Part shown: positions 1-64,000 of the stretch, piece after piece
Layout of the letters: each line of letters starts with the position of its first letter
How positions within the stretch are numbered: position 1 is the first letter of the stretch
NCBI GenBank assembly: GCA_027475525.1
Contig: JAMWFC010000089.1
Location: 310,001-374,000 of the forward strand
Length of the DNA: 64,000 nt
Source: Macrolepiota albuminosa
Lineage: Eukaryota; Basidiomycota; Agaricomycetes; Agaricales; Agaricaceae
Reading direction: 5' to 3'
Translations under genes and position numbers: made by a program
Notes under the pieces: generated by a model
What the model saw: only the letters and a program-made list of their open reading frames with translations
The model's database searches: none
Told to the model about the DNA's origin: nothing

Positions 1-840
1 GAGACCTTACACTATTTTGTTAGGATCTTCTTGAGGTCTTTGAATCTGTCTCTTTCCAAGAGATATACTGTGGTGTTATCCACAAATAATGTTGCTATTA
101 GTTTTTCTGTTTGATCATGTATCTTAAATCCTTTCAGTTTTGAGCACTGTAGCAGTTGTGCCAAGAATTCTATTGCTATGCTGAATAACAGGCATGACAT
201 TGGGTCCTCTTGTCTGACCCTTCTTGTTACTTTAAAGGGTGTGCTCATCTCACTATTCAACACAACTTTGATGTCAGCTTCCTTGTATAGCTCTTAGACC
301 ATCTTTATAAAGGGTTCGGGTAGGTTAAACTTACACATTGATGTCTATAGGTAGTCATGTAAAATCTTGTCATATGCTTTCTCTTGGTCCAAGCAAACTA
401 TCATACCATTTTCTTTATCATCCTCACATTTTTGGATCATCAGGTGGGCTAGCTCCATTTGGTCTTCTATCTGTCTATTTTTTATGAATTCTGCTTGGTC
501 CTTGTGTATTATGTATGGGGCTACTTTGCCAAGCCTCATGGAGAGGACCTTCATAAATATCTTATAGTCTCTGTTCAGTACTATTATTAGCCTATAGTTT
601 CTAGCTATGGTTTTATCTCCTTTTTTATATAAGGGGCACAGCCAGCTCTTAGCAAAGTTTGATGAGTTACCTATTCTATTTTTTTAATATTGTTGAACAT
701 ATTTCTCAGCATTTCTATTACATTGAAGCCATCCTCATGTTTATTACATTTGAGGCCAGCTGCTTTACTATTTGAGAGGTCACTTATTGCTTGTTCTATC
801 TTTTCCTATGATAAGTCATCTCCAAGCATGTTTGAAGTGA
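1..840 (-). pseudogene. LINE (Tad-like) reverse transcriptase fragment
   Basis: Reading the minus strand gives a typical non-LTR retrotransposon reverse transcriptase: a helix ending SNSKAAGLK, then CPLYKKGDKT and RNYRLI, then a DQAEFI..RQI block, LDQEKAYD with its catalytic Asp, RRVRQEDPMSCLLF, and a FVDN box where active enzymes have FADD. The pieces from about 554 down to 12 are in one frame, broken by stops at about 342-344 and 296-298. The catalytic box is mutated, so the copy is dead. It runs off the left edge of the window, so the end of RT and any downstream domains are not visible. The family is inferred from motif wording and resembles Tad1-type LINEs of fungi; the RT identity itself is secure. 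Confidence 0.85.
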
Positions 841-1504
841 GAAAGGCAATGCCCCATTGCAGCAACACATTTTGGAATCAACTTTAACTCAAACATGACC
901 CTATTATGATTATGCAAACTGGTGTAGGATTTAGTACTCTCAATTCAGATGCCAAAAACTGCCTAGGTCTGATACTGCCCATCTACTAAGCTGGGAATCA
1001 AATCAGCTTCTAGTTGCAAGGCACATGGTTTACTGATGCCTAAGTATGGATCTCCATGTGTTCCTACTCTATACCTTGCCTTTCAGCCTACTGACTTGCT
1101 CCTGGTCACATTGCCAGAGTCAGAGTTGTTTCAGGAGGCTTTTTCTGCAATCTGGCTCTGCCTCTCTACTACCAAAAACTAATGCCATTAACTAGCCAAT
1201 CAGAGGAGAGATGGCCTGTCTTAATTGTCAGCTTGTTATGAGGACAATTTCTCTGCTTATTGTCTCCTATCCTTTTAGTGCATTGCTGCATTTGGAGATA
1301 AATCCTGAATCTATTCAGGACCATGATAAAGAGTAGAGATATTTCCTCTGCAAACTGACTTTACCAAGGCCAGACTTCTAATCATGTGATTATGCTGCCA
1401 GACATGCCCTCCAAGAGTGAAGATATCTCCTCATCAAACTGACTTTACCAAGGCCAGACTCTTGTATGACATATGACATTGTACTCATAGAGCTTCACAG
1501 TACT

Positions 1505-1592
1505 CATGCATGTGCAGGAATTGAACCCACAACTTCTAGAGCAGGAGCATCTACTCAACAACACAGACCATATAATTGTTAGGCTACCTGTC
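1505..1592 (-). repeat. tRNA-derived (SINE-like) sequence
   Basis: On the minus strand an A-box-like TAGCCTAACAATTATATGG is followed about 45 nt later by a B-box-like GTGGGTTCAATTCCTGC that can fold a T-arm with a five-pair stem. The anticodon arm does not fold convincingly, so this is more likely a tRNA-derived SINE head or pseudo-tRNA than a working tRNA gene. Confidence 0.35.
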
Positions 1593-1599
1593 TGATGAT

Positions 1600-1813
1600 T
1601 TCAAAATTTTATCTGAATATTTCTGTCAAAACTATAGAAAAATATTGTAACCAAAGTTTGAATAGTACTTGATCTGATGCTTTCAAATGCATTTAAGAGA
1701 ACTAAATTAGTTATCTTTGAACTTAAGAACCAAAGCAAGCCTCCTGTAGCAATTGATTCTCTTATTCTTTGAGTTTAGTTAAAATAAATTTTAATAGAAA
1801 TATTCAAATAAAG
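1600..1813 (-). mobile_element. Partial copy of the 36.3-kb MITE family
   Basis: This matches the interior of the complete MITE at 36289-36659 in the opposite orientation. Both share TATTTCTGTCAAAACTATAG, a middle part with GCAAGCCTCCTGT, and the second inner arm. The outermost terminal repeats (CACTGGGTGCAGG) are not recognisable here, so the copy is truncated or decayed at both ends. Confidence 0.65.
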
Positions 1814-2525
1814 CTGGGCTCACCATGTGTTCTGCAGAATACAAGTAAAAGAAAGATATATGTTTGTGGAGGAGCATCAACTGCTTGTAATCTAAATAAT
1901 ATTTAAAGGATGGAAAACGAGTTAGGATAAATTTTTATAGTATACTCAAAAATGAGAGAAATTTGAGGTAACAACAGATGACATGTCTTATTTCAGCTAC
2001 CTGCTAACATACTAGAGTATATCCATAAAAGAAAAAGGCAGAAGTCCATGTTAGTTACCTGCCTTATCTCACACTGGGCTAGCTGGCCTAGCCTATAGCC
2101 TCAGCTCACAATAAGGCTAGGCTAACCACATGTTCTGCAGAATATGAGAAAAGGAAAGATGAATGTTTAAGAAGGAGCATAAACTGCATGTTGTGTTCTG
2201 TGCACAGCAGCTATAGTAGAAGCAGCAGATACATATTTTGGCACAGCTCTGCTACAGCTGCACTACTGGAGCTGTGATTTTTTTATTATGATAGTATATA
2301 GAAATGATGATGGTATGCAGGAATAGTATTACATTTATATAAATATACAAAATATTTCATTTTACACAGAGTAAAATAGATCTTGTTGTAAATTTCAAGA
2401 TATAAATACTTCATTTTACAAAAATTAAATAAAGATTTTGTTATGAATATTAAAACATGAAGAGATTCAATAAATCAGATCAGTTGGCATTAACAAGATT
2501 TGATAGAGCTTCTTGAGCTCTAGGA

Positions 2526-2679
2526 AGGTGCAGAGGAGGCTGCATAGAGCATATTTGTATATAATTGTGTCTGAAATATTAGCACAATGCCTAGAAGCAA
2601 ACAGGTGCAGAGGAGGCTGCATAGAGCATATTTGTATATAATTGTGTCTGAAATATTAGCACAATGCCTAGAAGCAAAC
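2526..2679. repeat. Exact 77-bp tandem duplication
   Basis: 2526-2602 is repeated base for base at 2603-2679, with flanks differing immediately on both sides. It is one of seven duplications in the window with exactly the same 77-bp period and is probably an assembly artefact (see findings). Confidence 0.95.
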
Positions 2680-3275
2680 TTATATGTGGCTATTCAATTC
2701 ATATTGAGGCCTATCAAAACAGTATTTATATAGTACAAATAATACAAATATTCATTAAGTGCTTCTTTAAAGCACAAATTTAACCAAATATCAAGCAGTT
2801 ACCAAACCTTCACTCTTAGTCCATTGTGAATTCTTCTTAAAAATTATTGACTGCCTAACAAAGAGCTTCCACAGCTTTGGCACAATTTGCCTTTTTTTTT
2901 GCAATGCATTTATTGCATGCAACACACTAGAAATGGTCAGTGGCCACTTCTCCTTCCTCTGCCTCCTTCTCCTGCTTCAAGCTCAACTCTCCATAGTCAC
3001 TCTTGTCAGAGAGGGTGGCAGCCTTGGCCTTGTCTTTTTTATGAACAGTCTGCTTCTTCTGGATCATGGCCAGCCCATTATACTGCACAGGAGTGCATGA
3101 GTCTGGGGTCAATACAACCTTGGGGTACTGCACTGGTTGTAATGAAGTTACAAGTTTGTAAGAGCTTAAGGGTTCACACCACACAGAATCAGATCAGTCT
3201 AGTTTATTGACTATATAGTGAAAATACAAAAATAAGCTGCTTATAAAGCAGCAGGTAAGTGAGTATATAAATATA

Positions 3276-4873
3276 CAGTGGCTCAAAAAAGTGTTCCAAT
3301 GCTTTATAGTTTTTGAAAGATGGCATTGGCATGTAGGAATCAAAATACCTAAATTCTTGAATAAATCATGTAAAATGCTACAGATCACATCTAGAATTTT
3401 GTAATTCAGATAAAAACTGATGGAGTAATAACCATTTTAAAATATTCACTCATTGAGACACTTTTTTGAGCATCTTTAATTTTAGTATCTAGTACTTTGT
3501 ATGTCCTCCATTTGCTTTGATAATTGCTTGAATACTTCTAGGCATGCTTTCTATCAGTTCTTGGCATACTTCTGATGGTATTTTATTTCACTCTTTTGCA
3601 ACCCTCTCCCACAATTCATGCACATCATGAGGAGGTATTTTATACTGCCTAAGCTGCTTCTTGAGGTACTCCCAGAGGTGTTCAATAGAGTTGAGATCAG
3701 GAGATTGGGCTGGCCACCAGAGGACATCAAAGTCATTGTCTTCAAACTACTTGTCAGCCCTCTAGAAGTTGTGTTTGGAGCCATTGTCCTGTTGAAAATA
3801 GCAGGCACCATCCTCCATCTTCAACTTCTCAAAACACTCTTTTGCTCCAGCATCCAAAATTTCACAGTACTGCTCTGCATCCATGATCTCCACCACCTTC
3901 ATCAGCTTTTCTACCCCATTCCAACTCATACAGCCCCATATCATGAGATTATTCCCTCCTTCATGCTTCACAGTAGGTATAGTTGTTTGGTCTGAAATGC
4001 CTTCTCTTCATAGCCTTTTTCTACACATACTGCTTCCCATCTGACCCAATCCTGTTGATCATTGTTTCATCCATCCATAACACCCTTTTCCAGTCCTCCA
4101 CAGTCCAGTTCTGATGCTCCCAAGCCCATATAAGTCATAGTTGCTGATGTCTAGCTTTAAGCATAGGAACTTTCCTTTTTATAGCAGATCAATACCCCTC
4201 ATTCTTTGGCACATTCCAGACAGTCTGAGGAGAGACAGGGTTGGAAATGATATTGTTGATAAAATTGGTGGCCTGGACAGCTGTATCAAGTCTCCCAGTT
4301 GAGATTTGTCAAATAATAGCCTTTTTATCATGTGGAGTAAGCTTAGCAAGATGGCCTCTAGAATGGTTTTTCTTGTCCACCTCCAACTCTCTACCAATTT
4401 TCCTAATAGTAGACTTTCCTAGACCAGTTTTAGCCTTAATTTAGTGCAAAGAATACCCTTCAGCAAGAAGAGAAGCAACAGCAGAGCATTGTGCAGAAGG
4501 AGTAACTTTCATGATAGTGGTTGAAAGCCAAGATGTGGTTCAACCCAGCTTGAACCACTCCAAAATATATCTAAACATGGTCACATGACTTTGTTTATGT
4601 TCTCACATGCAACTTACTCTTTATTTCTGAGTAAAATAGGGATAAACCTGCAAAGTTAGAGATGCTCAAAAAAGTGTCCCAATAAGTAAATATTTCAAAA
4701 TGGTCATTACTCCATCAGTTTTAATCCAAAGCACATAATCTTAGATGTGATCTGTAGCTACAATGCCATAGTATTTTACATGATTTATTCAAAAATTTAA
4801 GTACTTTCATTCCTACATGCCAATGCCATCTTTCAAAGACTATGAAATATTGGGACACTTTTTTGAGCCACTG
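3276..4873 (-). mobile_element. Tc1/mariner DNA transposon, complete but dead
   Basis: The element is 1598 bp, bounded by inverted terminal repeats beginning CAGTGGCTCAAAAAAGTG on the left and ending with the near-perfect complement on the right. TA dinucleotides at 3274-3275 and 4874-4875 form the classic Tc1/mariner target duplication. It sits inside an LTR, so it jumped after that LTR had inserted. The transposase is on the minus strand and is inactivated. Confidence 0.93.
3489..4512 (-). pseudogene. Tc1-like DDE transposase pseudogene
   Basis: The minus strand starts MKVTPSAQCSAVAS with a helix-turn-helix around GLGKSTIRKIG, then VLWMDETMINRIGSDG (first catalytic Asp region), FQQDNGSKH (second Asp) and [12 protein letters not shown] (catalytic Glu of the DD34E type), ending GGHTKY and a stop. 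About nine in-frame stops and one single-base frameshift near 3976 interrupt it; the total length of 1024 nt is one base over a codon multiple, as that shift predicts. Several stops are TGA where arginine is expected (CGA) or TAG/TGA where the family has Trp, consistent with C-to-T decay on one strand or the other. All three catalytic residues are still readable. Confidence 0.9.
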
Positions 4874-4984
4874 TAAGTATTGTAATTATAATTAATATAA
4901 TACAATTTGCAGTATGCTACACTAGTAGAGCTGACATCTTCATAGACAACATAAAAAGTCCATAGCTTCTAATTTTGATGTGTC

Positions 4985-7740
4985 AAGTAGCTGTTTATAG
5001 CCACAATACTGGTGTAATGACCTTGGCCTGTCTGGGACATATGATGATAAAGCTAGATTTTGACTGGCTGATGGTGGTGGTGGCTGAGCCACTGAAGGTG
5101 CAAATGCAGTACATGCTCAATCTTTCCCTTTAGGCTCAGCATAAAATACAATAGTAGGCACTCTTGGCACCACAACAATAGGATTGAGCTTCAACACTGA
5201 AGCCACTGAAGGTACAGGGTCCTGCTGATCCAATAACAGTTCTGCTAGTGGTTCACTGACTGCAGCCAGTAATTCTGCAGGCTGGCCTTATGGAGCCACA
5301 GCAAAGATCTGACAAAATGACAACAAGGCTACAGGCTGCTCTGAACTCATGAGTCATGTCACCACTAGACCCCTTGCTGATAGAGGATCAACTGGTCAGG
5401 CAGGCTGATATTTAGCTTATGACACTTTATGACACTGGCTCAGCTTGCTCTTGATGTGAAACGAAGTTGGAGGCTTCTATGTGATGACGAACGACCTGCT
5501 TGATCTTGACAGTTGATTTTTTATAACAGCATCAGGTGACAGTGGGGCATCTCCAGAGGGTCCAGACATCCTTGGCATGCAGCAAGAAGGGGGTAAGGCA
5601 GGAGGTGGGTGGAGGAGGATCAAAGAGCAGCATTCTGGGAGTTGGAGGCAGTGCAGATCATGAGCAGGACATGCTGCAGGCCTGGTTGGAGCAGGGAACA
5701 GGGTGTCTGGAGCAGGCCCCCCTGAGTCAGAGGCTGCTGGCAGTCTTGCTGCAGGATGTCATGATTGCCCACATGGCCTCCCTAAGTGAGTGTCTCCATT
5801 CTCCAGATGTACTTGCAATTTTATGCTTGGACATGTAGTCAATCTGTTCCAGTGCTAATACATGCTGCCATTTTATCAGCTTGATCTGGTCAAGCAGCTC
5901 TTTATTATCAAAATGGCCAAATTGTCCTGCAAAAAGGAAGCAGTTGTGAGCACTGGCTGTCCTGCCACTTTCAATTGGTGAAGGAGTGTATCTGGCACCA
6001 TTGATACTTGTGCTTGGGATGCAAACTTCTACCAGGAGCCAATGTGCCCATGGCAAGAGTGGTGGTCCAGCCACTGTGTCTGCATATGTCTGTCCAGATG
6101 CAGGCACTCATGGAGGAGGAACCTGATAGAAGCACTCTCAGCACTTATAGTGCCCATCATTGTTGACCTTCATCTGCTGCAGATAAAGGGGTGTCTAGTA
6201 AGGCAATGGCTCCTCATGGCATGAATAGGCCACTCCTGCTAATTGTTGATGCACCAGATATGGTGGCTGTGCCTAGTACTGATATAATACTGGTTGAAAT
6301 TGCTGTATGTATATTTAGGGGTCTCCCCTCTCTACCAAGCACTTGTGGGCAACTGCTCCAATGAGAGACACCTAAAAGTTGAGAAATAGGGCCATATCAA
6401 ATGGCCTATGCATATAGCCACTGACCACCTGAGTAGCAATGTCATGAGAGAGATTTTTGACAGTAGACAGATTAGCAGTGGCAGACTTAAGATTGATGCA
6501 GTGTTGACTCATCAATCAGTCACCAATAAAGCTGAGTTTTGCACCAAAACTAATTATTTGAGTTAATGTAGGTACAAGTGAAGTATTGGGATAATCTCAT
6601 AAATAGAATACTCATGCTGCTTTATTGAGTGATGAGAGTATATGAGGAGTTGTGAAACAATGTAGAGCGGAAGTTGCACATGATGCAGTGTTAGGGCAGG
6701 TAGAGATAGCAGATAATTAGAGCTGGTGGACAAGATGTGGAGATTCAGGAATTGGCTTTGGCAAGTGCTGAGATGGTAACCTGCCCCCATAGCCTAATCC
6801 TTATGGTAATTTTTGCTATGCTTGGCTTTTCTGCATGTGGCACACATGTAAAGACAGCCCCATGGGCATGAGGTTGTGGGGCAATGTCTATTGTTGAGTT
6901 TGTGGCAGACCTCATTGAGGCTGGCAGGCACCCAGCTCACTGTATTTCTGCTTTGCAAGGTGACCTTTCAATGACCATGAACATGCTCTGAGAAAAGATC
7001 ATTGTCATATTGTTTTTACTGGGAGTAATCACCCACTGCCATTTTTACTCTACAACAGTTGAAGAAAACAGTGTGATAGCTGTAGATGGCTATCCACTCA
7101 TACTCAGCTATGAGTTTCAGAAGGTGGGCTGTATAGCAGTAAAATGCTCCCATGGCAGTAGCATTGTTGGTGTGAAACACAAGAATATCAATATGTTTGT
7201 AGGGGAATCAAGATGGTAAAGGGGGTTTTGTATTCTTTTGCTGCATAATGGCTGATCTTGGACTAATTGGTAGTGCCATTGAATATGTATGTAGTCTCCT
7301 TGTCCTAGTTTGTAGGGTCAAGCTTGTGCAGGTCCACTGCCTTGGACTTGTGCATGATGATAGCCATCATTACCACCATGTCAATGTTGGAGAACTGAGT
7401 GCAAAGGGTAATGGATGTGATGAATGTACCATTGGTTCCAATGCCTGAGACTGAGGAGATGAATGTGAAAATCACTTGCAATAATGCAGTAGGCATGGTC
7501 TGTTGGAGAATCACCACCAGTGGAGATAGAGTAGAGGTGTTTGACATGTTGGAGATAGTTGTGAGGAGTTTAGTCATCATGGTGTGGAGTTGTGAGTGCA
7601 ACTTGTAGAGTGCTGTAAACTCTTTGACTGAGACTGTTGCTTCTGCAGATGTTGTGGTTGTCAAGGGGGCAGAAGGTAGAGGTGTGGCTCTAATAAAATG
7701 ACCATCTGATGTCCTTGATAGCTGTGAAAGCATGCATAAG
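4985..7740 (-). pseudogene. Degenerate retroelement coding region (gag-like)
   Basis: The minus strand holds broken but protein-like stretches. An N-terminal part (7305-7733) has KEFTALYKLHSQLHTMM. Near 7180-6980 I read MGAFYCYTAHLLKLIAEYEW and then GDYSQ, followed near 6870-6830 by a cysteine cluster (CPWGCLYMCATC...H...H). Further pieces lie at 6107-5727 and about 5500-5000. The Ala-Phe-Tyr-x-Tyr block followed by a Cys/His cluster resembles gag-like proteins of basidiomycete retroelements, but that is from memory of the family and unverified. Many stops and shifts are present and CpG is nearly absent. It may belong to the element whose LTR lies at 3138-4921. Confidence 0.45.
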
Positions 7741-7833
7741 GTATAAGCTACCCAGAACTAAAGTGCAAAAAGATGCATGATTGTAATAATGGACATACAA
7801 ATGATTATGTGAGTGCTATAAGCACAGTGTTGT

Positions 7834-7909
7834 AGCAATCTTAAGTATTGATACCTCAGTTCACCAGAAAGAACTCTATTGACCTATAGCAATCTTAAGT
7901 ATTGATACT
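7834..7909. repeat. 22-bp direct repeat flanking a shared motif
   Basis: TAGCAATCTTAAGTATTGATAC occurs at 7834-7855 and 7888-7909. Between them 7855-7876 carries a 22-bp motif that recurs beyond the other end of element A at 20724-20745. The repeats are part of the target sequence that element A entered. Confidence 0.8.
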
Positions 7910-7925
7910 ACAGGAGAAGTAAGTA

Positions 7926-8159
7926 TGTAGCGTAGTTCGCTATGTGGCGGTGGCCACATAGCGTTTACTTACTTATTTACTAGATACTTAGCATATAATA
8001 TTATATTTATTATAATATTATTTACATAATTATAAATACCTACAACCTGCTGCTTAATAAGCAGCTTAATCTTGTATTACATTACATAGTCAATAAACCG
8101 GATTGGTCTGATTCTGTGCAGTGTGATTCTAAGCTCACAAACTTCATAACTTCGTTACA
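7926..8159 (+). repeat. Element A 5' LTR (234 bp)
   Basis: It starts TGTAGCG and ends TTACA. It contains an AT-rich core (ATAATATTATATTTATTATAA) and the motif AACCTGCTGCTTAATAAGCAGC. It differs from the 3' LTR by a handful of substitutions, several at CpG/TpG, and a 3-bp length difference. No TGG-type primer-binding site is evident directly after it. Confidence 0.93.
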
Positions 8160-8266
8160 TTTTTTTGAATCTGCCAGCTAAGATCTATTGCCTAGCAGTT
8201 GACGTCAGTTGCTGAGTTCATTGACAGAATTCTATCAGCTTCTCGAGCTTCTTGCACAGCCACACC

Positions 8267-10623
8267 ATGCAAATTTCAAACAGGGGATTGATGAGTAACC
8301 CTATACCTGCAGTTTCCACTGATGGTGGGCAAAATGCCCACGAGTTATGGGGAGACTCAGCAGACATTCAGGACACATCAGCGCCCAATGTGAGTTAGTC
8401 AAGACCCAAGGCTCGAGACTGAGGTCGGAGCACCGACCTGTCCGAGAATGAAAGCGAGGTCTGGAGAGCTGAGAGCTCACAGCATGATGGCCAGCCACGG
8501 CCACAGGACAGAATGCCAGGGGAATTAACTCCTCCAGTTACGCAGCTGCCAGGAGGACTGTGATGGTCTAGCCGGTTAGCTTCCAAAGGGCCCCCTGATG
8601 AAGGTCAGCAGTCAACAGGCACCCAGGGTGCCTTAGTAGACACTGAACTGTCAGTACAGACTGGGGGACCTATCCCTCCAAGCCAGAGTAGCGGGGCCAG
8701 GCGAACTGCAGCGGGCTCAATGCCCACCAGGATAGCAGAAGCCTGCATAGAGGAGGTACCAGAGGAGGCTGCAAACCCTGAGGTAGCCCACACAGAAAAT
8801 CATTTTCCATGCATGCCAGCTGTGGAGGAAGTCCTGGAGGGTGCAGAGCTCCCAGAGGAGGTGGTTGAGTCGTCCAGCGACGACGCCGGAGCAGAGGAGC
8901 AGTGGTTGAAAACTGTGTACACCGTGCGCTTGCGGGTGTTCTGGGACTTACACCCAGAGGTGATGAAATACACCACCCAAGTGTGACTTGAGTGCTATGC
9001 TTCAGTGCATATAGTAGCACTTAGGTGACAAGGGCACAAAGTGCCCAATGTATTCAGTACAAAATATACTGATTTGATAGTGAGAGTGCTCACTCTGGAA
9101 CTGCAAATGTATTTGCAGTGGAAGGCCACAAGGCAATCGGGGATCTCGACTCGCTGGAGCTACACTTCCAAAGAATGCTCAGCATGTCACAATCAAGACG
9201 TTGGAATCAAGCTAGTAGAGGCACTAGCATGGGTGCAGGAAGTGTCCGAAGTAAAACCAATGAGTACTTTCTATACTCCAGCAGGACAAGGATGGCGTGA
9301 GGAGCCCCCACACATGCATAACCAAGACCTTAGGACACATATGTCAGGCCCGGATGGACGTGATAGTACCGTGCTCAAGGTGGAGAGTGAGGCATCTGTG
9401 ATGCCATGCGTGCCCATGGTGGAAACGTTGAGCAACAGAGTCATGTATCAACGTATGTGCAATGGCAACCTCAGAACTAAGGGACAGTCCCTTATTGACA
9501 ATCAGGGCATTGTATTTGAGGGCACTAAGCCCATTGATGAGATGCATCATCAATTGATAATGCAGGGCCAGGAGAATCAAGCTTCTCCAGATCCAGAGCG
9601 GTGCAACGATCATGATCGAGGAGACTTCCTCGATCAAGATGGCACCACTGGACAGGTAATGGCCAGAATGATGGCCCTAAATCGACCCCTTGAGATGAGG
9701 GCAATTATGCCCACAGTCAAGGAGGCTTGGGACATCCACCGCAGGGTGGACAAGGGAAGTCACTTCCCCAAGCTGCTGATTTAGCGACTAGATCCCTGGG
9801 TCAGCAGGAGGCCATTCAAATGCATCGTGAAGCCATGCACAATCGCCTGCATCGAGTAGTTGATGATGCCCTGGGAGTAACCTTGCGGTTACCAGATGGA
9901 GTGAAGCTGCGTAAAGCAGACAGTAGGCACATCTGTGCCTACACAGGCACGTCCAAGTTCAGTGACTTGAAGGACTGGGCAATGGATGTATGCACCCACC
10001 TTGCAATGTGCTTATATTGCGGCGACCATATGGAACAAGAACAAATCTTTGTTCTACCCAAATTCTTGGCTGGAGAGGCCATGGGGTGGTTTTGACGTGC
10101 AGTATTGCACATCAACCGGGTCCAGTACGAGTGGACGTTCAAAGGAGTCCTCACAGGACTGTACAATCGATTTGTGCACCCCTCGACACTACAGGATGCA
10201 AGGCAGGACTTCCAGTCCACCAGGTACACCGAGAAGTTGGGAGTATAAGAGTTTTATGATACCCTTAATGACCATGCCCAGAATATGGCAGTATACTTGG
10301 ACGGGTATACGATGCTTGAAACATTCTTAGATGGTATTCCAGCAGACATGCGCTGCTATCTGATATGTGAGGATGGACTGTCCCCAGAGGTCAATGATGT
10401 AGAAGAGTTTGTGGCATACGCCATTAGGTATGAGCAGTCCCTTAAAACTGCTAACCACTACAAGCATTGTAGTGGCCACAAAGGAGGAAGCAGGCAATTA
10501 CCGCCTGCTGGAGCACCCTCATGGGGTCAGCATGTGGGGACCTTCTTGGCCAAAAAGGCCAACTTGGATTGTGACTGTAGTACTTGGTTGCAAGTAGTAC
10601 TGATAGTTCTGGGGCTTTCTTGA
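8267..10623 (+). pseudogene. Element A gag (broken)
   Basis: The first in-frame ATG after the LTR is at 8267. The N-terminal half (8267-9784, one frame) is acidic and low complexity with TGA/TAG interruptions. After a one-base shift near 9727-9784 the capsid-like part runs to 10623, with a Retrotrans_gag-type core: KFSDLKDWA, then FLAGEAMGWF, a stop, then NRVQYEWTFKG...LYNRFV and TLNDHAQNMAVYL. Stops at 10093-10095 (TGA) and near 10246 (TAA) break it. The assignment rests on position upstream of the zinc knuckle and on the WF...F..F..T pattern of gypsy capsids. Confidence 0.75.
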
Positions 10624-11540
10624 AGTCTTAGAAAGTGACCTCTAATCCACACTGGTGCTTGATGATAAAAACTTGATGTATTGGGTGCTTCACAGAATAT
10701 CAAATATCCTGATAGGCAGAAGAAGGTTCTCAATAAACTCCAGCCTAAGCAGTTCACTCCCTGGGAACCACCGAGCCTTTGCCTATCAATTGCCTGTCTA
10801 TTCTCTACTAAACTTGGGCTATTTATACTGTTTTTCTGGTGCACAGACTACTATCTACACCTGACTCTTTGTTGTAAGCTCCCCAGCCTCCAGAACATAT
10901 TTGATAGTCCAATTTCCCTTTTGGGAGGCATGTTTCGGTGCCACCAGTTCCACCATTCAACTTCTTGTTCCACCATTCCTCCGGATGTCTCTGATTGCCA
11001 CTTCCCCATTTGCTTCAGCTCCATTTAGCACAATCCCATTCATAGATCCTTCTTTCCCCTTTTAGCGCTTCCCTGCATTCCATGCTTTGCTTCAGCTCCA
11101 TTTAGCACAATCCCATTCATAGATCCTTCTTTCCCCTTTTAGCGCTTCCCTGCATTCCATGCTTCTTTTCCTTTCCCCTTTCAGTCATGTCAAATTGGGC
11201 ATTGTCAGATCTGATCTTGATCTAGATTATCACAAATTGATCCCATTTTGTCACTTCTGCCAGCTCCCATGCTTCCCCTCCCCATTACAGTGGTTGGACT
11301 ATTGTTGAGTGGATAGCTTGAGCTGGTCCCTGCCCTTTGTTCTGTACTGTCTGTGTATTTATTGGGGTGTTTTTGGAGATATAATTTGTTGAGACTGCTA
11401 CCAGGAGGCTTACAGTTTTCAGCCCATAATTAAATGTTTATTTTGACTTCTGGTGCATGTTGTGTCCCTGACTGCTGGTACAGTGTTGTATCATGACCGC
11501 AACACATAGTTTGTGGTATGCAGAACTCTTGTGGCAAATT
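10624..11540. other. Non-coding insert between capsid and zinc knuckle
   Basis: The plus-strand gag reading is lost here and resumes only at about 11570. The segment has pyrimidine-rich stretches and no recognisable domain on either strand. It contains the 77-bp tandem duplication at 11009-11162. It is probably a secondary insertion into gag, of unknown family; no clear terminal repeats were found. Confidence 0.45.
11009..11162. repeat. Exact 77-bp tandem duplication
   Basis: 11009-11085 is repeated at 11086-11162 without mismatch. Same 77-bp period as six other sites; probable assembly artefact. Confidence 0.95.
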
Positions 11541-11569
11541 GAGGACGGCCCTGCCCACAACCAGAGCGG

Positions 11570-12034
11570 GTGCCAGACGGAGAACGTCCTAAACCAAGGC
11601 CAGATTTCAAGCTGGCCAACCCACCTGGTCAGACAGGGACCTGCTTCGCATGTGGCCAGCCAGGCCACTACGCTATCAACTGCCCTGCAAAGATGGGAGC
11701 CCCAAAAAAGGGGTATACACCCCGTGCTCACCTTCGAGCTGCACATACTGCAGCTGCAAGTGGGAGTGATGGAGACGTCTCGGCTGAGTCTGAGGCTGAG
11801 CACCCCACGAATGACCAAAAGCTCCCAGAGGAGGCTTCAGGCACCGAGCCTGAGAGTGTGATCATGGAGGGGGAGGAGTACGTCATAGTCGATGTATATG
11901 ATGACATTTACAACAACGAGTACTACAGTCGTGACAGCAACTCAGAATGCCTAGCAGCAATGACGGATTGCCCGTCCTCAAATGATCATGACAAGAATAA
12001 CATGGTTTGGATGAAGAAGGTGACTCTTCGTTAA
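11570..12034 (+). pseudogene. Element A gag zinc knuckle (CCHC)
   Basis: The segment has a canonical retroviral-type knuckle, CFACGQPGHYAINC (C-x2-C-x4-H-x4-C), after a Pro/Lys-rich run, followed by an acidic tail with many Glu and Asp. It is in the same frame as protease and pol downstream; a TAA at 12032-12034 ends it. In an intact element this nucleocapsid part would bind the genomic RNA. Confidence 0.85.
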
Positions 12035-12046
12035 GCAGAGGGCACT

Positions 12047-12511
12047 TTGCAGCGCCCTATATTGAAGCAGGCAGATAAGGAGTGCCTGGTCTCATATGTG
12101 GAGGTGAATGGCCACAAAGCTTGGACGTTATGGGATTCCAGGAGTACTACTTCTGGTATAACGCCTCAGTTTGCTCACGTGTACAGAATTTCTATACAGG
12201 AGTTAGATACGCCATTGGCATTGCAATTGGGCATGGTAGGAAGCCACACTATGGTGCAGTATGGGATGAATGTAACTGTCCAGACACCGGGCTCACATAG
12301 CTGGGAATACATGGATGTAGCAAACTTTGATCGCTATGATATGATACTAGGAACACCATTCATGCAGCGTAACAAAGTCATGCTAGACTTTGAGCACTGT
12401 CAGGTGCTAGTAAATGGGAAAGTAATCCCAGCTGAACAGGCTACCACAGACAACACTGATAATTGCCTGCAATGTCACCGCACTATGGAGAAGCGCAAGG
12501 ACTCCCCATGA
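12047..12511 (+). pseudogene. Element A aspartic protease domain
   Basis: A retropepsin-like fold is readable: AWTLWDSRSTTSG where active enzymes have DSG/DTG, then YDMILGTPFMQRNKVMLDF, the usual (I/V)LG..F/W block. The Gly after the catalytic Asp-Ser is replaced by Arg, so processing activity is unlikely. The frame is shared with the zinc knuckle and RT and ends at a TGA at 12509-12511. Between 12512 and 12874 the same frame continues (acidic linker) through several more stops, mostly TGA. Confidence 0.8.
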
Positions 12512-12874
12512 CTTGGTCGGTGCAAAGTGCCAACAGTGGAGGAGGTGGATGAGGAAGTACAGGCTATGCCTGGGCTGAGCTCAGACCACAATGTGGTGAT
12601 GATGAGCGAGGAGGAATATCAAGCCTACAAGACGAGAGACGAGTGAATACTTGCTCATGATGTTCAAGGCACGAAGCCTCCAGATAGACGGCAGCAAAAG
12701 GCAAAGAAGCCTGAGGACTCAGTAGATGTATGTCTGCCTACGTCCTCCTGAGTCAAGTTAGATGACTTGAGGGACAGCAATCAAGAGGCAAAAGCCTCAT
12801 ACTGTGAGGACACACAGTCCTTATGGGAGCGACCAGCTCCCCTTTCTGAGTATGACTGGGCATATGATCCTTGA

Positions 12875-14749
12875 ATGCCACAGGAATGGAACGAACTGGT
12901 GGCAGCCACATGTGCACGAAACGTGCACCAGCAATGGACGACCATCACACCAGCATATCACCAGCCAGCTTCAGACAAAGTGTCCGTAGCGTATTCACTC
13001 ATATGCGAAGGAACAAGCCTCATGGCTCGTAAGGCAGCAGTAGTGGATCCACTGCTGAAACTGTATATACCTGATGACAGTGTTAATTGGGTGCTCACAA
13101 TTTGCAAGCAATATGCACCGCAGCCTTGGCCACCATCAGAAATGGTGGAAGTACTTCCCCCGGTGCGTCTAAAGGGGAAACAGAAGGTGACAAGCCTTCG
13201 TGAGGAAGAGATACCTCGGTTGCATCAGCAATGGCAAGAGGAATTTGCTGATATGGTCAATGGGACCAAAGAAGAGCTCCCACCTTGGCAGGAAGTGAAC
13301 CATGAGATTAATCTCATAGACGAGAGCAAGCAATACAAGTATCACTTGCTGTGCTGCCCATGCGCACTCCAGGAGCAATTACGTGATAAAACTAATTGCT
13401 ATTTGAATGCTCAGTGGTGGTCACCATGCACCACTGCTCAGGCTGCACCATTACTGTGCATCCCGAAGAAGAAGGGAACCCTTCAAACAGCTCTTGATGT
13501 GCGTCAGCGCAATGACAATACCATAAAGGATGTAACGTCTTTACCAGATCAGGAGGTGATCTGGGAAGACGTGGCTCGGGTGAAGTATCACTTGAAGATC
13601 GACCTTACTGACATCTACGAGCAGGTGCGCATCCACACCAAAGACGTACCCAAGACTGTATTTGCATCGATCATGGGCACGTTCACAAGCAACATAATGC
13701 AGATTGGAGACTGTAATGCCTCTGCAACCTTTCAGAGGCTCACGACCTCTATTTTTCGAGACGTGATAGGACGTTTTATGCACGTCTACTTAGATGATAT
13801 ATTCATCTACTCAGATTCCATGGAGGAGCATGAGCAGCACCTCAGAGTCATGTTCAAACGACTACGCAAGTACAAGTTGTACTTGAAGTGGAAGAAGTGT
13901 GAGCTTTACGCTCAAAGTATAGACTGCCTAGGGCATGTCATAGATGAGCGGGGTATCCACCCTGATCAGGACAAGCTTGATCGCATTTGGGAGTGGCGCA
14001 CGCCGTGAAACTACAATGACATCCAACAATTTGTTGGCCTTGTCAACTACATATCGAGCTTTTTGCCCGATGTCACTGCTTATACTGGGCCACTTATGGC
14101 CATGATGCAGAATGGGTCACCATTCAATTGGAGGCCGCTGCACCAGCGGTGCTTTGAGATGGTCAAACAGATTTGTACAAAGACTCCGGTTATTCAACCA
14201 ATTGACCCTAGATGGGATGAGCCTATATGGCTCATTTGCAACACGTCTAAGACAGGCGTCGGTGCCATGTATAGCCAGGGGAGTAGCTGGCAGATGTGCT
14301 GCCCAGCAGGGTTTATGTCAAAAAAGTTCACGACTGCCCAGGAAAACTATGCTGTGCACGAGCTCAAGATCCTCACTATACTCGAGGCCCTCCTCAAGTG
14401 GGAGGATAAGCTGATGGGATACCCTATCCATATCATAACCGATCACAAAGCACTTGAGTTCTTCAAAACTCAGTTGAACTTGTTGCCGCATCAGCGATGT
14501 TGGGTTGACTACATGTCGAGATACCAGTTTGACATCACTTATGTTAAAGGTGAACTCAATAAAGTGGCAGACTGCTTGTCTTGCTACTTTGAGAGTGATG
14601 TAGTCAGAGAGGCTCATGAGCCTCACGAGTATGTGCAGGCAGACTGCCGCATAGACCCAGACAGGGAGGATTTACCTCTCCACTGGTACCAGGAAATTAG
14701 GGAGCATGTCCTGGATGTACATGCAATGCGCGACGATGAACAGAGGTGA
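12875..14749 (+). pseudogene. Element A reverse transcriptase and RNase H
   Basis: RT motifs occur in order: PLLCIPKKKGTLQTALDVR, KIDLTDIYEQVRI (first catalytic Asp), the ASATFQRL block, and HVYLDDIFIYS with both catalytic Asps intact, then CLGHVID and QQFVGLVNYI. RNase H follows: LICNTSKTGVGAM, AQENYAVHELKIL and IITDHKALEFF, with active-site Asp and Glu positions recognisable. The unit is broken by TGA at 14006-14008 and closes at TGA 14747-14749. Each TGA sits where CGA (Arg) would fit, pointing to CpG decay. Confidence 0.9.
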
Positions 14750-14818
14750 AGTACTCACCTCAGGGAGCAGCGTGAAGAGTGGGACGTAGCTGCCCAACTG
14801 CTCAAGGAGCATGAAGTC

Positions 14819-15925
14819 ATGGGTCCAGAGGCACCTGGGGAACATGAGTGTCCCGATAGACCCATCACTCTGGCTGAGATGCTTGAAGGCGAATCGCCTT
14901 CATCCCAGCCCCCTAGCCTGGGCAACAACGACTTCTGCATAGAAGTGGTGCAGGCATATGGTCATGATTCTCTCTTCACTGAGATAATCACCAATCCCGA
15001 CGACCATCCTCAGTTCAGGCAGGGGCCTGGCAGACTGATCACAATGGAAAACCGTCAAGGAGTGGCAGTGGTTTGCCTTCCCCATACACGAACTATTGTT
15101 ATGCGAGTATTGGACCAGGCCCATACACTGGTGGGGCACTTCAGTGCTGCACAAACGTTGGGATACATCTGTAGATGGTACTGGTGGCCACGGATGGCCC
15201 AAGAGGTTACCAAGTTCTGCACATCATGCGCAGCATGTCAGAGGGCAAAGTTGCCTCCTGGAGCCCCTGCTGAGAAGTTACACCAGCTACCCGTGCCGGT
15301 AAAACCTTGGGACTCCATTGGAATGGACTTTGTAGGTCCCTTTCCTGAGTCTAGAGGGTTCAATTACCTCTGGGTGGTGATATGCCACATGACGAGCATA
15401 GTGCACCTGATCTTGGTGCACACTACGTTGACAACTAAGGAGCTGTCGTGGATCTACCTCAGGGAGATCATTAGGCTGCATGGGCTGCCTAGTACTATTG
15501 TGAGCAACCGTGACTCAAAGTTCACATCTCAATGGTGGAGGGAACTCCACAAGCTGTTAGGAGCTAGGCTCCTTATATTGACGTCCTTCCATCCTCAAAC
15601 AGATGGGCAGACTGAGCAGGCCAACTGCAGTATCGGCCAGATCTTGAGAGCAGTTGTTCGCCCTGATCAACAAGACTGGGTGGACTGGTGTCCACTCACT
15701 GAGTTTGCGATTAACATGAGTATCTCGGAGACGACAGGGTATGCACCCTTTGAGCTCAATGAAGGGTACTTGCCCTCCATGCTGCATGAAATTCATGCGG
15801 ATGTGGTGGCCCACCGAGAAGTGGTCGAGTTCACCAGGCAAGCCCTGGAGAATATTGTGGCGGTGCATGATGCCATCATCGAGACACAAGTCTTTCAGGC
15901 AAAAAATGCCAATCACCGTAGGTGA
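14819..15925 (+). pseudogene. Element A integrase
   Basis: A HHCC zinc-binding region (H..H, then CTSCAAC) precedes a DDE core: IGMDFVGPFPES (first Asp), IVSNRDSKFTSQWW (second Asp) and HPQTDGQTEQAN (Glu). All three catalytic residues are retained. The frame closes at a TGA (15923-15925) immediately before the chromodomain section, which continues in the same frame. It would insert element cDNA, targeted by the chromodomain. Confidence 0.92.
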
Positions 15926-16414
15926 ATGGACCTGCCAATATCAGTAGGAGCGTTGGTCTATCTGTCAACACATAACCTGAAACTTCCAAAGGGACAGGCT
16001 AGCAAACTCTGCCCAAAATGGGTAGGCCTGTACTACATGCTAGATGCAGAGTCAAGTACTTCCAACTATGTGTTGGAGCTGCCTCAGGCATTACAGGAAC
16101 GACACATCGTTCCAAAGTTCCACGTGTCGCTGTTGCGACCATACAGCGCATCCGATCACACGCTATTCTCTAACAGGGTGACCCCAGGCCCCTATGACTT
16201 TGGAGCACGAGATGATGATGAGTGGTTTGTCGAGTGCATTATAGGGCACCGGTGGACTGAGTGGAATACACTCGAGTTTGAGGTACGGTGGTCCCTCAGT
16301 GACACAACATGGGAGCCATACTCTCATTGCTCCAAGTTGGTGGCACTTGACAGTTATTTGGAGTTGAAGGGCGTTAAGCACCCACATCAGTTAGGTAAGT
16401 GCACCGGCGCTTAA
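15926..16414 (+). pseudogene. Element A integrase C-terminus with chromodomain
   Basis: The GPY/F-like module (KWVGLYYMLDAE, then HIVPKFHVSLLRPY) leads to a chromodomain: EWFVECIIGHRW, LEFEVRWSL and TTWEPYSHC, ending with a LELKGV helix. The aromatic and Trp positions typical of chromoviral chromodomains are present. In this class the domain tethers integration to heterochromatin marks, which fits the dense repeat neighbourhood. Separated from integrase only by a TGA. Confidence 0.92.
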
Positions 16415-16518
16415 TTTGATTGGCAGTGCTGATTGTGGCTTGGCTGAGTTGGTCAGCAACTGTGGCTGAGACACGTCTAAAAATTCGAAATTTTTTTTTT
16501 CCCTTTCTTCCCTCAACC

Positions 16519-18094
16519 ATGGACAACATGCCCATGGACCAGAGTGAGCAGCAGCAGCAGCAGGAACGTTTGAGCTTGTGCCGTCGGTCTTACTGTTGGC
16601 TAGAGGGGGGGGCAGATGGCTCCCCCACTGACCCAAAATGCACCCCAGTGGGGACAATTGCAACAGGCTGTGAGCTTCCCACAGCAGCAGCAACAACCAG
16701 CAGCAGGCTACCCACCGCAGCAGCTGGTGATCAGTGGCTATCCGCCACACCAACTCATGCAGGGCAACTTTATGCCCCAAAACACACCTGTGGGCAGCTA
16801 TCAGCCTCAACAACCAGTAGCGGGTGCTTATGCACCACATCACGCTGAGGGCCAATCCCAGCAACATCAGTATGGGGGGCTTGTCAGCCCCCAAGCAACA
16901 TCAGGATGGAGGCAGCTTGCCTCTGTACTGGCAACGGGGCTACTGGGGGCACATTTTTTTTCCCAGTTTACTGTCCCGGCACACTACTCTGGCATGGGTG
17001 GCATGCCCGTAATGATGCTGTACCTCCTGGCTTGGATGGGGGCTTGGGGCGCAATGTCCCAAGATGATGCCTTGTACAAGGTGCTAGCCAAAGGAGGCAA
17101 GTTGGCTTCCCTGTCGACCACAGTACCAGTCGACAATCTAGAGGGATGCCAAGCATCCCTCAAGCAGGCCCCTGCAGCCATTGAGAGCACAAAGACTCTC
17201 AATACAGAACTAAGCATCAGTTCATCGGCCAATGCGCCGACGGAAAGCCTGGCCAGGCTCTCCTTGTTACAGCGGCTGGAGATGCTGCACCAACCCGAGC
17301 CCAGCTCAGAAGAAGAGTCGCGTCCTCGATGCAACAAAGGAAAAGCATGGGTGGTCGAGCCCAGTCTCAACCAGGACTTAGTCCTGGCTACTCTCCTCCA
17401 ACGCCTGGGGGACAACAGGTACAATGTACCTGCAGAGTCGTCATTCCTCCATGATGCAGAGGCAGTCATCCTCATCAGCCAGATGATGAACAACATGGAT
17501 CACATGCATGCTCAGCGCAAACCTGATCTCCTTGCCATTTTGGCCACTCGTAAGTGGCAGACTACACCCCTGAGTCAGGACACTGACTCCAGCAAAAGGG
17601 TGCATTGGCAAGGAGTGGAGGACATGCCCTCTTGCTCAACTCAGTTGAGCATTGTCATCTCCAGCCAGAAGGCCAGTCTAGGGCAGGACATCCTTCCCTA
17701 TGAAGATGCCCCTGCTCCAGCTGCCCCCCGGCTCATCCAGCGCCTTGCTAGTGGCACATCAGAGGTTGCATCTTCATGACCATTATCTGTGGTATCCACC
17801 ATGCACTCTGGGGAGCAGAGTTCCTGGGGCGGCAGCACACGCCCCACTGAGGCTAAGGCCTTGCAACCCCGAAAGGATTGTCGGGGTAAGCAACTGGAAG
17901 GGCACACATACATCAATGTGCACTTCCCCAAAGATGCCCCAAAAGGGGCCCCAGAGGCTAACATCCCCTTCTTACCTGCAATACTGGTAGAGGGCCTACC
18001 AGCCCAACTCCTGCGGTGTGTGTGGGCAATGGATCCACGTTCTGACATGTCTGTGCTGGAGAGGCTGCCATCCCTGCCTGTCAGGTTCCGCTGA
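16519..18094 (+). pseudogene. Element A accessory ORF A (Q/P-rich, unknown)
   Basis: This starts MDNMPMDQSEQQQQQER 105 bp after the chromodomain stop. A one-base shift in a G-run near 16603-16610 moves the reading into the frame of 16616-18094, and one TGA at 17777-17779 interrupts it. The N-terminal 120 residues are low complexity, rich in Gln, Pro, Gly and Tyr (YPPQQ and YQPQQP repeats), and resemble prion-like or condensate-forming tails. The central part has a helical stretch around SLLQRLEMLHQPEPSSEEESR, then NQDLVLATLLQRLGDNRYN. No domain is recognised. It is the same strand as gag-pol and inside the LTRs, so it is element cargo, not host sequence. Confidence 0.6.
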
Positions 18095-18123
18095 GTCGGG
18101 GGCTTTCTGGGAAAGCAATGCCC

Positions 18124-18778
18124 TTACAATGCGGACTTGATCTACGGATACTCGGGTGTCTGGAACTCCGGGGCTAGGACTCCGGGGTTCAAGATGTGGG
18201 CAGGGGTAATCCCAGGAGAGGGGACTCAGTCCAGGGGTTTTGGGTTGTGAGTAGCTGGGGGATTGGGTAGGGGTCGAGTCGTGAACTGGAGGTTCTAAGA
18301 CGAGACCAAGTTAGCAAGTTAAAGTCGCGAAGTATGTACCAAACTTAGAGCACGCAGTTATTCAAGCATGTTAGTCAAAAGCGTGCCAGTCAGTGCATAC
18401 CAATCAAGCAAAGGGCACGCAACAATCAAAGTTATCCAAGTTAATATCAAGACTAGCGAATACAACAGGGAACTACACTATAAGTACTATGGGACCGGGT
18501 CTCAGGGTTTAAGGGTGTCTGGGATGGGTTCCAGGAGTCATTGAGTAGCAGGCAGGGACTGTATACTTGGATTGCGTGTGTGGGGTGCACGATCAATTGG
18601 CGTGGAGGAAGCTGTGATGTGTGATGCGTGATGGCCAGAAGCAAGTCACGTGATCCAATCGTTGATCGGGGCTGGTGGCAGCTGATGGCGGGGCGTGTCC
18701 TGTGGGGTTGGAGAGAGGGTCCCGGATGGTGTTCTGGGGGTGTCCCAGGGCAGGTCCGGAGGGGAGGGGTCATGACAC
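18124..18778 (-). mobile_element. Solo LTR (655 bp) inserted in element A
   Basis: The segment is flanked by TGCCC at 18119-18123 and 18779-18783. Its ends (TTACAATGCGG...GGTCATGACAC) look like a reversed LTR starting TGTCATGAC. It is GC-richer and CpG-richer than element A and has no ORF. It lies exactly at the start codon of accessory ORF B: the ATGCCC on the left continues as CCC TCC GAT on the right. Orientation is tentative. Confidence 0.65.
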
Positions 18779-20410
18779 TGCCCTCCGATGATGAATGGTA
18801 TGAGGAGCCTGAAGCCCAAATGGAATCTCCTGTGCTGCATGAGACGGCAGCACAATGCATGGCACGCAAATGGCGCAACAGCAATTGACAGGCCAAGATG
18901 GACCGTTGGGCACAAAATAGTGCCAAACAAGGAGCTGCCCTCCTTGAGGACAAAACCGGGTGCATCCCTAATGTGCTTGATGTGGTGATTTATTGTGATC
19001 ACACTATTGAGCGCCAAAACTCATTCTTTGGCATGGGGTTATCCCCCCAGTTCTATTGGTTGCCAGTGACCAATACTATTTTCATTGGGCAAGAAGCCCG
19101 TGCAGCCAGGGCCTTTGAGGCCAACAAAGAGGGCAATGCCACGCATATGCCCCACAATAGTAAGGTGTTGGGTTCCCCTGCAGTCTTCAAGAGCTTCACA
19201 GGCTCTATTCACTGGTGAACAACTAGTTTATGCCGATTCGTTAGCGTCAGTTGGGCTACCTCCTGCTCAATGAATTCAAACAGATGACTATGAATTGTCA
19301 CTCCACAGCCCAAGACAGAACAATGTCTCAACTACTTGATGAGATTCTGTACAAGACTATTGCGGTACCCTTTGCAAGTTCGGAGAAGTGGGAGAAAGTC
19401 CTGCAAATAATTGCCCCTTCACGGATCTATCGCTGCAAGGAAAGTGGGAGACTGGCCTTCATTGGCCTGACTCCCCCTGACCCAAAGCAGCCTTTTGCTT
19501 TGGACTATCTGGGCTCCTATGCCCTTCTCTATGGGCGTCCTGAGACGCCCAATGTGTGGACCGGTCTGGCCATGGACCGTGCCATGCGTATTCACTGGTG
19601 CAGCCTCTTTGGGTTTACGCTCATATGCGCTATCAGTGCAAGCCGCCCCTCCAAGTCCACGGTGTACAAATACCTGGCTTATGTCTTTGCAGGGCCAGGC
19701 CTCATGAAGCGGCCATGGGGCAATCCTTTGTGCCCCTCTCTACTGAGGACCCAAACTTTGAGGCTCGGGCAGTAGACATTCCAGAAACTTCAGCTTCCGT
19801 CTTTACCACTTCGGATGCTTTATGTGTCCTTCTTTACAATCAAATCCCAGTCAGCTGGGCTGACCATGTGTACATCTATGAGGACATCTACTTGGCCCAC
19901 ATCTTCTTCAGTGACAGCCGGCTATACAATGAGGCGGCTGCCATCGACGATGAGAGGCTGCAACACTTCAATCACTATGGGACCCCTCAGTCTCTTGCTT
20001 AGTGGGATGGGTGGCATGAGGCTACCATTGGTGACCACCAACGACTGATGCTCCAGCAGCAGGAGAGTCGTCATGCATTCGACAACGTGTTCACCAAGGG
20101 GATGTATCTCCTCATCAGGCAAGACATACACACCTGAGAGATCTGGACGCGCCAGTACCCATCCAACACTGGGGATATTCCTGATCTCCACCCTCCTACT
20201 CCGGAGCCGACTCTCGACCCCACGATTACACTGTCCCCACTACAGGACTTTGATGACTCCCTGCCTCTCACAGGGCCATCAGGCACCACTCACAAGCCTG
20301 CACCTGAGGATGACCTCCTCGATTACGATATGGACGATGCAACTGCCGATCCATTCTGGGAGCCTGGGGACTCTCCAATTGCCCCCATTCCTGACTTACT
20401 GATGGCCTGA
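18779..20410 (+). pseudogene. Element A accessory ORF B (unknown function)
   Basis: Coding potential resumes right of the solo LTR with PSDDEWYEEPEAQM, a TGA at 18886-18888, then continuous reading to about 19218. Two frameshifts (near 19220-19260 and 19690-19730) lead to a clean stretch with DYLGSYALLYGRPETPNVW and DRAMRIHWCSLFGFTLI, then VFTTSDALCVLLYNQIPV. A last part in one frame (TAG at 20000-20002, TGA near 20135) ends LLDYDMDDATADPF...LLMA with stop at 20408-20410. The tail is acidic. No known domain is recognised. It ends about 45 bp before the 3' LTR, separated by a G-rich polypurine-like tract. Confidence 0.55.
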
Positions 20411-20455
20411 CCGTTGGAGTGTTTTGAAACCATACTTTGGTCTAATTGAGGGGTG

Positions 20456-20686
20456 TGTAGCGTAGTCTGCTATGTGGCAGTGGCCACATATTTACTTACT
20501 TACTTACTAGATACTTAGCATATAATATTATATTTATTATAATATTATTTACATAATTATAAATACCTACAACCTGCTGCTTAATAAGCAGCTTAATTTT
20601 GTATTACATTACATAGTCAATAGACTGGACTGGTCTGATTCTGTGCAGTGTGATCCTAAGCTCACAAACTTCATAACTTCATTACA
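20456..20686 (+). repeat. Element A 3' LTR (231 bp)
   Basis: It starts TGTAGCG, ends TTACA and is followed by the target duplication AAGTA (20687-20691). A purine-rich GAGGGGTG run directly before it is the likely polypurine tract. Confidence 0.93.
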
Positions 20687-20691
20687 AAGTA

Positions 20692-22056
20692 TCAGTAGTA
20701 AAGTAAAATAAACTAGGACATACCCTCAGTTCACCAGAAAGAACTAAGGGGATATCTATATATAGAAGGTATTCTATAGGACCATCCAGATAACTGTGGC
20801 TGAAGTGCTATACAGTCACAATTGGAGACAATTGAGTTTTACAGAGAAAGAAACAAAAAAGGAAAGTGAGGTGAGATAGCTGAATGCTGCCACCACAGCT
20901 GAGAGTCATCCTGTAACAAGTGTGAGTCAATGCATAAGTGTGTGAGGAATTGCTTACCTGTAAGTGCAGTGTGAGTTGACAGAGTCATCCTTAGCCATGC
21001 TTGCTGGTATATATGTAAATGAAACAATGAAAGATTATACAGTGAATGTGATATGTGAAGGGAGAATGTGATGTTGAAAGAAATAATGAGACAAAGGTGG
21101 CAATTTAATCTGTACCCAAATTAACCTCAGGCAACCCCTCCACTCTTTACTTGCCTGATCCATCATTGTCTTGTTCAATTGTTGTCTCTCATGTACATGT
21201 AGTGTATTCAACTAATGCAATGACTTATCACTATGAACACCATAGACAGTTCTCAATGGACAACCTCTATAGGCTGGAATATTGCAGTGTGACCTGCTTC
21301 CATAAGGTACTCTGTGGTGGTGATTAGAGTAGGTACTTGGGTGGAGGACTGTAAGGTGAGGCTGCCAAGTAGATGTCACATCACACTTAAAGTCATCACG
21401 ATAAAACTGGTATGTGTCCTAGATTGCTAAAAGCTGGTTACTCTAGTACATCAAGGGCTTATATATATGTTTTCAGAGAGGCTTAGATAAGAAGGTATGT
21501 CAAACTTGGAAATAGGGTAGTGGTGTGACTGGGATAAAGGAGAGGACGTCACGGGATCCCATACTCCTGCTGCAGTATTTATTAGCATAAGGCCACTCAA
21601 GGATGTTGGCGCTACACCACGTGTCCCCCATGCAATGACATTTTATTTGATGATCAAACAACGACAGAATATATATATACTAGATAGATGACAGGGATAA
21701 CCCATACATGAAATGCAAAGGCGGCAACGCAGACGTCAAGAGGTAAGGTTCTAGTTCTGTGTAAGGCCATACATTGAGCTCCACCTGGATTGTGAACCAG
21801 GTGCCCATGGGTGCTATAGGGTATCCATGGTGCTGTTCTTTTTGTAGATGGACCACACTACAGTTGTGGACAGTTAAACATGACAACTTTGACATCTCAA
21901 TAAGGACAATTATCTGGGTCAAACCAACTCCAGGTCTGAGCTCAGGATCTCGAAATACGTTGAAAAACAACCCTCTGAAGTTTTTTACATGACGTTTTTA
22001 GGTGGCCAAATTTTTGAGGATAATTTATTGAATAGGGACTACTACTTTTGGTAATT
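20692..22056. other. Gene-free stretch
   Basis: Intermediate-AT sequence; short ORFs here have no recognisable protein pattern. It starts with the 22-bp motif also found left of element A (20724-20745). Confidence 0.5.
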
Positions 22057-22650
22057 CTAGTTCAATACTGCTTCAATCGACATCATTGCACTCTGAGAAA
22101 CTTGACTGTTGGTTGTGAATAGCCCATGCTGCAGCCTTGCCACTAAGACCCCTGCGATAAGCATTCATGAATCGCCAAGAATGGTTAATAAAGCAACGAA
22201 TCACTTCTGCCAGGCAGCTGTCAAGATATTTACAAGCCAATTCCTTTGCCTCTGCAAACCCACTTTTTACATGCTTAATCCTTATTACATCAACTTGATA
22301 CTCACCTCATTTGTTGTTCATCTTCTTTACTGTGTACAAGGACCAATCTGGGTCTTGAAGATCTTCACTGTGTGCCATTGCCAAATCAACCATTTTCCTG
22401 CCAAGATCTTCGTCATCTCAGCATGCATCATCACTTCCAATCACAATGTTGTCTTCCTCCTATATGAATCTGCTCTGTTCTCCTCATCTGAGTTGAGTGG
22501 CTCCCATTCTGATGCAGCCTGATCAACAGATGTTTCAGTGGCACAGCTAACTTCGTTGTGCTTTGAGACAGAATTTGGGTTAGCTAGATTGTTATGAAGC
22601 CCAGTGGTGTTGCGACGGTATTTTGCAGGATGTCTTGGTGCCAATTTGCA
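22057..22650 (-). pseudogene. Decayed transposon-associated ORF
   Basis: Minus-strand reading begins near 22644 (MAPRHPAKYRRN), runs through an acidic Ser-rich part, and later gives CFINHSWRFMNAYRRGLSGK and AAWAIHNQQ. One base shift near 22110 leads to QVSQSAMMSIEAVLN and a stop at 22057-22059. A Trp-Arg-Phe-Met-x-Ala-Tyr block followed by GK-AA-WA and ending in AMMSIEAVLN is familiar from repeated basidiomycete transposon ORFs, though I cannot name the superfamily. Stops and shifts mark it as dead. Confidence 0.5.
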
Positions 22651-23831
22651 GCTGAAGTGGGGGAGGATCTGTTTTTTTTTGTTGATTTTTAATATATTTT
22701 TAAGTTTGATTTCAGACTTATAATCAAGAATTTTTTATTGGATTTATAGTTTGACGTAAACACGGGTTCTGAGGGTAAGGAGCGTTTTCGGAGGCCTCTG
22801 CATGGTCAACACTTTACGGATCGCTGAGTTTAGGGCCATTTCCGACTCAGTGCCAGTGTTTGGCAGATGCTGGGTAGGGAACAGTAGGGTCCAGGGTTTC
22901 ATTCATCAGCCAGTTCACATGCAATGGTCTTGCATTGTCCTCCATGCAACAATTTTGCAATTTCTTTTTCATGCAACGGTCTTGCATTCATACCACTACC
23001 ATCGCCTCACAGGTGAGCGCAAGTTGCTCGTACCTCACAGTTCAGTAATTTGACACTCTTCGCAGAGCAGTGATAGCCTCCGTTGTCTGGTTTTTGATTC
23101 TATTTGCATCACTGTTCCAAGAAGTAGGTCTATATTCAGTTGCCAGTCGATGAGTCTCTATCTCATCGTGCACCGCAGTTTAAAACGAATACGCTTTCAG
23201 AATTATCTTCTGAATAGAAAGTTCGTTCACAGTAAGCCTATGGCTAGTACAGTTGACTATGAGCTTATGCATACGCTTTCAATACTAGATTTTCTATTCC
23301 CTAGTCATACTTTTCTTGCGCACCCTCCCACCTCTCCCTTGTTATCCTTTTCTTGGCTCTGTTTTTTGACGAATCTTCTTTCTTGTTCTCATTATTCTAG
23401 TACATAGTGTACATACAAAGTGCTTAGCCATAGCTATGTCGCCACTTCAAGAAATCTTTGGCGGCCGATTTCCGCTAAACTGTTTTCCAAATCGTGTGGT
23501 GCGACGAACTGCAGAGGCCACGCAACAAACGCTGTCGATTGGCATATTTTATATATTTTTCTCAATTTTTTTAGCGAGTTGGCCAAATTTTTGAGTTAAA
23601 ATTCATAAAATTTAAAAAATACAAAAAAGTGCTCGTAGAAATCGAAGGAGAATGTCTAAAGGAGTGTATTCTGACTATTTTCTGGGGCCGCAACTGATTG
23701 TAGGAGGCTACCTAATTGGGTCAAAAAAGTTGGTCGTGTTTTGCTGTCCACAACTGTACATCCAAGCCACTACAACACAAAGATCCCCGAGTCAGGCTGT
23801 GTGAGACCAAACCACTTCAGTCAAACTCACC
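22651..23831. other. Gene-free stretch upstream of the Crinkler gene
   Basis: No protein-coding pattern was found. AT-rich tracts occur around 22680-22760 and 23540-23620. The last 200 bp before 23832 presumably hold the promoter of the next gene; I see no convincing TATA box. Confidence 0.5.
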
Positions 23832-26121
23832 ATGTCTGCTGCCAATGAAGTCTGGTGTCACCTCCTCACACATACCCACAGATCTGCTCTTGTCCAGTCT
23901 TTCCCTGTCCAATGCTTAGGTCGCATCCAGGAATTGAAGGAAGCGGTCAAAAACTACGAGTTGGATATTTGCAAGGATATCAGACCCGACCAGCTCCTCG
24001 TGTGGCGATGCCCCGAGTCCCCTATTCTCGACAACATTGACGACACCATTGAGCACCAAGTCAAGCGCATCATCGCTCACAACCTCGACAAGCAAATATT
24101 CTCCCAGGAGCAAACTCTCGCAGATATCGCCCTCGTCCCCGACGAGGTCCTAATCGTGCAGCTCCTCACTCCACTGGCAGGTTATGCCATCGTCTTCTAC
24201 CCTTCATCGCAATATCTAACCTCATATTACAGTCTGGTGCCTTGCCTTGAGTCACGATAACCAGCCCATTGGACAGTCATTCATGGTGTTTGTCGACCCT
24301 ATGGATAACGGCGCGAAACTGAAGGAGAAGGCCGTGCAAGCGAGAGGGGCTACTTTGCAAGACGTTCCCCTGGATGACCTCACATTATGGAAACTATACA
24401 AGCCACAACCATTCGACGAGATAGACAATCCCGAATACTATAAAAAGCTTCAACTTCTGCGCAGGAGATCCGAGGTCACAAACGAGAACAAGAATGAGAG
24501 TGCTGTGATGCTAAGCCCAGAGGCCCAGATTGGTACGCCTGAGGACTGGCCAAACGACGAACTCCAATTTTTGATACAAGTTCCCCGTGCGTCGAGGATT
24601 CCTACATTATATACGTTTCTCTGATGTTCTGCATTGTAGAGCCTCGCGTGGCCAAACGAAAGGCCGATGAACTGGACGTTGACGAACTCGAACAGCGAAA
24701 ACGCAACCAGCTAGCTACAGAGCCACCCTCTGATAACGGGCGCCCCTGTAATTACATATGGTTACAAATGGGGCCTCGTGCAATCCTCGATGAACACCCA
24801 GCCCCCCACCTCGAAATACCACCCATTAACCTTCTATACGACGGTTTCGGGCTCTTCCTCGATATTTTCCAACAAGACACCATTGAACCAGAGGAAATCA
24901 ATAGTTTCAAGATGATCGAGGCCGTCGATGAATTCGCTTCTGCCATGAACGGTTTCTATATAACCGAGGGTGCTAGGAGGGGTGTAGGATTGTTCCTGCT
25001 TAACGCCATTTTTGCCGCAAGGAAACAGCCTCTTTTGAACAGTGAGCTACGCGCGTCAGCCATTGGTTCAGCAAGAACACATGGTCACTGCATTGGTCCT
25101 CATCATGTAGCATCGATGGTTGTCGAGTTCAAGGATTTGCAATATGGCATCTTCTCACTGCCAGAACCAGAGATTGTTTCGTACTTCGCTCACTCGCAAA
25201 GGATTGCGATTGCGTCGGCGATTGACCCGGATGCGTTTCTTGGACGGCGAATTCCTTGCATTGGTATAGTTGTGATAGGTGAGCCCTGGTTGTTATCCTT
25301 GCATGCTTAAGTACTTATTCGTCTATATAGGATCGGAAATCAGGTTCCATGCACTGCTAACGTTGGGTGGTAGATTTCGGTCTATTCCCCTCACGCCAGC
25401 GATCTCCTGTGTTGCAGGATCCTCAAACGGGTGGGAGCGCAAGGCTCTACGTAGGGCTTTCATGGCTGCATCTGTCCTTCACGCTAGAATCCATACTGAT
25501 TGTAAATCACTGTTGAAATTCCCTGAAGATACGCAATCAACATACCTGCCCGCCATTTCGACGCTCGGAACATTCGGAATTAAAAACTTGGTGCCATGGT
25601 TCAAGCCACCACAAGCGTCTCGCTACTTGTACTCCGCTGAGGACGACTCAGGAAGGGAGATCTTTGTCAAGTTCACCCCGACATACTCGGAAGAGTTACA
25701 TCGTTTTTGTCATGCGAAAGGTCACGCACCAGCTTTGCTAGCCTGTGAAGTTCTCCCCGGTGGTTGGTATGGCATTGCTATGGAATGTCTCACGGACATT
25801 TACGCAATCTCCCGCTCACCATTTCTCGAAAAATATCGGGACAGATGGGAAAGTGAGCTTCGGGAGCTGATGCAGTCCTTTCACCAAAGTGGTCTTGTTC
25901 ACGGGGATCTGCGAGATGTGAACATTATATGCAATTCTGAGGGAAACCTCTGGTTGGTTGATTTCGACTGGGGTGGCAAGAAAGGCGAAGTATTTTACCC
26001 AACAGCAGACCTTAATGAAGAGCTTATATCTGGTCGAACATCGAAAAGCCTTGCAATCACAGTATCCGATGATGAAAGGGTACTGGAGATTACACTCAAG
26101 AAGATTAAACCTTTGGGATGA
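23832..26121 (+). CDS. Crinkler (CRN)-like protein with kinase-like C-terminus
   Basis: Four exons: 23832-24180, 24233-24586, 24640-25278 and 25331-26121, with introns of 52, 53 and 52 nt, giving 710 aa. The start ATG has a good context (TCACCATGT). Residues 1-115 form a CRN ubiquitin-like header (VWCHLL...LKEAVKN...DQLLVWRC). A second header follows directly at the first splice junction (VWCLAL...LKEKAVQARG...DDLTLWKL), so the header is duplicated. A basic KRKADELDVDELEQRKRN linker may be a nuclear localisation signal. The C-terminal third is kinase-like: IFVKFTP (Lys), LVHGDLRDVNII (catalytic Asp) and WLVDFDWGG (metal-binding Asp). CRN proteins can act in the nucleus of host or self; the target is unknown. 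Splice sites are inferred from frame and motif continuity. Confidence 0.85.
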
Positions 26122-26583
26122 AGATTTTTTATACTGTTCGTTTCGCGCACCCTCCCACCTCACCCTTATATATCATAGGGACATTTTCAATTTGTAATTT
26201 AGTTAGTTACATTCTTATCTTCGACCTAGCCTAAACCCTGATTATTTCCATAGATTACCGTACAATAAACAAATTATCCCCTCAGTCGACAGCATATCAT
26301 TGGAGTGACTGAGGAATTCTGTAATTCTCTGCAACACCAATAGCAATTACAAGTTAAACTGATTCCAAGGCAAATCAACAAAGCAAGCATACCATATACA
26401 TAGAAAAACCAAGATAGCCAAATTCTACACGAGAGTAACGATAATACGCAAAGCAAAAAAGCGTTCGAAAGCAATCCGACAAGACAAGACAAGAAGACAA
26501 GAGGAGCGAAGGGGAGGAATGCGAACAAAACAACTAAAACAAAATCGCATACATACATTATTCCAAAACCATAAAGATAAATC
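26122..26583. other. Convergent intergenic region
   Basis: The 3' ends of the Crinkler gene (+) and the transcription factor (-) face each other here. An AATAAA-like signal (ACAATAAACAAA) lies near 26262. No ORF is supported. Confidence 0.6.
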
Positions 26584-29500
26584 CTAATCCTCTAGAAACT
26601 GGCGAGGGGAGCCCACCTAAATGCAATATCAGCTCAGACGATGGACTCCCAAGCGATAAAACGTTACCTTGTACATATACGACTGCCACGTCTCCTGCAG
26701 ACTCGTATCATCCGCCGCGATGCCCCTCAACACACCATCCGGGGTATAATGTTGACCATGCTGCTGCCGGAGATGGCCATAAACCCCATACAACTGCGCT
26801 ACCGGATCCACAACAGACGAATGCGGCACGCCATGAGGAGTCGTAGTTTGGTATGTCGGGTAGTAGTGTGTTTGCTGTTTCTGTGGTACATGTCCTTGTA
26901 GCTGGGCGTGATCCGTGTACTGTTGCTGTTGTGTGTATTCCATCTCGTCAGACGCTACCGCCGGCCGATGGTCAGAGACTTGTCGGGGCATGTGCGGCCG
27001 TGTCACTGAGTGAGCGCTGTTGTACGGCTGCTCGGGGTCAACATAATGTGGAGTAGACAAGACGGGTTGTTGATGAGGTGCCAGCTGCTGATGCGGGAAT
27101 TCCGAAGACATTGGGTACATAGAATGTTGTTGAGAGGGCTGAGTCGGTCTCTCCGGCTGCTCGTAGGCCAATTCCATCTGGTTGAGTGAATGCGAGGACG
27201 TAGGGTGGGTATCCGTGACAACAAAGGTGTGTTGTTCAGCATAATGCTCATCTTTATACTGCTGCTCGAATTGTTGCTGCCGGGTTTGCTGCTGCTGGAC
27301 ATACTGCAGAGACTGCTGCTGTCTCTGTCTCTCAAGCTCCGTCTGACGCTGTGCCTCACGCACAGCGCGCTGCCGATAATACTCATCCTCCCGTTCCCTA
27401 ACTTCCCTCCTCCTCCTCTCCTCCTCCTCCTGCTCCCTAAACAACCGCTGCTGCTGCTGCTCCATCTCCATCTCCATCTGCCGTCTCCTCTCCAACTCAT
27501 CACGTTTCGCCCTCTCCTTCTCCCTCTCCCTCTGCACAGCCTCCATCTGCATCTGCTGCTGATGACAGCGGGCGACATACTCCCTCTGGTACTGCTGGGA
27601 CGACACCTCCATCCTCGACGCGAACCCCGGCCCCCCACTCGCACTCGCACTCGGTCCATACGCCTCGCGGATCTGCGCAGCGATGTGCCCGTCAAACCCA
27701 CGCAACTCCCTCACCAAGCTCGGATGCACATTCGCAAACGACGGATTGTCGACAGGCACGAACGCGTAGCCCGGCGAGTCCGATGCCCCCGGCACCGACG
27801 AGGAGGACGAGGACGGGCTAGACGAGGACGCGGTGGTGCTTGCGGTAGTAGGGCGCACACGAGGCGCAGCTTTAGTGGTGAGTGTATGCGTCTTGCCGCT
27901 GAAGATTGACAATTCATCGTTTTGTTCCCCACCCGGCGGGGTGGGCCTGAATATATCCCCTGGCACGCTAGGCGGGACGCCGTTGTTGGTGTCCATGAAA
28001 ACCGTCTGGGCCTTGCGATGCAATCGCTGCAAAATCGGCTAGTTACGACGACATGTGTGTCATGAGTATGTGTGTGAGGGGGAACGGGACGACGTACCAG
28101 GAACTTGGTGGAACGACCCCCGTATGCAGAGGCTTGCTCAAACAGTTCGCATGCAGTACGCAGTTCTAGCAAGGCCGCTGGAGCCACTTTTGACCGCGAG
28201 CTGTGCGTTACGACGGATGCCAACATCACCTATAAGCGAGTCAAATCTTAATCAATCCGTGGCCAAGGGTGCAAGGCGAGAAAGGCGGAAAAAAAGGGAA
28301 GAGAGGAGGGAGGGGAAGGAAACATACCGCAGCAGAGAAAGCATGAGTCCACAAAACCCAAAAGCGCGCAATTTGCGCAGGGAACAACCTAAACTGCTGC
28401 GACACGGACGCGATGATCGTACACGCGCTCCGATATCCCGCAAGGAAAGACGGTGCATATTGACTCCTAATCGGATCCGCAGGGTTGCTAGAAATCGCAT
28501 GTGCAAAGAAACATCGGTGGATGTAAAGTAACGCTGTCTCAACGTGTGAGTAAAAAATGTAAAAGTAAAAAAGTAAAAAAAAAGGGCCACTCTCTCTCTC
28601 TCTCCAACGCAAACACAAGGGGGGGAGAGAGAGACTTACTCAGCTCCCGATAATTAATCGGCATAAAATGGCTCATCGTCTGCGCCAAACCCGCTCCCTG
28701 TGGCGGAGGACCCTGTGCATACGCCGGAAGTTCCATATCGCGAACTTTGCGATCAAGCTCAAGAATAATCGAATACTTTGGTGCGCGGGACGTCAAAGTG
28801 CCCTGGACGACGCCCGCGACACACTCTGCGCCGAATCGGGCTTTCCAATACGGGACTGTCGGGAAGGAAGGCGTTAATGACCTGTGGGTACAAGAGAAGG
28901 AGGAGAAGGAGGAGGAGGAGAAACGAAGGATGGGATGGGGACGTACAGCTTGGTTGGATTGCGCCGTCGTCTGTCATTGTTTGGTCTGGATCGAAAGGAA
29001 GCTCGCAATCTACAAAAGGGAGGGAAAAAGTCGCTAGTCGGCCCGTCGCGAGACTCTGTGTTCCGTCGTGCGCAGCCATCAGCGTGGGGTCTCCAAAAAA
29101 TCGAAAGACAAAAAAACCGAAAGAAAAGAAAGAAAAGAAAGAAAGAAAGAAAGCGAGAGTATGCGAGGGAGAGGGAAGGGGGGGAAGAGGGGGAGAACAC
29201 GTACCTGCCAACAATCGGTTATGAACAATTCCCAGAACAAGGCACGACGTTTCTGCACTTCAGCAGGGGGTAAACTCCAGCGCGCGCAATCCCGATCTAT
29301 CCTCGCCCAAATAATCAGCACACTATACCAACGCCAGCACCAACACCAGAAGCAACCACTCACGCAGACCAATCTATCTCAACCCAAGGGTTTGGGGGGG
29401 GGGCGCAAAAAGGCAACAAAAAAAGATCATCACAGCAATCAGCAACACACTCCCAACACCTCAAAATCAAAAAACGACATACACTCTGCGCCAACTTCGT

Positions 29501-31474
29501 CGCGATACCCATAAGCCCCCACGTGGCCTCAATAGCGTTCTCCCCGCCCTGTACGCCCTCATAAATCGCCATGAGCGCGAGAGTCTGCACGGTCGCGACG
29601 GAGGGGGGCCGTTCGAGGACGGGCGCGAGACCGAGCGCGGTCTTTGTGAGCGTGTAGTACGTGCTGGCGTCTGCGGTTGCGTCTGTGAGCGCGCCGAAGG
29701 CTAGGAGGATGAATAGGAGTGCGAGGTCGTGTGGCTGCTGCTGCTGCTGCTGCTGTTGTTGTTGGTGGTGGTGTTGGTGGTGTTGGTGTTGGTGTTGGTG
29801 TTGGTGTGGGGGTGTGGAGGCGAAAGGAGGGGGAGGGTGAGAGGGAGCGGGAGGGTGAGGGTGAGGGTGAGAGGAAGGGAGAGGAGGGGGAGAGGGACAC
29901 GCCTCGGTGTACCACGCGGGGAGGATTTCTTCCTCGAGCTGGCGCCGGGTGACGGCGCCGAAGAACCAGGGTGCCTGTTCGAGGTATGACGCGCACAGAC
30001 GCTGTGCCTCGGACCAGGGAGGGACGTAGGTCTTTGTTAATATGTGAAAGTCGAGCGGGGGGTCGTGGGTATGGGTATATGAACAAGAGGAGGAGGGACC
30101 GAATGGGAAGGAGGACGCGAGGGCTTGGATGCCTCGGGGGAGCGTGGAGTGCGTATTTGTGTTAGTATTTGTAGTCCAGGTTTGTGGTTCGGTGGTAGAA
30201 GGGAACGAGGACGGTGTCGTCGTCGTGGGGGATGATGATGATGAGGCGGCTGCTTCGCCCTGTGTGGTAAGATAGGGATAGGATGGGTCAGTTGCGTTCC
30301 GTTTAGTTGGGGGTGGGAGGAAAGACGTACGATGAGGAGACTCTGTCGCGTGATCGTCAGAACACAGTCGGAGAACGACGACGACGACGAAGAGGACGCA
30401 CCTCCTGGCCCGCAGACCGACCATAAAACGTAGCAGCACCATCGTCCCTAATAGCCAGCGTCCCAAACGCATCAATCGCCTGACTCTCCTCCTCTCCCTC
30501 CTCCCCTCGCCTCCCCCCAGCCCCAGCCCCTCCTCCTCCAGCTCCAGCTCCTCCTCCAGCTCCAGCTCCACCACCACCACCACCACCACCACCGACGGCA
30601 GCGGCGGAGGGGGAGACATCGTCAAGCACCTCACCCGCAGCAGCATGCAGCTCAATAATACTCTTGATCCTAAGAAGGTCGCGCGAGAGCAGCGGGTGCG
30701 CATCACGCGTCTGGGTGGAATGTAAGATCGCCAACGCGTCTTCGAGTTGTCGGATCCTGTCGCTCATCGCTGCGATCTTTTGGTGCAGTTTCTCTGTGTC
30801 TGCGAGGACGAAGCTTTAGGCCAGGCGAGCAGGCGAGAGGGGAGGGGGGAGGGGAAGGGTCGTCAGCGTTAGCGGAGGAGGAGGCGGAATAGAAGAGAAG
30901 AGACTGAGGATAGAGCAGAGCGACTCACCGAGTGCCCTGGCCGGTGGTCAAGCTCCCATTCGGACATATCGCGGAGCACCCGCGTCGTTTACAACTAGAT
31001 GTGAGATAAGTAACCCATGGCCAAGGGAGGACGGGTGGGGATACACAATTGCGAATGAGTGGTGGAAGGACACCGTACGTACCTCGAGCACGGCACTGTC
31101 TTGTCGCATTTGAGTTTAAGTCTGGGGGCGCGGCTCGGGTGGAAGGACACCGTACGTACCTCGAGCACGGCACTGTCTTGTCGCATTTGAGTTTAAGTCT
31201 GGGGGCGCGGCTCGTTTGAATGGATGGGTGGGTGGGAACGACGACGTACCGTCTGCATTCGGCACAGGAGAGAGCACCTGCACACAACGGGACGGGGCGG
31301 GGCGGGGCGGGGGCGTCAGTCAACCAACGACACACAAAACACACCGGACGCCGACGTACCTCTGGCGCGCTTAGACTCTTTATCCTGTGCCCGCTGGATC
31401 TGCGCGGGCGTGAGCTCCTTCTCCCTCTCCCTCTCCCTCTCTCTCTCCTTGCGTGCTTGCACTTGCCCTTGCAT
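26584..31474 (-). CDS. Zn2Cys6 fungal-specific transcription factor
   Basis: Thirteen exons on the minus strand: 31474-31360, 31277-31250, 31198-31160, 30994-30929, 30813-30402, 30259-29485, 29296-29205, 29055-28947, 28855-28640, 28533-28328, 28229-28098, 28038-26668 and 26616-26584, totalling 1197 aa in one frame. The start is MQGQVQARKERERE. The zinc cluster is spread over three exons: CAEC, then CDKTVPC, then C...C (Cys 43, 46, 53, 59, 62, 71). FVLADTEKLHQKI and a short coiled coil follow, then FYGRSAG, a His/Gln tract, and the fungal-specific regulatory domain (RRALFWELFITDCWQ, FVDCELPFDPD, PINYREL, LYIHRCFFA, RFWVLWTHAFSAA). The last 450 residues are Gln/Arg-rich coiled coil, ending VGSPRQFLED. 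The exon 6/7 junction (29485/29296) is frame-compatible but the least certain. The 39-nt third exon appears twice because of a 77-bp duplication. Target genes unknown. Confidence 0.85.
31061..31214. repeat. Exact 77-bp tandem duplication over a TF exon
   Basis: 31061-31137 equals 31138-31214. Each copy contains the 39-nt zinc-cluster exon (31083-31121 and 31160-31198) with its splice sites. Probable assembly artefact. Confidence 0.95.
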
Positions 31475-31534
31475 CCGGTACCCAGCACGTTACCCGCCAA
31501 CGCCGACGTCGAAGCAGAACAAGTCAAAAACCAA

Positions 31535-31567
<33 letters not shown>

Positions 31568-32458
31568 GACCTCCCTCTCCGTCCTTCCTGTCTTCCTGTC
31601 TTCCGGGGTGGGGTGGGGTGGGGTGGGGTGGGGTCGTAACTCGTAACTCGCAACCGTATCTGTATCCGTAACCTTACCGCTCCCAAAGCGTATTGTATCC
31701 TCCAATCCCGTAAGCGTAACCGCCGTGCTATTATAAACAAGCAACCCGTGAGCCCCGCGTCCAAGTATATTATATATAGACCGAGGGGTTCAGTCTTCAG
31801 TCTTCAGTTTTCGTTTTCGGTTTTCGGTTTTCGGTTTTCGAGCACAAGGGTGCGGCGGTGTGTGGATGCTGGAAGAAAGGAGAAAGGGGAAAGGAGAAAG
31901 GGGGACTGTTGGTTGGGTTGGGTTGGGTTGGGGTTTTTTTTAGGTTCGCTAGTACTAATTAGTTAGGCTCCTGACTTGAGCTTCCGGCTCCAAGGCACAA
32001 TACAATTTAAATGCAACGCACCACGACACACGACACACGACACGACAAGCCACACGTAACGTAATAATGGATCCGTCGGATAAGTATGCACATATGTAGG
32101 ACCCATGGCATGGCATGGCGTGGCATGGGATCTCGGGGGTATTGCTATATGGCGTTATGTTGTGCGTTAATGGATCTTTGTGTGATGTGATTGTGATTGT
32201 GACTGTGATTAAGTAGTTCAGGGTGTTGTGCTTGTACTTATGGCAGTGGGGTGGGTAGGATGTGATGTGATGTGATGTGATATGGGATTGGTAAAGGAGG
32301 AGGGAGGAGGAAGGGTGCGTAAAAGCCAAGAAAAAAAAGAAAAAAAAAAAGATGATACCACGCGTACGCGGGAGATGACATGTACACTTCCATAAACCCT
32401 GCAACACCACTGTCAAATGTCCACCAAAATAGTCGTAGTAAGCCCTTGCAATCAAGAA
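31475..32458. other. Simple-repeat-rich intergenic region
   Basis: This is the promoter side of the transcription factor and the 3' side of the REEP gene. It holds short tandem repeats: CACGAA units near 31540-31567, GGGGT units near 31603-31635, TTTTCGG units near 31808-31838, GATGT units near 32258-32281 and an A-run near 32330-32350. The GGGGT array could form a G-quadruplex. No gene is supported. Confidence 0.6.
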
Positions 32459-33396
32459 TCACGACCCCCAGCCAAACCAACTCCTCGCATTGCCCTGCCT
32501 CTGCCTCTGGTGGACGCGGCCATCCCCAACGTCGTACCCCTCAACATCACTCGGCACATCAACCTCCTCGAACCGGCCCGTCCCCGTCCCTGAACTCGCG
32601 CGTTCACGCAACCCAGGAACCTCCCGATCCAGCGCCGCCAGCTCAGCCTGAAGCCTGCGTCTGCGTTGCACAACGTCCTGGTTCGAATTCGAATTCGAGC
32701 TGGCATCCGGTCCTCCCACAGCGGCATCCGTCATGAACGCCGTGCCAGACGCCACGATGCGCGCTCCGTACGTCCCCCACAGCGCTCCAAGTATCCCTGC
32801 CCCGGTTCCCGCTCCCTGCGCCTGGGCCTGTGCCTGCGACTGGGGCTGGGGCTGGGGCTGGGGCTGCACAGTACCCCAAAGCGCACGCAAGCGCTCCTGT
32901 ACGAACCTATACACACGCGCCCTAAGCTGCGCAAGCGCCTCATCAATCTGCGTCTCATGCGCCCTCAAAAACGGGCGCAAATGCCTCGTGTAGATGTACG
33001 ACGCTCCCTGCGTCTGTGGTAGCACTAGGTACAACAAAAACATCATTTTCAGTGTATAATAAAACGGGATCCTGCGTGATCAGCCAGTGTGTGTGTGTGA
33101 GTTTCCTTTTCCTCTCCGGGGAGCAAGCGTACCATGAGAGAACCCATTCCGCGAGGTACTCGACGCCGACGAAACACCCGAGTACAGACCAATACATGAG
33201 CCAGCGCTCAAGGTCCGCCTCTGACGCCGGGCGCTGTGTGAGAGTCTTATACGACGCATAACCGGGGTACAAGAACGCCGCCGTGGAGCTGGGGGGGGGA
33301 CGAGCGACAGTGAGCGAGGGGGCCGCTTTGGGGCAGGGACGAAAAAAACGTCCAGGAGCCTGCCTACCTGACGATACGCGCAGTGAGACCGAGCAT
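32459..33396 (-). CDS. TB2/DP1/HVA22 (REEP/Yop1-like) ER membrane protein
   Basis: Three exons: 33396-33368, 33288-33133 and 33071-32459, with introns of 79 and 61 nt, 265 aa. The spliced product begins MLGLTARIVSS and shows the family signature: FLYPGYASYKTL, RWLMYWSVLGCFVGVEYLAEW, then across the second splice site WIPFYYTLKMMFLLYLVLP and QTQGASYIYTRHLRPFL. The hydrophobic hairpins shape tubular ER membranes in this family. The C-terminal half is a longer, low-complexity tail with alternating Gln-Pro/Gln-Ala, a short coiled coil (QRRRRLQAELAALDREV) and an acidic stretch, ending SWFGWGS. The start is the ATG that gives the canonical N-terminus after splicing. It is divergent from the BAH-PHD gene. 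Confidence 0.9.
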
Positions 33397-33453
33397 GGGA
33401 GTCCAATGCAAGCAAACAAGATCGCAAGGGTGCTGACATAAGCCACATGGGGG
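33397..33453. promoter_or_regulatory. 57-bp divergent start-to-start interval
   Basis: The predicted ATG codons of the REEP-like gene (minus, 33396) and the BAH-PHD gene (plus, 33454) are separated by only 57 bp. If both starts are right, the two genes must share a promoter or have promoters within each other's 5' regions. No TATA box is seen. Confidence 0.55.
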
Positions 33454-35613
33454 ATGGTTCGACTCACTGCCACTGCTGCGCGCAGACGCAGACGCAAGCC
33501 TGTGGTGCCCGTGTCCGTGCCAGCTGCTGACCCGGATGTCCCGTCCCCAGCGGAATGGAGCTCCATGAAAGAGTACGGGTCTTTCATCGGTGCGTGTGTC
33601 TTCGGTCCTAGGGCTGTGCGGATGGCTGAGGACTTGCAGTGCGCGACGAAGACGGCGAGGAGCATACCTTCCGCAAGAATGATTGGTGCGTGCGCGTGCG
33701 GTCTCTCTAGGGGGGGTAGGTTCCTCACTCTCAGCCTCCACAGCGCACTCATCCTGCCGCACGGGCGGCAAGTCGGCGAGCACCTCGAGATGCACGAATA
33801 CTGGGTTGGCAAGATCCGCGACGTGCGTGCGCGGAGCGACACCGACGTATGGACCTACGTCCAATGGTACTGGGCTCCCCACGAAGTCCACGCCCGCGTC
33901 AAATCCTTGTACGTCCATCTCTCTCTCCTCTCTCTCTTGCTTTCTTGCGCTTTCTAACCCACCAAGTGGCGCAGCGACGCCACACTCTGCAGTCCCTACG
34001 AACGCGTCTTTTCCGATACATTCGACTACGTCTCTACCGCCTCCTTCGACGGTCCGTGTCCCTTCCCTTCCCTTCTCCTCCCTTTCCCTTCTCCCTCTTC
34101 TTGCTCTCGCTCTTGATCTAACCCCAGACACAGCCACAGTCCCAGTACACAAACTCAACGACGGCGACCTGCTCCAACCACACATCCCGTGGGAAACATT
34201 CTACACGCGGTACACATTCGAGCACCGCCCTCGCCTCATCTCGGTGCGTCCCTCTCCTCTCCCTCTCCCCCCTCTCTCTCTCATTCACTCTCTCAACCCA
34301 TTCTAATTCTAATTCTACTTCTGCTTGTAGCCAAAACCAGGCGAATACTCATGCATCTGCCACGTCCCGTACGCCCCCACTGATCCCTCCACACCCACCC
34401 TCGCACTCGCACCAGCCCTGCGCCTAATGCACTACTGCCCCCGCCCAACATGCCGCCGCTTCTTCCACGCAACATGTCTCCTCGCTGCCGCATGCCTCGA
34501 CACCGACACCGACGCTACGAGCAGGAATCGGAGGGTACTCGCTACATCGCCTGATTCGGGTTTTGGTCTTGATCTTGGTCTTGGTCTTGGTCTTGGTTCG
34601 AGTCTTGGTCTCTCGCCTGATTCGAGTCGTGCTCTTGGTCTCGATTTTGATCAAGATAGCGGTCGCGGTCGTGGTCGTGGCTTTGCCCAAGTCCGAGTCG
34701 AGGATTCGCCTCTGCTCAAGAAACCGAAACTGGAACTGGAGCTGACACAGAAACAGAAACGCGGTCGAGGCCAGCGCGCACACCCTCCCACGCCGTCGCC
34801 TTCCCCATGTGCAGACACCGACGCCGACGGAGACTACGACGGAGACTACGACGAAGTCGAAGTCGAAGTCGAAGTCTACGCCAACGCCAACGCCGACCAA
34901 GTCAAAAACAACACCAACTCAACAGAGCTTTCCGAGATCCTCACAACGCTCCCCGCCGACCTGGTACGGATCGCGACACAGCCGATCGTGCGCGGGCCCG
35001 TGTGGCCCGCGGGAGGCGTCAGTGGGAACCTCGGTGCTGTCGTGTATGCGCGTAGCAGCCGATCGTGCGCGGGCCCGTGTGGCCCGCGGGAGGCGTCAGT
35101 GGGAACCTCGGTGCTGTCGTGTATGCGCGTAGAGTCGTGTATCGTGCTGTTGCGCGTGCGCGTGGTGTGTGTGGGGGTAAAGAAAAAGAAGAGAAAGAAA
35201 AGGAAAAGGAAAAGGAAAGGGAAGAGGAAAGTGGGACTGAGGAAGAGGAGGAAGAGGGAGGAGAGTATGCGTTGGAGGGGTGGGAGGAGCGCGTGGGTGA
35301 TTTGTGCAAGGCTGTTGTGCAGTTGGAGATGGAGATGGAGATGGACGGGGGAGGGGGCAAGGCTAAGGCTCGAAGGCGGAATGCCAACCCCAACTCCAAC
35401 TCCAACGTCAATTCCAATGCCAACGCCAACGCCAACGTCAAAGGGAAACAGAAGAGGAAAGGGAAAGGGAAAGGGAGGAAGGGCACGAAGCGGCCCCGGA
35501 ACGCGGTAGATGATGCCGAAGACGTCGCAAGTGGAGGAGGTGGAAGTGGAGGTGGAAATGGAGGAGGAGGTGCACTCCCGTTTTTGTGTCCCCAGTGTGG
35601 TGCGGCGATATGA
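33454..35613 (+). CDS. BAH-PHD domain chromatin protein
   Basis: Six exons: 33454-33589, 33631-33685, 33744-33908, 33975-34051, 34128-34243 and 34331-35613. The start is MVRLTATAARRRRRK. The spliced product gives a BAH domain (DEDGEEHTFRKNDCALILP, EYWVGKIRDVRAR, VQWYWAPHEV, ERVFSDTFDYV, ETFYTRYTFEHR) and then a PHD-like zinc region (CICHVPYAP...HYCPRPTCRRFFH..C). The long last exon encodes low-complexity Leu-Gly, Glu-Val and Asn-Ala/Asn-Ser repeats and a Lys-rich basic block, ending FLCPQCGAAI. BAH-PHD proteins read histone marks or nucleosomes. An exact 77-bp duplication (34979-35132) breaks the frame; counting it once gives 584 aa with the expected CPQC end. The 41-nt first intron is unusually short but needed for the BAH motif. 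Confidence 0.85.
34979..35132. repeat. Exact 77-bp tandem duplication in BAH-PHD gene
   Basis: 34979-35055 equals 35056-35132. As given it shifts the frame of the last exon; counting one copy only restores reading to the stop at 35613. Probable assembly artefact. Confidence 0.95.
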
Positions 35614-36288
35614 CCTCCCGGAGATGTGAACCCCCCTTGGATGGACGAACTTGAATGGAGTTCGTCTGTGTGTGTTGTGTGTATATATTTTTTATCTATC
35701 TACCTCGCTGTTCGCTGTCGATCTTTGTATATATCTACGTCTTACATCTTACAGCCTACTGCCTACGTCTTACGTCTTACGTCTTACGTCTGACATCTGA
35801 CATCTGACGTCGTATACCTCACGTCTTACATCTTACATTCCTACGTACGCTCTTTGCTTTTGCTTTCTCGATGTGAATTGTGAATACTTACTTCCTTTTG
35901 TTTTTGTTTTGTAGGGCCGTTTGGTGGAGTTGGAATCATCCGTACTACGCTACGTACGACACACCACGACCCTTGTTCCTAATTCCTAATTCCCAATTCT
36001 CAATTCTCAATACCTAACCCAAAATCCTAGGGTATATTGTACAGTGTATCTACGTGCATGTCACTTGCACTGGAAGGTGTTTTCACTGGAAAAAAAGTGA
36101 AAGTGTATAGATATGTACAAGAGAAACCTCATTTCTGAAGTACCACTTTCGAGAACAGAAAATGCATTATGAATGTTTAATAACCATCATTCTAGCAGCC
36201 GATTAAGCTTTATAACCTCTTTCTCAAGAATTGTTTATGACATTGGTTTACTACTATTTGTATCTCAATGACAAAATAAAAGAATATA
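35614..36288. other. Intergenic with degenerate TAC/TGACATCT repeats
   Basis: 3' flank of the BAH-PHD gene. Between about 35735 and 35845 a run of ACGTCTT/ACATCTG-type units forms a degenerate short tandem array. No gene is seen. Confidence 0.6.
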
Positions 36289-36659
36289 CACTGGGTGCAG
36301 GAAATGATATTCTTTTGAAAAACAATGTAAAAACACAGTAAAAACAATTCAATTAATTTCAGAATTTTATTTGAATATTTCTGTCAAAACTATAGAAAAA
36401 ATATTTTAACTAAACTTAAAAGAATAAAAGAACAAATTGCCACAGGAGGCTTGCTCTGGTTCTTAGGCTTGATAATTACCAATACAGTCCTCTCCAATAC
36501 ATTTGAGAGCATCAGACCAAGTGCTATTAAAAATTTGGTTACAATATTTTTTCTATAGTTTTGACAGAAATATTTAAATAAAATCCTGAAATTAATTGGA
36601 TTATTTTTGCTGTGTTTTTACATTGTTTTGCCAAAGAACATCATTTCCTGCACCCAGTG
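36289..36659. mobile_element. Complete MITE with about 120-bp inverted repeats
   Basis: The element starts CACTGGGTGCAGGAAATGAT and ends with the complement of this. The inverted arms continue inward for roughly 120 bp (TTTCTGTCAAAACTATAG in one arm, its complement in the other). A TA precedes it (36287-36288) and ATA follows it, consistent with Tc1/mariner-type mobilisation. It has no ORF, so it must be moved in trans. A partial copy lies at 1600-1813. Confidence 0.85.
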
Positions 36660-38424
36660 ATAATAGTCCATAATATACTGCTCCAGTATAAAAAGATCAT
36701 ATTCATATTCAGAGTAAACCTTTCTTGTAGATTCAATCTATTGCATTGACAAGTCACAACCCAGTCTAAACACAGAAAGAAGTAATTTGATTGTGTAGCT
36801 ATCAGGAGACACCTCATTTCTTCCTTCTTTCACTCTTCATTTCTTCCTTCTCTCTTCATTTATTTCTGTTGAGGAGGAGACTCACTTGACAAGTCGACTC
36901 TACATCATACTTGACATTACATGTTTGTCTTACTATTTATGGATACCTCTCTCATATTTTTTCACTAAGCTCTCTGAGCCCTGTGTAAGCCATACAATTC
37001 AGACCAACACAAAACAGAACCATTTTATATTCTGAAAACATGAGAGTACAGTCTTAAGAGGAATCTGAGAGTAAGGTAAAAGAAGGAAAGAGAATAGAAA
37101 AGAGAAAGGAACCAGAACCCATCAGTATTCTATGACGAGCTGGCTATAGCAATCAGTATTTGCTACTTTTTACTGTTAAACCTTATTTTTTCTGTCAGAT
37201 CTAGAGATATGACGAGCTGGCTATAGCAATCAGTATTTGCTACTTTTTACTGTTAAACCTTATTTTTTCTGTCAGATCTAGAGATACATAGAGCACCACC
37301 CCTCAGTCATACTATATTATACTGGTGTGACTGAGGGTGAACTCATTTATTTACTCATTACCTCATAATTGTACTCACTCATAACTTGTAGACTAAATCT
37401 ATATTTACACCTACAATTTCCTTATTTCTTCTTTCATTCTTTCACCTTACTGCTTCTATTCTTTCAACTCTATTTATTAGTACTATTTTCAGCCTCTGAG
37501 ATGCTCTGATTCTTTAGCTATCATTCAGGCAAGTGTGGCTGTTAGGGGACTTCTCATTTCTTTCTTCTTTCACTCCTTATCTCTTCACTCTCCTTTCATT
37601 CATTCTCTTATTTCTTCTGACATTATTTCATTTTACTGTTTCTATTCTTTCAACACTATCTGTTAGTACTATTCTCAGCTCTTGAGGTGCTCTGGTTCTT
37701 TAGCTACCATTCAGACAAGTGTGGGCCCTTCAGCACTGCTTCCAGACTGCTTACATAAGCCAGAGTTTGCCCCTTATTTGTGCAATTGTTTGTGTAGGCA
37801 ATTTTCAAGTTTTTAAGGTTTTGTTGTACTGTACAGTTGTTTCCCATGCTTCAGAGGCCTCAGAAGAGGCCCCAGGAAGCTCTCAAGAAACCTTGTCCAT
37901 GAAATAGTGGATTTGAGGGCAAATTTTGACCAAATGTAAGTCTCAACTTTGCAGATTTGAGGCCTCTGATCATGCAAACTTTGTCCATAATATTGCAGAT
38001 TTAAAGCTCAGCCAGATGAAATTTTTGAGATTTTGACTACAAAATTCTGAGCATTCAAGGCAATCTGAGTCCCTTAATTGAGTGTATGACAGGTTCTCAA
38101 CATAAATTTACATATCAACTTGTTACATGTGTAATAGCACAAAAAATTGCATTGTTGCTCCAATAATCCTCATCTCAGTAATTTTCTGGTTGTTGTGTCT
38201 ATCTTCCTCTCAGGATGGTGAGACATAATAATCATCCTCTCACTATTGACAGTCAATAACCTCATCCAACCCAGCTTGGATATCAACTCATAGAAAAGCT
38301 GCATTGAAGATTTTCTAATGTATATTCAGCTATTTACTCTGCACTCTGACAGATGTCATCTTTCTTTACACTCTTTTGTTATCTGCCTATTGTGCATATG
38401 TCATAGTGTCAGCAATTGACGTGT
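36660..38424. other. AT-rich repeat remnant region
   Basis: No gene is supported. It contains the 77-bp duplication at 37131-37284, and two diverged copies of a segment with AGTACTATT.TCAGC, GATGCTCTGATTCTTTAGCTA and CAAGTGTGG at about 37470-37534 and 37661-37724. CpG is strongly depleted. Confidence 0.6.
37131..37284. repeat. Exact 77-bp tandem duplication
   Basis: 37131-37207 equals 37208-37284. Probable assembly artefact; see findings. Confidence 0.95.
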
Positions 38425-38428
38425 ACAG

Positions 38429-39383
38429 TGATAGGACCCTATACAGGTTAGGCGCATCAACGGCAGGCTCGGCACCGGCTCCGGAAACCTTGCCGCACTC
38501 GTTCCGAACTTAGCGCACGCGTTCTACCTATTTTAAGCCATTTCTGACGGCCGCGCACGGCAAGAAGCAGATCCAATCAGTGATAGCGCCGATCGGCAGA
38601 CAGAATGACAACTGACAGATGGCATCAGTCACTGACGACAGCGCTTAGCGAGAAGCCTGATGATCTATCAAAAACTGACAGACAGCTTGGCGTTTGACCT
38701 TGGCGTCTGACACCGCTTACCGTCTCGATTTGGCGCCCAACGTCGCTTAGGTGTTCTGACAGACAGAAGGGTGATGGAGTGATGGTTTAGCTTCGCGATC
38801 TGTCGCCTGGCGTCGCTAAGGCTCTTGAATGGACGGTAGGGATCTGAAACCGTTGGAGCTACCCCTTTGAAATTTTCCAGTTTACCGCACTCTGGCGTCA
38901 TTAGCCACTGGCGACGGCGAACTCATTGTAGTATAAAAGTACTTACCGACTTGTACATAGGACAGGATAGCAGACGAATAGACCACAGTTTCCCCCACTT
39001 ACTTCAGTCTCCCTTACGCTCAAGAGCTCATTTACGCTACGGTCGGCAACGTCGAACTCATCGGCAGTTACAGACGTTCGCCAACACTCGACATACTCGC
39101 GCCTTGCAACTACGGCAGGCATTATCGACGCTTAGAACTTCGCTAAGCTTACCGTGCTCTTGCCGCTTCCCGTTGCCGTGTTCACTTACCGCATTTTCTT
39201 AAGCGCTTTACCTTAGCGCTTGACACTTGCCGACTCCGTTACCGACTTTTACCCTTTTTCACAGACGCGTTCTCTGGGACCTGCCCGGGACTCCTCATCA
39301 CACTTATAGCGCGCCCAACGCACACTCTTGGTACGGTAACACAATAGTTACATTTGTTGCTGACCAAACTTTGGGCGTCATCA
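38429..39383 (+). repeat. Element B 5' LTR (955 bp)
   Basis: Ends TGATAGG...GTCATCA. A TATAAAA box at 38932-38938 probably marks the start of U3-driven transcription. Short ORFs inside recur in the 3' LTR only because the LTRs are copies. Confidence 0.95.
38932..38938 (+). promoter_or_regulatory. TATA box of element B LTR promoter
   Basis: TATAAAA within GTAGTATAAAAGTAC, in the middle of the LTR where the U3/R boundary is expected. The same box in the 3' LTR is at 49440. Confidence 0.6.
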
Positions 39384-39763
39384 AATTGGAGCCCACCGCG
39401 AGGGATCTCTAAGGCAGAATTCCGCCAGAAACCCGTCTCCAGCGTAGGCGCCGCCTGCTAGACCAGTCGGCAGAAGGCATTGCTCCTTCCCACCCATCAA
39501 CTCCACAACCACCTGGTGCCTTACCGGGTCTCTCTCTAGCCCAGGAACTACAGAACGCCACTGTAGACGCTTTTCCTGATCTCTTCCCGCATTCCCTCGA
39601 TTATAGTGCCGACGACCCCTTAGCGTCGCCCTTTGCCTTACCGCAATCAGTCACTCCCATTACTCCGCTAACGCCACTTTCACAACTCATCTCTCTTACC
39701 CCGTCGCCAATCTCCAGAACTCCTTCCCCACTACCGCTAACCGAACTCGCCAACACAGTCGCT

Positions 39764-42153
39764 ATGGAACAACAAGTTCAGCGCATGCCGCCACGCAACC
39801 ACTTCTCGGCACCGAAATGGGACGAGACCAAGCCACGGGAGCTCTCCCAGTATTTCAAGGAGTTGGAGTATTTATTCAGAGACTGTAACATTACCGACCA
39901 CACGCAGATGAAGGAGTACGCGGCAAGATACGTATCGAGTTGGAGTATTTATTCAGAGACTGTAACATTACCGACCACACGCAGATGAAGGAGTACGCGG
40001 CAAGATACGTATCATACGACACGGCAGAGACGTGGACAGGTCTTACCGAGTTTGCCGCCTTTGTCCCTGCCGCCCCGCCAGCTCCAGCCCAAGGCGCTTC
40101 GTATGAGGACTGGAAGACGGCAGTGATCCAGTTGTACCCTGGCGCAGAGGAAGCTACCCGATACACGGTAAACGAGCTCCAGAAACTAGTTCAGGAATCT
40201 TTCGACAGTGGCACATCGTCGCTTGGCGCGTTCTCTACGTATTACCGCGAATTCCAGAAAATCGCTAGGTGGCTTCTGCAGAACGGCAAGCTCTATATTA
40301 ACGAGGAGCGTCGCCTGTTCCAGCAAGGCATCCCGACTTCGCTTTGGACTCGTATTGCTCGTCGCCTAGAGATAGTTCACCAGGCTCATCACCCAGACGA
40401 GCCCTATAACGTTGCCGACGTCTTTGAAGCCGGTAAATGGGTTCTCAAGGGAACGGACACTGGCGTTGGACTGCAACGCGCTAGGATGAGCCCACCCCCT
40501 GAGCGAACTAACGGTATCATTCCCATCCCGCCTCCTGTTGCCGACTTCGTTAAGAAAGAGGAGCTCAATGCTGCTATTACCGCCGCTGTCGCTTCCGCTA
40601 TGACACGTATCGAAACTATGATTACCACCAACCTGACTGCTAACCGACCCGCTAACGTTCCCGCGCCTGGCCCTTGCCACTTCTGTGGGGAAATTGGCCA
40701 TACCATGACTAGAGGACGCTGCGCTACCCTCGAGAATTACGTTCGCCAAGGTAGAATTCGAAGGGCTATCGACGGCAAGATAGTTCTTACCACTGGCGCC
40801 ACCATCCCCAACTACCCCGACAAGAAGTCCTTCCAGGAGCGAGTTGATGAGTGGCATAGGCGCAACCCAGGACAAATCGTTACCGGCACGCTATCTGGCA
40901 ACGCTAACCCCGACCCCGAACAGGCGACCCAACAGCAGATGATTCACGAGGTCCTACATTTCGACAGCGTTGGCGACCACCCTACTTTTTCGCGGGAAGA
41001 GCGTATCGCCAAGCTGCAGCAGGAATTAGATTCGCTAAAGAACCAGGTCTTTGATGGGGTTGAAGTTAAGCAGCCTAAACAACCTCTTAAAGGATACAAG
41101 CCGATGCCTCCCGCTAGCAAGTTACCGGCACCTGCTCCTGCCGCACCTCCTGCCACTGCCCCTGCTCCTGCCTCAGAACCATCGTCGTCCGCTACCGCTC
41201 CCGAACCGCCTTTGCCGCCTCTCCATCCCTATTCAGGGATTCCCGACCGATATCATGCTCCCGCACAACGAAACTTTGCCGCTCCCGAGAAACGTCCTGA
41301 AGGTGGCTACCGACCTACTGCGCCAATTTTCGACATAGAGAAATCTAACCACGTTTTTAACCGTATCATGAAAACCCACGTCACCTTGTCAGTAGAAGAA
41401 CTCTGCAGTATTGCTCCCGACGTTCGCAATCAGGTGAAAACGGCAGTCACTCCCCGACGACCCTTGGCGACAGCCGTTGCCGAGGTCGATGAACTCGACG
41501 ACGCGCTTCCTGGTTTCTCTGTTACCATCGACCCTCCCGACACTGAAGACACTCTTGCCGACCCCATCGCTAACGCCACCTCTGTGGACCCAGTGGAGAC
41601 CTATCTTAGGTCAGTCGACCACGGCGAAGACCCGGCAATCCTTACCGTCGCCCAAGAATCACACGCTATCCGCTCGGTAGCGCTAACCGTAGACAACAAG
41701 CACGAAGTAGAGGCAATCGTGGATAGCGGGTCTCAGATTATTTCTATGGCAGCAGAAGTCGCTAACGATCTAGGCCTCATATACGACCCTACCGTTATAT
41801 TAAACATGCAGAGCGCTAACGGAACGGTAGACCGATCCCTAGGCCTCGCCAAGAATGTGCCGTGCACCCTTGGCGACATTACGTTTTATCTTCAGATCCA
41901 CATTTTACGCTCCCCCGCATACGACCTACTACTTGGCAGACCTTTTGACGTCTTGGCGCGATCAGTCGTCAAGACAGTTACCGACGAGGAAACGACCCTC
42001 ACAATTAGCGACCCCAATTCCGGAATCCGACGAACGGTGCCAACGTTCCCTAGGGGACAACGAAAAGGCGCCCGCGCTAAGCCCCCGGAGTTTACCGACC
42101 AGCACGCCAACGAGCCTCCCCACCGGTGTTTTCACAGACCATCGAGGAGGTGA
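39764..42153 (+). CDS. Element B gag-protease polyprotein
   Basis: The start is MEQQVQRMPPRNHFSAPKWD. The capsid-like part (RELSQYFKELEYLFRDCN, then WTGLTEFAAF) is cut by the exact 77-bp duplication at 39860-40013; counting that once puts 39764 and the long frame 39940-42153 together. A zinc knuckle CHFCGEIGHTMTRGRC (C-x2-C-x4-H-x6-C, two residues longer than usual in the last gap) is followed by a Pro/Ala-rich linker and a retropepsin domain with AIVDSGSQIISM and YDLLLGRPFDVL. The active-site DSG is intact. It ends at TGA 42151-42153 and overlaps pol in the -1 frame. Confidence 0.85.
39860..40013. repeat. Exact 77-bp tandem duplication in gag
   Basis: 39860-39936 equals 39937-40013. It shifts the gag frame; one copy alone restores it. 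Probable assembly artefact in an otherwise intact young element. Confidence 0.95.
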
Positions 42154-45100
42154 TTGGCGACGATCACGGAGATGTAGCGCTAACGCTGGAATTTGACCAT
42201 TCAACTGGTCTTGTAACTGTTTTGTCTACTGCTTTTCTTGACCAAGACGTTTTAACTACTTTACCCACTACCGACGCAGAACCTTCCCAGAAAAACCAAA
42301 ATATTACCGACTCCTCTCTTGCCTACTTGTACCTTACCGCTTCCGAGTCATTTCAAAATATTGCGTCTACCGATACTTATCTCACCACTCTTCCCGGAGC
42401 CTCGTCTCCTGCCGTTCTTGGACTTGCCGCCCCTCAGGCTACAGTTCCCCTTTCCACCTCTGTTTATAACCAGGCTAACGCTCCCAAAAGGAAAGGGGTA
42501 CAAGTTAAAAAGAAATATAAGCCAGTCGCGCTTAAAACAAAACCAATCGCTACGCACTCTCCCGAGACGTTTAGAATCGAGCGCCAGATCATAGGCGACC
42601 CTCTTGCCGACATGCCGACCTTATCGCCGAATCCGCCACCCTTTCAGCCCACAGGACGTTTTACCGAGGAACGCCAGCAGCAGTTCGCCAAGGAGCACGA
42701 CACAGGATTTTTGACCAAAGATGAGTTGAACGTCCTTACCGATCTTGTCGCTAAGCAAGACAAAGCCTTTGCTTGGGAGGACTCAGAACGTGGCAGTCTA
42801 CGTACAGATTTCTTTCCGCCTGTCGTCATCCCGACCATTCCTCACGTACCGTGGACTGAGCACAACCGACCGTTACCGCCTGGGATCGAAGCCGAGGTCT
42901 GCCAAATCATTAGGACCCTCACGTACCGTGGACTGAGCACAACCGACCGTTACCGCCTGGGATCGAAGCCGAGGTCTGCCAAATCATTAGGACCAAGATA
43001 CAGGCTGGCGTCTACGAGCCCTCCAATAGTTCTTACCGCTCCCGCTGGTTCTGTGTCCTCAAAAAGAACGGCAATCTACGCATAGTTCACAGTCTTGAGC
43101 CGCTGAATAGAGTAACCATACGACACTCTGGCGTACCGCCTTTCCCTGACCACTTTGCCGAGTCCTTTGCCGGGCGCATTTGTGGCGCCACCCTTGATCT
43201 CTACGTTGGCTACGATGAGCGCTTAATACACCCTTCTTCCCGCGACCTCACTACGTTTCAAACTCCGTTTGGCGCCTTGCGCCTAGTCACCTTACCGATG
43301 GGCTGGACAAACTCAGTCCCTATATTCCACGACGACATCACCTTCATCCTCCAACCCGAGATACCGCATAACGTCTTAAGCTTCATTGACGACGTTGGCG
43401 TCAAAGGCCCCAAAGACTGGCGACTCGTGAACGACTTACCGGCGACACATCCCGACAACTCCAACATTCGCTTAGCGCTATGGGACTTTTTCCAGCTGCT
43501 CAATCGAGTTCTCCAGCGTATGAAGTATAGCGGTGGTACGTTTAGCGGTCACAAACTTCTCCTTTGCGCGCCAAGGTTCAAAATACTTGGTCACATCTGC
43601 ACTCCCGACGGTCGTGTTCCCGACGAGTCTCGCTTAGCACTCTTAGAGCGCTGGGGTCCTTGCCGCGACTTATCTGAAGTTCGCGCCTTTCTTGGCACCG
43701 TTGGCGTTCTCAGGATCTTCGTCAAAAACTTTGCCCATCGCGCACATGCCCTTAACCGACTCACCCGCGCCAACGAGCCCTTCGAATTTGGGCCAGACCA
43801 GGTCACTGCACAACGCGACTTAGTAAAAGCCCTACAAGACGCCAAGCCCCTAGTCCCCATCGATTATACCTCTGCCGACCCTGTCATCTTGGCGGTGGAT
43901 ACCTCGTACATTGCCGTTGGCTACTTCTTGTGCCAATGCCTTAGCGACAATCGAAAACAGCGACGCTACAACCGCTTTGGGTCTATCACGCTTAACGACA
44001 GAGAATCTCGCTACAGTCAGCCTAAGCTGGAGCTTTATGGACTCTTCAAAGCCTTCCGGTCGCTAAAGATGTATTTGATTGGCGTGCGCAACCTTATTGT
44101 TGAAGTCGACGCTAGGTACATCAAAGGCATGCTGCAGAATCCCGATATCCAGCCGTCCGCTAGCATGAACCGGTGGGTAGTCGCTATCCTCATGTTTCAC
44201 TTTGAGTTGGTACACGTCAAGAGCTCTTTCCACGGACCAGATGGACTCTCTAGGCGACCACGGCAGCCTGGCGACCCGGTAGTGGACCCACAGGCTGATA
44301 GCGATTTCGAGGACTGGATCGATAGACTACATGGTTTCGTGCACCTCATACAACAACCGATTCCCCTACTACGACGGCAACAGCCTACCAGTATTCTGTT
44401 ACATCCCATCGTCCCTTACCGTCCCGAGACCTTTAGCGCACCCCTCACATTCTACACGGCAAGCATCCTTGGACAAGACTTGCCTCCCGTAAAAGTCGTA
44501 CAGGAACCCCAGTCGCTAAGAGAAGACAGCAAAAACCTGACCTACGATGCCGTTCCCCGATCCGCCAAGGCAAAGGCGGAAGACAGTCGCCTGTTAGTAG
44601 TCGAGCAATGGATACAAGACCTTAAGCGACCCCCAGACCTTACCGACGAACAATACGCTACCTTTATCCGATACGCTACCCACTTCTTCTTTACCGACAA
44701 CCGACTTTGGCGACGAAATCGAGATGGCGCTCACAAGCTGATCATCAAGCCAGAAGGTCGCTTACGAGTCTTGCGCGCTATGCATGACGAGCTAGGTCAT
44801 AGAGGTCTGTACGCTACCCGGGCTTCTCTGTTAGAACGCTTCTGGTGGCCACACGCTAGTGCCGACATCGCCTGGTACATTAGGACTTGCCACCTATGCC
44901 AAATCCAACAAACACGCCAAGTACTCATACCGCCAACCGTTGCGACGCCAGCTCCCCTCTTCAGCAAAATCTACGTCGACACCATGCATATGCCTAAATC
45001 TGGTCGCTACAAGTACATCATTCAAGGTCGCTGCTCGCTAATCCACTGGCCTGAATTTCGAATGCTTCAGAGAGAAAATACCGACGCGGTCGCCAAGTGG

Positions 45101-45952
45101 CTATTTGAGGACGTCATTTGCCGTTGGGGAGCGCTAAGAGAAATCGTCACGGATAACGGTGCGCCCATCATCAAAGCGCTAACGTACCTCGCCAAGAAAT
45201 ACAACATTCACCACATTCGAGTGTCTGGCTACAACAAACGCGCCAATGGCCTGGTAGAGAGACCCCACTTTGACGTTCGGCAAGCGCTCTTCAAGGCTGT
45301 CGATGGCGACGAGTCTCGTTGGAGTGAAGCGACACACTCAGTATTTTGGTCGGAAAGAGTTACCATTCGTAAGCGCATGGGTTGTTCTCCTTACTACGCG
45401 GCTACTGGCACCCATCCTTTACTCCCTGCCGACATTATAGAAGCGACCTACCTTCAGCCACCACCCAACAGTATCTTAGCGACTACCGACCTTATCGCCA
45501 GACGAGCTATTGACCTCCAACGAAGGAAAGAAGATTTGGAGCGACTTCACGAGGTAGTCTTTAGCGCACGTCGCCAAGCAGCCCTACGATTCGAAACCGA
45601 GCATAGCGCTACCATCAAAGATTACAACTTCCCGAGAGGAGCGCTAGTGCTCATGCGCAACTCCAAAATCGAAACTTCATACAACAAGAAGATGCGCCCT
45701 CGCTATCTAGGACCCTTGGTAGTTATCTCTCGTAACCGTGGAGGCGCTTACGTGCTCTGTGAATTAGATGGTTCAGTACTACATCGACCTGTTGCCGCTT
45801 TTCGCCTACTACCGTATCTCGCCAGGGAACGAATCGATTTGCCGCTTGAGGCGCTAGATATTGACACCGCCAAGCTTAGGGAACTTGAAGAAACCGAACT
45901 ATTGGACGATGATGACTTGCCGACCCTAGTTGAAGAAGAAGAACCAGATTAG
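42079..45952 (+). CDS. Element B pol: RT, RNase H, integrase
   Basis: The pol frame opens after a TAA near 42076-42078 and overlaps gag by about 73 nt in the -1 frame, so expression probably needs frameshifting. RT: KKNGNLRIVHSLEPLN, LDLYVGYDERL, FQTPFGALRLVTLPMG and SFIDDVGVKGP (FIDD catalytic box). RNase H: VILAVDTSYIAVGYFL. Integrase: HDELGHRGLYATRASLLER, H..C...CHLCQ zinc module, then KIYVDTMHMP, IVTDNGAPI and GLVERPHFDV, giving the D, D, E triad. It ends with an acidic tail and stop at 45950-45952. The 77-bp duplication at 42840-42993 breaks the frame as given. All catalytic residues are intact. Confidence 0.88.
42840..42993. repeat. Exact 77-bp tandem duplication in pol
   Basis: 42840-42916 equals 42917-42993, just upstream of the RT active site region. 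Counting one copy merges the upstream pol frame with the frame running to 45952. Probable assembly artefact. Confidence 0.95.
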
Positions 45953-46383
45953 AAAAGACTATATATTGATAAGCTCCTTTTTCTATTACTTACTTTACTT
46001 ATCTTTCTTGCCGGTACTTACTATACTATATTCAACAGACAATTTCTTACATAGTCAAGCCGCAGCGCTAGCGTGTCGCCAACGCTTGGCGCCTTGCGCA
46101 ACTCTCGCCAAGGGTTTTTCGCTATGATGATCTACTGAGCGTTTCCCTTTTTCCTCAAAATTTGTCTAAGTCCCTCACCTACTACTCTTCTTGCTAAAAC
46201 CTACTTTAGAATACTTACCGCTTGATTTCTCTTTGCCTTACCTTCCTTGCTCTCTGCTGTGCGCTAACTCAGATTATAAGACTTATCAGTCCGCTCGGCA
46301 AGGAGGCGGCAAAAACATTTATAGAACGAGACGGCAAAGAAAATACATATTTACATAAACGGCCTATCTACCCTAAGGTCCGT

Positions 46384-48766
46384 TTACTCGCTTTCGTCAT
46401 CCATCGGCAAGGAATCGTCAGACACCGGCAACGAGGAATCGCGAAGAGGCAAGAGATCGCCCGGCAAGATGTTGTTGGCAGCTTGCCAATCCATAGCGGC
46501 TTGGCAATCCGCTTGGTAATCTCGCAAGACGTGGAGGCTGCGACCCAAGTTGGAGTAGCGCAAGCGAAGCGCCATGAGCTGTCCCCGCACCCGTTCCCGT
46601 TCCCGTTCCATCGACGTCGCCATCGTTGCCGCCCTCCTCGAATACCGCTCCAGCATCTCGCGAGGATTTAGCGCTATCACCGGATAAACGAGGTCCTGAC
46701 CTAGCCACTGAAAGGCGTCGCCAGTCACTGTCGGCTGCGGCTGGGGGGTCCAGGCGGGGTTGACTCTGGCGACCACTGGGCGCCTCGGCTCCAGCCCTGC
46801 GACGTCCTCAGGATCTGACACCTCCCAAGGGGCGACGTTGCCGTAAGGCGGCAGCCATCGCCACTCAGGTTCCTCCCTGGCGACTCCTTCCGCTCCCTCT
46901 CCCTCTCCCGCTACCACCTCCTCGTCGCCTTGGCGCTGCGTCGCCAAGGTTTCATCCTCCTCCCCTTCAGCATCCTCATCCCCTCCCGTTGCCGCCCCCT
47001 CTGCCTTCTCTTCCCCCATCTCGACGTCGGCGGGGGCTTCTTCCCGCTCTGCCACCTCCTCCTCCTCGCCAAGGGACCTGGCCGCCAACTGGATAGGCGA
47101 CAAGAGGCTACTTGGACCAGCCTCTGGGTCACGAGGCGGGAGGCGACTAGCCGCCAACGCCTTCTCGAGGTCCTCCATCTCGGTATCCTTTGGCGCTGGC
47201 GAGGGGGAGGGCGACGACGAAACTACACGCTGGCGCTTTGCTTTGCCCTTCCCTTTGCTGGGGGAAGGGGCTTGTCGTTTTGCTGGGACCGGAGTCCCTT
47301 GGCGCTCGCCGGCGCCTCGGTTGCCGACGGTTTCTGATCCATCTCCTTGGCGCGTCGGCAACGCCAAGGAGGCTCGTCCAATTGCTGCCATGCCGCCGGC
47401 AGCCACCTTCTTCTTCTGCTCTTCCACAAACTCCCTCGCCCTCCTTACCAACACCGCGCGGGAAAACGTCTTCTCGACGAGAGCGTCTGGCGCGCCGCCA
47501 CGCTCGCGACTCTTCGCCCCGTCGATAGTGCAAGCGCGTTTCAAGGCGCCGCAACGATAACACGGCTGGGCCCCAGTCGGGAACCAACAGCCTTCCGGGT
47601 CGTTATCGGCCCAGCACTTGTCGCACTAGCGCAAAAAGTCAGCAGAAAGAATAAAGACAAGAAAAGTCACTTACCGCTCCCCGTGTCTCCTTGAACGCCT
47701 GCCGGGTCGCCAAGGAAACAGTCTTCTTCCCCTTCATCTCCTCCATTACCACTCCGGCCTCCTGCCCCTCGTCAAGGACGGCCTCCTCGCGACGCGGCAA
47801 CAGCAGCCCCTTCAGCTCCTTGTCATCAAAGCTGGACTGTGTGGGCGCCTAGAGACATCACGGTAAACAAAGTAGTCAGACTTCCAAAAGACCGCTTACC
47901 GCGTACTGGGGAGCCTTTCCTTTGCGAGACTTCGAAAGAGTGGTTAGCGCGGCACGGCAGCGGCAAGGATAAGCCAAAAACTCACCTTCTTCAAAGCCTT
48001 ACCCGGCTTGATTGGGGAGCCCTTCCTGCTAGCCGGCAGTGCTGGGCTCTGTGCACTGCCGACGCGACCACTCTTGCCGGACCCTTCAGCTACCGCCTGC
48101 CTCTCGGCAGCAGGCGCCTTCCCCGCGGCAACCTCCTCCATCTCTGCGGCCAACGCGGCAACCCGTTCCCGCTCCTCTAGCGCCCTGGTGATCTCGCGGG
48201 CGTCTTGAGAGGCCTCCTCCTGCCTTGCCGCGATCTCCTCCTGCACCTGCATGCGCGCAAGGGGCGCTAACACCTCTTGCTTGCTATGGGGTGACAGATC
48301 AGACCAAAGCTAAGTCAAAAAGAATGGGTTAGAGATACTTACTCTGCCGCAGGGGCGCTTACCGTCATCGGCAAGGCGCCAGACAAAATATCCTCCAATT
48401 CGTCCTCGATAGTCGGGACGGGAGGAGGCGCCTAGGGAACTCGATCAGTTAGCGACCCGACAGGCGACAAAAGCAACTTACGAAACGAGAAAACGGCGCT
48501 AACCACTCGGCGCCACGGTTGTCCACATAGCGGGCCCGACACCACTCCCGCACTTCTATCTCGCGATCCCAGCCCACGCCAAGGACCCGCACTTCATACC
48601 ATCGCTCCAGCAACTTCATAACGGCAATAACCAAGTTTGTAGGCGCCTCCGCGCCCACACCCTCGATGCGCCTGACAAAGCGGTTGGCCTTTTCGATATA
48701 CGCGGAGGCGGCGTCTTGAGCCTCGCGAGACGGAACGGGAGGCGGAGTTGGAATGCGGAAGGACAT
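46384..48766 (-). CDS. Antisense six-exon cargo gene of element B
   Basis: Exons on the minus strand: 48766-48482, 48431-48363, 48309-47986, 47929-47900, 47848-47675 and 47625-46384. Five introns of 50, 53, 56, 51 and 49 nt are all phase 0, with GTAAG or GTGAG donors and AG acceptors (TAG in four, AAG in one); the product is 707 aa. It starts MSFRIPTPPPVPSRE and has an N-terminal helical domain (KLLERWYEVRVLGVGWDREI), a coiled coil rich in Glu/Arg/Ala (REITRALEERERVAALAAEM), a basic Ser/Lys-rich linker and, beginning exactly at exon 6, a Cys6 motif C-x2-C-x8-C-x8-C-x2-C-x6-C (CDKC...CYRCGALKRAC) resembling a zinc cluster. A KGKGKAKRQR basic patch and acidic Glu runs follow. No stop or frameshift. 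The function is unknown; a DNA- or RNA-binding regulator is an inference from the Cys6 and basic patches. Confidence 0.82.
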
Positions 48767-48927
48767 TTTAATTGAATTAAAGCGCCAGGTAAAGATGGGG
48801 AGGAGAAACGAAGTCCACACTCATGCGCCAGGACTATAAACCAAATCTCAAGAACGCACGGACCACCTGTCACAAAAGCGGTAACGGTAGCCTTATTTGG
48901 TGACTGAGGACAGTCAATTTTTCAGTT

Positions 48928-48936
48928 GGGGGGAGA
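48928..48936 (+). other. Polypurine tract of element B
   Basis: GGGGGGAGA directly before the 3' LTR start (TGATAGG), the position where plus-strand cDNA synthesis is primed. Confidence 0.7.
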
Positions 48937-49891
48937 TGATAGGACCCTATACAGGTTAGGCGCATCAACGGCAGGCTCGGCACCGGCTCCGGAAACCTTG
49001 CCGCACTCGTTCCGAACTTAGCGCACGCGTTCTACCTATTTTAAGCCATTTCTGACGGCCGCGCACGGCAAGAAGCAGATCCAATCAGTGATAGCGCCGA
49101 TCGGCAGACAGAATGACAACTGACAGATGGCATCAGTCACTGACGACAGCGCTTAGCGAGAAGCCTGATGATCTATCAAAAACTGACAGACAGCTTGGCG
49201 TTTGACCTTGGCGTCTGACACCGCTTACCGTCTCGATTTGGCGCCCAACGTCGCTTAGGTGTTCTGACAGACAGAAGGGTGATGGAGTGATGGTTTAGCT
49301 TCGCGATCTGTCGCCTGGCGTCGCTAAGGCTCTTGAATGGACGGTAGGGATCTGAAACCGTTGGAGCTACCCCTTTGAAATTTTCCAGTTTACCGCACTC
49401 TGGCGTCATTAGCCACTGGCGACGGCGAACTCATTGTAGTATAAAAGTACTTACCGACTTGTACATAGGACAGGATAGCAGACGAATAGACCACAGTTTC
49501 CCCCACTTACTTCAGTCTCCCTTACGCTCAAGAGCTCATTTACGCTACGGTCGGCAACGTCGAACTCATCGGCAGTTACAGACGTTCGCCAACACTCGAC
49601 ATACTCGCGCCTTGCAACTACGGCAGGCATTATCGACGCTTAGAACTTCGCTAAGCTTACCGTGCTCTTGCCGCTTCCCGTTGCCGTGTTCACTTACCGC
49701 ATTTTCTTAAGCGCTTTACCTTAGCGCTTGACACTTGCCGACTCCGTTACCGACTTTTACCCTTTTTCACAGACGCGTTCTCTGGGACCTGCCCGGGACT
49801 CCTCATCACACTTATAGCGCGCCCAACGCACACTCTTGGTACGGTAACACAATAGTTACATTTGTTGCTGACCAAACTTTGGGCGTCATCA
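48937..49891 (+). repeat. Element B 3' LTR (955 bp)
   Basis: Same length as, and by eye the same sequence as, the 5' LTR. It is followed by the target duplication ACAG (49892-49895). The antisense gene starts 171 bp inside its left edge, so this LTR, read on the minus strand, lies directly upstream of that gene. Confidence 0.95.
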
Positions 49892-49895
49892 ACAG

Positions 49896-50434
49896 ATTTG
49901 TAGTCTAGATAGACCAAATATTACTTAGTATCGTGCACGTCAATGCGGTATGAACTGAATTACCTAGATAGACCAAATATTACTAGGTAACTAATATGAG
50001 TATCATACTTCACTAAGAGATGAAAGATACACACCTCAGTATTGTGCACGTCAATGTGGTATGAACTGAGGTGTGACAGAGAAAATGAAAAAAACATTTT
50101 AAAAGGGGCGTAGCTGAGCCCATGTAATACATGTCTCCTATGTCTTCAGTCAGGGGCTCAGAGACGTGATACACTTTTAACACATAGCATGTCTATGAAA
50201 GAAAAACATCAAGAACCTCCTATAAAATGAAGCAAGTTTCCTACTGTTGTTGGTCATCTTCAAGTGCAAATGTCCAAACTCAATATTAATAGAATAAGAA
50301 TAGGACAACCATTGCACTTAGATATCTAACTCCGCAAACAACAGCTGAAACTGAAAGAAACAAAATGATTTCTAGCTGTTATATTGTTTGTTATGGATTC
50401 TATATGCTAATACTGTTTCATCATGCTTTGTTGT
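49896..50434. other. Short intergenic region with repeated and inverted motifs
   Basis: CTAGATAGACCAAATATTACT occurs at about 49913 and 49965; GTGCACGTCAATG.GGTATGAACTGA occurs at about 49935 and 50046. The second copy is framed by inverted CACACCTCAG/CTGAGGTGTG arms (about 50031-50076). No gene is supported. Confidence 0.55.
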
Positions 50435-52427
50435 CTACAAAGTCTTGCAATACATCTTTCCTCTGTCTGTTTGCACTTTGCATAGCTTTAACTCCATTGG
50501 AACCGCAAGGAATGACGCAAATAGGATGCCCAATGAGTCCGCAAAACCAATTGAGCCAATTTTAAATTCTTTCTCTTGGGCTGCACGCTCAAGGTCGTGC
50601 ACAGACAGAGGGTTGGACGGTTCCTGATTGATGTGGTAGAACACATTAACGCTAATGTGATGTGTCAAAGATCAATATGAATGGCTGGGAAACTACATAC
50701 TATGCCAGGCCACCACAAATGCCTTCAATTGTGATGAGCAAGAAAACAGTTACAATGCTTGCTGCGTTGGCAGACTCATCGTAGATCCCCACAGCAGACT
50801 CAAAGGTAAGGATAAGCAGGAGGAAACCTTGAATAAGCGCAGGGAGTGGAAGTAACCGCGAGGGTAATGGAGGGATGCCAAAAGATATTGATGACCGGGA
50901 GAAGAAAACGGGAATTTGATATACGAGCTAAATGAAAAGGATATCGACAACTGTCAAATTAGGGACTGAATAGTATTTGGTGGAATGTGTATACCTGCCA
51001 CAAAGGATAGTAGTCACGCAATGAGTGAACAAACATGCTTATAATAGGATGTTTATCTGCGGTTGGAATGGGATATATGAGAGTTGGTGCCACACCCTGG
51101 ATGTAGGAGATCATGAGAGAACCGTTTACAGCTTTACTCGATTTATATTACCTGGTTTATTGTATATTCAAACTGAATGCAATCAGTGCTGTTAGTTTGG
51201 GCTGACCAGGCAATGAACGTACTAAATAAACGCCAACTGCATGTTGGTGAGCGAGCTAGAGTTTAGATAACTGAAACGAAAGGAAAATACTCACAGGCAG
51301 GTAACATATACTTCACAATAGAAGATTTCATGATGCGCCATTTGTCACTGAGTGTCAATGAGTAGCGCTGCTTTTGGATACCCAAATCTTCGATGGAGCT
51401 CCCTACTTCAAGGTGAGACGTTAAGGTTGACTCAGACAACGAACTCGTATCATCTTGGTCAAATGAAGCTGAAGAGTGTAGGAAAGCAGACTTAGAAGGA
51501 AGGAGGAAAAAGTATACAAGAGGGATTATGAAAGGCAAGACCTTAGCCATCAGGTATGAGGATCCACGACGAACGAGGTGTTTAGATGAACGCACTGTTG
51601 AAAGTCCAAGGCCAACTCTCACACCTAGACCACGAAGCTCCCACCATAGTAATGCACCAACGAGCCCCGCTGCTCCAGTTCCAGAAGCAAAATACCTAGG
51701 CAGGCATGAATTTAGTGTCTGAGAACTTCGTACAGTAGGTATTCACACGCACATTACGCTATAACCTCCAACAACTGGCGAATTATACGTCGTTGATAAT
51801 TGTAAGAAAGTCAACTCGTTTAAACCTTATATTAGAAACGTCGACCCTGGTAACTTCACTTCAAGAATAGAATTCGCACAAACCTGAAGCGAAGGCAGTG
51901 AAACTGACACCTATCAACCGCATGAGTAGTCTTTCAGATGTTGCAACAATCTACATTGAAAGTTCCTCATGATGTTATCATGATGGAATGTTGTCCACCT
52001 ACGATCATTCCGGTGAAACTGAGCATGCAACATGCGACCAACCGTTGGGTATATTGTATTCGTCCCTTCAGGAGATATGGCCATCCAAATTTCACGAGTA
52101 GGACTGGCGCGATGTTACAGAAAGTGATTATGCCCTTTGGCATTGATGACGGTAGGAGATCCTGCGCAGCCGATAGCACAATAACAAACAGAACTAATGA
52201 AAATGTTGAAGGTTGAATGACAGGAGCTAGGATGATTTACCATTGGTTATGACGCCGAAAAAGAAGAAGGAAGAATTGAGTTTCCATAAGAGCTTCCGTT
52301 GATCTGTAGAAGCATTCAGTGTGGAGCTGAATGAGTTAACATTATTGTATGTCGTCACCTCTATGAGCTGTATGTTTCTGCAATAGAACTTCAGTCTCCC
52401 CGCCGGACATGTCTGCTTCGTATGCAA
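50435..52427 (-). CDS. BTN1: Battenin (CLN3/BTN1) orthologue, vacuolar membrane protein
   Basis: A minus-strand multi-exon gene; exons read (5' to 3') are about 52427-52242 (start uncertain), 52193-52003, 51950-51884, 51825-51758, 51695-51295, 51236-51223 (14 nt), 51172-51152 (21 nt), 51096-50995, 50927-50701 and 50651-50435. Family blocks occur in order: FFFFGVITN then VLFVIVLSAAQDLLP across a splice, GVSFTAFASG, LTFLQLST, SGTGAAGLVGALLWW, EYTINQGVAPTLIYPIP, RDYYPLWQLVYQIPVFFSRS, PLPALIQGFLLL, ITIEGICGGLAYVNVFYHIN and EFKIGSIGFADSLGI. About ten membrane segments are expected. In yeast Btn1 affects vacuolar pH and basic amino acid transport; human CLN3 is lysosomal. The junction between the 68-nt and 401-nt exons is one base out of phase with consensus sites, so that boundary or one base is uncertain. 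Confidence 0.88.
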
Positions 52428-55400
52428 CAGTTCGAATGGGACAGCGTGATATCGAATCGTGATAAATTGCCGTCACAAGGGGTCAAAGCTCGATTCTTCT
52501 CTCAGGCTTAGAATTTGAGTCAAGAAAGTAGCAGTTGGGGATGTAGGATGTCGTGAGGGTGTCTACCATCTTTCTCTCCCTGGCTTATATATGTCAAAGC
52601 AATGAATGAAGGCCACCAAATTAGGTAACTTTTGGTCAACCTATCAAGTGACGGCCTGCGTGAGGAATAGATTAAGCTTGGAACCAGCACAAAACCGTGC
52701 GTCGTACCTTCTCTTCTCTTTCTTCCGATCGACTGACCTATGTTCCTTGCTTTGCTATGATTGCCTTCATCCACGCAGAGATTCGGATGACCGTGTCTCG
52801 GACGGCATAAACCCCCACAACTAATTCGGGCGTCTTGAAGAGATACCGAAGGATCATATGTGTATACACAAAACTTCCATATGTCAATAATCTCACAAGC
52901 ACTTCCTTGAGCAAATTCGAAGTGTCCTGCTCTCTGGTGGTACAATCGTCTCGTTCGCCAAGTTCGTATAGCAGACCAGTGGCGACGAATTGGTCATCCT
53001 ACGTAGACGTGTCGAAAAATTAGCTTGTAACAAAGCTCAAGGTTAAGAACGCGGGTCCATTAATATGTGTATCTGCAAGAGAGTCGTCATAAAGTAGCAC
53101 ACGATGGCATAACTCTCTTCCTGGACATCGATTCTGAGATAGCACAATGTCTCAACCAAAGTCGCTTCATGTGGCTTTAGTCGGGTGACCTTGTGCAACT
53201 CCTGTCAGTTTTCTAAGACAAACTTTGCTAGGGGCTTGTACGTCAAAAGATGTTCAGAGTGACATGGTACCAAAAGCTAGTTCTTCATCGTCATAGGTTC
53301 TTTTTGAGCTTGAATCCGTACAGGATAAAGGGGGATCCAGATGACAATGATAGAAGAACATTAAGAGCGGTTAGAGGATCACCATGGGTCAGTAAAAGTT
53401 CATTATCAGCTATATCAACCATGAGCTGGAAAGAGCTTTCCAGGACCAAGACGCCAGATAATGCTGCCCTGCTGTTTCCGGAGCGTCACTGTGTGAGCCA
53501 CAATGAGTTGTGTCGACACTTCGTATTAACCGATTCCCAGGTCTCAAGTGGAAGTGGACATCTCTAGATTTTGGAGCTGAGCCGAGCAAGGAGTGGTGAC
53601 TTCGACACATCTTACAAGGAAAGACATCAAGCCACCCAAGCCCGAGAGATCTGAGATTTTATAAATCAGCGTCCATGATTAGAAGTAGGCACTTTAAAAT
53701 TGTGAGTATGAAGAAAGACCAAACAGCTACTTCCTAACGAAGGAAAATCAGTTGCGGTTGAGGAATACGTACTTTAAGATTAGGTCCATCCAACGAGTTG
53801 AGTCACAAGCATAGTTTTAATGTTCGACTTTGTAGTGGGATATCAGAAACTATCGAAACGTCTTGTACACTAGCATCAAGATACCTTGCACGAACACCAG
53901 AGATTTTTATGGGCGTATTACAGCCGTGATCGTCTATCGATGTCGATTGATTGGGCTACTTTGATCTCTATGAAAAGGTTTCAACAGAAGGCTGGAAGAG
54001 CACACAAATTTTCCCAGAACACTGGAGTGTGATAGAAATACTCGATTTGAAGCACTGACGACAGAGTGAACAATGCCGTCGAGTTAGACAGGAGACAGAT
54101 AATGCCCAAATTTGGGGCCCGAAACCTTCACTCGAAGTTAGGAGTGTTGCAATGACTGAGGTGGTGCAGAAGTGTAATGATACATATAGAAAGATCATTA
54201 GACTGGCTAGAAGTATGTTATAAACGAGCGATAGTTACCTAGCACTCTGTATAGTCGCATCTGAAGCTTCAAGAGTAATCGAACGAGGGTCTAGTTGAAG
54301 GAGGGCATGAGGGGCAGCTTAGAGAAGATTCCAGTGAAAACTCTGCGAATAGAGCACAATCTTAGAATCACTGACAATTTTCGGACTACGAGCATATCGA
54401 ACATGGAAGACGCCGAGTTTTAAGATAAGGACACGAGTTTGGACCGTCGTTGGTAGCTGATAGACCGGTGTATTAGAACGTTCCTTGTGATTGCATTAAT
54501 TAAGAACGATGCTAATATTCTCATTCCCACTGCAACAGCCATTCGATGCTTAACGCTCGGATCCAACGCCTATCTCATTTCAACTGATACAGAGGTAGGT
54601 TTAACAATCAGAAGGAGTGATGGTTGAATGAGAAGGAGCGAACGGGTTTCTCCGCCCTAAACCCCGGCTGTCCATCATGCTGCGCGGGCCGCGCCGGTAA
54701 CTAGTCTATCCTTGGCCAGCATATATAAGTCTTCTGGGTCTAACGGTGTTAAGTACTGCGGACTTGTCTTGGGCAGGAGTCATTTTATCTCGATGGGTAC
54801 TCCCCAACCATTTCCTTTTCCAAGTGCACTGCTGATTTCCGCTCAACCGCCAAGTCAGTTCAAGCGCCGCTACCAGGTCACTTAAACCTTCTTTTACTAG
54901 ATCACTGGAAAAGGTATCAATGAAACGTTACATGGGCACGGATTTACAAAGTTCGTGACATGAGGTGTCCGGATAGAAGGATTCGGTCACACTGTGAGCT
55001 GCTCAGAAAATATTGGTCTTTTGATGCCCAAACGAGTTAGGGGTTCGCCACTTATTAATCATTCACCTATACTTAACACCGTTGTTAATAACCTCTTTGA
55101 ACAGATGATGAATTTGACAAAATATCTTGTTAGAAACGTTCAGGAGGCACCAATCCATTATCGACGCTAGACTGCAGCGAAATCGTACTATCGTGAGCGC
55201 GTGCCTCCCTTATGCGGGATGGGACTGGAGTAATCGTTCGTGTTTCGTCTTGACACCTGTGCCCGGAGTATATGCGCTTATAGACTAATTATAACCACAA
55301 CGCGAAAGGACATCTGTCACTTCCACTTATGATGCCAACATCACATCAGTGTTACAAGCTCAAGATGTTCGGTAGCAATATTCGTCTGCGCCTTCCTCAT

Positions 55401-55896
55401 GAACGCCAGCTACGACAGTGTGATCCATTCCGGTAGTCCCGGGCTGTTCGAAGACGTGTGAAAGCCTGTAGTACGAGCTCCTTTTGGGATCCTCAGGTCA
55501 AACTATTCCCTCTCGGATCTCCCTGGATGGATTTAGAAGTGGCTTCTTTCTCATCTCAGATATACAAGGTGATTCTATGTACCCTAACAACAGAAGTAAA
55601 TCGTGGCTGCCACCTCTGTCCTAGCGAAATTCACTTCCCTCGCGTGATATGTATGTGATGCTGCACATTGCGAGAATGAAATGCATCCTATTAAGAACAG
55701 CACTTTCCCGGTCTCCTGACGATGATTCCCACCCCATCACAGGCCCTTTGGTCAGATAGATATTCATAGTCGAAGTTCACTGAGAATCTTCAAATTATGG
55801 TTATCCCACTCGCATCTCCTCTGACAGCACGTCCGAGTAGGTCATTCAAATCTTATTTATTTTCCACGTTTCATCCAAGACCTTTCCCATTTTCCA
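52428..55896. other. 3.5-kb gene-free stretch
   Basis: Balanced base composition, many short ORFs on both strands, none with recognisable domains, conserved-looking exons or splice patterns. The last few hundred bases presumably contain the promoter of the gene at 55897. A decayed gene or a long non-coding RNA cannot be excluded from sequence alone. Confidence 0.5.
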
Positions 55897-56289
55897 ATGG
55901 ATGCCTCACGCACACGCACAGTCGAGTACCCGTTCAACCACTCTACATACTATACGCGGAACGACGACGACCCTTACACTTCGGAGCTTCCGGTGCGCAA
56001 TGCAGAGTATCTTATACACTATACTGACGAATATTTTCAGCCAATGAACAGCGAGGAGGATGTCCTCCAAGAACATTTGATGACACATCGTCAATATGGA
56101 CGTGACAGTTCCTACCTTAATCCTATTTTTAAAAACAAAGGGGTTCGCGGAGGGTATCTCACACGGTTTCTTAAGGTCAGGACGCTTCACATTGAAAGTA
56201 ATCTGACTAAGTTTTATGTGCAGAAGATGAGGAGGAATCTTCAGAGAGCTTATTGGAAAATGTCGGACAGACTATCACGCAGGAAATGA
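55897..56289 (+). CDS. Small hypothetical protein
   Basis: The ORF of 130 aa starts MDASRTRTVEYPFNHS. It is Tyr-, Asp- and Asn-rich at the N-terminus (YYTRNDDDPYTSELP, YTDEYFQPM) and basic at the C-terminus (KMRRNLQRAYWKMSDRLSRR). A possible 48-nt intron (56176-56223, GTCAGG...GTGCAG) is a multiple of three, so spliced (114 aa) and unspliced forms would both be in frame. No signal peptide or membrane segment is evident. Composition changes and the ORF length in a non-GC-rich region favour a real gene, but no family is recognised. Confidence 0.5.
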   Translation: MDASRTRTVEYPFNHSTYYTRNDDDPYTSELPVRNAEYLIHYTDEYFQPMNSEEDVLQEHLMTHRQYGRDSSYLNPIFKNKGVRGGYLTRFLKVRTLHIESNLTKFYVQKMRRNLQRAYWKMSDRLSRRK

Positions 56290-56521
56290 ATGCTTGTTCA
56301 AACGTACGCTTCAGCGTATCCGGCTTGTATATCACCGATTTCTGTAACAATAGCTGATGGGAATCTATGGACCGTTTAGATCTTTAACGAGAGAACGTCC
56401 AAGAAACGTTGAAACGTTCAAGCTCAAGGTTTGCTGATGGGTTTTCCGGAGTCTTCGGGCCGGGCATAATCATGAGATCATATCATTTCTTTACTTTCAC
56501 CGCTCGCTCGTTGTACGGATT

Positions 56522-57918
56522 ATGGCTGAGACACCACGTTCCATTGTAATCATCGGAGGCGGCATAATAGGGTGCACAACCGCCTACTATATCACTCACC
56601 ATCCTTCTTATTCCTCGGATATCAAGGTTACCGTCGTTGAGGCTTCAGTACATGGAGCGGCTCAAGGGGCGTCTGGAAAGGCCGGAGGTCTCGTAGCACG
56701 GTGGGCGTATCCACAGCCTCTGGTAGCCGTCTCGTTCGATGAGCATGTACGATTGGCAGAAGTTCATGGTGGGGTCGATAGGTGGGGTTGGCGATATGTG
56801 AATTGCGGGAGTTGGGAGGGGCAGGGCGAGATAGTAGAAGAAGAATCAATTCCAGAAAACGATGATGACGACTTAGATCCGGGTTCTTTGAGTGGCCGGC
56901 GGAAAAGTTTACAAAAGACGCTCGGGCTTGGGGACGTAAAGCCAAACGCAAAGGGAAGCCGAAAGCACAAGGGCACAGGCTTACCGTCCGACCTCAACTG
57001 GATGCATTCGGAACTCACAGACTCCTATTCCCCTATGGCGCCTTACGGAGACACTGCTCAAGTTCATCCGTACCTCTTCACCAAAAGTATGCTGGCGCTC
57101 GCTCAGGAACGCGGCGCATCATTCCTTTACAGCACCCAAGCCACTAACATCACCACCTCACCAAGTGGTCACGTCACTGGGGTGGACTGCATTGTCACGC
57201 ACCCTCAGACGTCTTTTGAAGGTGATCCAGAAGGTCAATTCCAAGCAAGAACGGAGGATATTCACTTGGACGCGACTCATGTCGTCGTCGCATCAGGTGC
57301 ATGGGCTTCCCACCTCGTCCCTACTCTCCCTTTGACAGGTACGCGTGCACATAGTATCACTATTCACCCTCCTTCCCGCTCGCTGCCCATCGCACCCTAC
57401 GTACTTTTCACTGAAATCACTCTCCACACCACTACACGTGGATTGATACATTCGAGTCCTGAGATATACGCACGCCCTGGAACAGATGGCGAGGTCTATG
57501 CGTGTGGGCCTGGTGACGATGCACCGCTTCCAGACTCTGTGGACAACGTTGTTATTGAGCCTCGTGCCTGCGATAATATCTGGGAGGAAGTTCGCAGTGT
57601 TTCAAAGGTATTGAGAGCAGGCCGTGTAGATCGCCGCCAGGCATGTTTCCTTCCAACTGTATTAGGACGGCGCCAAGGACCTATCATTGGCGCAGCGGAC
57701 ACTGTGGCGCGGGGATTGGTCGTGGCGGTAGGACACACCTGCTGGGTGAGTGTCATATTCTATCCGTTCATGAATAGACTGGCTGACACTATCACGATTC
57801 TTGGTTAAAGGGGATATGTAATGCACCAGGCACCGCACGAGCAGTTGCAGAATGTGTCATAGACGGCGAGATACAGTGCGCGGACTTGAAGGCCCTCCGT
57901 CCTGAGTTGTTTTTGTAA
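56522..57918 (+). CDS. FAD-dependent oxidoreductase (DAO family, TDA3-like)
   Basis: Two exons, 56522-57745 and 57811-57918, with a 65-nt intron, 443 aa. The start MAETPRSIVIIGGGIIGC carries the FAD-binding GxGxxG (Gly12-x-Gly14-x-x-Gly17). It is followed by VTVVEAS (the acidic residue that binds the ADP ribose) and QGASGKAGGLVARWAYP, a signature of the TDA3-like branch of D-amino-acid/glycine oxidase-type enzymes. Later blocks are HVVVASGAWAS and, across the splice site, GHTCW-GICNAPGTARAVAE, the C-terminal FAD motif. A charged insertion (EEESIPENDDDDLDPG) lies near residue 110. The yeast homologue TDA3 is a putative oxidoreductase linked to endosomal trafficking; the substrate here is unknown. 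Confidence 0.88.
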
Positions 57919-59052
57919 GTGTATCAAGTTTATCTCTATCATGAAAAGGAAAGTTCTTTGTTCATGGACTAGGGAACTCTGACAATTCTCAGTGTTCCCT
58001 TGGCATGCTCCAAGCATTAGAGGCTAGCAAATGGTACACATTTATGCAGCAGACCAAGCTAAATATACTAATTTCGATTACTTAGCAGATGGAGCTCGAA
58101 ACAATTCGGGTGCAACAAAAAGATTATCAAGGCGTGAGCTCGTTGAGTTGAGTATGCATTGAGATGTATGCCTGAGACATCACATACTCAGAAAACATCC
58201 AAGCCTAGTAAAATGTAGTTGCAGTAAATGATCCTACCGAAATTCAAAGGCTATGCAATGCAACTTCTGCCGCCCGTTTCAACTAACAGCCAAAAGGCAA
58301 ATGAGCTCCACAGCTCTGCGACTAAAGAGTTTGAGAAAGGGATAAATCCGGAGCATGGGCCGCGGAGCGCAAAATAAAGGCAAACCCCTTGATTTGGCTT
58401 GAACCAGTTCGTTTGTACTTTTTTCGGAAATGTAAGATCATCTATCTCGCTCTTGATGATCATGATCGTTCTCATTCAACTGAGCTGTCGGTTCTGTCTT
58501 TTGAGGAACTTTCCAGTGCTTTGTCTACTCTCGCTATTCACGTTCATTGGTGCACGGCTGTCCGGCAGCTTTACTACGGAGACTACGGAGCTGCGCTCTA
58601 CCTCGTGGCTTTATTTCCGGATTGATGCAATATATGTCAACTGAAATTTGGATGAAGGAGAAACGTATTTAAAGCGCTCATTTCCTCAGTCCACCCTAAG
58701 TCAGCGCTAGCGCTCGGCTAGGACTTGACCCTCAACGTCCGTCGAGCACAGACGAACGCAGCTGACTGCAGACGCGTCTTGAATCCTGCACAACTTCCTG
58801 TCATTGAAGTGTTTTTGCTGCGGTCGATTCTCGGCGGAAGTGACGATCCTGATACATATGATATAGTACGTATTTTCTACACGTCTCCCTTTCTTCGGTT
58901 CTTCCTTATCTCCTCCGGTCATATCCTTCCTTCCCGTTTCTTTCGACAATTCGCGTGACGCGTCTTTTACTGCCCGCCTACTCACTAGACCCCCGAAATA
59001 TCCGTATAAATATTGACACTTCAATCAACCAACTTGCTGTTTTGTTAACACG
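57919..59052. other. Intergenic region between TDA3-like and Clp1-like genes
   Basis: No supported gene. Towards its right end a TATAAAT box lies at 59005-59011, 42 bp before the ATG of the next gene. Confidence 0.55.
59005..59011 (+). promoter_or_regulatory. TATA box before Clp1-like gene 1
   Basis: TATAAAT in TCCGTATAAATATTGAC, 42 bp upstream of the predicted start codon at 59053, a plausible core-promoter distance only if the 5' UTR is very short. Confidence 0.4.
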
Positions 59053-59754
59053 ATGCAACGACCTTCACTTCTATCTGCCTCTGCAGATCCACATGAGTAC
59101 GTTTGTTGACTCCTTCAGTAGGCTTTGTTCAATGAAATAACCTCTAGAGTTCTATTCCGCCACTTCAACGTCTTAAAACCTTCACTGACTCCCACAACAA
59201 TTCCCGCTACAATTGAGCTCTCAGTCTTGCGCGCCCCTCATACAATTCCTGGAACTTCACTTCCCACACACGTCCTTTTCGTCGAGTCCCACTCTTCCTC
59301 CGCAGCTCCACTTCTACTTCCAATTCATTCAGGCTTATATGTCGCTCATTTTCGGGCTGATTTTCCTGCTGTCGAAAAGTCTCCCCTTCCCGTCATGAAC
59401 CCCGACACACACACGCTGAAAGTCCCTGTCATCCCCTTCTCTGTTCCCCATCCGCCTACACTTCCCCTACTTTTTCTCTTTGCGCTTGGCCTTGAGCCCT
59501 CGCCACACACTGAGCTCGCGTACCGTCTCCTCCCACCCTATGTCGTTGAAGAGTTTCCTAACTCCGCTGCAATGGCCACTGTTCTTGCACGAGTTACAGG
59601 CCTTGAAGCCATAGTAGAACGCAACGAAGGTATGTGGAGAAATGCGCTGGCACTTGGGGTCAGCGACGGCAAGGTTGTGGAGCTAGTGGGGACGGTATGG
59701 AGTGTGACGAAAGAGGCGAGAAGAATAAGAGGACGATCGCAAGGTGGCGGATAA
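59053..59754 (+). CDS. Clp1 (clampless1)-like protein 1
   Basis: Two exons, 59053-59096 and 59148-59754, with a 51-nt intron, 216 aa. The spliced start is MQRPSLLSASADPHE followed by VLFRHFNVLKPSL. Blocks: SLPTHVLFVESHSS, LLLPIHSGLYVAHFRADFP, VPVIPFSVPHPPTLPLL and GMWRNALALGVSD with a C-terminal helix. The order (PTH..., P-H..., a VP...P-P-x-x block, then a W-x-N-x-x-x-L-G-x-x-D block) matches the gene at 61934-63158, so the two are paralogues. Both resemble Clp1, needed for clamp-cell formation under mating-type control in Coprinopsis; this naming is from memory of the family. This copy is shorter and lacks the long basic N-terminus. Confidence 0.65.
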
Positions 59755-61933
59755 AATTCCTTCGCGCGGAAACAGATATATATCCTCTAGTATGCCTCAG
59801 CTTGGTACGATAACTTGGAGATATATGACCCTGTATAATGATTTGAATGAACATTCGGAAAGTTCTGCTTTTTCACTCATGACCTCCTCGTGACTTTGAT
59901 ATTCTCTTGACTTTCCTGTCCTGGACATGTCAGTTCCTTCCATACTCGCTGATATTTTGCCTTTCTCCGTCTCGCCTTCTTCTTTCATCGCTGCGTTGCT
60001 ACCCACTTACGCGACTCCTAATCGCCTTTGCAATCGCCGTATCACCGCCTGCATCACGTTTACATACAAGTTAATACTACGACTCTCAATGCCCTGTTAC
60101 TTGATTAAACAGAAAACTCCTGGCTAAAAGTTTCGAGTAACTTAAGGGAATTTCGTAAAGTGCGGTTATAGAACTACTACCTCGAAACTTCAGAGTGCCG
60201 AATTCGCTAGGATTATTTCATCTCTTGGGTCTTCGCATAGCGTCTTGTTCTTGGACTGTTCAAGATTCTCAGCACCACGTAAGATAGAAATTGCCAAACT
60301 TTTTTTCATGGTAGTATGTATGTAGGAACAGCGGACCACTCAAGCTGTAAGCTCCGTCCCTCGACCCATTAAGCAATGGACTTTCTCGAACCTTCCTTCC
60401 AACTGGGTGCTCGAAGGGAGGAACCTCAGAATGCTCCATCGTAACACATAATAGTATAATAATTACGATAATAATCCTTCCTACATTCGAATTGGAGTGC
60501 ATGGTAGATAGCAACGTTCGTTCAATGCTGCTTGTGCAAGCTATTCCGATTTTGTTCCGCGACTAGGCATCAAGTCGGCTGAGGAGTGAGAAGTAGTGTA
60601 GCATCTGCAACTATGACTGTTGTGGCATCGAGGTCGTTGATCCAGGTGGATCAACGTCCCAGAAATGGACGGTCGATCGCAGGACAAGCCCATCTAAAGC
60701 TTAGGCCAGCGCATGTATCACTGATGGCGAAAGGCTTCTGTACTAATAAAACAGTCATAGCTTCCAGGCATGCGTGGACGGAATGATGGAAAGAAACGCT
60801 CGTAACGATGCTTCAGTCGTTGAATGATATCGAAGCCTTGATAGCACTTGTAGACAGGTTCTCCATCTGATGTTGAAGTGAAATGTTGATCTATGCTTGC
60901 GAGAGTATGACTACTGCGATGAGTCAATTATTGATAGAAGCACCTGCTAGAAGCACTTCCGTTTCAAAGTTTATGATCTTTGGTCTGTGAGAGCGTGGAA
61001 GAGTCGGATATCAGATACACATCATTGTTTCGAAACAGTCTAGGAACTTCGCTGATGCCCAGCTGACACTGGCGGCCGAAGCCTGAGTGGAAGTTCTTTG
61101 TGTTTCGTGTCGAGTCCGAAAGCTATCAAGCAAGCGAGCTGAGCGCTTTTGACCAGCTCGTCAAGACCGATCTGACAGATTGGAATGGCTGCGAATTCTT
61201 CTCGGTCTCACGACGAAGCGCTCAACGTTCGTCTCACAGACTAGATTCAAATTTATGCACTATGATCGGCCAACAGAGGGTATGGTTTCCAGTACCGGGC
61301 GGAGTATATCCTGCCATCCGAGGACCTTTGTTCCTTGTTTTTCGCCGAGTTGTTGTTGTGTATATCTATCAAATAGGTGGGTTCTTAGCAATCGGGTGTC
61401 AAATGTCAATGATGAGAGTAAATAACGTGGTTGAACAAAGACCCACTATCAATTAACTGTCAGTAGACCCTAGGTTTTGACGGTATATGAAAGATTTCCA
61501 TGCACAAAAAGAGCACGAGCCTCGTTCAGGATGACAATTGGATGAGACCCGAAAAAGCCCGGAAAATCCAGCATCTGCTCTCACGTTGTATTTGGAATAA
61601 GCCAACCGAATACTAAAAAGATGATGATAGGAAGTGTTGTTTCATTGCAGCTTTGCCAATGTCAAACGAAGCTCGGATCAATAGGAGATAGACACACCAT
61701 TCATATTCTACAATCAAAGATCCATGCGCATGGCATAATCACAATTACGATTTTCAAAATTAATTCATCTTTGCATAAGGAATACATATTAAGGTCATAT
61801 ACTGATAATGATACTGAATAATGTTATATATAGACAATGCTGTGTGTGTAACGTTGGATGCCAGAGGATGTCAGATGCCAGTATGAAAATGCAAGGGAAA
61901 AAAGCCATAGAGTTGCAGTACAAGAAGAAAGGA
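59755..61933. other. 2.2-kb gene-free stretch
   Basis: It lies between the 3' ends of the two convergent Clp1-like genes. Only short ORFs without recognisable patterns were found. Confidence 0.5.
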
Positions 61934-63158
61934 TCATGTGGACTCCTCTTCACCAAGAACGAGGTCAATACTAGCGCCGGTCCCAACAGCGATAGCTGCG
62001 AGCAGGATCTGCCAGGCGACGTCCATGACTTCCCAGAGACCATCATCAAAAATGCCCAGAACACAAGTATTCTGCCAGAGTCCGCGTACCACTGTCGAGT
62101 ACTGGAGGATGGTTTGAGTAGTGAATTTGCTGGCAATCTGGTATACGTAAGTCATCACAAGCTTGCGATGCGCGTCGGACGATAATGGCACAGCAGGAGT
62201 GCCGTCGATGGATGCCGGGGTGAGGATACCAACAGGCGGCGGCAAGGGCATCAAGCTTGACAGGAGTACATCGGGATTTCTGGTGTAGATGTAGGTTGAG
62301 AGGCGGGCATATGTGGAAGGGCTGGGAAGGCATAGAATCCGAACAGGGATCTTGAAAAGTGTTTTGGGCTTAGCAAGAGTATCTTCGAAAGGCGAGAATG
62401 GGGGCAGGCGTGAGCAGTGCATTGCGAGGAAGTGAGCGTGAACAGGATAAAGGGTGATCTGACGTTTTGACACAGGCGTTGACGAAGTAGAAGGCGGTGG
62501 GGGACCATAGATAGCGAGCATGTGTGTGGGGTTCAAAGGGTCGTCACATTCGAGCCTGACTTCAACCTCAGAAGGAAGTCTGTTGGGAGAGAACGGTTCG
62601 GGTCTCACGCTCGCAAGAGATTTCAGAGCACTAGAGATACAATCAGACTGATGTCAAGATAACATCATCAGAGAGAAACACATACCGAGGGCCAAGTAGC
62701 TCGAACGAGTCGCGAAGATACGCTGCAGGAACCTGAGTGAAAGAAGATGAACAGGCAAGAAGTGCCTCCCGTGTAACCTCTTGGTACATCGGACGAGCCA
62801 GTTGCTTGGGTAGGGTTACATTTTTGGAAGAGGAAAGAAGGGGCGGGGCGTCAGACATAACGACTTCAGGGGTAGGTATGGCCGTTATGTTGAACTGTAG
62901 TTGTTTAGGCGGTTGCTTGCGGGAGCGACGTGCTGCCTGCTCAGCCACGTACTTGTTTGAGTTTCCGTGCCCATTGCCGCGAATGCGACGACGATGCGAG
63001 AAGAAGCGCGATGTAAGAGACTTGGGGAGGATAGACGGAGGGGTGTTCTCCACGTCACTAACGATACGCTTGGTAAAATTGGGCTGGAGGACCATTATGG
63101 CGTCTGTGGCAAAGTCTTGAGGGAGCTGGTGAGGTCCGGTCGAGGGGTCAGCGTACAT
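61934..63158 (-). CDS. Clp1 (clampless1)-like protein 2
   Basis: Two exons, 63158-62686 and 62630-61934, with a 55-nt intron, 389 aa. The start MYADPSTGPHQLPQDF is chosen because it lies at the beginning of the protein-like composition; a longer ORF upstream (to 63248) is possible. The N-terminal part has a basic SRFFSHRRRIRGNGHGN region and RRSRKQPPK, possibly nuclear targeting. The conserved part is VPAAYLRDSFELLGP, then across the splice ALKSLASVRPEPF, PTHMLAIYG, ITLYPVHAHFLAMHCSRLP, VRILCLPSPSTYARLSTYIY and GLWQNTCVLGIFDDGLWEVM. The family is inferred as Clp1-like, a regulator of dikaryon development in mushrooms. Confidence 0.7.
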
Positions 63159-64000
63159 TTTATACCGCAAGTCCAAAAACAGACTCGTCAATCCAATCGG
63201 AACGAAAAATTTCCGAATATGGAAAGGAAAGCAAACACTGGTAATCACTGTCTTCGATGTATGCCTGGAAAGGGAATAATCGATACCAATCCATCAGTGA
63301 CCTCGTCAAGAACAATTCCTACCTTGTCTATGCTTGTCAGCGATTGATAGTTGACCGACGCAGAATTACAATCCGTTCCCATGTTTACGGCAATGGGCCC
63401 TGGGTGGAGCACAGAATGCACAGAATAGGACAAGGAATCGCTTATTGCACTCCGTCCGACTTCAAATCCGTAGAACAAAGATATCGACGAAAACGTGCCA
63501 CAATGGAACCAGTCCTTCAGACAAGGCTATTTAAAATCAGAAATCAGATTATCAAAGACTAACTTGAAGGCCGGAGGACAAAGGCCGACAAATCATGTCA
63601 GGCACAGTACACACAAGGGATCCACAATGACGAGGCGGTCGCCAGTGCAGAGTGTCAGGTCGAGTCAGAAAAGGGTTTCCAATGTATGAGACCATGACAA
63701 TAAGTTAAGCTTCGTAGGCGACGTAGGAAACTCGAGGAAAAGCCTGCTGAAACTCCCCTGCATCAAGTCCATACAGCTTCGTAGAGTCTGCGTCCAAATC
63801 AAATTGGCACTGGGAATCGGAATCATGTGGGACAAAGCACGTTTGTCCAGAACAATGGCAGAGACTGCTTGGAGACGTTGTTGAGCTCTTCATTATCTTG
63901 AAATGACAATTTGGAATAGCCAGAACTTTTCCGTTGCGGTGGATTAACTCAGTTGTTAGAAAGTTTTATGCGGCATGTTGATCTGATTGTCATCTTGACT
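63159..64000. other. Right edge of window, little supported
   Basis: This is the upstream region of Clp1-like gene 2 and the window end. A 62-aa minus-strand ORF (63705-63893, Cys/Asp-rich, ending YVAYEA) could be the last exon of a gene that starts beyond the window; it has no CaaX end and no recognisable family. Confidence 0.4.

Follow-up and report, generated by a model that had tools for sequence, protein, structure and literature searches.

Judged by analogy, the nearest working system to the retroelement described here is that of VANC and the VANDALs, which are DNA transposons. In published accounts of the Arabidopsis system, a transposon-encoded protein is paired with a short motif that is concentrated in the element encoding it and scarce in other DNA (PMC5735166, PMC10398659). 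Motif density directs this anti-silencing protein to its own transposon, binding has been demonstrated, and the VANC21 motif lies mainly in noncoding tandem repeats in a single orientation (PMC5735166).

Genes placed antisense to gag and pol are described in several retroelements. The antisense ORFs of the plant Ty3/gypsy elements Retand (TRP28), Grande (gene23) and RIRE2 sit between pol and the 3′ LTR, and the same papers describe a promoter of its own and a nuclear protein for the Grande gene, and a proposed DNA-binding role for TRP28 (PMC11963269, PMC7264820). Papers that cite brtn, from the Botrytis element Boty, describe it as an antisense gene carried by a fungal gypsy element (PMC7264820, PMC8365987). 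HBZ of HTLV-1 is described as an antisense, spliced and nuclear bZIP factor that regulates the provirus, has spliced and unspliced forms and is driven by the 3′ LTR (PMC10186651). ORF3 of bdelloid rotifer LTR retrotransposons is described as a separate transcription unit with spliced messages (PMC5408684). In the titles and abstract openings that searches on fungal retrotransposons listed in open-licence PubMed Central we recognised no spliced antisense, zinc-finger antisense or motif-reading system. A first, sequence-only reading of the present locus was aware of no spliced Cys6 protein described in this position in fungi; the antisense position is already published, for Boty brtn as its citing papers describe it. 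Antisense genes between pol and the 3′ LTR are thus a known kind, and the introns and the motif tiling look new.

The window (the whole stretch of DNA analysed, 64,000 nucleotides of the Macrolepiota albuminosa genome) contains a gypsy element that is flanked by the 4-bp repeat ACAG (Table 1). Its two LTRs of 956 bp do not differ from one another, in agreement with the earlier description of the element as young.

Table 1. Coordinates of the element, its antisense gene and the 77-bp duplications within the window.
Feature	Coordinates	Strand	Remarks
Whole element with CGSYAA tiling	38429–49892		11,464 bp; 198 sites (86 plus, 112 minus)
5′ LTR	38429–39384	+	956 bp; 22 CGSYAA sites; exact match to 48937–49892
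77-bp tandem duplication	39860–40013		At start of gag-protease frame
gag-protease open frame, stop to stop	39889–42153	+	Aspartyl protease Pfam match
pol	42081–45952	+	RNase H and integrase zinc-binding domains (Pfam)
pol, two overlapping open frames	42081–43085 / 42914–45952	+	Break at 77-bp tandem duplication 42840–42994
Interval between convergent pol and antisense stop codons	45953–46383		9 CGSYAA sites
Antisense gene	46384–48766	−	Between pol and 3′ LTR; uninterrupted spliced frame
Exon 6	46384–47625	−	413 aa and stop; Cys6 stretch at start
Intron 5	47626–47674	−	49 nt, phase 0; kept among copies
Exon 5	47675–47848	−	58 aa
Intron 4	47849–47899	−	51 nt, phase 0; kept among copies
Exon 4	47900–47929	−	10 aa
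Intron 3	47930–47985	−	56 nt, phase 0; kept among copies
Exon 3	47986–48309	−	108 aa
Intron 2	48310–48362	−	53 nt, phase 0; kept among copies
Exon 2	48363–48431	−	23 aa
Intron 1	48432–48481	−	50 nt, phase 0; kept among copies
Exon 1	48482–48766	−	aa 1–95
TATA-like box GGTTTATAGTCC (gene strand)	48831–48847	−	Candidate promoter of antisense gene
3′ LTR	48937–49892	+	Purine run TTGGGGGGAGA immediately precedes
77-bp duplication starts in window	2526, 11009, 31061, 34979, 37131, 39860, 42840

The structure first read from the letters, 707 aa in six exons with five phase-0 introns of 49–56 nt on the minus strand, holds on splicing; the donors are GTAAG or GTGAG and the acceptors TAG or AAG. Its placement between pol and the 3′ LTR is also confirmed: among 39 other copies, which were found via the antisense gene itself, the pol end is on the opposite strand and the expected side in 37 (exceptions L022 and L041), and an LTR adjoins the ATG in 37 (exceptions L023 and L045). 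The TATA-like box, which sits between the LTR and the ATG in 16 of 17 copies examined (it is missing from L034), may serve as the promoter.

The gene is like the plant antisense ORFs in lying between pol and the 3′ LTR, and like Boty brtn, as described in the citing papers, in being an antisense gene of a fungal gypsy element. Unlike the plant ORFs it has five conserved introns, the word "intron" being absent from the main texts of PMC11963269 and PMC7264820, and its element carries an element-wide motif; unlike Retand TRP28, its product contains neither TRP28/PF04195 nor another Pfam domain. It is like HBZ in being an antisense gene with introns inside a retroelement, but it lacks the bZIP domain, and the HBZ account mentions no element-wide motif (PMC10186651). 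It shares with bdelloid ORF3 an extra ORF that needs splicing, with expression from spliced messages in the rotifers and predicted splicing in the fungus; the ORF3 account describes env, DEDDy, GDSL, CC and TM domains and no antisense orientation (PMC5408684).

Hexamer counts place CGGCAA, CGCCAA, CGGTAA and CGCTAA far over expectation in the element, and these make up the class CGSYAA (CG[C/G][C/T]AA), a feature that the sequence-only reading had overlooked. The element contains 17.3 sites per kb, whereas the rest of the window has 44 sites (0.85/kb) and its second gypsy element 0.32/kb; across 31 copies, the element part has 15.47/kb and the flanks 2.98/kb. Sites are present at 23/kb in the LTR, 18 in gag, 15 in pol, 21 in the gap between pol and the antisense gene, and 14.5 and 15.8 in the two parts of the antisense gene, with one site in the short stretch that separates this gene from the LTR. 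A set of 49 locus records, some of them overlapping, ranges from 7.5 to 17.8/kb over their full length, and the further loci L050 and L051 have 8.5 and 10.3/kb. When the 3′ LTR is left out there are 176 sites against 24.6 expected, with a mean spacing of 59 bp, no empty bin among 42 of 250 bp, and a variance/mean ratio of 0.59. Adjacent sites share a strand in 90 of 175 cases, a near-random order, and all three frames and both strands of gag and pol contain sites, although unevenly (only one is in plus-strand frame 0 of gag). The use of both strands, the near-random order and the lack of empty bins point to double-stranded DNA, not RNA. As with VANC and the VANDALs, the motif is dense in the element and rare outside it; unlike the VANC motif, CGSYAA is dispersed through gag, pol, exons and LTR on both strands, and binding is here a proposal. 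Same-strand spacings are commonest at 13, 30 and 26 bp (11, 9 and 6 pairs, both LTRs counted).

Binuclear clusters of Pfam family PF00172 have the spacing CX2CX6CX5-12CX2CX6-8C, and the half site that zinc clusters classically bind is CGG. The antisense protein carries a CX2CX8CX8CX2CX6C stretch at the start of exon 6, its six cysteines are intact in 17 of the 17 copies listed, and the surrounding region has a pN/pS of 0.07, the second lowest among 18 windows. Like the Gal4-type Zn2Cys6 regulators, it has six cysteines and a second half of CX2CX6C, and the CGG in two of the four motif class members fits a zinc-cluster half site; unlike them, its first half is CX2CX8C where CX2CX6C is canonical, and Pfam gives no match, which places it outside PF00172. 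The Cys6 motif proposed by the sequence-only reading therefore stands as six conserved, zinc-cluster-like cysteines with a noncanonical first half. No Pfam model, PF04195 and bZIP included, matches the window protein at E≤1, and there is no useful match among 12 family members (TRP28 is absent from the five Pfam families listed for 12 alignment members); a profile search of PDB sequences gave no match at E≤10. The exon 6 product also contains a basic KR/KGKGKAKR patch, an acidic region and a long C-terminal helix, modelled with AlphaFold2 on a Termitomyces homologue and probably coiled-coil-like. The AlphaFold2 models from two alignments led by Termitomyces proteins have mean pLDDT values of 57 and 56, with confidence confined to long helices and low near the Cys6 part. 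We consider it reasonably probable that the product is a nuclear DNA-binding protein.

A strand-symmetric, sharply bounded word occurring in any frame implies that something reads the double-stranded DNA of the element by sequence, and the natural reader would be the element-encoded protein with its basic patches, six cysteines and long helices. An internal promoter next to the 3′ LTR would drive transcription of the antisense gene, and the message would be spliced and translated. The introns of the gene would outlast each retrotransposition cycle because the genomic RNA presumably carries them in antisense, and the presence of all five in 36 of 40 copies is as expected if they do. The nuclear, coiled-coil Cys6 protein would then bind double-stranded CGSYAA and coat its own element, with a site every ~59 bp. 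The likeliest use would be sequence-specific self-recognition that prevents silencing or otherwise controls expression of the element, as VANC does for VANDAL transposons. We put binding of CGSYAA by the antisense Cys6 protein at a little under an even chance, and the overall explanation, that the protein of the spliced antisense gene recognises its own element through this motif, is rated likewise. More tentative is the proposal that the element has been recoded, gag and pol codons included, into ~176–198 sites for its own zinc-cluster protein that mark it against silencing, and anti-silencing as the use of the protein is somewhat doubtful. Gene and motif co-occur by choice of sample, because the copies were found via the antisense gene, and the control without the gene is one unrelated gypsy element; that the motif occupies LTR, gag and pol is an observed property of the element, and the link between protein and motif is correlational. 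These data make a sequence-based case that an intron-rich gene placed in antisense can remain whole in an element that replicates through RNA, and they single out one precise word as the candidate target of the antisense protein. Were the protein to read CGSYAA, an LTR retrotransposon would possess a self-recognition system that extends to its coding regions, and there would be a means of testing how fungal elements evade silencing.

The gene could instead encode a regulator of the HBZ or Grande gene23 type that acts on sense transcription or cDNA fate through protein contacts, with the tiling unrelated to it and serving a host factor, integrase or Gag; we regard this as possible although unlikely. 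Proteins encoded in the antisense position are described as mostly nuclear regulators in deltaretroviruses (PMC10186651) and as nuclear in maize Grande (PMC7264820), and the sole tie between protein and motif here is their co-occurrence in copies chosen for the gene. Gag and integrase, however, work on every gypsy element, yet the other gypsy element of the window is untiled, and few parts of the antisense protein are as conserved as its Cys6 stretch.

The tiling might also be a by-product of mutation or codon bias (CpG or codon-pair effects, for example), having no reader and accompanied by an unrelated accessory gene. CGSYAA contains a CpG, and GC content is 0.54 and 0.55 in the two 4-kb windows inside the element, near the top of the range for the window as a whole (0.37–0.56). 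However, the motif exceeds synonymous-codon shuffles, which hold no codon-pair model, in gag (43 observed, 8.9 expected), pol (47 and 8.8) and the antisense CDS (29 and 8.5), with each count above the maximum of 1000 shuffles (z of 8–15). Ranked singly against such shuffles, CGGCAA, CGCCAA and CGCTAA are the first, second and third hexamers of pol, where CGGTAA is outside the top 14, and class members are at ranks 1, 2, 3 and 6 in gag. Thirteen further antisense CDS, four divergent and nine closer, contain 24–34 sites against 6.0–7.9, the divergent four having 24–27 against ~6.5 by shuffles. The excess extends to noncoding DNA free of codons, with 22 sites against 2.3 in the LTR and 9 against 1.1 in the gap; the introns contain 4 whole sites against 0.6, a count equalled by the best shuffle. 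One-mismatch neighbours are near expectation (the most enriched is CGGGAA, 15 against 6.9; C or T as last base 38 against 24 and 32 against 17; T as fifth base 37 against 24), the exception being G as last base, 74 against 28. Nine further ORFs of the window are free of such an excess (14 sites, 12.7 expected). As the sites of gag and pol fall in every frame and on either strand, if unevenly, and motif bases and CpGs are better kept than others (see below), a by-product is quite improbable; mutational tiling was rejected as the leading reading on the excess over shuffles and in the LTR and gap.

Comparison of 17 chosen copies shows that motif bases change less than other bases in six of six regions, with fractions of 0.036 and 0.085 in pol, 0.033 and 0.081 in the LTR, and 0.060 and 0.231 in the introns, and the weakest contrast in the gap (0.104 and 0.132). 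Motif CpGs are retained at 0.872 and other CpGs at 0.722 in the same copies. Retention of the whole class is 0.788 versus a control mean of 0.567 (sd 0.111), a value reached by 4 of 199 control classes that were counted without sites overlapping the motif and that comprise 102–155 cells each, versus 1,412 for the class. When controls may overlap the motif their mean is 0.609, and at least 5 of 159 exceed the class. Relative to the window copy, the copies lose 7–32 sites and gain 5–15, with losses exceeding gains in 12 of 17; the gains are low estimates because insertions in copies are left uncounted. The tiling thus covers coding and noncoding DNA on both strands, goes beyond codon choice and is more conserved than neighbouring bases. 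The older-looking copy L050 (C81:1144300-1148200) has TGGCAA and TGCCAA among its most enriched hexamers, the products that CGGCAA and CGCCAA would leave on CpG decay.

Of 537 candidates from a DNA search of the genome of the host (100.1 Mb, 129 contigs), the best 40 were scored, and their main stretches are 80–100% identical to the window copy; the alignment comprises the window copy and 39 others, fetched with ~1.5 kb per side. All five introns are GT-AG in 36 of the 40 aligned copies, the others being L036, whose intron 4 has an AT donor, L038 and L044, both with a GC donor in intron 5, and the partial copy L045. An ATG start and an open frame of more than 640 aa are found in 26 copies with 23 distinct coding sequences (L036 is included, as are L012 and L013, whose extracted sequence contains no stop); the remaining 14 lack the ATG or have a broken or truncated frame. 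The gene described earlier as intact is therefore open in most aligned copies. In one subgroup the best intron 3 acceptor is 2 nt earlier and the following codon is AGT rather than TCT, giving serine either way. Among 18 of the 26 intact copies, Ks exceeds 0.05 in 151 of 153 pairs, and their Ka/Ks values range from 0.069 to 0.404 with a median of 0.115; the top value is that of the pair L013–L011. The gene end is divergent in two copies, one of them L013, which was retained in the set and is the source of the highest values. In these 18 copies, 33, 28 and 75% of first, second and third codon positions are variable. The dN/dS comparison between copies proposed by the sequence-only reading thus reveals strong purifying selection on a conserved antisense gene with five introns at fixed sites. 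A Ka/Ks of ~0.1, kept splice sites and a serine-preserving acceptor shift indicate that selection acts on the spliced protein, and thus that this protein matters to the element. Five GT-AG introns kept in 36 of 40 copies and the low median Ka/Ks led us to reject a chance ORF, and the gene is almost certainly a real, expressed one.

More distant relatives share this organization. Four modelled divergent loci (L046–L049, of six fetched) all contain five phase-0 introns as in the window copy, with overall protein identities of 68–80%. Protein homologues (26, 31 and 17 rows per protein search) are hypothetical proteins encoded in two Termitomyces genomes; protein searches scoring 7993, 7995 and 45 candidates found none outside Termitomyces, and viral contigs searched with the antisense-protein profile and with pol gave no relatives. 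The host genome searched with two Termitomyces proteins yields 2370 and 2405 first-look candidates, 70 of each being scored. The antisense gene of the window copy has a Ks of 1.4–1.6 to those of L046–L048, whereas for pol Ks is 0.33 in L048 and 0.23–0.25 in two short pieces of L047, these two loci carrying the contrast as the pol of L046 is outside the stretch fetched. In 13 closer copies Ks is 0.27–0.73 for the antisense gene and 0.20–0.41 for pol. The antisense lineages therefore look older than their present carrier backbones, suggesting that elements have exchanged the gene, with pol homogenisation or stronger constraint on pol synonymous sites as alternatives. The assembly may mis-join repeats, such that single linkages of gene and pol are unsafe; the Ks contrast is independent of any one copy. 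The antisense gene resembles a variable, long-lived cassette that can be exchanged and that keeps a fixed part, which would be the one that reads DNA.

Short introns of spliceosomal type and a zinc-cluster-like product could also indicate a captured host gene carried as a passive rider. Such a gene is poorly compatible with pol and the LTR being in their expected places in nearly all other copies, the thousands of first-look candidate relatives in the genome, constraint that persists across large synonymous distances, and homologues elsewhere that consist of numerous hypothetical proteins from two Termitomyces genomes; the passive host gene has little probability and was rejected as the leading reading on the kept element position and the many candidate relatives in the genome. 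It is very improbable that the active product is the antisense transcript (acting as dsRNA or siRNA or by transcriptional interference) rather than the protein, for although antisense-RNA regulation is discussed for retrotransposons, including some plant elements (PMC7264820), the low Ka/Ks, the conserved splice sites and the acceptor shift that preserves serine are at odds with this.

Exact tandem duplications in the window, found in a 30-mer scan at distances below 600 bp, have a period of 77 bp in seven of seven cases and involve unrelated sequences. Duplications of 77 bp are present in 26 of 45 loci, where a 40-mer scan shows as the only other exact repeats period-1 runs (L016, L017, L039). 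They are most likely unmerged k-mer-77 overlaps from de Bruijn-graph assembly, and a biological origin was rejected because the period is uniformly 77 regardless of sequence. Two of them fall at the gag and pol frame breaks of the window copy, which the sequence-only reading had also overlooked, and mosaics within single copies may be assembly chimeras because of these artefacts.

The second, unrelated gypsy-type element of the window (11543–17779) contains RVT_1, RNase H and integrase domains; its pol is ~20% identical to that of the first, and tblastn found no homologue of the antisense gene in it. A reverse-strand region at 29360–30763 has a weak Fungal_trans match (E 2e-4, under its cut-off). 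The genes near the tiled element include a TB2/DP1/HVA22 gene on the minus strand (32955–33854) and an FAD-dependent oxidoreductase gene on the plus strand (56438–57808).
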